Shown: positions 1-47,369 of the stretch, piece after piece
How the letters are laid out: the number at the start of each line of letters is the position of its first letter
How positions within the stretch are numbered: position 1 is the first letter of the stretch
Assembly: GCA_022822085.1 (NCBI GenBank)
Contig: JAJECK010000083.1
Coordinates: 1 to 47,369 of the forward strand
Source of the DNA: Candidatus Poribacteria bacterium
GTDB taxonomy: Bacteria > Poribacteria > WGA-4E > WGA-3G
Direction of reading: 5' to 3'
Length of the DNA stretch: 47,369 nucleotides
The notes under the pieces: generated by a model
Databases searched by the model: none
What the model was told of the DNA's origin: nothing
Seen by the model: the letters and a program-made list of their open reading frames with translations, nothing else
Position numbers and translations under genes: made by a program

Positions 1-87
1 CTGGGTAGGTGCGGTTTCCTAACCAATTCAGAGGACCAAACGCGTATTCTGACATAGACATCAATTTGAGGAAATAATCCTATATTT

Positions 88-192
88 CAGCCCCAGAGGG
101 GCGGCATGTGTCCAGTTACCAGCATCAAGCCGTGGAGTGAACCCCAGCGGGGTGACACAACAGACATAGACACCTTTCGCCCCTCTGGTGCT
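88..192. repeat. Inverted-repeat intergenic element (CCCCAGAGGGGCG arms)
   Basis: The left arm at 88-103 (CAGCCCCAGAGGGGCG) is nearly the reverse complement of the right arm around 176-192 (CGCCCCTCTGGTGCT). About 75 bases lie between the arms. No ORF of credible size is inside. It may be a small non-autonomous element or a decayed one; no second copy is seen in this window. Confidence 0.5.
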
Positions 193-260
193 ACCATTAC
201 CTGATTTATTTCTTAATCTTCGGACGGGACTAAAGACATCCCTAAAGCGGATCTATCTTC

Positions 261-372
261 TACCATTTCTATTAGATTTTCTCTCATTACCGACTTTTAT
301 AGATGAAAATGTCCAGAGCACAATCTGGAAGAATGTGCTACATAAAAGAGACTATAATTATTAGAAATGGTA
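261..372. repeat. MITE-like element, family 1, copy A
   Basis: A 112-bp segment begins TACCATTTCTATTA and ends with the near reverse complement TTAGAAATGGTA. The interior around 275-338 is almost identical to the interior of the copy at 21619-21732. No coding capacity. The terminal inverted repeats and multiple copies fit a non-autonomous miniature transposable element; which transposase moves it cannot be told from here. Confidence 0.75.
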
Positions 373-532
373 TAATACTCACCATAGGATTTCCTGAAAT
401 AGCGACTTTTAACCTCCCTAACTTCCGGGAGGGTGTGTAAAGTTTTTGGCATGTGTTGTCAGAATCGCGGAGGACACCAAACTCGTAAGCGTTTTGTAAC
501 ATAAACTTCCAGTTTGTGCTATCTCTCAATGC
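373..532. other. Non-coding stretch with decayed repeat fragments
   Basis: I see no gene here. The part around 400-440 (GCGACTTTTAACC followed by CCTAACTTCCGGGAGGG) resembles the interior of the MITE-like element at 29982-30103. Short fragments such as ACTTCCAGTTTGTGCTA recall sequences in other gaps of this window. The short ORFs crossing it have no protein-like features. Confidence 0.4.
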
Positions 533-616
533 GCAATCTGGAAGCGGATGGGACAAAGACGCAATCTGGAAGCGGATGGGACAAAGACGCAATCTGGAAG
601 TGGACGGGACAAAGAC
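533..616. repeat. Three tandem 28-bp repeats
   Basis: Three head-to-tail units lie at 533-560, 561-588 and 589-616. Each starts GCAATCTGGAAG and ends GGGACAAAGAC. The first two are identical and the third has two substitutions. There are no spacers, so this is a minisatellite-type array and not a CRISPR. The starting motif CAATCTGGAAG also occurs once inside the family 1 elements, so the array may have grown from such an element (inference). Confidence 0.9.
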
Positions 617-714
617 GCCTGCGCCATGATGCATACCGTTTTTACCCCCTTATCAAGGGGAAATGCGTCTGTCCTATCAAATTGAATTCTTTTATCAAAC
701 TGGCGTTTTCTATC

Positions 715-743
715 TTGACGGTGCAACCGTTATCTGATAAAGT
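715..743 (+). promoter_or_regulatory. Possible sigma70-type promoter for the 777 gene
   Basis: TTGACG at 715-720 is followed after 17 bases by TAAAGT at 738-743, about 33 bases before the GTG start at 777. The -10 box is only a four-of-six match. Confidence 0.35.
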
Positions 744-776
744 GTAGAATATTCATTAGTTATGTGAGATAAAATA

Positions 777-1487
777 GTGGATACATGTTTGATAGTATTT
801 GCCAAAAATCCAGTCCCGAATCATGTGAAAACGCGTCTGATACCAATGATAACAGCAGAACAAGCCGCATCTTTATATACTGCATTTCTCACAGATTGGT
901 GTGCTACATTAAAAACTATATCAGATGTAGAATTGGTCATTGCTTATACACCGCCTGAGAGCCAATCTGAAATAAAAAAACTCATTGGAGATGATGTTAC
1001 CTACATTCCGCAAACAGGCAAAGATCTCGGTGAACGACTCACCTATGCAACAGAATGGGTAGCAGAAACAGGATATGAAAAGGTTATAATAGTCGGTTCT
1101 GACAGTCCAACACTACCCATCTCATTTATTTCTGATGCAATCAAGGGGCTTGACACACGTGATGTAATCATCGGACCGAGTATGGATGGAGGTTATTATC
1201 TTATAGGATTATCTGTAAATACGCTGTTCAAGACTGTTCCATCTATCTTTAATGGGATTACATGGAGTACCGCACAAGTTCTACAACAGACGATTGACCG
1301 TATTCAAAACATCAATGTTTCGCTCAAACTTCTTCCGCCATGGTACGATGTAGATACGCCTCAAGATTTAGTTTTTCTTCATACACATCTCACTTCAATA
1401 CGTTATGCAGAAGGTACATCACAAGCAATAAGGACAGAACAACTATTAGCAAAATTGGTTAAGGAGGATACCCTATGGGAAAATTAG
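777..1487 (+). CDS. DUF2064 / TIGR04282-type glycosyltransferase-like protein
   Basis: This 236-residue protein matches the TIGR04282 (DUF2064) group of GT-A-fold nucleotidyltransferase-like proteins. Visible features are the N-terminal stretch FAKNPVPNHVKTRL (residues 8-21), the presumed metal/nucleotide motif GSDSPTLP (107-114, with D109) and GPSMDGGYYLIGL (133-145). In this family the fold suggests transfer or activation of a sugar, but the substrate is generally unknown. It is cytoplasmic, with no signal peptide. The start is GTG with only a weak ribosome site. The last 13 bases overlap the following SDR gene, so the two are probably translationally coupled and co-transcribed. Confidence 0.8.
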   Translation: MDTCLIVFAKNPVPNHVKTRLIPMITAEQAASLYTAFLTDWCATLKTISDVELVIAYTPPESQSEIKKLIGDDVTYIPQTGKDLGERLTYATEWVAETGYEKVIIVGSDSPTLPISFISDAIKGLDTRDVIIGPSMDGGYYLIGLSVNTLFKTVPSIFNGITWSTAQVLQQTIDRIQNINVSLKLLPPWYDVDTPQDLVFLHTHLTSIRYAEGTSQAIRTEQLLAKLVKEDTLWEN

Positions 1488-2206
1488 ATGGTAAAATTGC
1501 AATTGTAACAGGTGGCAACAGAGGAATTGGTAAAGCTATCGCGAAGGGAATTGCAGCTGAAGGTGCAAGTTTGACTATCGCAGCAAGAGATGCAGACCTT
1601 CTCAAGCAAACCGCAGAAGAACTACGTGAAAAGGGAACAAAAGTCCTTGCAGTCCCAACGGATGTTACCGATGAGTCACAGATCAAGTCTCTATTTGAGA
1701 AAGCAATGGCAGAATATGATCGATTGGACATCCTTGTCAACAATGCAGGGGCATTTGATGGTGGTCCGATAGACGAACTCTCAACTGAAGCGTGGGATAA
1801 GGTAATTGGTGTGAACCTTCGGGCTCCATTTCTCTGCACACGAGAAGCAATGCGGATTATGAAGGCACAGGGTGAAGGGGGACGTATCATAAACGTTGGC
1901 AGTATCTCAGCACACCGTGTCCGTCCTAACAGCGCACCTTACAGTTCAAGTAAATTTGGAATATGGGGTTTAACACATGTTACTGCATTAGAAGGAAGAC
2001 CGCATGGAATCACTGCAAGTTGCCTACAACCCGGTAACACTTTTGTTGAACGAATTCAGAACAGACCAGAACCCCCAGCTGAACCGATGATGAATGTTGA
2101 TGACCTCGCACAAGCCGCTGTTCTCATGGCGACACTTCCGCCAAATATGAATATGTTAGAGGCAACGGTGTTACCCGTAGAACAACTCTATATCGGACGC
2201 GGATAA
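1475..2206 (+). CDS. Short-chain dehydrogenase/reductase (SDR)
   Basis: A classical SDR of 243 residues. It has the NAD(P)-binding glycine motif TGGNRGIG (12-19), NNAG (89-92), and the catalytic Ser143 with the YxxxK pair Y156/K160. This predicts NAD(P)-dependent oxidation or reduction of an alcohol or keto group, with unknown substrate. The start is well supported by AAGGAGG a few bases upstream of the ATG, inside the end of the preceding gene. The next gene is a PhyH dioxygenase about 170 bases downstream, separated by a MITE-like element. The length and motifs are normal for the family. Confidence 0.9.
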   Translation: MGKLDGKIAIVTGGNRGIGKAIAKGIAAEGASLTIAARDADLLKQTAEELREKGTKVLAVPTDVTDESQIKSLFEKAMAEYDRLDILVNNAGAFDGGPIDELSTEAWDKVIGVNLRAPFLCTREAMRIMKAQGEGGRIINVGSISAHRVRPNSAPYSSSKFGIWGLTHVTALEGRPHGITASCLQPGNTFVERIQNRPEPPAEPMMNVDDLAQAAVLMATLPPNMNMLEATVLPVEQLYIGRG

Positions 2207-2231
2207 CATTTAAACTGTGTAAATGTGTTTT

Positions 2232-2345
2232 ATACCATTTCTAATATGTAGTGTCTCTTTTTTGTTCTACAAACTTTTGGTTTGTGTCCTAAAGAACTAA
2301 AACCGTAGCAACCGTAAATGAGACAATAATTTATAGAAATGGTAT
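2232..2345. repeat. MITE-like element, family 1, copy B
   Basis: A 114-bp segment starts ATACCATTTCTAATAT and ends ATAGAAATGGTAT, sharing terminal inverted repeats with the copies at 261-372 and 21619-21732. Its interior differs from theirs, so it may be a relative with a different core. It fills most of the gap between the SDR gene and the PhyH gene. Confidence 0.65.
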
Positions 2346-2377
2346 TACCTTTGATTACTGACAATTGGAGATAATCC

Positions 2378-3595
2378 ATGAAAATTAATCGAACACAATT
2401 CATGGAAGAAGGATATCTTGTTCTAAGAGACGTAATTCCGCCTGAGGAACTGAATACAGTTCGTGAAAGTTACGAACTCATGGTTTCACGTCAACGTGAA
2501 ATATGGATTAAAGAAAGGCAGCCACACGACCCACCAGAAGGTATTTGGGAGACTTCAGCACAACCACGTTTGCACCTCAGTCGTGATCCACTTGCAGGAC
2601 TTGTAGACAAAGATACAGCAAGTGCAGTTGAAATTTGGGCACATGAAAACATGCAAAATATCAGCAGCGAACTACTCGGTGTGGAAGATGCAGGGGTTAC
2701 AGAAATGATGCTGATGTGTAATCCAGTCAAGGATCACGGACCTGCGGCATGGCACCGCGACCACCATCCAATTGATACAGCACCACTACAAGGTTATATT
2801 GATGATATTTTGGAAAATGGTCCCCGTTACGTACAGTGGAATTTGTCCCTTTATGATGACAATGTGTTATGGGTTATACCCGGTAGTCATATTCGAGTGA
2901 ATACAGATGAGGAAAACGAAATATTATTGACGAATCCAAGAACCCCTTTGCCTGGAGGTGTCCAAACACATCTGAATGCAGGCGATGGTGTGGTCTATAT
3001 TTTACCAATCTTACATTGGGGTAGTAATTACAGTCCGAAGATGCGTCGTACCATACATGGTGGATTCTCCAACTGGACACATTATCCAACACTCGACTAC
3101 AAAGAACATTTATCACCAAAAGTCCAACAGATGTTTGACAGATGGGACGAACGCAGTCTTCAGATGCAAAAATTTACCGAAAATGCCCTCCGTGCAGTGA
3201 TAGAAAAGAATGCAACTGCTTATCATGATGCACTCGATCAGTTACATCCGGGCAGAGGTGAGAAAGGAAAATTGCTATCAACAGTATTTTTGTGTAAAGC
3301 TGCTTGTTTTGTTGCATTGACACATGATTGTGATCTTGAAGGCATTCCCGACGACCTGCGAAATCGTGGAAATGGATTTCATTCTATCACACTAAATTGG
3401 GGTCCTCCATTTGCTGAGGAACGTTTTACACGAAATGAAGCTGAAATTCTATGGAAACGTTTTAACCCGTTAGATGCACTTCTGAAAACTGATGAAGAAC
3501 AATTTTTTCCAGGTTTCCAATCAGGCCCGATGCAATACTATTTCAATGAGATGCCACCAAATTACAGTGTTGCTGATTTCATCGCAAATTGGTAA
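2378..3595 (+). CDS. PhyH-family Fe(II)/2-oxoglutarate dioxygenase
   Basis: This 405-residue protein belongs to the phytanoyl-CoA dioxygenase (PhyH) superfamily. The facial triad is visible as H126-R-D128 (in AWHRDHH) and distal H213 (ILHWGSNY), followed by R223/R224 that could bind the 2-oxoglutarate carboxylate. The N-terminal stretch FMEEGYLVLRDVIPPEEL is typical of the family. The predicted reaction is hydroxylation of an unknown small molecule, coupled to decarboxylation of 2-oxoglutarate. It is longer than common ~270-residue members; the extra ~130 C-terminal residues carry no motif I recognise. The ATG is preceded by TGGAG. The gene is convergent with the isomerase at 3619, only 23 bases away. 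Confidence 0.85.
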   Translation: MKINRTQFMEEGYLVLRDVIPPEELNTVRESYELMVSRQREIWIKERQPHDPPEGIWETSAQPRLHLSRDPLAGLVDKDTASAVEIWAHENMQNISSELLGVEDAGVTEMMLMCNPVKDHGPAAWHRDHHPIDTAPLQGYIDDILENGPRYVQWNLSLYDDNVLWVIPGSHIRVNTDEENEILLTNPRTPLPGGVQTHLNAGDGVVYILPILHWGSNYSPKMRRTIHGGFSNWTHYPTLDYKEHLSPKVQQMFDRWDERSLQMQKFTENALRAVIEKNATAYHDALDQLHPGRGEKGKLLSTVFLCKAACFVALTHDCDLEGIPDDLRNRGNGFHSITLNWGPPFAEERFTRNEAEILWKRFNPLDALLKTDEEQFFPGFQSGPMQYYFNEMPPNYSVADFIANW

Positions 3596-3618
3596 GTGCA
3601 GAAAAATCCATATTTTAG

Positions 3619-4413
3619 CTATAATCGCAAACCTAACATCCCACTGAGATAAAAATATGCTTCTTCAGTATAACGTGGCAGATTTTCTGGGTCTTCTACC
3701 TCCAATTCTAACGTGAGATCACCTTGGTAATCTACATCGTGGAGGGCGGCAATTATTCCTTGTAGGTTAAGTTCGCCGCGCCCAATACCGACAGATACGC
3801 CACCGATGTGATCTTTAAGATGCACGGCATAGATTCGCGAGCCAAATTGTCGTATTGCAGCAATGATATTTACACCAGAGGTATGAAAATGTCCTGTGTC
3901 AATGCATACACCGACACGTTTATCTGGAATTGCACCTAATATTTGTTGAAAATCCTCTGGTTGTTCAAGGACATTCCCGTGGTGCGGTTCAAGTGTTAAT
4001 TTGATATTACTTTCTGCTGGAATACGTTCCAAAACTGCGTGTACACAAGCGATAACTCTATCCAATGCTCCTTTTTCTGTTCTTCGTTGTGCACCACTTG
4101 TAGTCAGATGGGATGCATTGAGTTGTTCTGCTATGTCAACACATTTAGCGATTGCCTCTGCACGTGATTCAACATCAGCATCGTCAGTACCACCCCATCC
4201 GGGAGGATAGAGTCCAGCACAACGCATACCAGATTTTTCAATATCATTTGTCAGGCTTTCCAAATCAAACGCATGAACTGCATCAACACTCCAGATAAGG
4301 GGACCGTGAATTTCCATTGATCGGTATCCGATCATCGGAGCATATTTTAAGGTGGCTGCTACCTCATCGTCAGCATAACCACGGTAACAGATAGAAGCAC
4401 AAATGATGTCCAT
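3619..4413 (-). CDS. Sugar phosphate isomerase/epimerase (AP endonuclease 2-type TIM barrel)
   Basis: A 264-residue xylose-isomerase-like TIM barrel. Likely metal ligands are E142 (LTLEPHHGN), D172 with H175 (CIDTGHFHTSG), H198 (AVHLKDH) and E236 (LTLELEVED). Family members isomerise or epimerise sugars, inosose or hydroxypyruvate-like substrates; the exact one is not readable. It is cytoplasmic. On the minus strand AGGAAA precedes the ATG, and a good promoter lies at 4459-4487, so it appears to be transcribed alone. Confidence 0.85.
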   Translation of the reverse strand: MDIICASICYRGYADDEVAATLKYAPMIGYRSMEIHGPLIWSVDAVHAFDLESLTNDIEKSGMRCAGLYPPGWGGTDDADVESRAEAIAKCVDIAEQLNASHLTTSGAQRRTEKGALDRVIACVHAVLERIPAESNIKLTLEPHHGNVLEQPEDFQQILGAIPDKRVGVCIDTGHFHTSGVNIIAAIRQFGSRIYAVHLKDHIGGVSVGIGRGELNLQGIIAALHDVDYQGDLTLELEVEDPENLPRYTEEAYFYLSGMLGLRL

Positions 4414-4458
4414 ATAAGTCGTTTCCTAAGTTTATTTTCATATTATTTTGTATAGGAA

Positions 4459-4487
4459 ATTATATAATGATGAAATTAAATTGTAAA
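4459..4487 (-). promoter_or_regulatory. Predicted sigma70-type promoter for the isomerase at 3619-4413
   Basis: Reading the minus strand, TTTACA (4482-4487) is followed after 17 bases by a perfect TATAAT (4459-4464). It lies about 46 bases upstream of the ATG at 4413. Confidence 0.6.
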
Positions 4488-4534
4488 GTATTACTTTGGA
4501 TATGAACATAGGGTTCCAATTGTCACCAAACCCT

Positions 4535-4609
4535 CTTGTTTGAGGGTTCCCAACCCGATTTTAGATGCCCAGAATGAAATATCGAGGTTGGAAACCCTCA
4601 AACAATAAG
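4535..4609. repeat. Palindromic element, family 6, copy A
   Basis: The left arm at 4535-4559 (TTTGAGGGTTCCCAACCCGA core) pairs with the right arm at 4581-4609 (TCGAGGTTGGAAACCCTCAA core), leaving a ~21-base loop. A further 9-bp inverted pair (CAATTGTCA at 4517-4525, TGACAATTG at 4657-4665) brackets it. A diverged copy is at 21492-21564. It has no coding capacity and may be a mobile palindrome or RNA-forming repeat. Confidence 0.65.
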
Positions 4610-4692
4610 AAATATGTAGGAACGGGATTTGGAATAATTCTAAGAAATCCGAATCTTGACAATTGAATACTGCTGCTAATCACATATTTCTC

Positions 4693-4722
4693 TTGACATT
4701 TCGCTTCTCTTTACATTACAAT
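4693..4722 (+). promoter_or_regulatory. Predicted sigma70-type promoter for the 4751 lipoprotein operon
   Basis: A perfect TTGACA at 4693-4698 is followed after 18 bases by TACAAT at 4717-4722. The first gene starts about 30-40 bases downstream. Confidence 0.6.
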
Positions 4723-4750
4723 TCTATATATTTTAAATTGAGATAAATTT

Positions 4751-5227
4751 ATGTATTATATGAATTTTATTTTCACTGTACTTGTAATTTCAATTCTCGC
4801 TACTGTCGGTTGCTCAAATACAACAGAACAGACTATTGACGATGGAAATGAAGAATCAGGTACAGAACTTGCCCTGGACGAAACCTATGATAAGACCCGT
4901 AATGGTGCACGACTAATTTTAACTTATGATGCAGAGAGTAATTCATTTAAAGGCACTGTTGAAAACACAACTGACGAAATATTGAAACAGGTACGCGTTG
5001 AAGTTCATTTGTCAAACGGTAAAGAAATTGGTCCAACGACTCCAGTTGACTTGGCACCAGGTGAAAAATCAGATGTTCTACTTACCGCTACAAGTAAGGA
5101 TTTTGATGGATGGACTGCCCATCCAGAAGTCGGTGAAGGTGAACAAGGTCATGGGGAAGAGCAGGGAGAGCATGACTCCGAAAATGGAGGTGAGCATGAC
5201 CGAGAAGGTAATGAGGAACACGAATAA
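4751..5227 (+). CDS. Small lipoprotein with FxLYD-like domain and acidic His/Glu tail
   Basis: 158 residues (149-155 if a later ATG is used). A hydrophobic signal segment ends in a lipobox (TVGC, Cys21), so it should be a lipid-anchored envelope protein. Residues about 45-120 (RLILTYDAESNSFKGTVENT, then VRVEVHLSNGKEIG and LAPGEK) look like the FxLYD-type beta-sandwich found in many bacterial lipoproteins. The last ~33 residues are almost only Gly, Glu, His, Asp and Asn, which could bind metal (inference). The end of the gene overlaps the start of the next gene by about 30 bases, so the two are probably co-translated. Confidence 0.75.
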   Translation: MYYMNFIFTVLVISILATVGCSNTTEQTIDDGNEESGTELALDETYDKTRNGARLILTYDAESNSFKGTVENTTDEILKQVRVEVHLSNGKEIGPTTPVDLAPGEKSDVLLTATSKDFDGWTAHPEVGEGEQGHGEEQGEHDSENGGEHDREGNEEHE

Positions 5228-5858
5228 AGACATTTTGACATTTAGTCTTTTCTTTATTTTGTTCGGGTTACTTGGAATTTCAACAGTGGTATCTGCCGAA
5301 AATCCTCCTGAGAATATCCTCAAGAACGGCGATTTTGACAATCAACTTGACCAATGGCACCACTGGACACATGAAAATGCAAATGCCAATTTTCTAACTG
5401 GAGGTAGAAAGGCTGAGCCTATAATTGGAAAAAATACAGCATATATCAATATAAATGATGCAGGCGATGCTCTTTGGCACATTCAGTTTTATCAACAACC
5501 TTTTACGCTTGAGAAAGACAATACTTACACATATAACTTGTGGGCAAAAAGTGAAAAACCCAGAAATCTAACAATGCGTATATTACATCAAGGCGATCCT
5601 TGGAATGAATATGCAAAGAAAACGATCAATCTTACTGAGTTGTGGACAGAATTTTTCATAACATTTAAGATGACTGCTGATGATGCAAATACCCGCGCAG
5701 GTATGATTATGGGTGGGCAGAAAGTTGATGTTTGGTTTGACCATATTCGTCTCTACGAAGGTGAACATTTTCAAGATATTGAAGGTGTAGAACCGTATTC
5801 TGTAAATCCAGATAGCAAATTAGCAACCACCTGGGCATCTCTAAAGAATCAACACTAA
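5196..5858 (+). CDS. Exported protein with carbohydrate-binding-like (CBM4/9-type) domain
   Basis: About 220 residues. The open frame extends upstream to 4998, but that part lies inside the lipoprotein gene in another frame. I chose the ATG at 5196 because GGAGG sits five bases before it; an ATG at 5211 is the alternative. The N-terminus then has a signal peptide (ILTFSLFFILFGLLGIS, then VSA). The mature part begins LKNGDFDNQLDQWHHW, the hallmark opening of CBM4/9-type beta-sandwich domains, and continues with GQKVDVWFDHIRLYEG near the end of the sandwich. It probably binds glycan outside the cytoplasm. The start inside the preceding lipoprotein gene suggests a functional pair. Confidence 0.7.
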   Translation: MTEKVMRNTNKDILTFSLFFILFGLLGISTVVSAENPPENILKNGDFDNQLDQWHHWTHENANANFLTGGRKAEPIIGKNTAYININDAGDALWHIQFYQQPFTLEKDNTYTYNLWAKSEKPRNLTMRILHQGDPWNEYAKKTINLTELWTEFFITFKMTADDANTRAGMIMGGQKVDVWFDHIRLYEGEHFQDIEGVEPYSVNPDSKLATTWASLKNQH

Positions 5859-5895
5859 TCATGTTAGAACACTAATTATTGATCTCCATACACTT

Positions 5896-6435
5896 ATGTC
5901 TAAACTTTACAAGACTATCACGCCGAAGCACCAGAAATTTATTTCAAATCAAAAAATATTCTTTGTCGCTACTGCAACAGCCGATAGCAGAATCAACCTT
6001 TCTCCAAAAGGAATGGATTCTTTGCGAGTTGTAAACCCAAACCGGATTGTATGGTTAAACGTAACAGGCAGTGGAAATGAAACGGCAGCTCACGTTCAAG
6101 AAAATCCTCGGATGACGCTGATGTTCACTGCATTTGAGGACAACCCTATGATCCTACGTCTGTATGGTAAAGCGAAAGCAATCCACAATGACGATGCAGA
6201 TTGGCAGCTACTCTTTCCGTTATTTCCTCCAATTCCTGGGGCAAGACAAATCTTTGATCTTAACGTAGATCTAGTACAAACTTCCTGCGGTATGGCAGTA
6301 CCTATTTTCGAATATGTCTGCGAGAGGGAACAGTTAAACACCTGGGCATCAAAGAAAGGTGAGGATGGGGTAAAGGAATATTGGAAAGAAAAGAACAGTG
6401 TTAGTCTTGATGGAAAACCGACACATTTTGTTTAA
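5896..6435 (+). CDS. Pyridoxamine 5'-phosphate oxidase-family (PPOX) flavoprotein
   Basis: 179 residues with the split-barrel FMN-binding pattern: FFVATATADSRINLSPKG near the N-terminus, then IVWLNVTGSGNETAAHVQEN and MTLMFTAFEDNPMILRLYG. Members bind FMN or F420 and act as general oxidoreductases; this one is too generic for a substrate call. It is not a canonical PdxH. It is cytoplasmic. It lies 37 bases after the CBM-like gene, with no clear ribosome site before the ATG. Confidence 0.8.
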   Translation: MSKLYKTITPKHQKFISNQKIFFVATATADSRINLSPKGMDSLRVVNPNRIVWLNVTGSGNETAAHVQENPRMTLMFTAFEDNPMILRLYGKAKAIHNDDADWQLLFPLFPPIPGARQIFDLNVDLVQTSCGMAVPIFEYVCEREQLNTWASKKGEDGVKEYWKEKNSVSLDGKPTHFV

Positions 6436-6465
6436 TATTTCAATACTTTATCTTTCTCATTCTTC

Positions 6466-6494
6466 TTGAGGGACCTACCCTAATTGTATAAAAT
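6466..6494 (+). promoter_or_regulatory. Possible promoter for the metalloprotease gene
   Basis: TTGAGG at 6466-6471 and TAAAAT at 6489-6494 are separated by 17 bases, just before the 6522 start. The match is moderate. Confidence 0.3.
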
Positions 6495-6521
6495 GAATAC
6501 AGATTACAACAATTAAAATTG

Positions 6522-9161
6522 ATGAGAAACCGTCTACAGAAATCACATTTACCAATAATGAAATTATATTTAATTGCTATCATCCCCCTATTTTTTTCTA
6601 TATTCTCAATAGTTTATGCATTACCACCCGATCCAGAACTACATAATGCAATCCAAACTGCACGAAGTTTTAAACACCTAAAACCGAGATATAACCCTAA
6701 TGAAATCGTGGAATGTGCTACAGACAGTTTTGTCACAATAGCCAAGAATTGGCGCAACCTACCATTAAAATATCGCAACGAACTGAAACCAATTTTTTTG
6801 AGACCCGGACTCCCTGGTAGTTTCTTTGGGGATATCCAGTTGTCAGAACATTTCAACACACCACACTTCAAGTTACATTATACCCGCATTGGACCTCATG
6901 CCCCGCCACTTGAAGATTTTCACCCACGAAATGGTGTTCCTGATTATGTTGATTTATGTGCAGATGCAATGGAACGTTCCTATCACGTCCAAATAGATCT
7001 AATGAATTTCAAAAAACCGTACATCGATTTTTGGGCTGCTCAAAATGGTGGAAACCATAAAATTGATGTGTATCTCTTTACATTTCCCGCCCTCGGCATC
7101 ACAACTGCAGATTGGTTTGAAGGTCGAGTGTTATCCACAGCGTTGACAATCGCCCCCTATTTCATGATTAATTCACGGATTTACGATTATGTTGGAAAAA
7201 TGGAAGGTATACGCTATCTTGAAACAACCTGCGCACATGAATTCCTGCACGGAATCCAGTTTGCATACAACGCATACATGCCGACATGGTTCATGGAGGC
7301 ATCCGCAACCTGGATTGAAGTGATGACCTACGATGGTGGACTTCTTGATGACGGTGATAATATCCCAGACCCAGATGAACCCAACGAAACAAATTCCTAT
7401 AACTACTACATTCATCAACTGCGCCGTTGGTTTATGATTCCAGATATTTCGCTTGAAAGTCGTATTGGTGATCACGAATACGGAACGGTAATTTGGGCAT
7501 TATATATGTCAGAAAGGTTCGGCTATGACACCATTCGCCAACTCTTCGCAAATTCCACTGACGGCAGTTATCGCGAGTTTGGTAATTTCTATGATGTCTT
7601 TACAGATAATGGAACGACACTGGCAGAAGCGTTCAAGACCTTTACTGTATGGAATTATTTTACAAATACCCGTGCTAACACAGGGACAGAAATTAAAGGG
7701 TATAGAAATGCAGAAAGGTTTCCACCCGTAGCAATACATCCGAATGATGTTCACAACAACTATCCGGTTCGAATTGAGTACGATTCAGAATCTATGCCTG
7801 AACATTTTTCTTCTCGGTATATTGTCTTTCGTCCAACAGGTATATTTCCTGAATTTGCCGTTAAGATAGATGGTGCTGACCTCGCGCCAATAGATATGAG
7901 TCAACTGACAATCTCAGACCGTGTAAAAATTGAGGGCGAACTTAGGAGACACACCAATTTAGGGTTGCGTGGATGGGCTGCAAAATTTATTGTCAGGAAA
8001 AGTAACGGGACTACAGAAATTAAAGAGGCATTTACTTTTCAAAAATCCCAAGAAGCACAGATGACCTTCAATGATTTTGGAGGTGACATCCGTGAAATCG
8101 TCCTCATTCTCATCAATATGCATCCCGATGTAGAACAGGTGATTATTCCAGGTGGCACTTTTGGCGGATCGGTTAGTGTCATGGCAGGTGTTCCACCGAA
8201 AGGTCAACTTTCTAATGCTGAAGTTCGACAAGGCGATAGAGGGCCAATAATAAACTGGGAGGTCAATGATTCAACAGGTATTCAAGAAATTGTTATTGTA
8301 AGAAAACGATTTGAAACAGTAAATGAAACTGATACACCGCAACCATTTCAATCTGCAGATGAAGTGCGTGCAGCTGTTGATATGGATGGAAACGGTATCG
8401 CTGAAGACGACATCAATATTGTTGGACGAGTTAACATCACACAAACTCAGTTTGAAGACACCTCTGTTTTTCAAGATATTGATCCGGCATTCACTGAGCC
8501 GATCGATGTTCATTACTTTTATGCGGTTGTTCCTGTCGACGAAATTGGAATTATGGGAACACCAATCATTGTACCAGAAAGCATAACACCAGCTGTGGAC
8601 ACAACAAACGAAGCCCCAGCATTTTTTATCCGGACAAGACCGATACAGACAGGTCAATGGCAAGTTGAAGTGCAAAGCACACGTTCTTTGATGAGTGCCC
8701 CTCAACTGACTATTGAAAGCCCAAACAGAGTCAACTCAAACATAAATTTAACACAAGAAACATCAACGACATGGCGTGGCATGTTTTACACAAACGGCTC
8801 CCCGAAGACAGGTATCTATCTCTATACAATAAGTGGGATAACGCCTTCAGGTATATCTGGTGATCAGATTTGGCAAGGTAAAACATTCAAATATGTAGCA
8901 AATAACACAAACCAGAATGTGTTGGTTACGCCAAATCCTGTACGTGCTGGACAAGGTAACCAACACATTACTTTTTTACCAAACGGTCTCTCCATTGAAA
9001 TCTACGATGTTACCGGTAATAGAATTAAGGTTATTGATAATGCTTCAAACTGGGATTGCACAAACCAAAACGGAGAGAAGGTGTGTGCCGGATTATACTT
9101 TTTCCGTGCAACTGATGGTAACGGTTTCCAATCTACAGGTAAATTCTCTGTTGTGAAATGA
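6522..9161 (+). CDS. Large secreted HExxH metalloprotease with C-terminal sorting-type domain
   Basis: About 879 residues. A signal peptide (KLYLIAIIPLFFSIFSI, then VYA) follows an internal ATG at 6558, so translation may start there rather than at 6522; neither has a strong ribosome site. Near residue 240 the zinc motif HEFLH is followed by WFMEASATWIE, where the Glu is the probable third ligand, as in MXAN_6640-type putative metalloproteases. Around residue 620 a DMDGNG loop may bind calcium. The last ~75 residues (TPNPVRAG, IEIYDVTGNRIK, GLYFFRATDGNG) form a FlgD-like/type IX-style sorting domain. The predicted role is an extracellular or surface peptidase. It overlaps the next lipoprotein gene by ATGA. 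Confidence 0.8.
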   Translation: MRNRLQKSHLPIMKLYLIAIIPLFFSIFSIVYALPPDPELHNAIQTARSFKHLKPRYNPNEIVECATDSFVTIAKNWRNLPLKYRNELKPIFLRPGLPGSFFGDIQLSEHFNTPHFKLHYTRIGPHAPPLEDFHPRNGVPDYVDLCADAMERSYHVQIDLMNFKKPYIDFWAAQNGGNHKIDVYLFTFPALGITTADWFEGRVLSTALTIAPYFMINSRIYDYVGKMEGIRYLETTCAHEFLHGIQFAYNAYMPTWFMEASATWIEVMTYDGGLLDDGDNIPDPDEPNETNSYNYYIHQLRRWFMIPDISLESRIGDHEYGTVIWALYMSERFGYDTIRQLFANSTDGSYREFGNFYDVFTDNGTTLAEAFKTFTVWNYFTNTRANTGTEIKGYRNAERFPPVAIHPNDVHNNYPVRIEYDSESMPEHFSSRYIVFRPTGIFPEFAVKIDGADLAPIDMSQLTISDRVKIEGELRRHTNLGLRGWAAKFIVRKSNGTTEIKEAFTFQKSQEAQMTFNDFGGDIREIVLILINMHPDVEQVIIPGGTFGGSVSVMAGVPPKGQLSNAEVRQGDRGPIINWEVNDSTGIQEIVIVRKRFETVNETDTPQPFQSADEVRAAVDMDGNGIAEDDINIVGRVNITQTQFEDTSVFQDIDPAFTEPIDVHYFYAVVPVDEIGIMGTPIIVPESITPAVDTTNEAPAFFIRTRPIQTGQWQVEVQSTRSLMSAPQLTIESPNRVNSNINLTQETSTTWRGMFYTNGSPKTGIYLYTISGITPSGISGDQIWQGKTFKYVANNTNQNVLVTPNPVRAGQGNQHITFLPNGLSIEIYDVTGNRIKVIDNASNWDCTNQNGEKVCAGLYFFRATDGNGFQSTGKFSVVK

Positions 9162-10000
9162 TGAAATATTTTTGGTTTAGTACAATAAATAATCTAATAA
9201 TCATATTTTTTCTTGCACTTGTTGGGTGTAGTCAAGAAGGACTGATTGATCCGCACGGTGAAACAAAACTTACACCGCCCTCTACAGTTGGAGCATTACA
9301 TGCAATAGATTTTCCAACAGATACAGGTTCTGCATGGACATATATCAATATTGATACGGAGAAGGAATTCACAGTACGAGTCAGAGGAACGCGAGATATT
9401 AGTGGTACAACGCACCGTCAACTGACCATCAGCACAATTACTCCCGTTGAATCTGATGAACCCAATCTTGTAACTGTAGACCATTTGGCAGCAAATGCAT
9501 TCTATTTTAGAACAGACACCGATTTTTTTGATGGATTCCCTTTCCCAATATTGGCAACCTACATCAACAAAACCCCGCAAGGAATAGTTGAATCTGCATT
9601 TGATGTATTTCTACATCCACTACAGAATCCGGTGTTTCACCAAAAGCATTTTCCAGTCCGTCGTCTGTGGGATTTTCCATTAGAAGTTGGAAAGGAATGG
9701 GTCGTTTTTGATAAAACCGCAGGAAACCCAGTATCTGTCACCCGGTTTGTCGCAGAGAAGGATGTGTCAGTCACAGTCCCAGCAGGTATTTACAGCACTT
9801 ATGTTGTCTACGAAGAAGTGATTTACGGTGATACAGAAGAACCTACGATACGTCTAATTAGTCCTCCAGCAGTCTATTGGGTTGCTCCATCTGTCGGGGT
9901 TGTGCAGTATCGATTCAGTCGTTATCGTGCCACAGACACATTTCAGACAGAGACATATCAACTCAAGAGTGTCCACCTTCCCGGTCCCCATACAGATTAA
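9158..10000 (+). CDS. Lipoprotein of unknown function
   Basis: 280 residues. A hydrophobic N-terminus ends in the lipobox ALVGC (Cys24), so this is an exported, lipid-anchored protein. The mature part (FPTDTGSAWTYINIDT, RGTRDISGTTHRQLTI, DVSVTVPAGIYSTYVVYEE, YWVAPSVGVVQYRF) looks like an all-beta domain seen in many uncharacterised lipoproteins that begin with a GxxWxY-type motif. I do not recognise a named family. Its ATG overlaps the stop of the metalloprotease gene (ATGA), which strongly suggests translational coupling. It could anchor, inhibit or assist that protease (inference). Confidence 0.7.
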   Translation: MMKYFWFSTINNLIIIFFLALVGCSQEGLIDPHGETKLTPPSTVGALHAIDFPTDTGSAWTYINIDTEKEFTVRVRGTRDISGTTHRQLTISTITPVESDEPNLVTVDHLAANAFYFRTDTDFFDGFPFPILATYINKTPQGIVESAFDVFLHPLQNPVFHQKHFPVRRLWDFPLEVGKEWVVFDKTAGNPVSVTRFVAEKDVSVTVPAGIYSTYVVYEEVIYGDTEEPTIRLISPPAVYWVAPSVGVVQYRFSRYRATDTFQTETYQLKSVHLPGPHTD

Positions 10001-10007
10001 TTTCATA

Positions 10008-11249
10008 ATGAAAACTCTTGCCCATAGGAACATCCCAATTACAATAATCGGTGGCGGAATACACGGTTGTTCAATTGCTCTCCGACTGTTACGCGACATG
10101 CCGGCTGCAGCAAAACACATTGCAATCGTAGACCGTCACCCAAAACCACTAACAGAATGGCGAAACAAAACCGAACGTCAAGGCATGACATTTTTGCGTT
10201 CACCTATAGTGCATCATGTTTCACCTGATCCATTAGGTATCGTAGAATTCGCAGAACACCACAACCGATCAAATGAATTTGCACCACCATATTCACAACC
10301 TTCAACTGAACTCTTTTGGGATTATTGTAAAGATGCGGTGACTGAACTTATGGATCAAAATATATACTATCAGTTTGAAGTATCAAAGTTGCATTGGAAT
10401 AAAGGCTCAGGCAAATATCCATTTCGATTGGTATCAAAAGATAATATTGGATTTCGAAGTAGTGCGGTTGTTCTTGCAGTCGGTTCTGATGATTGTGTAT
10501 ATATACCCTCAGAATTCATTGAATGGACACGTAGATTTCCTGGCAAAATAATACATTCATCTCAATTTTCCTTAGATAGTCTGAAAAATACAGATGGACG
10601 TAAGAAATTTGTAATAGTTGGAGGTGGATTGACTGCGGGTACGCTTGCAAAAAGCATCAGTGAACTGGGACACCAAGTGGTATTGATTGCACGGAAACGG
10701 TTGAAGACAGAACAGTTTGATTTTCCGCCAACCTGGTTAGGTCCTAAAGCGTTGACCAATTTTGCAAACGAATCAGATTTTCTACGACGGTATCACATTA
10801 TCAAGGAGAACAGAGGAGAAGGAAGCATCACACCTGACGTGATGGAAATACTAACAGATTCTACAAATATAGAAATCTATCCTGAAACTATTATACGCAA
10901 AATTCTCTCTGTAGGAGAAAACAAATTAGGTCAATGTCTACGAATGGAAACGACGCATGGAATGATTAATCATGTATCCGATGTTATCTTTGCGACAGGA
11001 TACAGATTTAATCTTCGTCATTACGGATTTTTGAAAGACTTAATGAAGCAGTACTCAATTCCTCTGATTTGCGGTCTGCCTATTTTAGATACCGATTTAC
11101 AATTCTGTCCAATTACGAATCTATTTGGTTCGGGAACTGTGGTTCAACTACAAGTCGGGCCTGCATCCAGTAACATTGCAGGTGCTAATCTTGCTTATGC
11201 ACGTATTCGTGAGAAACTATTAGCACGATTGCCGAAGAATTCTATATAA
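10008..11249 (+). CDS. FAD/NAD(P)-binding oxidoreductase, N-hydroxylating monooxygenase-like
   Basis: About 413 residues from the ATG at 10008. The frame is open further upstream, but only by running through the lipoprotein gene. A first Rossmann motif (PITIIGGGIHGCSIALRLL) binds FAD and a second (KFVIVGGGLTAGTLAKSI) probably binds NAD(P)H. The arrangement resembles flavin monooxygenases of the lysine/ornithine N-hydroxylase type; the C-terminal part has DVIFATGYRFNLRHYG, the ATGY-type motif of that group. The substrate is unknown. It starts seven bases after the lipoprotein stop, so it may belong to the same transcript as the protease, although it is a cytoplasmic enzyme. Confidence 0.75.
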   Translation: MKTLAHRNIPITIIGGGIHGCSIALRLLRDMPAAAKHIAIVDRHPKPLTEWRNKTERQGMTFLRSPIVHHVSPDPLGIVEFAEHHNRSNEFAPPYSQPSTELFWDYCKDAVTELMDQNIYYQFEVSKLHWNKGSGKYPFRLVSKDNIGFRSSAVVLAVGSDDCVYIPSEFIEWTRRFPGKIIHSSQFSLDSLKNTDGRKKFVIVGGGLTAGTLAKSISELGHQVVLIARKRLKTEQFDFPPTWLGPKALTNFANESDFLRRYHIIKENRGEGSITPDVMEILTDSTNIEIYPETIIRKILSVGENKLGQCLRMETTHGMINHVSDVIFATGYRFNLRHYGFLKDLMKQYSIPLICGLPILDTDLQFCPITNLFGSGTVVQLQVGPASSNIAGANLAYARIREKLLARLPKNSI

Positions 11250-11305
11250 AGTCTAAAGAACTGGATAGAGAATCCCTCCAGTAATGGTTTTGATGCGATA
11301 ATGTC

Positions 11306-12184
11306 TTATCGTGTTAGTGCATACGCGACAACATTCATACCTTGCTCAAATGCCCAACGTCGCTGTTCCAGACCGCCAGGACTACAAGGTCTTCCCTCCC
11401 ACGCACAATTCAGGTCACTCGGACAGAAGTACACCATAACCTTATCTTCATCCATAATAGCTTCATCAAAATCATATCCACGAATGAGTTTGTCTCCACC
11501 AAGATATTCATTATGGTCGTATAGTGTATGATAAATTGAATGGCTTAAGTCCAGTCGTTCAAATTTCTTCTCAGGATATATCCGGCGCATCATCTCAACA
11601 ATTTGTGGTTTGAATCGATTATATCTAATATCACAATCTTCAACATGTAAGAAGCCGCCGCGTTCAAAGTATTCTCTCAACTTGCGAATATGCGCATCTG
11701 TCAACCGCATTCCAGTACGAGTTCTTCCATGACCTGTCATGAAGATGAATGGATAGGAGTATAACCATTCATCTTCAATGTCTACATACTGTGGGTGTTT
11801 TCGTAGATTCACATTGATAGATGTATTTTCATCAAGTACCTGAGAGAATTTTAGGTCAGATATCCAACGGTAATAGTTAACGATATTCGTCCACCAATCA
11901 CCACCCGGATATTTTAGTCGTACGAATGTGAACTTTTCACCTGTCGGATCCATGCCAGGATGATTGTGTTCAATAATATCACGGGTTCCATATCGTGTTG
12001 AATAGTGAATATCACGAATATTATCGTAAGGGAGGTATTCTCCAAACTGAGATTGTGCTTCGGCGGAATTTAGCACCCCTCCTGCCGCAACAGCAGAAGT
12101 TGCAAGTCCGATGGTACTTTTTATGAAGGCGCGACGCGAGAAACGATTTGTGGTTTTTTCTGTTGGGTTTCTATTGATTGACAT
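11306..12184 (-). CDS. Tat-exported DUF4159 domain protein
   Basis: About 292 residues from the ATG at 12184, chosen because AGGAGG lies eight bases before it; an upstream in-frame ATG at 12190 is too close to that site. The N-terminus has a twin-arginine signal (SRRAFIKS) with a hydrophobic stretch ending AEA. The rest matches DUF4159: FTFVRLKYPGGDWWTN, FIFMTGHGRTRTG, LREYFERGGFLHVEDC and FEQGMNVVAYALTR. The domain looks like a glutamine-amidotransferase-type fold lacking known catalysis (from memory of the family). It is the last gene of the operon 16705-11306. A second DUF4159 protein is at 43292. Confidence 0.8.
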   Translation of the reverse strand: MSINRNPTEKTTNRFSRRAFIKSTIGLATSAVAAGGVLNSAEAQSQFGEYLPYDNIRDIHYSTRYGTRDIIEHNHPGMDPTGEKFTFVRLKYPGGDWWTNIVNYYRWISDLKFSQVLDENTSINVNLRKHPQYVDIEDEWLYSYPFIFMTGHGRTRTGMRLTDAHIRKLREYFERGGFLHVEDCDIRYNRFKPQIVEMMRRIYPEKKFERLDLSHSIYHTLYDHNEYLGGDKLIRGYDFDEAIMDEDKVMVYFCPSDLNCAWEGRPCSPGGLEQRRWAFEQGMNVVAYALTR

Positions 12185-12212
12185 GTCCATATCCTCCTAA
12201 TTATAGTGACTT

Positions 12213-13823
12213 CTAATAAGGTTTACCTAAAAGTTCGAATGTAACACTTTGTGCTGCTCCACCTTGCATTTTTGTAGAGGTTCGTGTGCTTGCAATTGCG
12301 CGAATTCTTTGATTTGCGATTCCGTGATCTTTGAGAGCTTTGGCGGCTGCTTCTGCACGTTGTGTAGCAAGAAGTTTGTTTGCTGCTGGATCACCCTCTT
12401 TTCGTGTATGTCCTACAACTCTAAGGTAATACTGCGGAAAAGACTTTAGTTTTGATGCGATATCTGCCAATGCTCGTTTGCTACCGGGAAGAATTCGTGC
12501 ATTCCCACGTCCAAATTGGATCGGTTCTATTTTCATCGCTGCAACAGGGGCAAGTGAGTTCCAATTTGCTTCAGATAACGGATTAAGGGCAACTTCTTCT
12601 CGAACCTTCTCCTCTGCCACATTTGAAGTATCAACCAGAATTCCCTCTAACCCGGCTGCACCGCCTGTATTCAGCACACCAGGATGGAACTCATCATGAT
12701 TTAGTGAACGTAAGATTCCCTCAAAGTAAAGATTTCCGTAATTCCCCGATAGCGGGTCTGAAGTAAGAGATTTTGTTTTAACAAGGACTTGCATTATTTT
12801 TCCAATCATCGTCTCAAGTTTTTCTGTGTCTTTCGCTTCGGGTCCTGAGACGACACCAAAATGTGCGTAATTCTCAACCGTGTTCCGCCATTCAATTCCT
12901 TTTACCAATTGACTTGCTTCATTTCGCTTAAGAGGAGCATCACCGTATTGTTTTGCATCCGATTCAATCAAGGATAACAATCCTTCAGTTTGATTTGAAT
13001 AGTCATAGTTCGCACGAAGATACGCTTGGACAACATGTGTGACAAGTTCGCGTTGAGAGTCTAAAAATTCGCGTTGAACTACCAAGACATCAACGATATA
13101 TCCTTTTAGTTTTGAACTATCTAACAGCAGATGAACACCATCAATAGCAAGTGCCTTCGTTACATAAGGTTCCCATAGGACATAAGCTGCAGGTTCATCA
13201 GGGTCTGCAGATTTTAGTTTTTTGTATACATCTTCCGAGCCGTTTGCATTTGATGCCCAAGAATTAGGTAAACTGGGAAGACTCATCGTATTAATCATAA
13301 TACGTGCAAGTGTTTCACTCGGGGAATCAGGTGTTAATACGATACGTGCTTTTGGATTACTCAAATTTGGAATGCTGGCTACACCGCGTTTGTGTGCGAC
13401 GATTGCATCCGCCCCTTTAGATTCATCTATGACAAGAACGATAGAACCCGGATATTCTCCAATTACACTTCCTGCTTTAAGATAAGCATCAATGGTAAAG
13501 ACAGCCATTTGTACTTTACCGTTCTTTAGGTCCCGCGCTCTACGGACATAATCTGCTTTATCATCAACAAAGGTGAGTTTAATTGACTGTCTATCAAGTA
13601 AGTTCTTAACTGCGTCAGAACGCAGAATAGCATAACCTGGAAAAGAGTCGTGAGCAACTTTTATCTCGTGGTCATACTTTTGCGTGCTGGTTTTCTGCAC
13701 GAGTTTGTCGTGTCTAAATCCGAGCCGTGGTTCAACGACAAACTTGTAGACAAGTCCTAATATGCCGATAATTATCAACCAACTTGCCACCATTACGATT
13801 CTACTTCTTGTTTTGGCTTCCAT
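12213..13823 (-). CDS. Periplasmic substrate-binding protein fused to OmpA domain
   Basis: 536 residues. One N-terminal transmembrane helix (IVMVASWLIIIGILGLVYKF) would leave the rest in the periplasm. Residues ~50-300 form an NMT1/SsuA-type binding-protein fold (VAHDSFPGYAILRS, VQMAVFTIDAYLKAG, SETLARIMINTM). Residues ~430-536 form an OmpA-like peptidoglycan-binding domain (FGRGNARILPGSKRALADIA, VVGHTRKEGD, LLATQRAEAAAKAL). Databases carry this architecture as 'phosphate ABC transporter substrate-binding/OmpA family'. No permease or ATPase gene is nearby, so it may act as a sensor or scaffold rather than in uptake (inference). AAGGA precedes the ATG. Confidence 0.8.
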   Translation of the reverse strand: MEAKTRSRIVMVASWLIIIGILGLVYKFVVEPRLGFRHDKLVQKTSTQKYDHEIKVAHDSFPGYAILRSDAVKNLLDRQSIKLTFVDDKADYVRRARDLKNGKVQMAVFTIDAYLKAGSVIGEYPGSIVLVIDESKGADAIVAHKRGVASIPNLSNPKARIVLTPDSPSETLARIMINTMSLPSLPNSWASNANGSEDVYKKLKSADPDEPAAYVLWEPYVTKALAIDGVHLLLDSSKLKGYIVDVLVVQREFLDSQRELVTHVVQAYLRANYDYSNQTEGLLSLIESDAKQYGDAPLKRNEASQLVKGIEWRNTVENYAHFGVVSGPEAKDTEKLETMIGKIMQVLVKTKSLTSDPLSGNYGNLYFEGILRSLNHDEFHPGVLNTGGAAGLEGILVDTSNVAEEKVREEVALNPLSEANWNSLAPVAAMKIEPIQFGRGNARILPGSKRALADIASKLKSFPQYYLRVVGHTRKEGDPAANKLLATQRAEAAAKALKDHGIANQRIRAIASTRTSTKMQGGAAQSVTFELLGKPY

Positions 13824-13864
13824 GTCTTTGTCCTTGTTTGTACCTTCATGTTAAAAGCCGACTG

Positions 13865-14791
13865 CTATTTTCCCATTCGTCGGAAAATCAAAAAACCAGC
13901 AATAACTACAATCAGTCCTATCAGAATCCATCCACTCTTATTACCACTGGGTTGTTGAACAGGTTGCTTTATTGGCTGTTTAGGTGTTGATGTAGATGGT
14001 TTTTGCTGTTGAGATTGTGGTGTTCTTATATTAGTTGTGGTAATTGCAGAATTACTTGGAGGCATTGTAAGGCGTTGTATAAGGTCTAAAGCAATTTTTT
14101 CAGAAAGTGGTGCAATGTCCTCAAAAGCATCCTCACCATCCATATCAGTCCCAGTGCTACCAGTTTCAGCAAGGATTTGTGATACTGCCGCGACGAGTTC
14201 ACCGGGATTATCCGCTCTACGATAACTGTCTGCATCTTTTGCTAACAGATGATCTGTTTGCATATCAACCCCAATAACATCAACACGGACTTGTCTGTCT
14301 AATATCTCTGGCGTGTATTGTGCGACTTTTTCCTCGTCTTGAGCGACACCGTCCGTTACAATCAATAATCGATAGTTTCCATAATTGTACTGTTTTTCTC
14401 TCTGTTCAAGTAGCCGATTTGCGCCAATACGCATATATTTTCCAAGAGGTGTGCCACCCCCCGGTTGCGGTAAATCAATCGCAGCCATCAATCGTTCTGT
14501 ATTCTTCGGTCCGAGTGGATATACCCAATCATCTTGCACATTACTACCACTGAATACGAGCAAACCGATATGTGTATTCTTCGGTACTTTAGCGAGTACT
14601 TCTCTAAGAGCTTCTTTAGCAGCGTCCATCTTTGATTTCGTTTGGTCAGCCCGAAACTTCTCTTTCATTGAGCCAGATGCATCAAGAATAACGATGATAT
14701 TTTCTGTATGAAGGTCAGTTTCCGCATTACATAATCCTATTGTAGCAAAAATAAGGAAAATGGAAAGAAATGATGCAATTGCTTGTTTCAC
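13865..14791 (-). CDS. VWA-domain protein with C-terminal membrane helix
   Basis: 308 residues with an N-terminal signal peptide, a von Willebrand factor A domain and a C-terminal helix (SGWILIGLIVVIAGFLIF) followed by Arg and Lys. The metal-ion-dependent adhesion site is complete: D37-A-S39-G-S41, T114 (GGGTPLG) and D147 (LLIVTDG). A Gln/Pro/Thr/Ser-rich linker precedes the helix. It should display a VWA domain on the outer face of the membrane. The start is GTG, supported by AGGAG six bases upstream. It is 24 bases after the preceding binding protein-OmpA gene and 41 before the next, so the genes form an operon. Confidence 0.85.
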   Translation of the reverse strand: MKQAIASFLSIFLIFATIGLCNAETDLHTENIIVILDASGSMKEKFRADQTKSKMDAAKEALREVLAKVPKNTHIGLLVFSGSNVQDDWVYPLGPKNTERLMAAIDLPQPGGGTPLGKYMRIGANRLLEQREKQYNYGNYRLLIVTDGVAQDEEKVAQYTPEILDRQVRVDVIGVDMQTDHLLAKDADSYRRADNPGELVAAVSQILAETGSTGTDMDGEDAFEDIAPLSEKIALDLIQRLTMPPSNSAITTTNIRTPQSQQQKPSTSTPKQPIKQPVQQPSGNKSGWILIGLIVVIAGFLIFRRMGK

Positions 14792-14815
14792 AAAATGCTC
14801 CTATGTTGTTACAAA

Positions 14816-16705
14816 CTAAAAGTCAAAGTCAGATGCGGCGACTGCTTCTGCAGAAACCTTAATGAGTGCAAATTCTACCCGTCTGTTTTCTGCGGCCTCT
14901 GTAGGACTGGTCGGTTTCGGAATAATAGGTTCTCTAATCCCTACACCGACGGGAACAATTTGATCTGTGTCAATACGTGCATTTTTCTTACGCGCATAAT
15001 CAATAATGGATTGTTTCACCGCTTCACCACGTTGTTCAGAGAGTTTGAGAGCGGCGCGCATCACTTGGTAAGGGTTTTCAACATCGGAACTATCGTCGAA
15101 TTTCCGTTGATCAATCAGCCTGATAAGTTCCGCAGTATTTTCAAGACTAAAAGGTTTTCCGTTTAGGAAATATCTGTAATTTCCTCGTGTGCCTGTCCGT
15201 TTAAGAAATCCTTTTGACAAGCCAGTTTTTACCAAAACACTTAATGTTCTTGATGGATCGCTATGCCCTTTGATGGCTATAGCAGCGTTTCCATATTTTG
15301 ATGCAAGTTCTACAACTCTGTCAAATTCATCACTATACCGAGTAGCACTAAACGTATCCTGATTTGCATCAAACTGGATTGTAAAGGAAATAAGTGTTTT
15401 TTCGTCCAGAACTGCATCCTCATTAAAGGATTCAATTTCTGCCCGGACTGCTTCCTTTTTAAATCGAGTCTGTTTTAGCTGCGTAGGAGCATCAACGGTT
15501 GTAGCGAGTAAAGTCTTAAATGTGTTGGAATTGAAATTAATATCTGAAGGAAGAAGAGCGTATCTCTGGCTTGCAAATCCCCAGTTAACCGCCATATCCA
15601 ATCCCGCTTTATTGAATCCTTCAAAACCAGTGATAGTATTGCTTGGATCGTTGAAAAACGCAACATTACCGGGTTGTCCGACAAAAGTGCAATCAGCGAT
15701 TAATCCGTGTGCATCCTCTTCAAGCGTAGGCAATATATCTTTTCCGTAGATATTCTGCATCATTGTCAACAGTTTATTATATTGTGTGGAACCACTTCTT
15801 TCATAAGCTTTTTTCAAGGATATAACTTCTTCTGCTCCCTTCAAATAACCAGCAAAGAATTTTTCAATAAATGGTTTATATTGATCGTAGAAGTCTTTCC
15901 TGCAAGCATATACATCTGCAATTGAACGTGAGAGTGTTGCGGTACTGACGACGACATGAGCACCTTGTACGGTGCCTTCAGCTCCTGTTCCTGTATTATC
16001 TGGACCACCTGTCAAACCTATCATATCTGGCGTAATTACAAAACATCCTGCGATAGATTTGTCGTTTCGGAAACGTTCTGCTGGACCTTTTGCACCTGTA
16101 AGTTCATCTACCCACACAATTTGGACATTTGACTTGGAAAGACGTGCGGTTTTCAGCATATCGTAAAGCATCCCAACATGAGGACCGCCTTTCTGAATAG
16201 CAATCTTTTTTCCGTTTAGATCAGAAATCTTACGGATAGTTGCTCGTCCAACAAAATGGTCGCCTGCTGACCAGGTCAGTTGTCCAAAAACAACGGGTTT
16301 CGTGCGTGCATCCCGTCCGATAACTTCACTTGCCTGAGCGATCATTCTAAACGTACCGCGTAGAATTGGCGTTTTCCCAGAGAGATAGTCACGAACTTGT
16401 TGTTGGAAATTGTCACCTGGTACTAGTTCTAAGTTAAGACCCTGTTTTTCCATGATCGTACCGGGTTTGGTTTTTAGTCCACCGTTGGCATGGAACAGTG
16501 CTGCTTCTCCACCCCATGTAATATACGGTACGACTAATGGTGAAATTGATGTGACACTGTTTATTGTCACGGGTCCAACTGCATCAGCAAAACGTTCCTG
16601 TGCATTTGCTGGAAACACAAAGCAAAGAAACATTAGACAAATTAAATTATATTTCAAGATTTGGTATAATACTTTCCTACTATGGAATATGGAATGCTTT
16701 TTCAT
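14816..16705 (-). CDS. Exported substrate-binding protein fused to OmpA domain (larger paralog)
   Basis: 629 residues. A signal peptide ends about FPANA. Residues ~40-380 are a periplasmic-binding domain of the ABC-type taurine/nitrate/NMT1 kind (LNGKKIAIQKGGPHVGML, VWVDELTGAKGPAERF, WGFASQRYALLP). The C-terminal third is OmpA-like: FTIQFDANQDTFS, IKGHSDP, LSEQRGEAVKQSI and ENRRVEFALI. An insertion of about 60 residues sits between the GHSDP and LSEQRGEA elements, unlike a standard OmpA domain. This is the first gene of the operon 16705-11306. GAGGAA precedes the ATG. Confidence 0.8.
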   Translation of the reverse strand: MKKHSIFHSRKVLYQILKYNLICLMFLCFVFPANAQERFADAVGPVTINSVTSISPLVVPYITWGGEAALFHANGGLKTKPGTIMEKQGLNLELVPGDNFQQQVRDYLSGKTPILRGTFRMIAQASEVIGRDARTKPVVFGQLTWSAGDHFVGRATIRKISDLNGKKIAIQKGGPHVGMLYDMLKTARLSKSNVQIVWVDELTGAKGPAERFRNDKSIAGCFVITPDMIGLTGGPDNTGTGAEGTVQGAHVVVSTATLSRSIADVYACRKDFYDQYKPFIEKFFAGYLKGAEEVISLKKAYERSGSTQYNKLLTMMQNIYGKDILPTLEEDAHGLIADCTFVGQPGNVAFFNDPSNTITGFEGFNKAGLDMAVNWGFASQRYALLPSDINFNSNTFKTLLATTVDAPTQLKQTRFKKEAVRAEIESFNEDAVLDEKTLISFTIQFDANQDTFSATRYSDEFDRVVELASKYGNAAIAIKGHSDPSRTLSVLVKTGLSKGFLKRTGTRGNYRYFLNGKPFSLENTAELIRLIDQRKFDDSSDVENPYQVMRAALKLSEQRGEAVKQSIIDYARKKNARIDTDQIVPVGVGIREPIIPKPTSPTEAAENRRVEFALIKVSAEAVAASDFDF

Positions 16706-16822
16706 GTCTTTTTCCTCTTGTTAAGGTACACATTTTCATATTTGTTCATATCAACGATATTGTAACATATATAATAGATTATTACCACAAAATTAAGATA
16801 GGACGCAATGGTTGATAATCAC

Positions 16823-18310
16823 CTAACGTGAATGATTAGGGTTACGTGGATATATTAAGATTGCATCGGAAATAGCGCGTCCTTGAAATTTTGGCATAGG
16901 TCGAACACGACGATTACCTCGGGCAGACATCGTTCTTCTATCTAATACAATCTTCTCTTCAACCTGTTTCTTTTGAGAATCAGTTTTCGCATTTGCCTCT
17001 GTTTTTTTCTCAGTGGTATTATTTTTAGCTACTACATCTCCTTGTTTGTCAGGTGTTGTTAGTTTCGTTTGATCTGTTTTTTTTTCTGTGGGTGCAGGTT
17101 TAGGTTTTTCCTCTGAAGTGGGACCGGGAGGTGGCTTACGTTTGATACTTACAATTTTATTCCTAATAACCATCATAGACGAGGAACCACCATCTAAGTT
17201 GACTGCATCCGTTGCCCCCCATTTCTGAAAGAGTCTTGCAAGTTTATCCAACTTTACACCCCGTCGCACTTTTGGATCAGCACCAGTAATTGTAACAAAA
17301 AGCAGTGTGCCATCAGCTTTTTTACCAACTGCAGTGCGGGGATGCCAGAAACTATGGAATGGGGCATCAAAACCTTCACGATCATACGCTTTTGTCGTTG
17401 CTATGACACCATTTCGTATGAGTAAGGGACCACCGCCGATAATGTGTGTAAATTTTTCCCATAGATTACTGGCTCCAACTCGTTCAGGAATAACGTTCTC
17501 TCGGATATTGATGCTATCACCAAGTACGATATGATCTAACAATACTTGACGTTTTCTACCGTTTGCGGACAGAATATATCCGTCATTTGGTATTTGTGAA
17601 CTACCTTGTCTATCATATATTTTTGTTACTTTATCGTTTTTAACAACTATTTCAACGCCATCATGCATCGTCAGTGTAGTATTGTGAAAGTGTGGACGGT
17701 AAAGTACAAGTTCGTTTCTCGTGCGTCCACGATTTATACCGTCAATTTCAACAATAGTTCCATCAGACAATACAATTTCATGTTGTAAACTTATTCTATC
17801 AATATAAGTTTCAATTTTGCCATTTTTATCATTGAAGGCAACAACACCACGCCCTTGTTCTGGTTCACTAATCCATTCACCCGCAATTTTCAATGCTCCG
17901 ACAGATTCGCCTTTGAAAGTGCCGGACATCTCATAGTATCCTCCATTGATTGCAATGGGTGCTCTATTTCGTAGGGCAATTGATTGTAGATATTCAGTTC
18001 CAATTGCTGCTCCGAGTGCACTAAACGGTCGGATTTCTACAGCATCTGGTTTCACTGATAGAACATTTGTCAGAACACCATCGTCCAATATCTGTCGGTG
18101 AACAACACCGGGAAACACTTGTTCTGTTTCATCGCTCTTGACAGGGTCCGTATATGATTTTACATATTCGGGCACTTTTTTCAAAGGAACAACTTTACCT
18201 ACCCAAATACCAATAGCGAAAAAAATCAGGAAACCAATTATAGTCCAAGTGCGCGGGTAGTGTTTGATGAAATCAACAAATCTGCGTGCTAAAAAGAATA
18301 TGTCAAACAT
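16823..18310 (-). CDS. Phosphodiester glycosidase (NAGPA-domain) membrane-anchored protein
   Basis: About 495 residues from the ATG at 18310; an upstream TTG at 18322 is less likely. One N-terminal transmembrane helix (TIIGFLIFFAIGIWVGKVV) points the rest outward. The central domain is PF09992-like: RAPIAINGGYYEMSGTFKGE, FHSFWHPRTAVGKKADGTLL and the active-site-type NLDGGSSSMMVI. Such domains cleave N-acetylglucosamine-1-phosphodiester or related bonds. A Lys/Thr/Pro-rich low-complexity segment of ~80 residues follows. The gene lies 62 bases after purB on the same strand, so read-through is possible, but the functions seem unrelated. Confidence 0.8.
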   Translation of the reverse strand: MFDIFFLARRFVDFIKHYPRTWTIIGFLIFFAIGIWVGKVVPLKKVPEYVKSYTDPVKSDETEQVFPGVVHRQILDDGVLTNVLSVKPDAVEIRPFSALGAAIGTEYLQSIALRNRAPIAINGGYYEMSGTFKGESVGALKIAGEWISEPEQGRGVVAFNDKNGKIETYIDRISLQHEIVLSDGTIVEIDGINRGRTRNELVLYRPHFHNTTLTMHDGVEIVVKNDKVTKIYDRQGSSQIPNDGYILSANGRKRQVLLDHIVLGDSINIRENVIPERVGASNLWEKFTHIIGGGPLLIRNGVIATTKAYDREGFDAPFHSFWHPRTAVGKKADGTLLFVTITGADPKVRRGVKLDKLARLFQKWGATDAVNLDGGSSSMMVIRNKIVSIKRKPPPGPTSEEKPKPAPTEKKTDQTKLTTPDKQGDVVAKNNTTEKKTEANAKTDSQKKQVEEKIVLDRRTMSARGNRRVRPMPKFQGRAISDAILIYPRNPNHSR

Positions 18311-18372
18311 AATATCTGACAAGTACTTTCACTGTTCCAATTATAGTTACCAGCATTCACAATCTATATTTC

Positions 18373-19776
18373 TTAAGTATTGTAAAGGTTTTCAATACGA
18401 CTTTCCCATTCATCACAAGTTGCCTGGGTTCGTCGTACAGCAGCACCTATATAGTTCATTGGTGTCCGGAGTGCTTCCCTTTGTGGTTCGGTTAACTTCT
18501 CAAGGAACGGTTGAAAGGTCTCATCCTCCCATAATAAAGTTGTCAAGCTTTTACCTGTCTGATGAACTTGTGCGATTAATTTGCGAGTATGGTCATAGGC
18601 ATCAGGAAATCCGTAATATGCCATCAGTAAATAAATAGGCTCAGCAATTGTATCCTCTGCGCTCATATCAAGGTTACGTTGCATATTTTCAATTTTAACG
18701 TCCATCTCATCTAATGCGCGTCTCAATCTATAGATTGAATAGTCAAATGCTGTTAATAGTTCAGTTAAAAATCGGCTTGATGCAGAATTTGTCAGATCAC
18801 GTTGGTGTTCTAAAATGCTATCCATAAAGACTGTCTGCATACGGGGGACAAATGCTTTCCACAAACTTTTGATGTTTTCATAAGCCTCCGGATTGACTTT
18901 ATGAGGCATCGTTGATGAACCGACCAGTTTTGGATTATATTTCCTTCCCACTTCAGCTATTTCGGTGCGATATAGATGTCTCATATCGTCAGCGAAGTTT
19001 GCTAATATCGTATATGCAGCAGTTACATGATATGCAACGTCGGAAATAAACTCAGGTTCAACACACTGTGTTGAAGTATGTGTATCGGATGGTTTTAGTC
19101 CAAGCAATGCAAGAAAATCTGCTTCAATCTGTTCAGGATTCTCATGAATGAGAGATAATCCATTGAATGCACCAACTGCACCAGAAAATTGACCGCGTAG
19201 ATTTTGACCGGCTTCATGTATTTTTTCAAGGCGTGTCCCGAGACGGCTAATGTAGAGTGCCAACGCGTATCCGAATGTTGTGGGTTCAGCGTGTTGTCCG
19301 TGGGTTCTTCCAATCTGCGGTGTTTCTGCATGCTCACGTGCTAAGATGATCAATTGCCTTAGCAGTTCAATCATGTCCGGAACAATGACATTCTCAATTA
19401 GTGCTTTAAATCGTAATGCGGTTGCTGTATCCAGTATGTCAGCAGAAGTTGCGAACAGATGGACATACGGACGTGCTTCTGGACTAATCTTGCTCCGAAT
19501 TACATTGACAAGCGAACGGATGTTATGACGAATACGTTTCTGTTCCTCATAGACAGCATCCGCTGTTACCTGTTCTACTGCCTGATCAACTTCATCTGCA
19601 ATTTCTAAAGAACAGACTCCATAATTTGCTAAGGTGCGTGTCAACGCAGCCTCTACTTTTGCCTGATAGGTAACATATCCTGCCTCTGAAACATAAGGCA
19701 GGAGTCTATTCATAAAATTTTCATCACCGCCATAATACCTAAAATCTAAAGGACTGACGGCTTCATAAAGCTGCAT
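18373..19776 (-). CDS. purB: Adenylosuccinate lyase
   Basis: 467 residues of the fumarase/aspartase superfamily. It shows the lyase signature GSSTMPHKVNPE (286-297) and GRTHGQHAEPTTFG (156-169) with the catalytic-region His, which marks adenylosuccinate lyase among the superfamily. It removes fumarate from SAICAR and adenylosuccinate in purine synthesis, in the cytoplasm. Length and motifs are normal. A good promoter lies at 19806-19834 and no other purine gene is present, so it is probably its own transcription unit, perhaps with the glycosidase gene downstream. Confidence 0.93.
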   Translation of the reverse strand: MQLYEAVSPLDFRYYGGDENFMNRLLPYVSEAGYVTYQAKVEAALTRTLANYGVCSLEIADEVDQAVEQVTADAVYEEQKRIRHNIRSLVNVIRSKISPEARPYVHLFATSADILDTATALRFKALIENVIVPDMIELLRQLIILAREHAETPQIGRTHGQHAEPTTFGYALALYISRLGTRLEKIHEAGQNLRGQFSGAVGAFNGLSLIHENPEQIEADFLALLGLKPSDTHTSTQCVEPEFISDVAYHVTAAYTILANFADDMRHLYRTEIAEVGRKYNPKLVGSSTMPHKVNPEAYENIKSLWKAFVPRMQTVFMDSILEHQRDLTNSASSRFLTELLTAFDYSIYRLRRALDEMDVKIENMQRNLDMSAEDTIAEPIYLLMAYYGFPDAYDHTRKLIAQVHQTGKSLTTLLWEDETFQPFLEKLTEPQREALRTPMNYIGAAVRRTQATCDEWESRIENLYNT

Positions 19777-19805
19777 AGTCTACATTTCTCCATTATTTTG
19801 ACCTT

Positions 19806-19834
19806 ATTGTATACTATGCATTTAAGATTGTAAA
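19806..19834 (-). promoter_or_regulatory. Predicted sigma70-type promoter for purB
   Basis: On the minus strand TTTACA (19829-19834) is followed after 17 bases by TACAAT (19806-19811), about 30 bases before the ATG at 19776. Confidence 0.5.
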
Positions 19835-19933
19835 GTTTTTTGTTATTAGTCAGAGTTATTCGAGGGGTGTGCATAAATAAATTTTGATTTTAAACAGAGG
19901 TCGTCCGTAGAGTAGAACGCAGTGAAACCCATA

Positions 19934-20028
19934 GGTGTCAATTTAAGGATTTTGATTTGTGTGTCCTTCTTCAGTCCCTACGGGATTAAAGAGGGTTTCT
20001 GTATTTGGAAAATCCTTAAGTTGACACC
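19934..20028. repeat. MITE-like element, family 5
   Basis: A 95-bp segment starts GGTGTCAATTTAAGGATTTT and ends AAAATCCTTAAGTTGACACC, near-perfect ~20-bp terminal inverted repeats. No coding capacity. It lies in the gap before the 20366 gene, next to a family 2 element. Confidence 0.7.
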
Positions 20029-20041
20029 CGCTGAATGCCAA

Positions 20042-20156
20042 ATGAAGATTAAGAAAATATTTCGGTAATGTGGCGAGGTTAGGAAACCTCGCCAGCGACG
20101 GAGGACACCTGCCTCGTACAGATAAAAAATTACCGAATTAATAAATTAATCTTCAT
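20042..20156. repeat. MITE-like element, family 2, copy A
   Basis: A 115-bp segment bounded by ATGAAGATTAA and TTAATCTTCAT. It contains the internal palindrome GCGAGGTTAGGAAACCTCGC. A close copy is at 41619-41736. Together with the family 5 element it fills much of the 589-base gap between purB and the 20366 gene; I see no gene in that gap. Confidence 0.8.
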
Positions 20157-20280
20157 AAGACATTGGTCCCGTTGATTTATGGGTTCTGTTCCTCAACCCA
20201 ACGGGCGGAGACATTTTGTTGAATTATCAACTCACGTCAATATATAAAACTTAATAGACCTGGTAGTAAAGTAAAACTTG

Positions 20281-20309
20281 TTGACGCATTCAATAGGAAC
20301 TGATACATT
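20281..20309 (+). promoter_or_regulatory. Possible promoter for the 20366 oxidoreductase
   Basis: TTGACG at 20281-20286 and TACATT at 20304-20309 are spaced 17 bases apart. The -10 match is weak. Confidence 0.3.
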
Positions 20310-20365
20310 ATACAAGAATTTATGTGGTTGTGTTTCAACAGAATCAATCAAAGGAGAGTAGAATT

Positions 20366-21433
20366 ATGGCAACGAATCAAAAATATCGTATAGGTATAAT
20401 CGGTTGTGGAGGAATGGGTAGGTCACACTCTCGGTCATGGCAAAAGCAAGATAATATCGAACTCGTAGCTGCGATGGATATTTATGAGGCATCCGCAAAA
20501 CGTGTTGCTGATGAATTTGGTATTCCTGCTATATATACAGATGTTGATGATATGTTAGCAAAAGAAGATTTGGACATAGTTAGTATTACAACATGGCAAG
20601 GACCGCGTTCAGAAGCTACTGTTGCTGCAGCAAATGCTGGTGTGAAAGGGATCATCGGGGAAAAGCCTATGTCTGCTTCACTTGGTCAAGCAGATGATAT
20701 GCTTGAAGCATGTGAGAAGAACGATGCGAAACTTGTCATTGGGCATCAAGGAAGATACAGTCCTGTCAACACAGAGATACAACGTCTTGTTGCGGCAGGT
20801 GCAATCGGGCAACCGACAACCCTTCATCATCGCGCGAAAGCACACGCGGGATTACTGAATACTGGGACACATGCTATTGATGGTTGGCGTTACCTCTTGT
20901 CAGATCCTGAAACGTTGTGGGTTATCGGTACGACATCTCGTACAACAGATCGTTGGGAACGTAGGACAATTTGTGAAGACTTATGTATGGGATTGGTCTG
21001 TTTTGAAGGTGGAGCGCGGGCAATTTATGAAGGTGACTTACCAGATCCGGGTGTAGCTATGCCGAGAGTAGCTGGTACAGAAGGTCAAATTCGCAATGGA
21101 GATAACGGCACAGTACTGATCCAAAACAACGATGCAAAAGGATGGCAAACAATTACCCCGCCCCCCGAACCGAAAAATCAATTCCAAGAACTAATTGAGT
21201 GGGTAGAGGGAAAAATACCTACACACCGAGGTAGAGGTGAACAGGCAAGGTACACGATTGAAATTATGATGGCAATTTATGAATCATTGCGAATAAAAAA
21301 TGTTGTCAATATTCCGATGGAAACTAAGGAATTGCCTTTGGAATTGATGGTAAATGATGGGACACTTCCTGTTCTTGAAGATGGGAAATATGATTTAAGG
21401 ACTCCGTTTGAAGGACAGACAAGAAAGAGATAA
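20366..21433 (+). CDS. Gfo/Idh/MocA-family oxidoreductase
   Basis: About 355 residues from the ATG at 20366, supported by AAGGAGAG eight bases upstream; the frame is open back to 20324. The N-terminal Rossmann motif GIIGCGGMGRSHSR binds NAD(P), and GEKPMSASL carries the family EKP motif with the catalytic-type Lys. These enzymes oxidise or reduce sugars, inositols and related compounds. The C-terminal domain is of usual length. It is flanked by MITE-like elements on both sides and appears monocistronic. Two further family members lie at 38274 and 45806. Confidence 0.88.
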   Translation: MATNQKYRIGIIGCGGMGRSHSRSWQKQDNIELVAAMDIYEASAKRVADEFGIPAIYTDVDDMLAKEDLDIVSITTWQGPRSEATVAAANAGVKGIIGEKPMSASLGQADDMLEACEKNDAKLVIGHQGRYSPVNTEIQRLVAAGAIGQPTTLHHRAKAHAGLLNTGTHAIDGWRYLLSDPETLWVIGTTSRTTDRWERRTICEDLCMGLVCFEGGARAIYEGDLPDPGVAMPRVAGTEGQIRNGDNGTVLIQNNDAKGWQTITPPPEPKNQFQELIEWVEGKIPTHRGRGEQARYTIEIMMAIYESLRIKNVVNIPMETKELPLELMVNDGTLPVLEDGKYDLRTPFEGQTRKR

Positions 21434-21491
21434 TCTATATTTTGAATTCTGTGATCATAGACAATTGTGATTTTGGGGTAATGACACATTT

Positions 21492-21564
21492 CTTGTAGGA
21501 GGGGTTTCTAACCCCGATTTTCATATTGGATATCTGAAATCGAGGTATGAAATCTCTCCAACAA
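21492..21564. repeat. Palindromic element, family 6, copy B
   Basis: Imperfect arms (GGAGGGGTTTCTAACCCCGA on the left, TCGAGGTATGAAATCTCTCC on the right) around a short loop. It is similar along its length to the element at 4535-4609, including the shared CCGATTTT next to the left arm. Confidence 0.55.
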
Positions 21565-21618
21565 TAGTGCCTCGAGCCGATTAAATATCTTTGCTGAATT
21601 TAATGAATAAATTATCTT

Positions 21619-21732
21619 ATACCATTTTTATTAGATTTTCTCTCATTACCGACTTTTATAGATGAAAATGTCCAGAGCACAATCTGGAAGAATGTGGTAC
21701 AATAAAGCAACATTTTCAATTAGAAATGGTAT
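21619..21732. repeat. MITE-like element, family 1, copy C
   Basis: A 114-bp segment from ATACCATTTTTATTAG to TTAGAAATGGTAT. About 70 interior bases (TTTTCTCTCATTACCGAC onward) are nearly identical to copy A at 261-372. Its right end lies 18 bases before the -10 box of the aspartokinase promoter, so it may influence that promoter. Confidence 0.8.
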
Positions 21733-21747
21733 TATTTACCGAGAATA

Positions 21748-21756
21748 TGGTATAAT
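21748..21756 (+). promoter_or_regulatory. Extended -10 promoter for the aspartokinase operon
   Basis: TGGTATAAT at 21748-21756 is a perfect -10 box with the TGn extension. No good -35 box is seen 17 bases upstream, where the end of the family 1 element lies. Confidence 0.45.
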
Positions 21757-21792
21757 TGTTACGAATATAAACATAGGATCGGAGGATTTGGA

Positions 21793-23157
21793 TTGTTAAA
21801 AGTATCTAAGTTTGGTGGGAGTTCTCTCGCCACAGGAGATCAGGTTCGTCAAGTATGTGATATCATCACTGCTGATCCTGCTCGACGGATTATAGTTGTA
21901 TCTGCCCCTGGGAAACGTCATAGCAGCGACATTAAAGTCACGGATCTACTCATTTCAGCAGCATCAGAAAGGTTGATGGGGAAAATTGGTGCTTCAGAAT
22001 GTGCAGAGGCAATAGAACGATACCGGGATATTGCAGCAGAATTGGAACTTCCCACTGAGATAGTTGAATCTATAGCACAAGATTTTACAGAGCGGCTTGA
22101 AAACAACATTGATGATTCCGATCTGTATATGGACACGATGAAGGCGGGTGGAGAGGATAACTGTGCACGTTTAATTGCCCAAGTGTTACAAGCACGTGGT
22201 TTTGAAGCGCACTACGTAAATCCGATGGACGCGGGACTTTTGCTTTCAGATGAACCGGGGAATGCACATGTTCTTCCTGAAGCATATAATCGTTTACGTC
22301 ACCTTCCAGACCGTCCTGGTATAACAATTTTTCCGGGGTTTTTCGGTTATTCAAGTGAAGGACATGTTGTAACCTTTTCTCGTGGTGGCTCGGATATTAC
22401 AGGTGCGATTCTTGCAGGTGCTGTTCGTGCAGAAGTATACGAGAACTTCACTGATGTTGACTCCGTGTTCGCTGCAAATCCATCTATAGTATCAGATCCT
22501 GCCCCGATTTCAGAACTCACATATCGCGAGATGCGCGAACTATCTTATGCCGGTTTTTCTGTGTTCCATGATGAGGCATTAGAACCGGTATATCGTGCAA
22601 TGGTACCTGTGCACATACGAAATACTAACAATCCTAAGGCTAAAGGCACACTAATTGTTCCGCAATGCAACACAAGGAAAACACCCGTTGTCGGAATTGC
22701 GGCGATGAGTAATGTATGTTGTGTTTATCTTAGTAAGTATCTTATGAACCGACAAATAGGGTTCGGTAGAAGATTGCTACAGATCTTAGAAGGTGAAAAC
22801 ATATCATTTGAACATGTCCCGTCTGGTATTGACAATATGTCTGTAATCATTCGCGAAGATAACCTACCTGCTGAGAAAGAAAAGAGAGTTGTGGAAGAGA
22901 TACGACAAACGCTTGCCCCTGAAGATGTATCTGTTGAACGAGGGTTATGTATCATAATGGTAGTAGGTGAAGGTATGCAGCATACAGTTGGCATAGCAGC
23001 ACGAGCAACAGGGGCATTAGCAAATTCGGATGTAAATATTGAGATTATCAACCAAGGTTCCAATGAAGTTAGCATGATGTTCGGTGTAAAATCTGCGGAT
23101 ATGGATATTGCGGTTCAAGCACTCTATAAGGAATTTTTTGATGGTCATAACAGTTAA
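21793..23157 (+). CDS. lysC: Aspartate kinase
   Basis: 454 residues. The kinase domain starts KVSKFGGSSLATG (KFGGSS is the family signature) and includes VTFSRGGSDITGAILAG and YENFTDVDSVF. The C-terminal ~150 residues form ACT domains (GEGMQHTVGIAARATGALA, NVNIEIINQGSNEVSMMFGV type), the usual site of lysine or threonine feedback. It phosphorylates aspartate at the head of the Lys/Thr/Met pathway. It is monofunctional: no homoserine dehydrogenase domain. The start is TTG, supported by GGAGG seven bases upstream. It overlaps the downstream PhyH gene by 17 bases, an unusual partner. Confidence 0.9.
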   Translation: MLKVSKFGGSSLATGDQVRQVCDIITADPARRIIVVSAPGKRHSSDIKVTDLLISAASERLMGKIGASECAEAIERYRDIAAELELPTEIVESIAQDFTERLENNIDDSDLYMDTMKAGGEDNCARLIAQVLQARGFEAHYVNPMDAGLLLSDEPGNAHVLPEAYNRLRHLPDRPGITIFPGFFGYSSEGHVVTFSRGGSDITGAILAGAVRAEVYENFTDVDSVFAANPSIVSDPAPISELTYREMRELSYAGFSVFHDEALEPVYRAMVPVHIRNTNNPKAKGTLIVPQCNTRKTPVVGIAAMSNVCCVYLSKYLMNRQIGFGRRLLQILEGENISFEHVPSGIDNMSVIIREDNLPAEKEKRVVEEIRQTLAPEDVSVERGLCIIMVVGEGMQHTVGIAARATGALANSDVNIEIINQGSNEVSMMFGVKSADMDIAVQALYKEFFDGHNS

Positions 23158-23965
23158 ACCGAAAGAATTAGCGGCGGGAAAACTCACTGAGAGACAGGTC
23201 GAACAAGCTATAGAAGCTATCCGCACTGAAGGTTATGTAGTATTGGAGAACATAATCAGTCATGACCATTTAGATATATTGCGAGAACGAATGGATGCTG
23301 ATTCACGAAAGTTGATAAAAGCCGAAAAATGGGGTGGTGCTGGAATGCTTAAAGGGCATTTACAACAAGGACCCCCTCCGTTTGCTCCTTATATTTTCAG
23401 AGACGTAGTTGCCAATCCTTATGTTGTGCAGTTAACGAAGGAATTACTTGGAAATGGTGTCTATAATAATTTCTACAACGGTAACACAAACTGTCCGGGT
23501 AGTGGTACGCAACCGCTGCACAGAGATGGAGATCATCTGTGGCAAAACCTGAAATCTGCACATCCAACTGCAGAGGTAGTGGTAAATATTTCACCCCAAG
23601 ATACGACAGAGGAAAATGGAAGTGTAGAACTGTGGCCTGGTTCACATCTGGATGTCAGTGGACGCCATATTGATGACGAACGTGAAGCAAGACGGCGAGA
23701 AATCGCTCCACCTATACGTGGAAATGCAAAGAAGGGTAGCGCGCTGATTCGAGATATGCGACTTTGGCATCGGGGTGTACCTAACTTGTCTGACGAACCG
23801 CGTCACATGATAGCAATGATACATCGTATACACTGGTTACGTTCAGGAAGACGACTGAAGTATCAAACAGGTTGTGAGAAAGCGTTTGAAAACAGTGACC
23901 TCGATCATAATGCAGTATTCGTTGATGATAAGTTGGATGACTATCTCTTCAATCCAAAATTTTGA
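23141..23965 (+). CDS. PhyH-family Fe(II)/2-oxoglutarate dioxygenase
   Basis: 274 residues from the ATG at 23141, supported by AAGGA eight bases upstream; the start lies inside the end of lysC. The triad is H127-R-D129 (PLHRDGDHLW) and distal H210 (MRLWHRGVPN), with R221 likely binding 2-oxoglutarate. IRTEGYVVLENIIS is the usual N-terminal motif. The predicted role is hydroxylation of an unknown small molecule. The 17-base overlap with lysC and a 27-base gap to the following ATPase-fusion gene indicate one operon. It differs from ectoine hydroxylase in its iron-binding motif. Confidence 0.85.
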   Translation: MVITVKPKELAAGKLTERQVEQAIEAIRTEGYVVLENIISHDHLDILRERMDADSRKLIKAEKWGGAGMLKGHLQQGPPPFAPYIFRDVVANPYVVQLTKELLGNGVYNNFYNGNTNCPGSGTQPLHRDGDHLWQNLKSAHPTAEVVVNISPQDTTEENGSVELWPGSHLDVSGRHIDDEREARRREIAPPIRGNAKKGSALIRDMRLWHRGVPNLSDEPRHMIAMIHRIHWLRSGRRLKYQTGCEKAFENSDLDHNAVFVDDKLDDYLFNPKF

Positions 23966-23992
23966 GTTATTGGCCTCCAAAAGGTATAGATA

Positions 23993-26500
23993 ATGAGAAG
24001 ATTCGGAACTCAAGGTCCTGTCAATTCCGAAGAACACTATGTAGTATCACGTAGTGATGAACTTGCGGATTACATTGACCGCTTGAAACAAGGACGATAC
24101 AATGTGCTTTTTGCACCACGTCAAAGTGGAAAGACGACATTCTTCAAGGAGGCACTCAAGGTGCTTGTGGAAGAAGACTCATCATTTTTCCCTATTCAAC
24201 TCAATTTTGAAGAATATAAAAATCGCACATCGGATCAATTCTACGTTGACATCTATAACGATATATGTGAGGAAATTGAGTATTTCATAGAAAGTCGAAA
24301 TTCAGAACTGACTCAAAAGTATCTTGAATTTATATCCAGTCCAAGAATTACTGATTCTGTATCTATGAGAAGATTCTTCAGTCAGTTGCCTGATATACTC
24401 AATAGTGATAAACACATATCTTCATCACCTCGAATTGTGATTATTATTGATGAGTTTGATGGGATACCGCAAGCCGTTGTCAATGACTTTCTGCATACAC
24501 TCCGAAGAATTTATCTTACCGATAGAAATGTTCGCTCTCCATATAGTGTCAGCATTGTCGGTGTAAAAAACATTACTCAACTAAATTATGATCGTTCTAT
24601 TTCCCCATTTAATATACAAGATGAGTTCACTTTGCCAAACTTTACGCATCAACAGGTGCGTGAATTATTCGCTCAATATACGGATGAAGTTGGCCAATTA
24701 ATTTCTCCGGAAGTGCTTGAAGGACTGCATAAACAGACTGCTGGACAACCATTCCTTGTCAATAGAATTGCTCAAATTCTTACAGATGAACTTGATATTC
24801 CAAAGAGCGGGACAATTCAGATGCCGCACTTTCTACAAGCGCATGCCATTCTTCTTGAAGAACGCAACACAAACATTGACCATCTGACAACAAATATTCG
24901 CAGAGATCGTAGGTATGAATCCATGTTGATGGATATAGCATTTTCTGGTGATGGGAAACGTTTTAACTTACGGAATGAGATTATTAGTGATTTAGTAACT
25001 TATGGTGTCATAGAAAAAGGCGAGGATGGACTATGTAAAATCTTAAATCCAATTTATCTTTATTGTATTATTCAAACATTTCAACCACCAGGAAATGGGC
25101 TTGAAAGTGAATATTTCTCCGATGATGGTCCAATTGATTTTACCGGATATTTGACATCTTCTGGAAAGATACAGATGGACGCACTAATAGATAATTTCAA
25201 GAATTTTATTGCGCGTGCTGGATATAGAATACTACAAGTGCCAGGGACACCACAAGAATATGTCGGACAATATTTGCTGTCAGCGTATTTAGATCAATTC
25301 GTACGGACTATAGGGGCATCAATTCGATTGGAAGTTCAGACAGGAAGAGGTAGATCAGACATTATCATTTTTCATAACGGTGTGCAATATATAATTGAAA
25401 CAAAAATATGGCGAAGTGAACGACGTTATAAGTTAGGAAAGCAGCAACTTGCAGAATATATGAAATTGGAAGGGACTACAGAAGGATATTATGTAGTCTT
25501 TGACCATCGCGATAACCCAAATCCATTAGTTGAAACTGACACCTTCGAAAACCTTACTATTCGGAGTTATGTAATACCTGTATTGCAAAAACCTCCATCC
25601 CAAAATTTATTAGAACAACAGTTATCGTATATATCACAGGAAACACACAATTTGGAGTTGAGTATGAAATCTGAAACGAACTGGTACCCTGCAGAACCTG
25701 ATCTCAAGACTGTTTGTGAAAAATTCGAAGATCCGATATATTCGCTATCTCAAGCGGAAATACCTGCTATTATCCTAAGAAATGCATATCCTCCTGAACA
25801 CTGTCAAGGATTGATCGATAGATTTACAAATATGGGTTTGATGCGAGATGAGGCAGATACCAATACAGCAGACAAGCGTACACGTATTGATATCGGTACA
25901 AGTCTGGGTAATCGTGGAAGCAATAAACCCGGCTTTTTATCACATGCAGAAACTACTCACCATCTTTTCCAATTCCTTTTTGACGGTTTTGATAATCCTG
26001 TTGACCTGATTTATGAATCCCTTTCTGCGCTTTCTCCTGGTAAAGAAGTTAAGGTTGCGCGTGAACCAGATGGTTCTTTATATGGACCTGCTATTTTTCG
26101 TATCCACTATGAAACGCATAGTTACAAACCGCACATTGATAGTGTTAAGTACCGTGAGAAACGTACCGATTATTCAGTCTATCGTTTTCAACATCAGTTT
26201 GCAGGTGTCTTGTGCGTTCAGAATGCTGATGCTAATGGTAAAGGGACGCAAGCCATCCTTCATCGTTGTCTCTGGTCTGAAGAAGTTCAACCGTATATTG
26301 CTGAAGAAACATTTGACAAATATGCTGCAAAGAACGATATAGAACAGTGTCAAGTCGATTTACAACAAGGAGATCTCTATTTTTTTAATACCCGTTGTAT
26401 CCACGAAGTACCTGCAGTTGAAGGTTCGAGGGCAAGAATTGTATTGGCTGTATTCATCGGTTATTCACCTGACGACAGTGAAGTGTATGTTTGGTCGTGA
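23993..26500 (+). CDS. AAA-like ATPase + PD-(D/E)XK nuclease + 2OG-Fe(II) oxygenase fusion
   Basis: 835 residues with three parts in one uninterrupted frame. Residues ~1-300 form an AAA-like (AAA_35/AAA-ATPase) P-loop domain with Walker A APRQSGKTT (K47) and Walker B IVIIIDEFDG (D153, E154). Residues ~390-530 carry a PD-(D/E)XK-type core (D456 in GRSDIII; E469-T-K471 in YIIETKIW), as in PDDEXK_9 domains that usually follow such ATPases. Residues ~558-835 form a prolyl-4-hydroxylase-like 2OG oxygenase: PPEHCQGLIDRF, H714-I-D716 and distal H804 with R813/R815. The first two parts are a known pairing of unknown function; the third is unexpected. AAAGG precedes the ATG. It ends the lysC operon. 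Confidence 0.8.
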   Translation: MRRFGTQGPVNSEEHYVVSRSDELADYIDRLKQGRYNVLFAPRQSGKTTFFKEALKVLVEEDSSFFPIQLNFEEYKNRTSDQFYVDIYNDICEEIEYFIESRNSELTQKYLEFISSPRITDSVSMRRFFSQLPDILNSDKHISSSPRIVIIIDEFDGIPQAVVNDFLHTLRRIYLTDRNVRSPYSVSIVGVKNITQLNYDRSISPFNIQDEFTLPNFTHQQVRELFAQYTDEVGQLISPEVLEGLHKQTAGQPFLVNRIAQILTDELDIPKSGTIQMPHFLQAHAILLEERNTNIDHLTTNIRRDRRYESMLMDIAFSGDGKRFNLRNEIISDLVTYGVIEKGEDGLCKILNPIYLYCIIQTFQPPGNGLESEYFSDDGPIDFTGYLTSSGKIQMDALIDNFKNFIARAGYRILQVPGTPQEYVGQYLLSAYLDQFVRTIGASIRLEVQTGRGRSDIIIFHNGVQYIIETKIWRSERRYKLGKQQLAEYMKLEGTTEGYYVVFDHRDNPNPLVETDTFENLTIRSYVIPVLQKPPSQNLLEQQLSYISQETHNLELSMKSETNWYPAEPDLKTVCEKFEDPIYSLSQAEIPAIILRNAYPPEHCQGLIDRFTNMGLMRDEADTNTADKRTRIDIGTSLGNRGSNKPGFLSHAETTHHLFQFLFDGFDNPVDLIYESLSALSPGKEVKVAREPDGSLYGPAIFRIHYETHSYKPHIDSVKYREKRTDYSVYRFQHQFAGVLCVQNADANGKGTQAILHRCLWSEEVQPYIAEETFDKYAAKNDIEQCQVDLQQGDLYFFNTRCIHEVPAVEGSRARIVLAVFIGYSPDDSEVYVWS
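25654..25666 (+). promoter_or_regulatory. Possible internal ribosome site and start before the 2OG-oxygenase part
   Basis: GGAG at 25654-25657 lies six bases before an in-frame ATG at 25664 (Met558), exactly at the domain boundary. Starting there would give a free ~278-residue oxygenase. Confidence 0.4.
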
Positions 26501-26519
26501 GTTGAGATAAAGTCAATTT

Positions 26520-26548
26520 TTGACAACCTAATAGTCTTGTGGTATACT
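26520..26548 (+). promoter_or_regulatory. Strong predicted sigma70 promoter for the first WD40 gene
   Basis: A perfect TTGACA at 26520-26525, a 17-base spacer and TATACT at 26543-26548. The gene starts about 55 bases downstream. Confidence 0.7.
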
Positions 26549-26603
26549 TGTAAATCATAAACAATCATCTTGTTATTAATTTCAGTAAAGGAGTTCTTCC
26601 ATA

Positions 26604-29492
26604 ATGAAGAGTACCGTTTTTTTATTTCTATTAACTATTTTTTCTGTTTCCTTATTTTTTCATGTAGACACAATTGCCCAAACAACTACACAATTAAGTT
26701 TACCAGAGAATGCAGTAGCACGTCTTGGTAAGGGGAGGATAAGTGAAATCCAATATTCACCTGATGGTACATATTTAGCTGTAGTTAGTTCCATAGGTGT
26801 CTGGCTCTATGATACACAAACATATACGGAAACAGCATTACTTTCAGGTGATACAGGGACTGTCTATTGTGTTGCTTTTAGTTCAGATGGTCTAACAGCT
26901 GCAACCGGTAATGATGACGGATCTATATGGCTTTGGAATGTTGCTTCCGGGACACAACAACATATCTTTACAGGACACACAGGTGCTGTTGTAAGTGTTG
27001 CATTTAGCGCGGATAATGAAACACTTGCAAGTGGAAGTAGTGACGGTACAATACGACTTTGGAATTATTCAACCCGCGAATATCAAAGAACACTTGATGG
27101 TCATTTTGATTCAGTTACAAGTGTGGCGTTCAGTACAGCAGGTACAACTCTTGCGAGTGGTAGTTTGGATACCTCTGTTCAGATATGGGATGTTTCTACA
27201 GGTGAACAACAACATGTGCTTATAGGACATGATGATTCTGTGTATAGCGTGGCATTCAGTCCAACTGAAGCAACACTTGCAAGTAGCAGTCGTGATGGAA
27301 CGATCAGATTGTGGTATACTGCATTTGGAGTGCATAAACAGACACTTCCCGGTCATGAGGGGCCTGTCTTAGATGTAGCATATAGCCCTAACGGAAATAC
27401 TATAGCCAGCAGTAGTGCAGATGGAACTATCGTAATGTGGGATACAGTTTCTGGTCAAGCTCAACAGGTACTAACCGGACATACGAATGTTGTGCTGAGT
27501 GTTGCGTACAGTTCTACTGGTGGAACTATTGCAAGTGGTGGAGCTGATGGCACTGTACGTCTTTGGGATGCAATCTTTGGAGGACAGCGGCAAGCCCTGA
27601 CAGGTTATACAGGTTATATCTTGGATACAGCCTTCAGTATTGATGGGAACACAATTGCCAGTAGTGGATCAGACAATGTAATTAATTTGTGGAATGGAAC
27701 AACAGGTCAACATCAGCAGATGTTAATTGGGCATGAAGACTGGATTTGGAGTGTTGTTTACAGTCCCGATGGAAGTACTATCGCAAGTGGTAGTGATGAT
27801 GGGACAATACGTTTATGGGATAGTACTACAGGGGAACATCAAAGAACTTATGAAGGACATACAGATTGGGTTTGGAGTGTTGCTTACAGTCCCGATGGAT
27901 TCACATTAGCAAGTGGTAGTGAAGATGGGACAATACGACTATGGGATGCACTTTACGGTGGTCACATAATGACACTTGAGGAACATGATGGATCAGTATT
28001 GAGTGTTGCATTTAATCCAGATGGAAATATCCTGGCAAGTGGCAGTACTGATGAAACGATACGTCTATGGGATGTTGGTACAGGTAAGGAAATAAAGAGA
28101 CTTACTGGACATACGGATTTTGTGCGTAGTGTGGCATTTAGTCCTAATGGAAATATCCTGGCAAGTGGAAGCGATGATGGTACTGTACGATTATGGGATA
28201 CTGTCTTCGGTGTAGAATTGGAGAGATTTACTGAACATACAGAATTAGTCTGGAGTGTTACTTTTAATAGTAGTGGTGATATCCTCGCGAGTGGAAGTAA
28301 CGACAGGACTGTTCGCTTGTGGGATACTGTGTCGGGCCAACTTTTAGATACTTATATTGGGCACACAAGTGGAATACTGAGTGTTGCATTCAACCCGATC
28401 GGGAATACTTTCGCCAGTTCAAGTGCGGATGGTACGGTTCTTGTATGGAATTTTACACCTCCCTTAACTTCATATCCTACAGTTAGCCTTTCGCCAACTC
28501 CCGTACAATCTCCTGCAATTGGTGGACTCCTTACATTCAATCTCAATATTGAAAATGCAGGAAGCATTTTTGGATATCAAGCAACCGTAAGATATGATGA
28601 ATCTGCTTTGCGGCATGTCAGTAGTTCAAATTTAGATTTTCTCGCATCTGGTGCATATTCTATTTCACCTATAATTAAAGATAATACTGTTACGCTTGCA
28701 GCGTCATCGCTTAGTGGACAAAGTTTTGGGTCTGGAACATTGGCTAATCTAACATTTGAGGTAGTATCGCTAAAACCATCTACTATTACTATATCTAAAG
28801 TTCAGTTGACTGATATATCTGGTAATGTCTATTATGCTCGTGTTAATTCTGCCCAGATCACAGAACCTTCTCGTCAACGAGGCGATCTTAATGGTGATGG
28901 TGTAGTCAACATTCAAGATTTATCCTTAGTTGCATCAAATTTCGGACAAGAAGGAGATAATCTTGCGGATGTCAATGGAGATGGTGTTGTTAATATCGTA
29001 GACCTAACTTTAGTTGCAGCAGCAATGGCAAGTCCTTCATCTGCAGCACCAGCAAAATGGTTACACGGTATTGAGAACACACTCACAAGAGCAGAAGTGC
29101 AACAGTGGTTGCATGATGCAAAACAGACTACATTGACTGACCCAACTTTCCAGTATGGTGTTTCAGTATTAGAACAATTGCTTGTATTATTAACACCACA
29201 AGAAACAGTTTTATTGCCAAACTATCCAAATCCATTCAACCCCGAAACCTGGGTCCCTTATCAATTGTCTCAACCTGCAAAAGTAACCATCCAAATCTTT
29301 ACTGCTGATGGACAGTTAATTCGAACATTAGATATAGGAGAACAGTTGGCAGGACATTATCAACACAAGGATAATGCTGCATACTGGGATGGAAAAAACG
29401 AAATGGATGAACCTGTAGCAAGTGGAGTCTATTTCTATACATTAACCGCAGGCGACTTTTCTGCTACGCGGAAGATGTTAATTGTGAAATAA
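26604..29492 (+). CDS. Secreted WD40 protein with cohesin-like, dockerin and C-terminal FlgD-like modules
   Basis: 962 residues. The signal peptide ends near DTIAQ. By eye I count 14 WD40 blade ends (for example DDGTIRLWD) over residues ~40-620, which suggests two seven-bladed propellers. Residues ~622-753 (VSLSPTPVQSPAIGGLLTF, IFGYQATVRYD) look like a cohesin-type beta-sandwich. Residues ~757-810 hold a dockerin pair (DLNGDGVVNIQDL, DVNGDGVVNIVDL). Residues ~870-962 hold the NYPNPFNPETW cassette ending in ASGVYFYTLTAGDFSATRKM, a FlgD-like or sorting domain. The likely role is an extracellular binding scaffold. AAGGAG precedes the ATG. A 13-bp hairpin follows the gene. Confidence 0.85.
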   Translation: MKSTVFLFLLTIFSVSLFFHVDTIAQTTTQLSLPENAVARLGKGRISEIQYSPDGTYLAVVSSIGVWLYDTQTYTETALLSGDTGTVYCVAFSSDGLTAATGNDDGSIWLWNVASGTQQHIFTGHTGAVVSVAFSADNETLASGSSDGTIRLWNYSTREYQRTLDGHFDSVTSVAFSTAGTTLASGSLDTSVQIWDVSTGEQQHVLIGHDDSVYSVAFSPTEATLASSSRDGTIRLWYTAFGVHKQTLPGHEGPVLDVAYSPNGNTIASSSADGTIVMWDTVSGQAQQVLTGHTNVVLSVAYSSTGGTIASGGADGTVRLWDAIFGGQRQALTGYTGYILDTAFSIDGNTIASSGSDNVINLWNGTTGQHQQMLIGHEDWIWSVVYSPDGSTIASGSDDGTIRLWDSTTGEHQRTYEGHTDWVWSVAYSPDGFTLASGSEDGTIRLWDALYGGHIMTLEEHDGSVLSVAFNPDGNILASGSTDETIRLWDVGTGKEIKRLTGHTDFVRSVAFSPNGNILASGSDDGTVRLWDTVFGVELERFTEHTELVWSVTFNSSGDILASGSNDRTVRLWDTVSGQLLDTYIGHTSGILSVAFNPIGNTFASSSADGTVLVWNFTPPLTSYPTVSLSPTPVQSPAIGGLLTFNLNIENAGSIFGYQATVRYDESALRHVSSSNLDFLASGAYSISPIIKDNTVTLAASSLSGQSFGSGTLANLTFEVVSLKPSTITISKVQLTDISGNVYYARVNSAQITEPSRQRGDLNGDGVVNIQDLSLVASNFGQEGDNLADVNGDGVVNIVDLTLVAAAMASPSSAAPAKWLHGIENTLTRAEVQQWLHDAKQTTLTDPTFQYGVSVLEQLLVLLTPQETVLLPNYPNPFNPETWVPYQLSQPAKVTIQIFTADGQLIRTLDIGEQLAGHYQHKDNAAYWDGKNEMDEPVASGVYFYTLTAGDFSATRKMLIVK

Positions 29493-29543
29493 TTTACCAC
29501 TGTTGTTAAATCACTTCTGAAATATACCTTTACCAACGATCAA

Positions 29544-29596
29544 AATAGGAGTTCACACAACAATGCTTGTTATCTCAGGTGGCGTGAACTCCTATT
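29544..29596 (+). terminator. Hairpin after the first WD40 gene
   Basis: A perfect 13-bp inverted repeat, AATAGGAGTTCAC (29544-29556) and GTGAACTCCTATT (29584-29596), with a 27-base loop. There is no T-run after it, so classical intrinsic termination is doubtful; it may stabilise the mRNA end or be a repeat. Confidence 0.4.
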
Positions 29597-29701
29597 CACT
29601 TCATTAATCCCTCTATATCATATTTGATAATTCCACTATTTTAACACTCAATCACATTAGTTTTTGTATTACACACAAAAAAATGTCTATTTCAGTATAT
29701 T

Positions 29702-29817
29702 TTATAGTAAAACCCACAATTACATGGACATTGGCGCGGTTAGGAAACCTCGCCAGCGTTATGGTGTGGGGTTTGTTGTTCATTGAAATGTGAACATATT
29801 TTCGGATTTTACTATAA
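29702..29817. repeat. MITE-like element, family 3
   Basis: A 116-bp segment bounded by TTATAGTAAAACCC and GGATTTTACTATAA. Its middle contains GGTTAGGAAACCTCGCCAGCG, shared with the family 2 elements at 20042 and 41619, although the ends differ. No coding capacity. Confidence 0.7.
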
Positions 29818-29981
29818 TGTGTGCTTTATAATCAATGACACTTCTGGTATTGTTGTAATTCAACTGCACAGAATTGTGCACAATGATGTGAGATGTACAT
29901 TTACGTGCAGATTTACTATTTTCCAGATACTTACCCGATGAATTACCCTCACGTGAACAATTATAATTACAAAGTTATATA

Positions 29982-30103
29982 ATCAGGACTTACGCATTTC
30001 CTCTTAAAGTCACTTGGTAAGGGGACTTAGAAGATAAATAACTAAAATGACGACTTTTTAACCACCCTAACCCCTTTATCAAGGGGAATGCGTAAGTCCT
30101 GAT
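29982..30103. repeat. MITE-like element, family 4
   Basis: A 122-bp segment with ~19-bp terminal inverted repeats: ATCAGGACTTACGCATT on the left and AATGCGTAAGTCCTGAT on the right. A palindrome CCTTTATCAAGG lies near the right end. Decayed relatives of its interior and right end occur at about 400-440 and 645-690. Apart from this, the family 3 element and the hairpin at 29544, I see nothing gene-like in the 817-base gap. Confidence 0.75.
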
Positions 30104-30309
30104 AATTATCATAGTTGGGAAATTATACATATCTGATATAGATAGCAACAGATATTATAGGTAAATTCCTCAATCAGACATATTATTCAAATTATATCAG
30201 AAACTGATCCAATTGGCATACGTTTTGCTTCACTATGACTATAAAAGTCATGATCAATTGGAGTAATACGGACTATGACTACGGTATTGACTAAATAGGA
30301 GGCTAAATC

Positions 30310-32835
30310 ATGAAAACTTTACAAATGTCACTGGTTATATGTTGTGTTATTGTAATCCTTTTACATTCAAATACTTTTGCCCAAGATTTTTCTAAGTGGA
30401 GTTTACCTGAAGGTGCAAAATTACGTATCGGTAAGGGAAATGTAGGCAGTATAAGGTTTTCACCCGATGGCAATCGTTTGACTGTTGGCAGTAGCATAGG
30501 TTTTTGGATATATGATGCATACACGGGGGATGAGCTGGATTTAATTTCTGTGAATCAAAATAATGTAATTGGGGTGAGTCAAGATGCAAAATTTTATGTA
30601 GAAAAAAGTCCAGACAGGACAGTAAATGTGCGAAATCTTGGAGATCGTAGTGTCATAACGACATTAGAAGGAGATAATTCTGATATCTACTATGTGCGAT
30701 TTAACCTTGAGAAGAATATCCTGGCAAGTGATATCGGCACCGAAATACGTGTGTGGGATCTTAGTACAGGAGAACTCAAGACCTCAATCGATTTAGAAAC
30801 AGATTGGATATATGAAGTTGTTTTAAGTCCAGATGGAACAAAACTTGCGAGCATAAGTAAAGATTCCGATGATCGAGTGTTTCAATTGTGGGATGTTGCT
30901 ACAGGATCTCACATAACCACTCTATCCAGATTTGCGTTCAATATTCGGGATCTTGTTTTCACTCCTGATAGTAATACGATTATAAGTGGAAGTGAAACTT
31001 CAATCCAAATTTGGGATATTGCTGCTGGGAAAAGAACGCTCAATTTCAGGACTCCCTATTTCAATAGTATTTCTGTGAGTCCAAATGGTAACATTCTTGC
31101 AACTGGGGGTGCAAAAGGAATACATTTTTGGGACATTGCTACAGGCGAACATATTACGTATTTTGGTGAGCATCAGTGGGGATACTTTATTGCATTTAGT
31201 CCGGATGGCAAGACGTTAGCAAGTGGTGGGGGTGATGAACTGTATCTTTGGGATGTCGTAAGTAACGAGCGGAAATTGACGATTCATGGACATACAAGAG
31301 CAGTTGTAAATATGGCAAACAGTCCAAACGGTACTATTCTTGCTACTTCAGATTCGCATAACATCCATCTGTGGGATCCAAACACTGGAGATTATATACA
31401 GATGGTATATCATCGTGGTCGGCACTCAAACCCAAGAAATTTAGTTTTCAGTCCTGATGGGAACACGCTTGCAAGTACAGATTATGGGGCAATTCAACTT
31501 TGGGATATTAACCGTAAATCACATATAACCACTATCTATAAGTGGTTTGGGCACGGTCAAGCAAACACTTCAACTACATCCAATGGGTATACCTCAGTTG
31601 CTTTTAGTCCAGATGGTCAATATATTGCTTCAGGACATATTGACAGTACAATTCATTTTTGGTATATGGGAAGAACTTACATTTATGCTTTGAAAGGACA
31701 TACAGATGTTGTGACTTCAATAGCATTCTTTAGTAATCGTCGTACTCTTGTCAGTGGAAGTTATGATGGCACAGTACGTTTATGGGATTTGAATTCACGA
31801 TCAAATTTAGAAACATTCATCGGACATACTGATAAAGTCTATAGTGTTGCAGTAAGCCCTGATGAAAGTATTATTGCCAGTGGAAATGATGACAATACTA
31901 TTATCATAAGGGATATTGCAACTGGTAATTCGAGGGTTATCCAGACAAATCATGCCGAAGGGGTACATATACTTAAATTTAGCAATGATGGAAAGACACT
32001 TGCCAGTTGTGGGAAACGGGGGTATTGGGGAGACTCGACTATACAGATTTGGGATGTTACCAATGCAGAATTGATAACTAACATCACTGCCCATACTTAT
32101 GGTGGTGTCGTTGTTGATTTTAGTCCTGATGGTAGAACGCTTATCAGTGGAAGTTCGGATGGGACAATTTTATTTTGGGATTACTCTATGTTAATTGGTA
32201 CTGATGTTGAAACACAAAAATTAACTGAAGATGTGAATGGCGATGGAACTGTAGATCTACAAGATCTGATTTTTGTTGCATCACAATTCGGACAAGTCGG
32301 AAATTCCAATACAGCTGATGTCAACCGGGATGGTGTTATCAATATCGCGGATATTCTATTAGTTGCTGCTGCGCTTGCCGAAGAGAATGCAGCACCATCA
32401 ATCTATACAAACTCAAACAAATTGTTACATGCTGCAGAAGTTGAACAATGGTTAAATCAAGCACGACATGTCAATACAAATATACCAAGATTGCAAACAG
32501 GAATTGCAGTCCTTAAACAGCTTTTAGCTGCATTGACTCCAGAAAAGACTGTGCTTTTATCCAACTATCCAAACCCATTCAACCCAGAAACGTGGATACC
32601 CTATCAGTTGTCAGAGCAGGCTGATGTAACCCTCCACATCTATTCTTCAGATGGACAGTTGGTTCGGACATTAGCTTTGGGCAAACAATCTGCAGGAATA
32701 TATCAAAATCGTAATAGTGCAGCATATTGGGACGGTAAAAATGAACTTGGTGAACCGGTGGCAAGTGGAGTCTACTATTATACACTTACTGCTGGAGATT
32801 TTATAGGGACACGTCGAATGGTTATACGTAAATAG
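30310..32835 (+). CDS. Secreted WD40 protein with dockerin and C-terminal FlgD-like module
   Basis: 841 residues. The signal peptide ends near NTFAQ. The mature start SLPEGAKLRIGKG is shared with its three paralogs in this block. I count 14 blade ends by eye (SIGFWIYD through SDGTILFWD) in residues ~40-630, several diverged (for example DDNTIIIRD). A dockerin pair at ~640-690 (DVNGDGTVDLQDL, DVNRDGVINIADI) should bind two calcium ions. The C-terminal cassette (~750-841) has NYPNPFNPETW, AYWDGKNELGEPVASGVYYY and ends RRMVIRK. There is no cohesin-like part, unlike the upstream paralog. GGAGG precedes the ATG. The next paralog starts 10 bases after the stop, so these two form an operon. Confidence 0.85.
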   Translation: MKTLQMSLVICCVIVILLHSNTFAQDFSKWSLPEGAKLRIGKGNVGSIRFSPDGNRLTVGSSIGFWIYDAYTGDELDLISVNQNNVIGVSQDAKFYVEKSPDRTVNVRNLGDRSVITTLEGDNSDIYYVRFNLEKNILASDIGTEIRVWDLSTGELKTSIDLETDWIYEVVLSPDGTKLASISKDSDDRVFQLWDVATGSHITTLSRFAFNIRDLVFTPDSNTIISGSETSIQIWDIAAGKRTLNFRTPYFNSISVSPNGNILATGGAKGIHFWDIATGEHITYFGEHQWGYFIAFSPDGKTLASGGGDELYLWDVVSNERKLTIHGHTRAVVNMANSPNGTILATSDSHNIHLWDPNTGDYIQMVYHRGRHSNPRNLVFSPDGNTLASTDYGAIQLWDINRKSHITTIYKWFGHGQANTSTTSNGYTSVAFSPDGQYIASGHIDSTIHFWYMGRTYIYALKGHTDVVTSIAFFSNRRTLVSGSYDGTVRLWDLNSRSNLETFIGHTDKVYSVAVSPDESIIASGNDDNTIIIRDIATGNSRVIQTNHAEGVHILKFSNDGKTLASCGKRGYWGDSTIQIWDVTNAELITNITAHTYGGVVVDFSPDGRTLISGSSDGTILFWDYSMLIGTDVETQKLTEDVNGDGTVDLQDLIFVASQFGQVGNSNTADVNRDGVINIADILLVAAALAEENAAPSIYTNSNKLLHAAEVEQWLNQARHVNTNIPRLQTGIAVLKQLLAALTPEKTVLLSNYPNPFNPETWIPYQLSEQADVTLHIYSSDGQLVRTLALGKQSAGIYQNRNSAAYWDGKNELGEPVASGVYYYTLTAGDFIGTRRMVIRK

Positions 32836-32845
32836 GAGATGGAAG

Positions 32846-35422
32846 ATGAAAACAACCCGAAACATTATCATACTGAGTATTCTATTTTCAACTTATTTTA
32901 CATATAGTTCTTTTTCGCAAGATTACATGCAGTGGAGTTTGCCTGAAGGTGCCAAAATGCGCATTGGTAAAGGAGAGATATACGGAAAGATCGCTTTTTC
33001 ACCAGACAGTTCTTTACTGGCAGCGGCAAGCTCTGTTGGTATCTGGGTTTATGATGGACATACGGGAAAAGAACTCAAATTGCTAACCGCAAATTCAGGT
33101 TATAACTCTAATCTTGCATTCAGTCCAGATGGTGAAACTGTTGCATGTAGCAATTCCAATGAACTATTCTTGTGGGATGTTGGCACTGGGGATCTCAAAC
33201 TAACTATATCTGCACACAATTTGGAAATATCAGGAGTTGTATTCAGTCCAGATGGTCAGACTGTTGCAACAAGTAGTAATTATGGTAAAGACAGAACAAT
33301 TAAGTTTTGGGATGTCTCAAACGGTGCTCTAAACTATACTATTTTGGGGCATGAAGGTGGTGATCTGGCTATTAACTTTAGCCCAGATGGAAGGTTTTTT
33401 GGTAGTTTAGGTGATACTGACGTTGAAGGAGAAGGAACTTCAATAAGAATATGGGAAGTTGCGACGTGGGAACTCAAAACAAAATTTGTTTCTAAGGAAA
33501 ATTGGGCTTTTTACTTTTACAATCCGAAAATCGTTTTCAGTCCAGCAGGTAATACATTGGCAGCTTGTGGAGGTGCCAGCAGATGGATAGCACATATCTT
33601 TCTTTGGGATATAGCAAGTAATTCTTTAAAAAACACACTAATAGGCCATACAGGTGGAGTCTACGATATCGCCTTCAGTCCAGATGGAAAAACACTTGCA
33701 AGTGGCAGTTTTGATAAGACAGTCTGTCTGTGGGATGTTGCTACAGGAAAACATAAGTCTACAATCATAGCACATACTGACTACATTACAAGTGTTGCAT
33801 ATAGTCCTGATGGATCTACATTTGCAAGTTATGGTCAGGATGGAACTATCATTCTGTGGGATACAGAGGATTTTGAACAAAGAACGACAATCACTGGACA
33901 TATTTCCGGTTTCCCAAGGATAGCATTTAGTCCAGATGGAGAAACAATGGTGAGCGGAAGTGGTGATAAGACATTGCGTCTTTGGGACACAACAACAGGT
34001 AGAAATATAAAATCATTTATTGGACATATAGGTCCGGTTACATCAGTCGCCTTTAGTCCTGATGGACGCACTATAGCAAGTAACGGAGGCGTTGTATTTG
34101 GAGATAGATGGTTCGCCGATGACTACCCGATTAGGTTATGGGAAGTTTCCACTGGTTCACAGATCGCGACAATAATGGGACATGATAATATAGATGAAAT
34201 CATTCGTGTAAACTTTAGTCCAGATGGAAGGTTACTCACGAGTTACTCGCTTGACAGAAAACCAATTTTTTGGGAAGTTACTACAGGCAATTATCTATGG
34301 ACATTCACAGGAAATTGGGAAGATGTTGGATATATGGCATTCAGTCCGGATGGACAGAAAATCGTATATGGAAATACCGATGGCGTATATTTATGGGATA
34401 TTATTAGTAGGAAACAAATTGCCAGGTACAATGGTTCTATACCTAAAACCACCAATATCGTCTTCAGTCCTGATGGGAACACTATTGCTGCTGGTGGTAT
34501 TGGACAGGAGGTGCATCTGTGGAATGTCTATACTGGAGAGAGTAAAACTATTATCACTGGTCATGATGGACTATTCAAAACAGTACTTTTTAGTCCAGAA
34601 GGACAAACCGTCCTAACTGCTGGAGGATGGGAAGATGGAAGGTTGCAATTTTGGGAACTGGAAACTGGTGCTCTAAAATTAGTGCTATACATGCCACTTG
34701 GACCATATAACTTAGCGTTTAGTCCTGATGGCAAGACTCTTGCATCATCACATGAACATGGTACAATACTTCTTTGGGACTATGGATCTTTCTTCAACAC
34801 AACACGACACGCAGCCGATGTCAACAATGATGGATTAGTTGATATACATGATTTAGTTGTGGTTGCAGCAAATTTCGGGAAAACTGGTATAAACGATGCG
34901 GATGTTAATGGTGATGGTGTTGTTGACATTGCGGATCTATTAATAGTTGCGAGTGCATTGGATGTAGCGACTGCTGCCCCGTTAGCAAAAAGTCGAAACT
35001 TACACACCACATTGGCAAGAACCGATATACAAAACTGGTTGGTCCAAGCGAGACAATTGAACGTTTCGGATGTCATATCTCACAGAGGAATCCAGTTTCT
35101 TGAACAACTCTTACTCACATTAGCTCCAGAGAAAACCACTCTGCTTCCAAACTATCCAAACCCATTCAACCCTGAAACTTGGATACCGTATCAATTATCA
35201 GAATCAACAGATGTTTCAATCCAGATTTATTCCTCTGATGGACAGTTGATTCGCACCTTAGACTTAGGAGAAAAGACATCAGGCTTATATCAAAGCAAAG
35301 GAACTGCAGCTTATTGGGATGGTAAGAACGAAATTGGTGAATCCGTCGCAAGTGGTGTTTATTACTATACCCTAACCGCTGGACAGTATATTGCAACGCG
35401 TAAAATGTTGATTCGGAAATAA
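32846..35422 (+). CDS. Secreted WD40 protein with dockerin and C-terminal FlgD-like module
   Basis: 858 residues, organised like the gene before it. The signal peptide ends near YSSFSQ, then SLPEGAKMRIGKG. I count 14 blade ends (SVGIWVYD through HGTILLWD), again fitting two seven-bladed propellers. The dockerin pair is at ~657-710 (DVNNDGLVDIHDL, DVNGDGVVDIADL). The C-terminal cassette at ~767-858 (NYPNPFNPETW, AYWDGKNEIGESVASGVYYY) ends RKMLIRK. AGGAG precedes the ATG, which is 10 bases after the previous stop, so it is co-transcribed. The probable location is extracellular or surface-bound. Confidence 0.85.
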   Translation: MKTTRNIIILSILFSTYFTYSSFSQDYMQWSLPEGAKMRIGKGEIYGKIAFSPDSSLLAAASSVGIWVYDGHTGKELKLLTANSGYNSNLAFSPDGETVACSNSNELFLWDVGTGDLKLTISAHNLEISGVVFSPDGQTVATSSNYGKDRTIKFWDVSNGALNYTILGHEGGDLAINFSPDGRFFGSLGDTDVEGEGTSIRIWEVATWELKTKFVSKENWAFYFYNPKIVFSPAGNTLAACGGASRWIAHIFLWDIASNSLKNTLIGHTGGVYDIAFSPDGKTLASGSFDKTVCLWDVATGKHKSTIIAHTDYITSVAYSPDGSTFASYGQDGTIILWDTEDFEQRTTITGHISGFPRIAFSPDGETMVSGSGDKTLRLWDTTTGRNIKSFIGHIGPVTSVAFSPDGRTIASNGGVVFGDRWFADDYPIRLWEVSTGSQIATIMGHDNIDEIIRVNFSPDGRLLTSYSLDRKPIFWEVTTGNYLWTFTGNWEDVGYMAFSPDGQKIVYGNTDGVYLWDIISRKQIARYNGSIPKTTNIVFSPDGNTIAAGGIGQEVHLWNVYTGESKTIITGHDGLFKTVLFSPEGQTVLTAGGWEDGRLQFWELETGALKLVLYMPLGPYNLAFSPDGKTLASSHEHGTILLWDYGSFFNTTRHAADVNNDGLVDIHDLVVVAANFGKTGINDADVNGDGVVDIADLLIVASALDVATAAPLAKSRNLHTTLARTDIQNWLVQARQLNVSDVISHRGIQFLEQLLLTLAPEKTTLLPNYPNPFNPETWIPYQLSESTDVSIQIYSSDGQLIRTLDLGEKTSGLYQSKGTAAYWDGKNEIGESVASGVYYYTLTAGQYIATRKMLIRK

Positions 35423-35484
35423 TAAGAATTACGGAATTGTCTTGGACAGAACACTGATTCGGCCCTTTTTTGTTTACATATTTG

Positions 35485-35512
35485 TTGACATTCTCTTTCC
35501 ATCTGATATAAT
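35485..35512 (+). promoter_or_regulatory. Strong predicted sigma70 promoter for the fourth WD40 gene
   Basis: A perfect TTGACA at 35485-35490 and a perfect TATAAT at 35507-35512 with a 16-base spacer. The ATG at 35565 is 53 bases downstream. Confidence 0.7.
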
Positions 35513-35564
35513 CTATTCGTGTGCATTCATACTACCCAAATTATCCTCCCAAGGAGTAACATCT

Positions 35565-37508
35565 ATGAATAAGTTACGTTTATCGATCTTTTTATCCTTG
35601 ACGATATATTCAATAGTATATATACCTGCAACTTTCGCGGTGAATACCACTATACCCAGTCTACCTGAAGGTGCAATGGTACGATTTGGTAAAGGAACAA
35701 TTAGTCAAATACAATATTCACCGGATGGCAAACACCTTGCGGTTGCAAGTTCAATTGGTATATGGCTTTATAATACTGCCATCTATAGCGAAACAGCGTT
35801 GTTGACAGGACATACGGGAAGAGTAAATTGTATCACTTTCACTCTTGACGGGAAAACACTTGCAAGTGGTAGTTCGGATAAGACTGTTCGTCTTTGGGAT
35901 GTGATGACAGGTGAAAGTAAGCAAATACTCACAGGACATTTGCATGGTATCTACAGTGTAGCATTCAGTCCAGATGGAAAAACAATCGCGGGTGGAAGTA
36001 CTGGTGAACGTGATGGCGAACAAATATTTGGGGCACAAATCAAAATGTGGGATACTGCCACGGGGAAACCCAAACACACACTGACCGCACAAGGACAGGT
36101 AAATTCTCTTGCGATTAGTTCAGATGGAAATATACTTTCAAGTGGTGAGGGTTGGCCAGGGTACGTTGTCCAATTGTGGGACATGGACACAGGTAAAAAA
36201 CTGCGGACACTCACAGGACATACAAATTGGATAAATAGTGTCACCTTTGGACCGGATAAAAACACTTTAATAAGTTCCAGTTCTGACAGAAGCATCCGTT
36301 TATGGGATTATGATACAGGTAAGCAGAAGCGCGTCCTCGTTGAACTGGATAATGTAGTTAATACCACTGCATTTAGTCCTGATGGTAGCCTGATCGCAAC
36401 TGGAGATAGGTTCAATATAGTTCTACGGGATGCTACTACCGGTATCCCCGCACATACACTTGATACAGAAAGTGTAACAAGCGTCACTTTCAGTCCAGAT
36501 GGTAAGACATTTGCAAGTGCACACCACGGTTGGACTTCTCTCATTGTATGGGATGTCACAACATGGAAACAGAAGTTTACACTCAAAGGTTATACACATC
36601 CTGTTATTGACATCGCGTTTAGTCCTGATAATAGTACCCTTGCCAGTGGAGGATTTGATCCTACTATCTATCTTTGGGATATAGTTACAGGCAAACAAGA
36701 AAATAAACTCATATCAGATATGAACTATGTAGGTTGTGTTGCTTTCAGTCCAGATGGTCGGATGTTCGCGAGTGGGAGTTTCCACTCCACTGCTATTCTA
36801 TGGGATGCGATTACATACACAAAAAACCATACCTTTACAGCAAACAACAAAGATCTTAACCCTCTCAGCACTGTCAAGTTAAGCCCTGATTTGAAAATAC
36901 TCGCAGTTGGAAAATCTAAAACCGTGCAACTGTGGGATATTCTAAGTGGAGAACTCAAAACCACACTTCAAGGGCATACAACAGATTTTTCCAGTGTAGC
37001 GTTTAGTCCAGATGGGAAAATACTCGCAAGTGGTGGTGACGTTGAGCATATTGGGGAGGATCATTCCTACGGGTACAAGGGCATCCATCTTTGGGATATG
37101 GAAACAAGTGAAATCATAGAAACTTTTAATGGAAAGATGTGTCCGATTTTATGCGTTGCTTTTAGTCCAAATGGGAAAACACTCGCAAGTGGTGAATCAT
37201 GGGCAGATTATGCTGTTCGTTTGTGGGATGTGTCTACAGGTAAACCCAAATTCGCTCTCAAAGGTCATACAAAGAATGTCTCCAGTGTAGTGTTTAGTCC
37301 TGATGGTAACATCCTCGCAAGTGGTAGTGCTGACAATACTATTCGTCTTTGGAATGTTGTAACAGGAAAATACATAAGGACACTCATAGGACATACAGGT
37401 GCCGTCAACAGTCTTAACTTTAGTTCAGATGGTGACACATTGGCAAGTTGTAGCAATGACGGTACGATACTTTTGTGGAATATTACTACTTCAGATGGCA
37501 CAAAATAG
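35565..37508 (+). CDS. Secreted WD40 protein, propellers only
   Basis: About 647 residues from the ATG at 35565, supported by AAGGAG eight bases upstream; the frame is open back to 35442 through the promoter. The signal peptide ends near PATFA. SLPEGAMVRFGKG is shared with the three paralogs. I count 14 blade ends (SIGIWLYN through NDGTILLWN). It stops directly after the last blade: there is no dockerin and no C-terminal cassette, so it is probably released rather than anchored or docked. It has its own promoter. It is convergent with the HAD gene 14 bases away. Confidence 0.85.
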   Translation: MNKLRLSIFLSLTIYSIVYIPATFAVNTTIPSLPEGAMVRFGKGTISQIQYSPDGKHLAVASSIGIWLYNTAIYSETALLTGHTGRVNCITFTLDGKTLASGSSDKTVRLWDVMTGESKQILTGHLHGIYSVAFSPDGKTIAGGSTGERDGEQIFGAQIKMWDTATGKPKHTLTAQGQVNSLAISSDGNILSSGEGWPGYVVQLWDMDTGKKLRTLTGHTNWINSVTFGPDKNTLISSSSDRSIRLWDYDTGKQKRVLVELDNVVNTTAFSPDGSLIATGDRFNIVLRDATTGIPAHTLDTESVTSVTFSPDGKTFASAHHGWTSLIVWDVTTWKQKFTLKGYTHPVIDIAFSPDNSTLASGGFDPTIYLWDIVTGKQENKLISDMNYVGCVAFSPDGRMFASGSFHSTAILWDAITYTKNHTFTANNKDLNPLSTVKLSPDLKILAVGKSKTVQLWDILSGELKTTLQGHTTDFSSVAFSPDGKILASGGDVEHIGEDHSYGYKGIHLWDMETSEIIETFNGKMCPILCVAFSPNGKTLASGESWADYAVRLWDVSTGKPKFALKGHTKNVSSVVFSPDGNILASGSADNTIRLWNVVTGKYIRTLIGHTGAVNSLNFSSDGDTLASCSNDGTILLWNITTSDGTK

Positions 37509-37522
37509 TGAAATGTTAGTGC

Positions 37523-38221
37523 CTATAGCAACGCGTCTGCTAACTCCGTAAAATCGTTCACCGTCACATCAGGTTGAAAAAGCGTATCCTCATAAGGTAA
37601 ATCGTAACGGTTAACATACGCGCCACGATATCCACAAGAACGCGCCCCCATAACATCGAATGAATTCGCTGATACCATCAAGCAATCGTTCACTCCAAGA
37701 CCTAATCTACCTGCTGCACAACGATACACTGCAGGATGTGGTTTGAATGCACCAACAGATGTGACTGAGATTACATTGTCAAAATCCCATTCTACCCTTT
37801 GCATTACAAGATAATCTAAAAAATCCGGATCTCCGTTGGACAGAACAACTAACTGATATTTTGATTGTAGTTGTTTAAGTGCAGGTAAAACTTCTGGAAA
37901 AGTTGATAAATGCTGCCAACCATGCATAAATTCATCAACAGTATCATGTGAAGCGTCAACACCGTTTCGCCTAAGTGTCCAGTGGAGTGCCCGTCGTGCT
38001 GTCTCCAGATAACCGCCATGTCCAAGCATCAATATTGTGTCTTGATATTGTTCAATCCGCTGTCTATAACGCCACTGTTCCCAAAAAGTTTCTGCTGATA
38101 TATTGTCAACATCACGAATATCTAATGATTCATGAATGAAAGGAATAAGACTTCCTCCTAAGTCCAAAATTGTACCGAATAGGTCAAATGTAAGAACTTT
38201 TGTATTTGCCTTAATTGTCAT
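37523..38221 (-). CDS. HAD-superfamily hydrolase (haloacid dehalogenase-like)
   Basis: About 232 residues from the ATG at 38221, preceded by AGGAT; an in-frame TTG at 38257 is less likely. HAD motif I is LTFDLFGT, with the nucleophile Asp. Motif II is VVLSNGDPDF. A motif III Lys is probably in GAFKPHPAVYRCA, and motif IV is represented by LMVSANSFDVMGARSCGY. The DLFGT pattern and cap resemble type II haloacid dehalogenases, but phosphatase activity is equally possible. In motif IV an Asn replaces the first acidic residue, which is common in the dehalogenase branch. It lies 52 bases downstream of the Gfo/Idh/MocA gene on the same strand. Confidence 0.85.
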   Translation of the reverse strand: MTIKANTKVLTFDLFGTILDLGGSLIPFIHESLDIRDVDNISAETFWEQWRYRQRIEQYQDTILMLGHGGYLETARRALHWTLRRNGVDASHDTVDEFMHGWQHLSTFPEVLPALKQLQSKYQLVVLSNGDPDFLDYLVMQRVEWDFDNVISVTSVGAFKPHPAVYRCAAGRLGLGVNDCLMVSANSFDVMGARSCGYRGAYVNRYDLPYEDTLFQPDVTVNDFTELADALL

Positions 38222-38273
38222 GGGATAATCCTGAGGGTGAGCATAATACCCACCCAATTTTGTGAAGAGATAG

Positions 38274-39299
38274 TTATCCTAATTCAACTGTTTTACCGGT
38301 TGCCATTGCCTCAAATGCAGCATCAATAACGCGCATCTGATTTATGCAGCTTTCAGGTGAAATGCGGTGCGGTTGTCCTGTTTCTAAACATTCACACATG
38401 TGTTCAAGCTGCAAAGCAAATTGATTTACTGGATCAATATCAATCACCTTACGGCCTTCTCTGTTTTGTAGGACTATATTAACAGGGGAACCACCATTAT
38501 TCCATGCTGCATCAATTCTAAGCATACCGCCTAACCCTGTCATTTCTGCATATTGACCACCAGCACAATTGAAACCTGTGGATATCTGGGCAGTTTTTTC
38601 ATTAGGAAATACTAACAGTAGATAGGAGGCATCATCTACTTCCAATCCTGCTTGAGAAGCTCCCGACACCCGAATTGGTTCAGCACCGAACATAAACCGT
38701 GCGTGGTGGATATTGTAGCACGCCAAATCATAAATACTTCCACCCCCTTTTGCCTTGTTAAACCGCCAATTTGCTTCCGGTTTACGGCTTTCAGGACCAC
38801 CGCCACCACCGCCAGTACAGAAAGTACTGCGGAGCGTCATAAACTCACCAATTGCACCTGAATCAATTAATTCTTTTGCTTGGATGTGCATTGGATGGTG
38901 CCGGAACTTAAATGCTTCTGCTACAAGTATACCGTTGTCTTGTGCTGCGCCTACGAATGCTTCTGCTTCAGCTGCAGTTGATGTGAAAGGTTTTTCGCAC
39001 AAAATAGCTTTCACTTGACGTGATTTTGATATTTGGATACCAACTTCAGCATGAAATGCACCCCACGTGCAAATGACTGCAATATCCAATTCCTCTGATT
39101 CCAACATCTCATCCAGATCGGTATAACGATTTTCTTCAGGGACATCAAACTGCTCGCCGAAACCTTTTACAGCACCTTCAGAAACATCACAGATGGCAGC
39201 TAATTCAGCACTTGGTGCCTGTTGACAAGCACCACCATGGGCGCGGGCAATTCCACCTGTTCCAACAAGTCCAACCTGGTATTTTCCATCTTTTGGCAT
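38274..39299 (-). CDS. Gfo/Idh/MocA-family oxidoreductase
   Basis: 341 residues. The NAD(P) motif is GLVGTGGIARAHGGA near the N-terminus, and the family motif is CEKPFTSTAAEA. AFKFRHHPMHIQAKEL and GGGSIYDLACYNIHHARFMFG are the typical C-terminal domain elements with the catalytic-type Asp and His. It probably oxidises or reduces a sugar or cyclitol. AGGAAC precedes the ATG. It sits between a sulfotransferase gene and a HAD hydrolase gene on the minus strand with short gaps, so these may form an operon. Confidence 0.88.
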   Translation of the reverse strand: MPKDGKYQVGLVGTGGIARAHGGACQQAPSAELAAICDVSEGAVKGFGEQFDVPEENRYTDLDEMLESEELDIAVICTWGAFHAEVGIQISKSRQVKAILCEKPFTSTAAEAEAFVGAAQDNGILVAEAFKFRHHPMHIQAKELIDSGAIGEFMTLRSTFCTGGGGGGPESRKPEANWRFNKAKGGGSIYDLACYNIHHARFMFGAEPIRVSGASQAGLEVDDASYLLLVFPNEKTAQISTGFNCAGGQYAEMTGLGGMLRIDAAWNNGGSPVNIVLQNREGRKVIDIDPVNQFALQLEHMCECLETGQPHRISPESCINQMRVIDAAFEAMATGKTVELG

Positions 39300-39331
39300 A
39301 AGTGTTCCTCACTAAAATAATAATGGAATTA

Positions 39332-40066
39332 TTATGTTGTTAACGTATAACCGTTTTCAACTATTGCCTCTTTTAAAAAAACATAAGGGAGTTCACAAGG
39401 ATCGTCCTCCCGCTTCCAACGTTCAACAGCATCAGGACGTACAATAATACGTCCTAAAGGAAAATCTAAAAAACCTTCCAGTTTTTTGAGTGTTTCTTCT
39501 TGTTTTAATACAAAATCTTCAAAACGAATTTGAATTATATATTTAGGTTTGGGAGTTGCTTTCATCAATTGGTATTGATAAAACCAAGAAATAGCGCGTC
39601 TCTCATATATATCATCGGTGTGTTGATATTCAATCCCAAAGTCTCGTAGGTTATCTGTTTTATGTCCACCTAAGATACAATCCCTTGGGTCTCGTATCCA
39701 ATGAATGTATCGTATTTCTGGGAACATCCTTACAATCCAGGGATAAACAAGCGTTGTTTCTGGTATCTTCCATCCTTTATTTGGTGATTTGTCCCTAAAC
39801 ACGTCATCCAAATATGTCATAATTAACTGTTCAAACTCGGGGTCAATGGGCATTGTAAATAAAGGATCGAAATTCCACGATAATTCACCTGTCCATTTTA
39901 CATATTTTGCCATTACTCGGCAGGCATCATACATAGCGTGCGGTGGTATTTTATCTCCAGAAGGATTCTGTTGACTACCCATATAGACTCCGCTTGCGTA
40001 TAATGTATGTGATATGGCACGTGTTCCAGAATGTCCACGACCAATCACTGTGATTAAGGTTTCCAT
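39332..40066 (-). CDS. Sulfotransferase-family protein
   Basis: About 244 residues from the ATG at 40066; a TTG at 40084 is the alternative. The 5'-phosphosulfate-binding loop TVIGRGHSGTRAI and the 3'-phosphate-binding region HWIRDPRDCILGG match PAPS-dependent sulfotransferases. It would transfer sulfate to an unknown acceptor, perhaps a glycan. No signal peptide is seen. The gene precedes the Gfo/Idh/MocA gene by 32 bases on the same strand. Confidence 0.75.
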   Translation of the reverse strand: METLITVIGRGHSGTRAISHTLYASGVYMGSQQNPSGDKIPPHAMYDACRVMAKYVKWTGELSWNFDPLFTMPIDPEFEQLIMTYLDDVFRDKSPNKGWKIPETTLVYPWIVRMFPEIRYIHWIRDPRDCILGGHKTDNLRDFGIEYQHTDDIYERRAISWFYQYQLMKATPKPKYIIQIRFEDFVLKQEETLKKLEGFLDFPLGRIIVRPDAVERWKREDDPCELPYVFLKEAIVENGYTLTT

Positions 40067-40302
40067 AGTTTTAAGAATGTCCAAAGGATATAAATAACTT
40101 GCTTATCTCACTTATTTAATGATATAAATTATAGACTGCAGATAAATTGTTGATATACACCGATCACATTACTGAATATTTATGGTAGAATCGCAATTAT
40201 CAATAGTTTATCATATTAACAGAATTATGAAACAAAGAAAAGGTATTTTTTGTTCATGTGAAAGAGTAGACCACTTCTTATATTATATCAGAGGAGTATT
40301 AT

Positions 40303-41457
40303 ATGAAGAAAACAATTGTTGTACTATGTATTAGTGTATTTATACTTTCATTCTTTGGGTGTGATAATGTCAAAAGAGTTCTTGCCCCAAAACCTGAACC
40401 AACTGTGAAGGTCGGTTTTGTTGTGGCTGGACAACGTGTAACCTATCCGAATGGTGCTGAAATGGCAGTAACAGAAATCAACGAACAGGGAGGGCTATTT
40501 GGGATGCCTGTTGAATTGATTGGTCATATCAATAAAGAAGCAGTCCTTGATGTCTCAGTTCAACTTGCAGAGACAATGATTGTTGATGATGGAATTGTTG
40601 CACTGATTGGACCGAATCGTTCTTCACATGCTGCTGTGGTAGGACCTGTTGCACAAAAACATCGGATACCGATGGTGACCACTACTGCTACTAATCCTAC
40701 CGTTACACAAGCAGGTGATTTTGTGTTCATGGCTTCCTTCACGGACAGTTTTCAAGGGGCAGTCATGGCACAATTTGCAAAAATGGAACTCGGACTTACT
40801 ACTGCTGCTATCATAACCCGAAAAGGTGACCTATATACCGAAGGTATATCCGAGTTCTTTGCAACAAACTTCGATATGCTTGGTGGAACTGTAGCTTTAC
40901 ATGAATTCTTTGAAGATGGCACAACAGACTTTACTGACCAACTAACGCGTATTGCCGACATGCAACCAGATGCTCTCTTCACTGCAGGTTTTGTTCAAGA
41001 TATTGCGTCCATAACACAACAAGCACGTGCAATTCCTATGCAGAATTCAAATGGAGAACCGACTATTTTTCTGGGTGCGGATTCTTGGGACAGCATCCTT
41101 TTGTTTAATGACGAAAATGCTGAGATTGAAGGCAGCTACTTCAGTGGCCACTTTTCACCAGAGACAGATGAACCGAATGCACGTGCATTTGTAGACACTT
41201 ACGAATCAGTTTATGACTCTACACCAACGGGCGGTGTTGCAGTCAGTTATGATGCTGTGAAATTATTATATGAAGCAATATTAAGAGCTGATAGTCTGGA
41301 TCCAGAAGCAATACGGGATCAACTCGCTGCTACAGAAAATTACGTTGGAGCAACGAGTGTCTTAAGATATAACGAAAACCGTCAACCGGCGAAAAGTGCT
41401 GTCATCTTTACAATCACAAATGGTGAAAAGCAGTTCTACAAACAGATTGATCCATAA
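40303..41457 (+). CDS. Substrate-binding lipoprotein, branched-chain amino acid ABC type
   Basis: 384 residues. The lipobox FFGC (Cys20) marks a lipid-anchored protein. The fold is the type I periplasmic-binding protein of LivJ-like ABC systems: VKVGFVVAGQRVTYPNGAEM, IVALIGPNRSSHAAVVGPVA, TTAAIITRKGDLYTEG and GVAVSYDAVKLLYEAI. No permease or ATPase genes are adjacent, so it is an orphan that would need a transporter elsewhere or serve as a receptor. AGAGGAG precedes the ATG. It is divergent from the sulfotransferase gene. Confidence 0.85.
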   Translation: MKKTIVVLCISVFILSFFGCDNVKRVLAPKPEPTVKVGFVVAGQRVTYPNGAEMAVTEINEQGGLFGMPVELIGHINKEAVLDVSVQLAETMIVDDGIVALIGPNRSSHAAVVGPVAQKHRIPMVTTTATNPTVTQAGDFVFMASFTDSFQGAVMAQFAKMELGLTTAAIITRKGDLYTEGISEFFATNFDMLGGTVALHEFFEDGTTDFTDQLTRIADMQPDALFTAGFVQDIASITQQARAIPMQNSNGEPTIFLGADSWDSILLFNDENAEIEGSYFSGHFSPETDEPNARAFVDTYESVYDSTPTGGVAVSYDAVKLLYEAILRADSLDPEAIRDQLAATENYVGATSVLRYNENRQPAKSAVIFTITNGEKQFYKQIDP

Positions 41458-41497
41458 AAAGTTATGTTGTCTGAACCAGGATTTTTTGGTTAACTGA

Positions 41498-41766
41498 CCT
41501 AAGTTGCTACCTATCAGATTTTAGACACACAGATGTCATTTTTAATTGAGAACAGTTCGTTATTGGTGAAATACTGTAGATCAAACTTTCAGTTTGCGGA
41601 CTAATATGCACAAACAAAATGAAGATTAAGAAAATAAATCGGTAATTTGGCGAGGTTAGGAAACCTCGCCAGCGGAGGAGCGAAACCTGCCTCGTCCGGA
41701 TAAAATAAAGGACCGAATTAATAAATTAATCTTCATAAAGTTTGTGCTACTATGTGGCAACTTAGG
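41498..41766. repeat. Outer inverted repeat enclosing a family 2 element
   Basis: CCTAAGTTGCTAC (41498-41510) is nearly the reverse complement of GTGGCAACTTAGG (41754-41766). The family 2 element at 41619-41736 lies inside. This may be an older element into which the family 2 copy was inserted. I see no gene in this 323-base gap. Confidence 0.5.
41619..41736. repeat. MITE-like element, family 2, copy B
   Basis: A 118-bp segment from ATGAAGATTAAG to TTAATCTTCAT with the internal palindrome GCGAGGTTAGGAAACCTCGC. It aligns along its whole length with the copy at 20042-20156, differing by small substitutions and indels. Confidence 0.8.
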
Positions 41767-41780
41767 TTAACTAACAACAA

Positions 41781-42899
41781 ATGATATTACAGAATACAGT
41801 TGAAACTATCAGACTGATTGCTTCTGCAGTTGTGCAGTGGCTTTTATATTCCAATCGTATACCGAAAGACTTCACACCAAAACGTATTCTTGTAATAAAA
41901 CTTGATCACATAGGAGATGTTCTATTAGCTACACCTGTCTTCTCTAATCTTCGTCAGGCATTCCCCAATACCGAGCTGCATGCACTTTGTGGTAAATGGA
42001 GTCGTGTGATACTTGATAACCACCCAAATGTAGATCAAGTAATAGAATATAATTCCCCTGTATTTTGTCGAACAGGACATCCAGTTACATTTAAGAACAC
42101 ACTTCGTCTTTTTAAGCAATTGCGAAGACAGAATTATGATATGTTAATCGAACTTCGCGGGGACTGGCGAATTATTTGGTATTCACTTTTACGATTTACC
42201 CCTCTGCGTTTGTGTCGAGCATCATTGCAGATTGCCCATAAATTAGGTTTCCCCAGATTAAGTGGTTTGCATGAAACTACCCGAAACTTGGATGTCCTTA
42301 ATCAAGTAGGAATTCCAACCACTATTCAAAACACAACCTTTGCTCTTTCAACAATAGATAAAGAATGGGCAGATAATTTGTTCACAAAAGTAAATTTCGC
42401 AAGTGAATTTCCAGTTGTTTCAATTCACCCCGGTTCACCAAATATATTAAAGCGTTGGAAATCTGATCGTTTCGCTGAATTAGCAGACTGGTTGATAGAA
42501 CAGAAGGGAGCACAAATCTTCTTTGTAGGTGTACAGGATGAAATTTCAATAATTAAACACATACAAAATCGAATGCGAGGCGAATCAACAAACATTGCGG
42601 GGAAAACTTCTATACCTCAGTTGGCATCAATTTTACAAAAAAGTGATATGTTCATTGGGAATGATAGTGGTCCAATGCATCTTGCAGCAGCTGTAGGCAC
42701 ACAGACAATTGGTCTTTTTGGTCCGGGGGATCCGCATCGATTTGGTCCTGTAGGTGAGAAGTGTCAGATAATACAGAAAAAAAATGATTGCCCTCCGTGT
42801 TCTGGTAATAAATGTCGTTACGGTGAAGAAGGTTGTATGTCAAAAATACGGGTTACTGATGTGATTGAGACTCTTGAAAAATTTGAATATTTAAGTTGA
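41781..42899 (+). CDS. Glycosyltransferase family 9 (heptosyltransferase-like)
   Basis: 372 residues of the GT-B family 9. The N-terminal motif ILVIKLDHIGDVLLATPVF and the C-terminal nucleotide-sugar-binding motif GNDSGPMHLAAAVGTQTIG (starting near residue 293) are both clear, followed by LFGPGDPHRFGPVG. Family members transfer heptose onto lipopolysaccharide core; the donor here is unknown. A Cys-rich tail (CPPCSGNKCRYGEEGC) is common in this family. It is a peripheral cytoplasmic-face enzyme. No clear ribosome site precedes the ATG, which sits directly after a repeat element. Confidence 0.88.
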   Translation: MILQNTVETIRLIASAVVQWLLYSNRIPKDFTPKRILVIKLDHIGDVLLATPVFSNLRQAFPNTELHALCGKWSRVILDNHPNVDQVIEYNSPVFCRTGHPVTFKNTLRLFKQLRRQNYDMLIELRGDWRIIWYSLLRFTPLRLCRASLQIAHKLGFPRLSGLHETTRNLDVLNQVGIPTTIQNTTFALSTIDKEWADNLFTKVNFASEFPVVSIHPGSPNILKRWKSDRFAELADWLIEQKGAQIFFVGVQDEISIIKHIQNRMRGESTNIAGKTSIPQLASILQKSDMFIGNDSGPMHLAAAVGTQTIGLFGPGDPHRFGPVGEKCQIIQKKNDCPPCSGNKCRYGEEGCMSKIRVTDVIETLEKFEYLS

Positions 42900-42978
42900 T
42901 AATTACAAATGTCAAAAAATAGAATGATTACTTCATTATTCAATCAAGATCAGACATAAAAAAATTCATAAAAATTGT

Positions 42979-43007
42979 TTACTTAAATCTCAAAATATGA
43001 TATGATG
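42979..43007 (+). promoter_or_regulatory. Possible promoter for the TonB-like DUF4159 gene
   Basis: TTTACT at 42979-42984 and TATGAT at 43002-43007 are separated by 17 bases. It lies ~285 bases before the gene, leaving a long leader. The 392-base gap contains no other gene that I can see. Confidence 0.35.
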
Positions 43008-43043
43008 GACACAGAAAAATATAATTGTATGTCACCAAGATAC

Positions 43044-43070
43044 AAGCTGCCCGATTTTGTGCAGCTTTTA
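43044..43070 (+). promoter_or_regulatory. Hairpin in the leader of the 43292 gene
   Basis: AAGCTGC (43044-43050) pairs with GCAGCTT (43061-43067) and is followed by a short T-run. It is weak as a terminator but placed where an attenuator could be. Confidence 0.25.
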
Positions 43071-43291
43071 ATAGATAATGCACTAAAACGTGCAACATAA
43101 TTTGTATAATAGTAGGTTTTACCCGATTTTCTCTGATTTCAATTATGGCATACAAATTGCATAGTCTTATTCAGGTTTTTATTTTCATTTTAGTATTAGT
43201 TTAGATTGTATAATAACAATTCGTATCAAAATTTTTATTATTAGGTAGTATAAAAAATTAATTTCGTAACATTATTTTATGAGGTGAAATA

Positions 43292-44773
43292 ATGAGTGCA
43301 AAAAGAACATCAGCTGCATTAATGACAGCATTGCTGATACACGGAATCCTTATTTTGATTGCGGGTTTCTACTTTGTAACGCAAACGAATTATTATAAGG
43401 ATTTAGTTGGAATTGAAACGCTTGAACCACCAGATCCACCAAAACCAAAGGTGCGTAAACCAATTGTTGAAAAGATTACTAAGCCAATAGTTCCGATGGA
43501 AAGCACAGTAGTTGTTGAGGAAGTTCAATCTACACCGCGTTTAACAACAGCGTTTGCACCAAAGGTTGTAGACAATGTAACCGAGACATCTTTAGAATTT
43601 TCTAACCAGGCTGTCAAGGTAGATGCACCCATCAATCCAACCGTGCCGAAGGTTGTAAACCCCAATGCTCCAATACCTGAAGTAGTTACACATACGGATT
43701 TGCCAGTGACAAATGCACCGAGTGCTTTAGCATTTGCTGGACCCGCAGCAAGCGCACCTAATGCCGGTCCCACCAACATAGTTCGTGGTATCGCAGGTAG
43801 TCCAGTGCAGGTAAAAACGAACATTTCACGTCCAGCAGGTTTAGCCATGGTTGAAAATGTTGGTGTCGCTCGCGATGCACTTGGTGATATGGTTGAGAGC
43901 ATCACGCTTGGTAATGTTGAAGTGCCCCCATTACCCAAAGGTGAACCGGGTGGAACAGTCATTGGTAAAGGTAGAGACATTCGTGGTGTGCTTCGTTTCA
44001 CACGAATACGTCATACCTTATCTGACTGGTGGGCAGATTCTTCATCCTTGAATGCGCTTACCAAATGGCTCAATGAAAAAACCAAGATCAAGACCGACAT
44101 GAATGTTGAAGGTGGTTCGCTCAAACTGACAGATGCCAATTTATACAAAACACCCCTTGCCTTTTTAACAGGTCACGATCCAGCAATGGTACGTCAACGT
44201 AACCTGCTTGGCAAACAGTATGGTGGTGGAAAAATGGATAGCCGGTTTAATGAAGCAGAAGCCGCAGGTCTCCGCAAATACCTCGTAGAAAAGGGTGGAT
44301 TCCTCGTCTTTGATGACTGCGGTGTAAATGCTCCCGCACAAGCTATGGTTCGGTTGTTCATTTCACAGATGCGTTATGTCATGCCTGAATATCAGATTGA
44401 ACGTGTTGATAACCAACACGAGATATATGATAATTTCTATGAAATGGGCGGTCCTCCCGTAGGATTTGATATTTTCTGGTGGGGTACAAGACCTCCGAGA
44501 CGAAATTATCTTGAAGGATTCTCTGTTGGTGAACAATTGTCAGTTCTTGTTGTGCGTCGTGACTATATGTGCGCAATGGAATCTGTCAGTCTCCCAACAC
44601 GAAGTGTCCACTATTCTCCGGGTGTCTATCGCTTTATGACAAACGTTGTTGTTTATGCATTGACACACGGGAAAATCTCTGATTATTCAGGATATGTCCC
44701 CGAAGACACTTTAGCACAGAAAGAGCTTCCTACTCGTGCACCAGAAGCAGCTAAAATTGGCGCAACTAAATAA
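43292..44773 (+). CDS. DUF4159 protein with TonB-like N-terminus
   Basis: 493 residues. An N-terminal transmembrane helix (ALMTALLIHGILILIAGFYF) is followed by a Pro/Lys-rich stretch (LEPPDPPKPKVRKPIVEK) as in TonB-type energy transducers, then a long Pro/Val/Asn/Ala-rich linker to about residue 225. The C-terminal ~260 residues match DUF4159: TPLAFLTGHDP, LRKYLVEKGGFLVFDDC, VDNQHEIYDNFYEMGG and YRFMTNVVVYALTHG. TonB-like N-termini normally span the periplasm, so the DUF4159 domain would be periplasmic. GAGGTG precedes the ATG. A strong terminator follows at 44816, so it is a single-gene unit. Confidence 0.8.
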   Translation: MSAKRTSAALMTALLIHGILILIAGFYFVTQTNYYKDLVGIETLEPPDPPKPKVRKPIVEKITKPIVPMESTVVVEEVQSTPRLTTAFAPKVVDNVTETSLEFSNQAVKVDAPINPTVPKVVNPNAPIPEVVTHTDLPVTNAPSALAFAGPAASAPNAGPTNIVRGIAGSPVQVKTNISRPAGLAMVENVGVARDALGDMVESITLGNVEVPPLPKGEPGGTVIGKGRDIRGVLRFTRIRHTLSDWWADSSSLNALTKWLNEKTKIKTDMNVEGGSLKLTDANLYKTPLAFLTGHDPAMVRQRNLLGKQYGGGKMDSRFNEAEAAGLRKYLVEKGGFLVFDDCGVNAPAQAMVRLFISQMRYVMPEYQIERVDNQHEIYDNFYEMGGPPVGFDIFWWGTRPPRRNYLEGFSVGEQLSVLVVRRDYMCAMESVSLPTRSVHYSPGVYRFMTNVVVYALTHGKISDYSGYVPEDTLAQKELPTRAPEAAKIGATK

Positions 44774-44815
44774 CGATACCTTTGTTGTATTTAGTTAAAT
44801 TTTAACTTAACTATA

Positions 44816-44859
44816 ATCTCCCGATAAGATACTTCACTGTACTTATCGGGAGATTTTTT
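44816..44859 (+). terminator. Strong intrinsic terminator
   Basis: A perfect 13-bp stem, ATCTCCCGATAAG (44816-44828) with CTTATCGGGAGAT (44842-44854), a 13-base loop and a run of T directly after. It ends the transcript of the DUF4159 gene. Confidence 0.9.
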
Positions 44860-44955
44860 GTATGTAACGTTTCCTTTGTGAACTAAAATATATGGATTTC
44901 TACGATAATAAATGCTATCATTAAAAAAACAAATCATTTTGAGGTGAAAAATAAA

Positions 44956-45780
44956 TTGAAACTCGGCGTATCTACTTATTCCTACTGGCATTTCACTCCT
45001 GAGCGAGTCCCAATTGAGCACGTAATAGAAGCAGCAGCACGGCTTGAACTTGATGGTATAGAGATATTACATCAACAGATGGAATCGGAAACTACCTCTT
45101 ATCTACAAAAACTCAAACGACACGCGTTTATTCATGGTCTTGATCTATATGCCTTTTCTATCCACCAAGGTTTTGTATCTCCTGACGAACAGACACGTCA
45201 AAGAAACATCAATCATACAATCCATTGCATACGGTTAGCACATGAACTTGGTATCCCTTCAATACGACTCAATTCAGGACGTTGGGGAACTATAAAATCA
45301 TTCAACGATTTAATGAAAACAGAAGGGCAAGAACCGACACTCCCCGATCATACAGAAGATGAGGCGTTTGACTGGGTTATCGCTTCAATTGAGAAATGTC
45401 TACCAGATGCAGAGAGGTATGGTGTTATACTTGGACTTGAGAATCACTGGGGATTGACTTGTACCCCTGAAGGCGTAAATCGTATCGTTTCATCTATAGA
45501 TTCAGAATGGTTAAAGGTAACGATGGATTGTGGCAATTTCCTCTCCGATCCATACGATAAATTGGAACAGATTGCATCTGAAGCAGTACTTGTCCATGCC
45601 AAGACGTATTATGGGGATGGAGAATGGTATACACTTGATCTTGATTATAGTAAGATTGGTGAGATTTTGAGGAATGTCGAATTCAAGGGTTATGTTTCCA
45701 TTGAATTTGAGGGAAAAGAGGATGCACACATCGGAGTGCCACAAAGTGTGGAAATGCTGCGAAACACCCTCAATTTATAA
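44956..45780 (+). CDS. Sugar phosphate isomerase/epimerase (TIM barrel)
   Basis: About 274 residues. I place the start at the TTG at 44956 because GAGGTG lies nine bases upstream, as in the 43292 gene; a GTG at 44944 is the alternative. The protein is a xylose-isomerase-like TIM barrel. Metal-site elements are LGLENHWGLT (Glu), TMDCGNFLSDPYD (Asp), VHAKTYYGDG (His) and YVSIEFEGKED (Glu). KLGVSTYSYWHF at the N-terminus is typical of the family. The substrate is unknown. It is convergent with the Gfo/Idh/MocA gene 25 bases away; such enzymes are often partners in sugar or cyclitol catabolism. Confidence 0.85.
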   Translation: MKLGVSTYSYWHFTPERVPIEHVIEAAARLELDGIEILHQQMESETTSYLQKLKRHAFIHGLDLYAFSIHQGFVSPDEQTRQRNINHTIHCIRLAHELGIPSIRLNSGRWGTIKSFNDLMKTEGQEPTLPDHTEDEAFDWVIASIEKCLPDAERYGVILGLENHWGLTCTPEGVNRIVSSIDSEWLKVTMDCGNFLSDPYDKLEQIASEAVLVHAKTYYGDGEWYTLDLDYSKIGEILRNVEFKGYVSIEFEGKEDAHIGVPQSVEMLRNTLNL

Positions 45781-45805
45781 CAACCATCACTCAACACTTG
45801 GTCTG

Positions 45806-46918
45806 TTAACTTGATTCCCATGGTGCCACTTCACCAACTGCAGGTGGTGCAGGAAAACGACTTGTAACATCAACAGGTTTTCCCAAATCTGATGATTCAA
45901 GTACTCGTTCACATATTTCTATTACATGACGTGCTTGTGCGCCATTGCACCGTGGGTTTCTGTCGTTGCGAATTGCATCTGCAAAATCTGCAACACCTTT
46001 ACCCCAATCCAGACCGGTAAATGCTTTTGGTGGAGAAGGTTCATCTTGCCATCCCAAATGAGGCGTAAACTTCTTTATTCCGCGTCCATCATCATGGGCT
46101 TGAAGTGAGAACCCCCCTTGTGTACCGTGTATCTCATAAGGTGGAATTTGGGATGTTACTGTAAAACTGTGATAGATGAAACCGTGTGCTCCATTTGCTT
46201 GAGGTACATCAAACTCAAGTACAGCAAATCCGTGATCTTTTTCAGTAATTTCGAACTCAGTCCCCTGTCTTGGTCCTGTAGTTAAAACCCGTTTGGGAAC
46301 GGCAACTCTTGCGAATCCATGCACTGTTTTGACGGGACCAATCATTGTTGTCATTGCAGTTAAGGGGTACGGTGCTACATCTCTAAATGGACCTGCGTGC
46401 ATCAAAAACGCATCGGCACTTGGATGCCAATGTTCTAACGGACCGCCGAAATTACCAAGTGCTGAAATCACATCACCAATTTCACCATCCCGAATTCGTT
46501 GCCACACATTCTGTTGAACATATCCAAGGATTGCAGATGGTGCACAGGCAAGTTTTAAGCCCATAGACTCTGCTGTTTCAACAAGTTCGTTTGCTTCATC
46601 AGTTTTAATTGATATTGGTTTTTCAGAATAGACATGTTTGCCTGCTTTCAGTGCAGCTAACGATACGGGATAATGTGAGATATGGAGAGTTAGATTGACA
46701 ATTGCTTCAACATTAGGGTCGTTTAACACTTCATCAAGAGATAGATATACTTTGCCACCATCTCTTTCGGCAAGGGCAGACGCGCGGCCTTCGTCTTGAT
46801 CATAGAATCCAACCAATTCAATATGATCGGGGTAAGCCTGACATCGTGGTTGATAACCACCTGCAGCTATCATCCCACAACCAACAATAACAGTTCGTAC
46901 CGGGGTAAGGTTTGACAT
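45806..46918 (-). CDS. Gfo/Idh/MocA-family oxidoreductase
   Basis: About 370 residues from the ATG at 46918, supported by AAGGAG seven bases upstream; the frame is open to 46951. The Rossmann motif is TVIVGCGMIAAGGYQPR, and the family motif is YSEKPISIKTDEANEL with the catalytic-type Lys. HLGWQDEPSPPKAFTGLDWG precedes the C-terminal helix. The substrate is probably a sugar or cyclitol. The gene is divergent from the transposase at the window edge. Confidence 0.88.
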   Translation of the reverse strand: MSNLTPVRTVIVGCGMIAAGGYQPRCQAYPDHIELVGFYDQDEGRASALAERDGGKVYLSLDEVLNDPNVEAIVNLTLHISHYPVSLAALKAGKHVYSEKPISIKTDEANELVETAESMGLKLACAPSAILGYVQQNVWQRIRDGEIGDVISALGNFGGPLEHWHPSADAFLMHAGPFRDVAPYPLTAMTTMIGPVKTVHGFARVAVPKRVLTTGPRQGTEFEITEKDHGFAVLEFDVPQANGAHGFIYHSFTVTSQIPPYEIHGTQGGFSLQAHDDGRGIKKFTPHLGWQDEPSPPKAFTGLDWGKGVADFADAIRNDRNPRCNGAQARHVIEICERVLESSDLGKPVDVTSRFPAPPAVGEVAPWESS

Positions 46919-46952
46919 TATTCTACTCCTTAATTTTAACATGGAAGTCATA

Positions 46953-46981
46953 TTGAGTAAAACCTATAAATATGTTAGAAT
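46953..46981 (+). promoter_or_regulatory. Possible promoter for the transposase
   Basis: TTGAGT at 46953-46958 and TAGAAT at 46976-46981 with 17 bases between, about 50 bases upstream of the transposase start. Confidence 0.35.
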
Positions 46982-47033
46982 AAAGATATGAACATTAATA
47001 ATTTAGGTACTATTTTTTATGAAAGGTTCTCTT

Positions 47034-47369
47034 ATGGCTAACACACCTAAAAAACAACTTAATTTCAAGAGTCTTCCGAAACAAGTTTCGCTCAAGGATT
47101 TTAACCGGTATATTAAACCCTTTTTGTCAAAAAGGAAGAAAGGGCCAAAACCTAAAATATCTTCGTACAAGATATTTAATTATATCCTCTATGTTTTACA
47201 TACAGGTATGCAATGGAATCAACTCCGACCACGGCGTAACGAAATCCATTGGTCTAATGTCTATAAATGGCATAATAGATGGTCTAAAGATGGTTCTTAT
47301 GAGAAACTTTTTGAAGCATCTGTTGAACATCTTCTTGAAAGCGATCAACTTGACACCTCTTGTTTGCAT
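47034..47369 (+). CDS. IS5-type (DUF4096) transposase, cut by the window edge
   Basis: An open frame runs to the end of the window with no stop, giving 112 residues so far. I chose the ATG at 47034 because AAAGG lies seven bases upstream; an ATG at 47019 is also in frame. The sequence KPFLSKRKKGPKPKISSYKI, then YVLHTGMQWNQLRPR and HWSNVYKWHNRWSKDGSYEKL is the N-terminal DUF4096 domain of IS5/IS4-group transposases. The catalytic DDE part would lie beyond the edge. I could not identify the left terminal inverted repeat of the IS. Confidence 0.8.
   Translation, partial: MANTPKKQLNFKSLPKQVSLKDFNRYIKPFLSKRKKGPKPKISSYKIFNYILYVLHTGMQWNQLRPRRNEIHWSNVYKWHNRWSKDGSYEKLFEASVEHLLESDQLDTSCLH

What the first reader, a model, noticed from the sequence alone, without database searches (positions are those of the whole stretch)
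11306..16705. Envelope operon: binding protein-OmpA, VWA, binding protein-OmpA, Tat-exported DUF4159
Four minus-strand genes with short gaps (24, 41 and 28 bases) encode exported proteins. Two fuse a solute-binding domain to an OmpA peptidoglycan-binding domain; one displays a VWA domain; one is a DUF4159 protein sent by Tat. No transporter is present. This looks like a wall-bound sensing or assembly system rather than uptake (inference).
Basis: partly seen in the sequence, partly recalled or inferred. Interest (0 to 1): 0.6.

Follow-up and report, generated by a model that had tools for sequence, protein, structure and literature searches.

The report
Periplasmic half of PspA-AAA envelope system
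These genes are the outward-facing half of a little-studied bacterial envelope system whose other half, an ESCRT-like membrane-coating protein and its AAA motor, lies elsewhere in the genome; this lineage has dropped the transporter that other phyla keep, which suggests the binding proteins sense or anchor rather than feed.

Summary
In detail: four same-strand genes (gaps 24, 41, 22 bases) encode SBP1-OmpA, VWA, SBP2-OmpA and a Tat-type DUF4159 protein. Corrections: (1) The unit is SBP1-VWA-SBP2; DUF4159 is a resident neighbour, kept in place in relatives without the trio and absent from 38 of 38 foreign loci with room. (2) In other phyla the trio opens an ordered nine-gene operon, SBP1-VWA-SBP2-FAM7-PspA-SBP3-permease-ABC ATPase-AAA (all nine in 19 of 26 roomy loci). 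(3) In the window's genome FAM7, PspA copies, a new protein P598 and AAA lie on another contig; the cognate permease and SBP3 were found in no family member. SBP1, P598 and FAM7 agree in 53 of 57 family genomes. SBP1's OmpA domain keeps the wall-binding residues (77 of 77); SBP2's has Arg at the Asp site (74 of 74). I read it as the sensing/anchoring arm of an ESCRT-III-like PspA-AAA membrane-remodelling machine, uncoupled from transport here. One published passage (Ravi 2024) covers the operon type; the VWA, the Asp-to-Arg swap and the ABC-less split form were not found in print in my searches.

The parts
14816..16705 (-). SBP1: exported SsuA/TauA-type binding domain (aa 53-391 = 15533-16549) + OmpA-like domain (aa 436-616 = 14858-15400) with a ~75-residue conserved stretch between the two wall-binding residues; Asp483 codon 15257-15259, Arg559 15029-15031
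   Evidence: invariant D483/R559/N607/R609 in 77 of 77; codons
13865..14791 (-). VWA protein: signal peptide, VWA domain with intact MIDAS (D-x-S-x-S, T, D), C-terminal transmembrane anchor
   Evidence: Pfam; MIDAS residues in 74 of 74 homologues; TM by hydropathy in homologues and by reading the sequence
12213..13823 (-). SBP2: N-terminal membrane anchor (about 13740-13802), SBP domain related to SBP3, OmpA-like domain (12288-12536) with Arg474 (12402-12404) in place of the wall-binding Asp
11306..12190 (-). DUF4159 protein with Tat-like signal: resident neighbour, probably co-transcribed here, not part of the conserved module
   Evidence: 117 bits; Tat motif 39 of 39; present without SBP1, collinear in SBP1-less genomes; 0 of 38 foreign loci
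16823..18322 (-). NAGPA-domain protein: flanking resident gene, marks one side of the site of the cassette
9882..11249 (+). FAD/NAD-binding oxidoreductase, convergent flanking gene, other side of the site

Best explanation
SBP1-VWA-SBP2 is the periplasmic half of a two-locus form of a conserved PspA (ESCRT-III superfamily)-AAA+ envelope system. SHOWN by sequence: gene set, order, co-occurrence, domain folds, conserved sites. INFERRED mechanism: SBP1, a soluble periplasmic SsuA/TauA-type receptor, docks on peptidoglycan through its OmpA domain; SBP2, held in the inner membrane by its N-terminal helix, and the membrane-anchored VWA protein (metal site) form the receiver at the membrane; SBP2's OmpA-like domain, with Arg in place of the wall-binding Asp, more likely binds a partner than the wall. 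Ligand binding or a change in the wall-membrane connection is passed by the membrane coiled-coil protein FAM7 to PspA filaments, which coat or repair the membrane and are disassembled by the AAA+ ATPase. In most phyla an SBP3-permease-ATPase ABC unit belongs to the system. The window's family lacks SBP3 and permease, has extra PspA copies in some genomes and has added P598, so the binding proteins there most likely act as sensors/anchors.
For: Nine-gene order in nine phylum-level groups outside Poribacteria; among the 44 foreign loci, counting those with room: VWA 42/42, SBP2 38/38, FAM7 34/34, PspA 30/33, SBP3 25/29, permease 24/29, ABC ATPase 24/27; all nine 19/26. Window genome: AAA-P598-PspA x3-FAM7 on contig C68. 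In g3 relatives FAM7-P598 sit directly after SBP2, in g1 they flank PspA-AAA: this ties the two halves. 53 of 57 family genomes agree on SBP1/P598/FAM7; 7 independent pairs, P598 the same way in 5-6, opposite in 0, median p 0.031. PspA profile: the eight best PDB hits are all Vipp1/PspA (4.5e-5 to 4.1e-4). AAA profile: p97/Cdc48 1.3e-31, CdvC 2.2e-10. SBP1 fold Z 26.1 to TauA. Site conservation. Permease and SBP3 absent from the family.
Against: No experiment; ligand unknown. PspA and AAA also occur in family genomes without SBP1 (66 and 65 of 84 phylum genomes), so the SBP arm is optional. In g3 FAM7/P598 are next to SBP1, so joint loss there is expected from linkage; unlinked joint absence covers only about two lineages (g1). 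FAM7 shows no detectable kinship with PspA/Snf7 (hhalign 2.3%). PspA scores barely pass (34.4 vs 33.9) or miss the Pfam cut-off. Most foreign versions keep an ABC transporter, which fits uptake there. The ABC ATPase itself was not searched for across the family.
Confidence: 0.6

Rival explanations
1. A wall-docked high-affinity importer of a sulfonate/taurine/nitrate-like solute: SBP1 and SBP2 capture ligand at the wall for an ABC transporter (own or borrowed), with PspA-AAA maintaining the membrane around it.
For: Linked SBP3, permease and ABC ATPase in most foreign loci; permease nearest TauC/SaoP, ATPase nearest nitrate/taurine types; SBP1 fold nearest TauA/SsuA; an unlinked TauC-like permease exists in the window genome (G000:C55).
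Against: Cognate permease in 0 of 58 family genomes at 1e-8 and SBP3 in 0 of 57, while SBP1/SBP2 stay under strong purifying selection. The unlinked permease at E<=1e-14 occurs in 7 of 57 genomes (six with SBP1; G030 without) and in none of the one- to three-contig SBP1 genomes G080, G081, G083.
Confidence: 0.2
2. The four genes are a self-contained wall-bound sensing unit including DUF4159.
For: Short gaps and common strand; DUF4159 stays beside the trio in the poribacterial family loci seen, downstream in g1/g2 and upstream in g3.
Against: DUF4159 matches in 68 of 84 phylum genomes against 41 for SBP1; it is collinear with the same flanks in five family genomes without SBP1 (L155, L156, L158, L159, L160); on other contigs in G015, G017, G024, G025, G026; 0 of 38 foreign loci.
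Confidence: 0.12
3. The trio is a remnant of the nine-gene operon on the way to loss, with no present function.
For: ABC part absent, operon split, patchy presence (36 of 58 family genomes).
Against: dN/dS 0.04-0.09 for all genes; invariant key residues; co-occurrence with P598, a gene found only in this family among the 84 phylum genomes (36 genomes, all in f1).
Confidence: 0.05

Closest known systems
PspA/Snf7-TM + AAA+ + ABC ATPase + permease + 'PBPB and OmpA' operons (Ravi et al. 2024, mSystems, PMC11237479, section 18; example OGG56892.1, not seen by me)
   Same: PspA homologue, classical AAA+ protein, ABC ATPase and permease, SBP-OmpA protein in one operon: this matches the nine-gene form in foreign loci
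   Different: That passage names no VWA, no second SBP-OmpA with the Asp-to-Arg swap, no fixed order, no ABC-less split form and no P598; 'vWA' and 'von Willebrand' have 0 occurrences in its main text. Its supplement could not be read.
ESCRT-III/Vps4 (CdvB/CdvC) systems
   Same: ESCRT-III-superfamily protein encoded with an AAA+ ATPase (PspA profile hits Vipp1/PspA; AAA: CdvC 2.2e-10 and CDC48 5e-11); PspA copies in tandem in some genomes
   Different: AAA+ is p97/Cdc48-like with a long N-terminal region without P-loop; linked to periplasmic binding proteins. Makarova et al. [quoted passage not shown]
SsuABC/TauABC-type importers
   Same: SBP fold (Z 26.1 to TauA), permease and ATPase types in foreign loci
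   Different: SBPs fused to OmpA domains; permease and SBP3 missing in the window's family
CmpC/NrtC regulatory SBP-like domains
   Same: Precedent for an SBP domain used for regulation (structures 9u9z, 9uai, 8wm7 rank among SBP1's matches, Z 21-23); the regulatory role is taken from entry titles and recall
   Different: There fused to the ABC ATPase; here periplasmic and fused to OmpA
MotB/TssL-type inner-membrane OmpA proteins (recalled)
   Same: SBP2: N-terminal membrane anchor + C-terminal OmpA-like domain
   Different: Wall-binding Asp replaced by Arg in 74 of 74

Membership tests
PspA-AAA-ABC-SBP/OmpA operon type (Ravi 2024) | PspA homologue in the system | tested here: met
   PspA_IM30 34.4 bits, cut-off 33.9; PDB profile hits Vipp1/PspA. 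Not linked to the window locus in the window's own genome
PspA-AAA-ABC-SBP/OmpA operon type (Ravi 2024) | AAA+ protein with two AAA domains, the N-terminal one inactive | tested here: inconclusive
   C-terminal AAA clear, with P-loop and DE Walker B; N-terminal region has no P-loop and no Pfam hit, so a dead AAA domain is plausible but not shown
PspA-AAA-ABC-SBP/OmpA operon type (Ravi 2024) | Linked ABC permease and ATPase | tested here: not met
   Not met in the window's genome; permease in 0 of 58 family genomes at 1e-8. Met in 24/29 (permease) and 24/27 (ATPase) foreign loci with room. Hence filed as a variant
PspA-AAA-ABC-SBP/OmpA operon type (Ravi 2024) | SBP fused to OmpA | tested here: met
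PspA-AAA-ABC-SBP/OmpA operon type (Ravi 2024) | Snf7 homologue with a TM segment | tested here: inconclusive
   FAM7 mostly has two predicted TMs and a helical-looking tail but no detectable kinship to PspA or to any PDB chain
OmpA peptidoglycan-binding domain (SBP1) | Asp and Arg that bind diaminopimelate (roles recalled) | tested here: met
   D483 and R559 in 77 of 77; binding itself not tested
OmpA peptidoglycan-binding domain (SBP2) | Asp and Arg that bind diaminopimelate (roles recalled) | tested here: not met
   Arg at the Asp site in 74 of 74; Ala or Ser in the divergent G015, G025, G026 forms; Asp in 0 of 9 rows of A2
SsuA/TauA ABC importer | Cognate permease/ATPase present | tested here: not met
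   Permease not met in the window's family; ABC ATPase not searched across the family
VWA (MIDAS) proteins | DxSxS...T...D | tested here: met
   74 of 74 at each of five positions
ESCRT-III/Vps4 | Filament formation and ATP-driven disassembly | not testable with these tools
   needs biochemistry

The most novel reading that the evidence does not exclude
A bacterial ESCRT-like PspA-AAA+ machine is controlled from outside the membrane by peptidoglycan-anchored solute-binding proteins that have been cut loose from transport: ligand or wall state sensed by SBP1/SBP2/VWA is signalled across the membrane to gate membrane remodelling, with the family-specific P598 replacing the ABC unit as the link.
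Probability: 0.3. Interest if true: 0.8.

Novelty: new variant of a known kind. Interest (0 to 1): 0.6.

Why it matters
PspA/Vipp1 proteins are ESCRT-III relatives, and what tells them when and where to act outside the classic Psp pathway is an open question. A conserved nine-gene operon in at least nine other phylum-level groups puts two wall-oriented binding proteins, a VWA protein and an ABC unit beside PspA and an AAA+ ATPase. The poribacterial form, which keeps the binding proteins but lacks the cognate permease and SBP3, makes it directly testable whether the SBP arm signals rather than feeds. The invariant Asp-to-Arg change in SBP2 is a precise residue to test.

Tried and rejected
Rejected: DUF4159 as a core part. 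Rejected: 'no relatives have a transporter'. Rejected: both OmpA domains binding the wall in the canonical way. Tried without result: Pfam/NCBIfam for P598 (no usable hit) and FAM7 (no hit over a cut-off); AlphaFold of P598 gave pLDDT 57, too poor for a fold search, so none was run; FAM7 versus PspA by hhalign (2.3%); FAM7 profile against PDB (best E 0.13); promoter scan no better than shuffles (15 found, mean 14.0); SBP1 by sequence against PDB, none. Literature searches that gave nothing closer than Ravi 2024: (DUF4159: 0 papers); Popp 2022 (PMC9239133) passages only.

Limits of the counts: the first gene calling missed genes in GC-rich loci because long spurious ORFs overlapped them; the counts come from a six-frame profile search with profiles retrained partly on the same loci. 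The 80 loci are the best of 211 relatives of SBP1, so the more distant 131 were not seen. The 10 kb flank cuts many loci before AAA (AAA seen in 23 of 44 foreign loci). Tree: 57 of 58 family genomes; G067 left out because its AAA gene is split over contigs; G031 and G037 entered with partial AAA. The four discordant genomes are G032, G039, G050, G054; three are 73-86% complete; G039 is 95% complete, but its P598-AAA contig starts just before P598, where FAM7/PspA would be expected. Searches covered 57 of the 58 family genomes. The G000:C55 permease neighbourhood was not examined. Of the alignments for residue counts only rows of loci L075-L154 with profile coverage above 0.7 were used.

Full report
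What is there. The window is contig C79 of a 5.63 Mb genome in 158 contigs, related to named Candidatus Poribacteria records. Four minus-strand genes run from 16705 to 11306 with gaps of 24, 41 and 22 bases. They encode SBP1 (629 aa), a VWA protein (308 aa), SBP2 (536 aa) and a DUF4159 protein (294 aa). Pfam and NCBIfam support each label. SBP1's OmpA part is below detection in Pfam but is found by NCBIfam and carries the OmpA signature residues. Its AlphaFold model (pLDDT 83.7, pTM 0.80) gives a TauA/SsuA-type binding domain at residues 55-391 (TauA 6ssy Z 26.1, rmsd 3.5, 290 aligned; SsuA 2x26 Z 24.0). All genes show strong purifying selection (dN/dS 0.04-0.09 against G045).

The conserved unit is three genes, not four. 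SBP1 was found in 41 of 84 phylum genomes (36 of 58 in the window's family), DUF4159 in 68 of 84. In five family genomes without SBP1 (L155, L156, L158, L159, L160) the flanks PurB-NAGPA and the oxidoreductase lie collinear around DUF4159 alone. In g1 the trio lies between NAGPA and DUF4159; in g3 it lies on the other side of DUF4159. In 38 loci from other phyla with room, DUF4159 was never seen.

The rest of the system. Relatives in the same phylum but outside the family carry, near or after SBP1-VWA-SBP2, an unknown 260-aa protein (FAM7), a PspA/IM30-like protein, a third SBP, a BPD_transp_1 permease, an ABC ATPase and an AAA protein, in varying completeness. A scan of the genome-contig collection with the SBP1 alignment gave 211 relatives; the best 80 were kept, 36 poribacterial and 44 others. 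The others come, by record title, from Verrucomicrobiota, Lentisphaerota, Hydrogenedentota, Planctomycetota, Thermodesulfobacteriota, Omnitrophota, Myxococcota, Pseudomonadota and CSSED10-310, plus an unnamed bacterium. There the same nine genes follow in one order on one strand: among loci with enough room VWA 42/42, SBP2 38/38, FAM7 34/34, PspA 30/33, SBP3 25/29, permease 24/29, ABC ATPase 24/27; all nine in 19 of 26 loci with at least 9.9 kb. One locus, L123, lists SBP2 before VWA in the six-frame table.

The split form in the window's family. In the window's genome FAM7, three PspA-like genes, a 600-aa protein without known relatives (P598) and the AAA gene form a second cluster on contig C68. 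In the single-contig relative G045 the two clusters are about 2.0 Mb apart. In g3 genomes FAM7-P598 follow SBP2 directly and PspA-AAA lie elsewhere. PspA and AAA occur in nearly all family genomes with or without SBP1, but SBP1, P598 and FAM7 come and go together: of 57 family genomes 33 have all three, 20 none, 4 are discordant. On an AAA tree, 7 independent pairs differ in SBP1; P598 goes the same way in 5-6 and never the other way (median p 0.031). Much of this comes from g3, where the genes are adjacent; the unlinked evidence is the two SBP1-less lineages of g1 (G030/G036 and G029/G040/G044).

The transporter. The cognate permease matched in 0 of 58 family genomes at E<=1e-8. A profile search found only weaker matches in 12 of 57; seven of these, at 1.5e-15 to 7.4e-18, are an unlinked permease of the same broad type, on C55 in the window's genome (one of 19 BPD_transp_1 matches there). 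SBP3's profile hits nothing in the family except SBP2 itself (36 hits).

Anatomy and mechanism. SBP1 keeps the residues of a wall-binding OmpA domain (D483, R559, N607, R609) in 77 of 77 homologues. SBP2 has Arg at the Asp site in 74 of 74, with the second Arg kept in 73 and a gap in one; more divergent forms have Ala or Ser. VWA keeps its metal site in 74 of 74. FAM7 mostly has two N-terminal hydrophobic stretches and a charged tail. The PspA profile's eight best PDB hits are Vipp1/PspA entries; the AAA profile hits p97/Cdc48 and NCBIfam CDC48 and CdvC. I infer a periplasmic sensing/anchoring arm (SBP1 on the wall, SBP2 and VWA at the membrane), a membrane link (FAM7) and a cytoplasmic remodelling core (PspA, AAA). 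Ligand, contacts and direction of signalling are not shown.

Known and new. Ravi et al. 2024 (PMC11237479; [quoted passage not shown] The window's system is a variant of that kind. Not found in print: the VWA member, the paired SBP-OmpA proteins with the Asp-to-Arg change, the fixed nine-gene order, and the ABC-less split poribacterial form with P598. Their supplement could not be read, so parts may be listed there. Makarova et al. [quoted passage not shown] the AAA here is Cdc48-like rather than Vps4 proper, so this is not a contradiction.

Verdict. Real, conserved and larger than first seen; a new variant of a little-described kind. The claim that the trio belongs to the PspA-AAA system is strong (about 0.85, my estimate); the sensing mechanism is plausible but untested (overall 0.6).

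Noticed in passing
window 23993-26500 (+): 835-aa protein with an AAA_35-type NTPase domain (aa 8-259) and a WelO5-like Fe/2OG halogenase domain (aa 576-835, E 2.3e-24): an unusual fusion, followed by four WD40-repeat genes at 26604-37508.
   Followed up: no
window 43292-44773 (+): A second, longer DUF4159 protein (493 aa) whose match is split in two stretches; similar split matches on contigs C122 and C59 of the same genome.
   Followed up: no
window 6519-9161 (+): 880-aa protein with a CHU_C/Por-type C-terminal sorting tail, hinting at type IX-like secretion; conserved beside the locus in relatives.
   Followed up: partly
L061 (G000:C68) 5742-8061, L070, L073: Tandem PspA-like paralogues vary in number within the genus, some with in-frame stops in the aligned stretch.
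   Followed up: partly
L053 (G015), L054/L055 (G005): A second, divergent lineage of the same operon (SBP1 about 35% identical) in the same phylum, with one more unknown ~320-aa gene between SBP2 and PspA.
   Followed up: partly
L093 16823-18619 (P598): Family-specific, mostly helical 600-aa protein with an invariant IHDTWGHQWQE motif and no known relatives.
   Followed up: partly

What the first reader, a model, noticed from the sequence alone, without database searches (positions are those of the whole stretch)
23993..26500. Three-domain fusion: AAA-like ATPase, PD-(D/E)XK domain and 2OG-Fe(II) oxygenase
One frame encodes a P-loop ATPase (K47, D153, E154), a nuclease-type core (D456, E469, K471) and a prolyl-hydroxylase-like oxygenase (H714, D716, H804, R813/R815). 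The first two form a known pair of unknown function in many bacteria and archaea. I know of no described fusion to a 2OG oxygenase. The key residues of all three parts are retained, so the protein looks active. An oxygenase attached to an ATPase/nuclease suggests modification of protein or nucleic acid, possibly in defence or stress response (inference).
Basis: partly seen in the sequence, partly recalled or inferred. Interest (0 to 1): 0.75.

Follow-up and report, generated by a model that had tools for sequence, protein, structure and literature searches.

The report
AAA-nuclease fused to small-molecule oxygenase
In one genus of sponge-associated Poribacteria, an ATPase-nuclease gene that is dispensable at this site has become joined to a conserved iron/2-oxoglutarate hydroxylase gene, and the fused gene still carries the hydroxylase's own ribosome-binding site and start codon, so the cell can probably make both a fused and a free enzyme.

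Summary
One 835-aa frame (23993-26500) encodes an AAA+ ATPase (AAA_35), a PD-(D/E)XK-type domain and a 2OG-Fe(II) oxygenase. It is no assembly error: the same 835-aa protein occurs in six species of one Poribacteria genus, one of them on a single 5.3-Mb contig. The oxygenase is not prolyl-hydroxylase-like. It belongs to the WelO5 family (PF22814, E=2e-24; model pLDDT 90, TM about 0.8 to WelO5). It keeps HxD...H, so hydroxylation rather than halogenation is expected. It is a single-copy gene in nearly all related Poribacteria, lies in an aspartokinase-PhyH operon, and stands alone in all other phyla examined. The ATPase-nuclease is a DUF1703-like family with up to 18 copies per genome. In six species of a sister genus the orthologous pair are separate, adjacent genes; elsewhere only remnants of the ATPase-nuclease remain, once inside the fused clade. 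Both halves are under purifying selection (dN/dS about 0.1 and 0.05). The linker drifts, but its GGAG-N6-ATG is kept in all six. Best reading: one operon fusion of a dispensable nucleic-acid-acting module to a small-molecule hydroxylase, with the free hydroxylase still made by internal initiation. Defence or coupled function has no direct support.

The parts
23993..26500 (+). Fused gene, 835 aa: AAA+ ATPase, PD-(D/E)XK-type domain, linker, 2OG-Fe(II) oxygenase
   Evidence: same 835-aa frame in G045, G046, G033, G039, G040
23993..25087 (+). Residues 1-365: AAA+ ATPase (AAA_35); Walker A K47, Walker B D153/E154, G190-x-K192 at the sensor-1 position
   Evidence: AAA_35 42.7 bits over cut-off; residue conservation; RFC/RuvB/ORC-like matches; low global TM
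25088..25612 (+). Residues 366-540: PD-(D/E)XK-type nuclease domain; D456, E469-x-K471, Q485-x3-Y489
   Evidence: PDDEXK_9/NERD matches, mostly below cut-off; residues; predicted helix-strand-strand-strand-helix-strand core at 421-504, pLDDT about 70-90
25613..25663 (+). Linker, residues 541-557: disordered in the model, diverging much faster than the domains
   Evidence: dN 0.4-0.6 between the deeper pairs; pLDDT <50 at 534-568
25654..25657 (+). GGAG, putative retained ribosome-binding site of the oxygenase, 6 nt before its old start codon
   Evidence: GGAG-N6-ATG in 6/6 fused genes; strict motif (GGAG-N5-8) at 34/38 standalone oxygenase starts and 6/116 internal ATGs
25664..26497 (+). Residues 558-835: 2OG-Fe(II) oxygenase of the WelO5 family; H714, D716, H804, R815; M558 aligns with the start of standalone orthologues
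23108..23965 (+). PhyH-family dioxygenase (PF05721), conserved upstream neighbour; its stop lies 27 nt before the fused gene
   Evidence: synteny
21793..23157 (+). Aspartate kinase (NF006540), first gene of the conserved cluster
   Evidence: synteny

Best explanation
The gene is a lineage-restricted operon fusion. A DUF1703-like AAA+/PD-(D/E)XK protein (probably an ATP-dependent nucleic-acid-acting enzyme, one of a large paralogous family) came to lie between the PhyH gene and a conserved WelO5-family oxygenase gene in an aspartokinase-PhyH-oxygenase cluster. In one ancestor of a Poribacteria genus its stop was lost and the frames were joined. Shown: three domains in one frame, one origin of the fused AAA-nuclease half, a separate two-gene state in a sister genus, later deletions, purifying selection on both catalytic parts, a drifting linker, and a kept GGAG-N6-ATG at the joint. 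Inferred: the cell makes the full-length fusion and also a free oxygenase of about 278 aa from the internal start; the oxygenase hydroxylates a small metabolite with Fe(II), O2 and 2-oxoglutarate (HxD facial triad); the AAA-nuclease acts independently on nucleic acid; the tether gives co-expression and co-localisation rather than a joint reaction.
For: Same 835-aa protein in six species, one on a single-contig genome. Sister-genus species with the pair as separate genes about 50 nt apart. Fused AAA-nuclease halves form one clade (100/100), sister to those adjacent copies (98/98), apart from the other paralogues. dN/dS mostly 0.09-0.19 (AAA), 0.06-0.13 (nuclease domain), 0.03-0.11 (oxygenase), with a fast linker. 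Deletion remnants in G082, G072, G034, G042, and a linker remnant in G043, which nests inside the fused clade. Oxygenase standalone in other phyla, with differing neighbours. WelO5/SadA fold and HxD. GGAG-N6-ATG kept in 6/6. The AAA-nuclease family has up to 18 copies per genome.
Against: No expression or protein data; internal initiation rests on a motif in related sequences. Conserved length (835 aa in all six) and selection on both halves could also mean the fused form itself is selected. Substrate of the oxygenase and activity of the nuclease are unknown. PDDEXK_9 is below Pfam's cut-off in this protein, and the full-length model is weak (mean pLDDT 59.5). dS is near saturation for the deeper pairs. 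The oxygenase tree is poorly resolved within the genus.
Confidence: 0.6

Rival explanations
1. The three domains work as one machine: the AAA-nuclease recognises nucleic acid or a threat and the oxygenase modifies a nucleoside, nucleic acid or protein in cis, or its reaction (2OG/O2/iron status) gates the nuclease, as a defence or stress device.
For: Fusion of constant length kept in six species with both halves constrained; PD-(D/E)XK plus AAA+ is common in restriction systems (general knowledge); one distant AAA-nuclease relative lies beside a type I R-M system on a Marinitoga plasmid.
Against: Oxygenase stands alone in most relatives and all other phyla examined; no coupling of the other paralogues to oxygenases in the listed matches; nearest folds act on small molecules; no convincing PADLOC match; lost in G043 from within the fused clade; no match to the query in 50,697 phage records.
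Confidence: 0.2
2. The fusion is a nearly neutral read-through accident: only the internally initiated free oxygenase matters, and the AAA-nuclease half is on its way out.
For: Internal GGAG-ATG kept; repeated deletion of the AAA-nuclease at this site.
Against: All catalytic motifs of the AAA-nuclease are intact in all six and its dN/dS (about 0.1-0.2) is as low as in the unfused orthologues (0.08-0.31).
Confidence: 0.15
3. Sequencing or assembly artefact joining two ORFs.
For: The sister genus has two separate ORFs.
Against: 835-aa frame without a stop in six separate genomes, one a single-contig genome.
Confidence: 0.01

Closest known systems
WelO5/WelO15 (PF22814) carrier-independent Fe(II)/2OG halogenases
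   Same: Family HMM over cut-off, same fold over the whole domain (TM 0.73-0.81), conserved C-terminal ...WS end
   Different: 14-18% identity in the structural alignments; HxD instead of the halogenase HxG, so hydroxylase chemistry expected; fused to an AAA-nuclease
SadA (N-substituted L-amino acid dioxygenase, PDB 3w20/3w21)
   Same: Second-best fold; HxD hydroxylase acting on small amino-acid derivatives (substrate from general knowledge and the PDB title)
   Different: TM only 0.55-0.65; substrate relation untested
DUF1703 proteins (AAA-ATPase_like PF09820 + PDDEXK_9 PF08011), expanded in Cardinium cCpun (PMC6387759, PMC1913061)
   Same: AAA+ then PD-(D/E)XK architecture, altered Walker A, glycine at sensor 1, D-ExK plus helix Q motif, many paralogues in a symbiont genome
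   Different: Pfam places the ATPase in AAA_35 and scores PF09820/PF08011 below cut-off; here one copy is fused to an oxygenase
AAA-like ATPases of cyanobacterial, Bacteroidota and Marinitoga plasmids
   Same: 27-30% identity over residues 1-520
   Different: None of the 30 matching plasmid records covers 80% of the fused protein; those inspected are single-gene ORFs with varied neighbours

Membership tests
2OG-Fe(II) oxygenase superfamily | Double-stranded beta-helix fold with HxD...H and a 2OG-binding Arg | tested here: met
   invariant residues (714, 716, 804, 815); model; fold matches
PF22814 WelO5 family | Score over curated cut-off | tested here: met
   86.8 vs 27 bits
Fe(II)/2OG halogenases (WelO5 type) | Gly/Ala in place of the iron-binding Asp/Glu | tested here: not met
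   D716; Asp invariant in 35 relatives
Prolyl 4-hydroxylase-like | Closest fold and family match among prolyl hydroxylases | tested here: not met
   No prolyl hydroxylase among the 50 best fold matches; Pfam best match is WelO5
AAA_35 (PF14516) | Score over curated cut-off; Walker A/B | tested here: met
   42.7 vs 27 bits; K47/D153/E154
DUF1703 (PF09820 + PDDEXK_9 PF08011) | Score over both cut-offs | tested here: not met
   17.8 vs 26.1 and 16.6 vs 25.5 bits
[quoted passage not shown]
   no solved-structure match found
PD-(D/E)XK phosphodiesterases | Nucleic-acid cleavage | not testable with these tools
   needs biochemistry
Known anti-phage defence systems (PADLOC) | Convincing match to a defence model | tested here: not met
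   best E=6e-4 (18.6 bits) to a generic 2OG model over 117 residues; others E>=0.0065

The most novel reading that the evidence does not exclude
The tethered oxygenase and AAA-nuclease form a metabolite- or oxygen-sensing nuclease: 2OG/O2/iron-dependent turnover at the oxygenase domain gates the ATP-driven nuclease, or the oxygenase modifies nucleosides released by it, with free oxygenase from the internal start acting as a second, untethered form.
Probability: 0.08. Interest if true: 0.75.

Novelty: new variant of a known kind. Interest (0 to 1): 0.42.

Why it matters
It is a caught-in-the-act series (separate neighbours, fusion, deletion remnants) showing how a DUF1703-like AAA-nuclease, from a widespread kind of protein of unknown role, can attach to a conserved metabolic enzyme. 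The fusion offers a handle for testing both: is the nuclease active, what does the WelO5-like hydroxylase act on, and does an internal start give two products from one gene. If the halves prove coupled it would be a new kind of nuclease control.

Tried and rejected
Assembly artefact: rejected. Prolyl hydroxylase: rejected. Halogenase: rejected by HxD. Ectoine hydroxylation suggested by the aspartokinase-PhyH neighbourhood: no ectoine synthase found in the genome, but the control genomes did not ring either, so weak. Mobile element carrying the AAA-nuclease: flanks of paralogues showed no obvious shared ends by eye, and one orthologous group appears to sit beside the same upstream gene in several species; no formal test. 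Other oxygenase or enzyme fusions of the AAA-nuclease: none in the listed matches of 85 genomes, though that list was cut. Structure of the full length with oxygenase-only rows: the first alignment was misaligned and was discarded. PDB sequence search with the nuclease domain: one non-significant match.

Full report
OBSERVATION. The frame 23993-26500 is a single ATG-started ORF of 835 aa. Pfam finds AAA_35 at residues 8-259 (over cut-off), a weak PDDEXK_9 at 443-488 (below cut-off) and the WelO5-family 2OG oxygenase at 576-835 (86.8 bits against a cut-off of 27). In relatives of the middle domain, 24 of 25 members match PDDEXK_9 and 23 match NERD at E<=0.1. K47, D153, E154, E469 and K471 are conserved across fused, adjacent and paralogous copies, and D456 in all but one. 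H714, D716, H804 and R815 are invariant in 35 oxygenases (residue numbers +557).

NOT AN ARTEFACT. The window lies in a Poribacteria genome (named relatives). A search of 85 genomes of the phylum shows the oxygenase in 71, single-copy in nearly all members of the window's family. In G000, G045, G046, G033, G039 and G040, all of one genus, it lies in an open frame of about 836 codons; elsewhere the frame is mostly about 280-310. The fused protein is 835 aa in all six, and G046 is a single contig of 5.3 Mb. Among 80 named loci from several phyla (Latescibacterota, Gemmatimonadota, Chloroflexi and others) only five Poribacteria are fused and four have the AAA-nuclease adjacent; in the rest the oxygenase has no AAA-nuclease neighbour.

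HOW THE FUSION AROSE. The AAA-nuclease belongs to a family with up to 18 detected copies per genome (13 matches in the window's genome) and typical length about 540 aa. In six species of a sister genus an AAA-nuclease gene lies as a separate ORF about 50 nt before the oxygenase. The fused halves form one clade (100/100) whose sister is that adjacent set (98/98), apart from other paralogues. The operon context is aspartate kinase, PhyH dioxygenase, [AAA-nuclease], oxygenase, then WD40 genes. Remnants of the AAA-nuclease start lie directly before 'standalone' oxygenases in G082, G072 and G034; in G042 its first eight codons are joined in frame to the oxygenase, whose own ATG is missing; G043, nested in the fused clade, keeps a linker-like remnant. 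The most economical reading is an ancestral neighbour pair, one fusion, and repeated deletions. Transfer between the genera is not excluded, and the oxygenase tree is poorly resolved within the genus.

SELECTION AND THE JOINT. Pairwise Nei-Gojobori estimates give dN/dS mostly 0.09-0.19 for the AAA part, 0.06-0.13 for the nuclease part and 0.03-0.11 for the oxygenase; the linker has dN of 0.4-0.6 between the deeper pairs. Unfused orthologues give 0.08-0.31. Synonymous distances are near saturation for deep pairs. Within the fast linker all six genes keep GGAG-N6-ATG at the old start. The strict motif (GGAG with 5-8 nt spacing) precedes 34 of 38 standalone oxygenase starts but 6 of 116 other internal ATGs in these genes; GAA is used about 3-5 times as often as GAG in these genes. 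Fisher's test gives 2e-7, but the six genes share ancestry, so this is supportive and not independent evidence. The inference is that a free oxygenase is still made.

WHAT THE DOMAINS DO. The oxygenase model (pLDDT 90.3) matches WelO5 with TM 0.73-0.81 and then SadA at 0.55-0.65; profile search of the PDB agrees. WelO5 halogenases have Gly where this family has Asp (general knowledge; the best PDB sequence and fold match is the WelO5 G166D variant), so hydroxylation of a small molecule is expected; the substrate is unknown. In the full-length model (weak overall, pLDDT 59.5) residues 421-504 form the helix-strand-strand-strand-helix-strand core with D456 on the second strand and E469/K471 on the third, followed by two more strands; residues 534-568 are disordered. 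This fits the DUF1703 description in PMC1913061, including the altered Walker A and the sensor-1 glycine. The best fold matches of the ATPase are RFC, RuvB and ORC AAA+ proteins, at low TM. A DUF1703 expansion is known in the symbiont Cardinium cCpun, role undetermined (PMC6387759). High numbers of PhyH genes in Poribacteria are known (PMC3909097).

VERDICT. A real, lineage-restricted domain fusion of known families. I commit to independent activities in one chain plus a free oxygenase (0.6), over functional coupling (0.2) or neutral read-through (0.15). No fusion of this kind was found in the literature searched, in plasmids or in phages. Defence is not excluded but has no direct support.

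Noticed in passing
L114 (G042), oxygenase start: The oxygenase has lost its own ATG and is joined in frame to the first eight codons of the deleted AAA-nuclease (MRKFGIHG-LAQTDW), directly after the aspartokinase gene; PhyH is missing too.
   Followed up: partly
L138 (G082), L101 (G072), L119 (G034), L112 (G043): Short remnants of the AAA-nuclease gene or its linker between PhyH and the standalone oxygenase, marking independent deletions.
   Followed up: yes
window 26604-37508: A run of four large WD40-repeat genes; the first (26604-29492) ends in dockerin-like and C-terminal sorting-like sequence (by eye).
   Followed up: no
window 23108-23965: PhyH-family neighbour; a Poribacteria PhyH protein has been shown to act on 2'-O-methyl nucleosides (PMC12709175), so a nucleoside substrate is a lead for this cluster; relationship not tested.
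   Followed up: no
L004/L006 (G000:C110:79157-82404): Two AAA-nuclease paralogues in tandem, matches 24 nt apart; they are sister copies in the tree.
   Followed up: partly
L189 (Marinitoga plasmid pMO1): A distant AAA-nuclease relative (30% identity) lies next to a type I restriction-modification system; Pseudanabaena plasmids carry several such genes.
   Followed up: partly
Genomes G019-G023 (same order, genus g9): These carry four or five divergent paralogues of the WelO5-like oxygenase instead of one.
   Followed up: no
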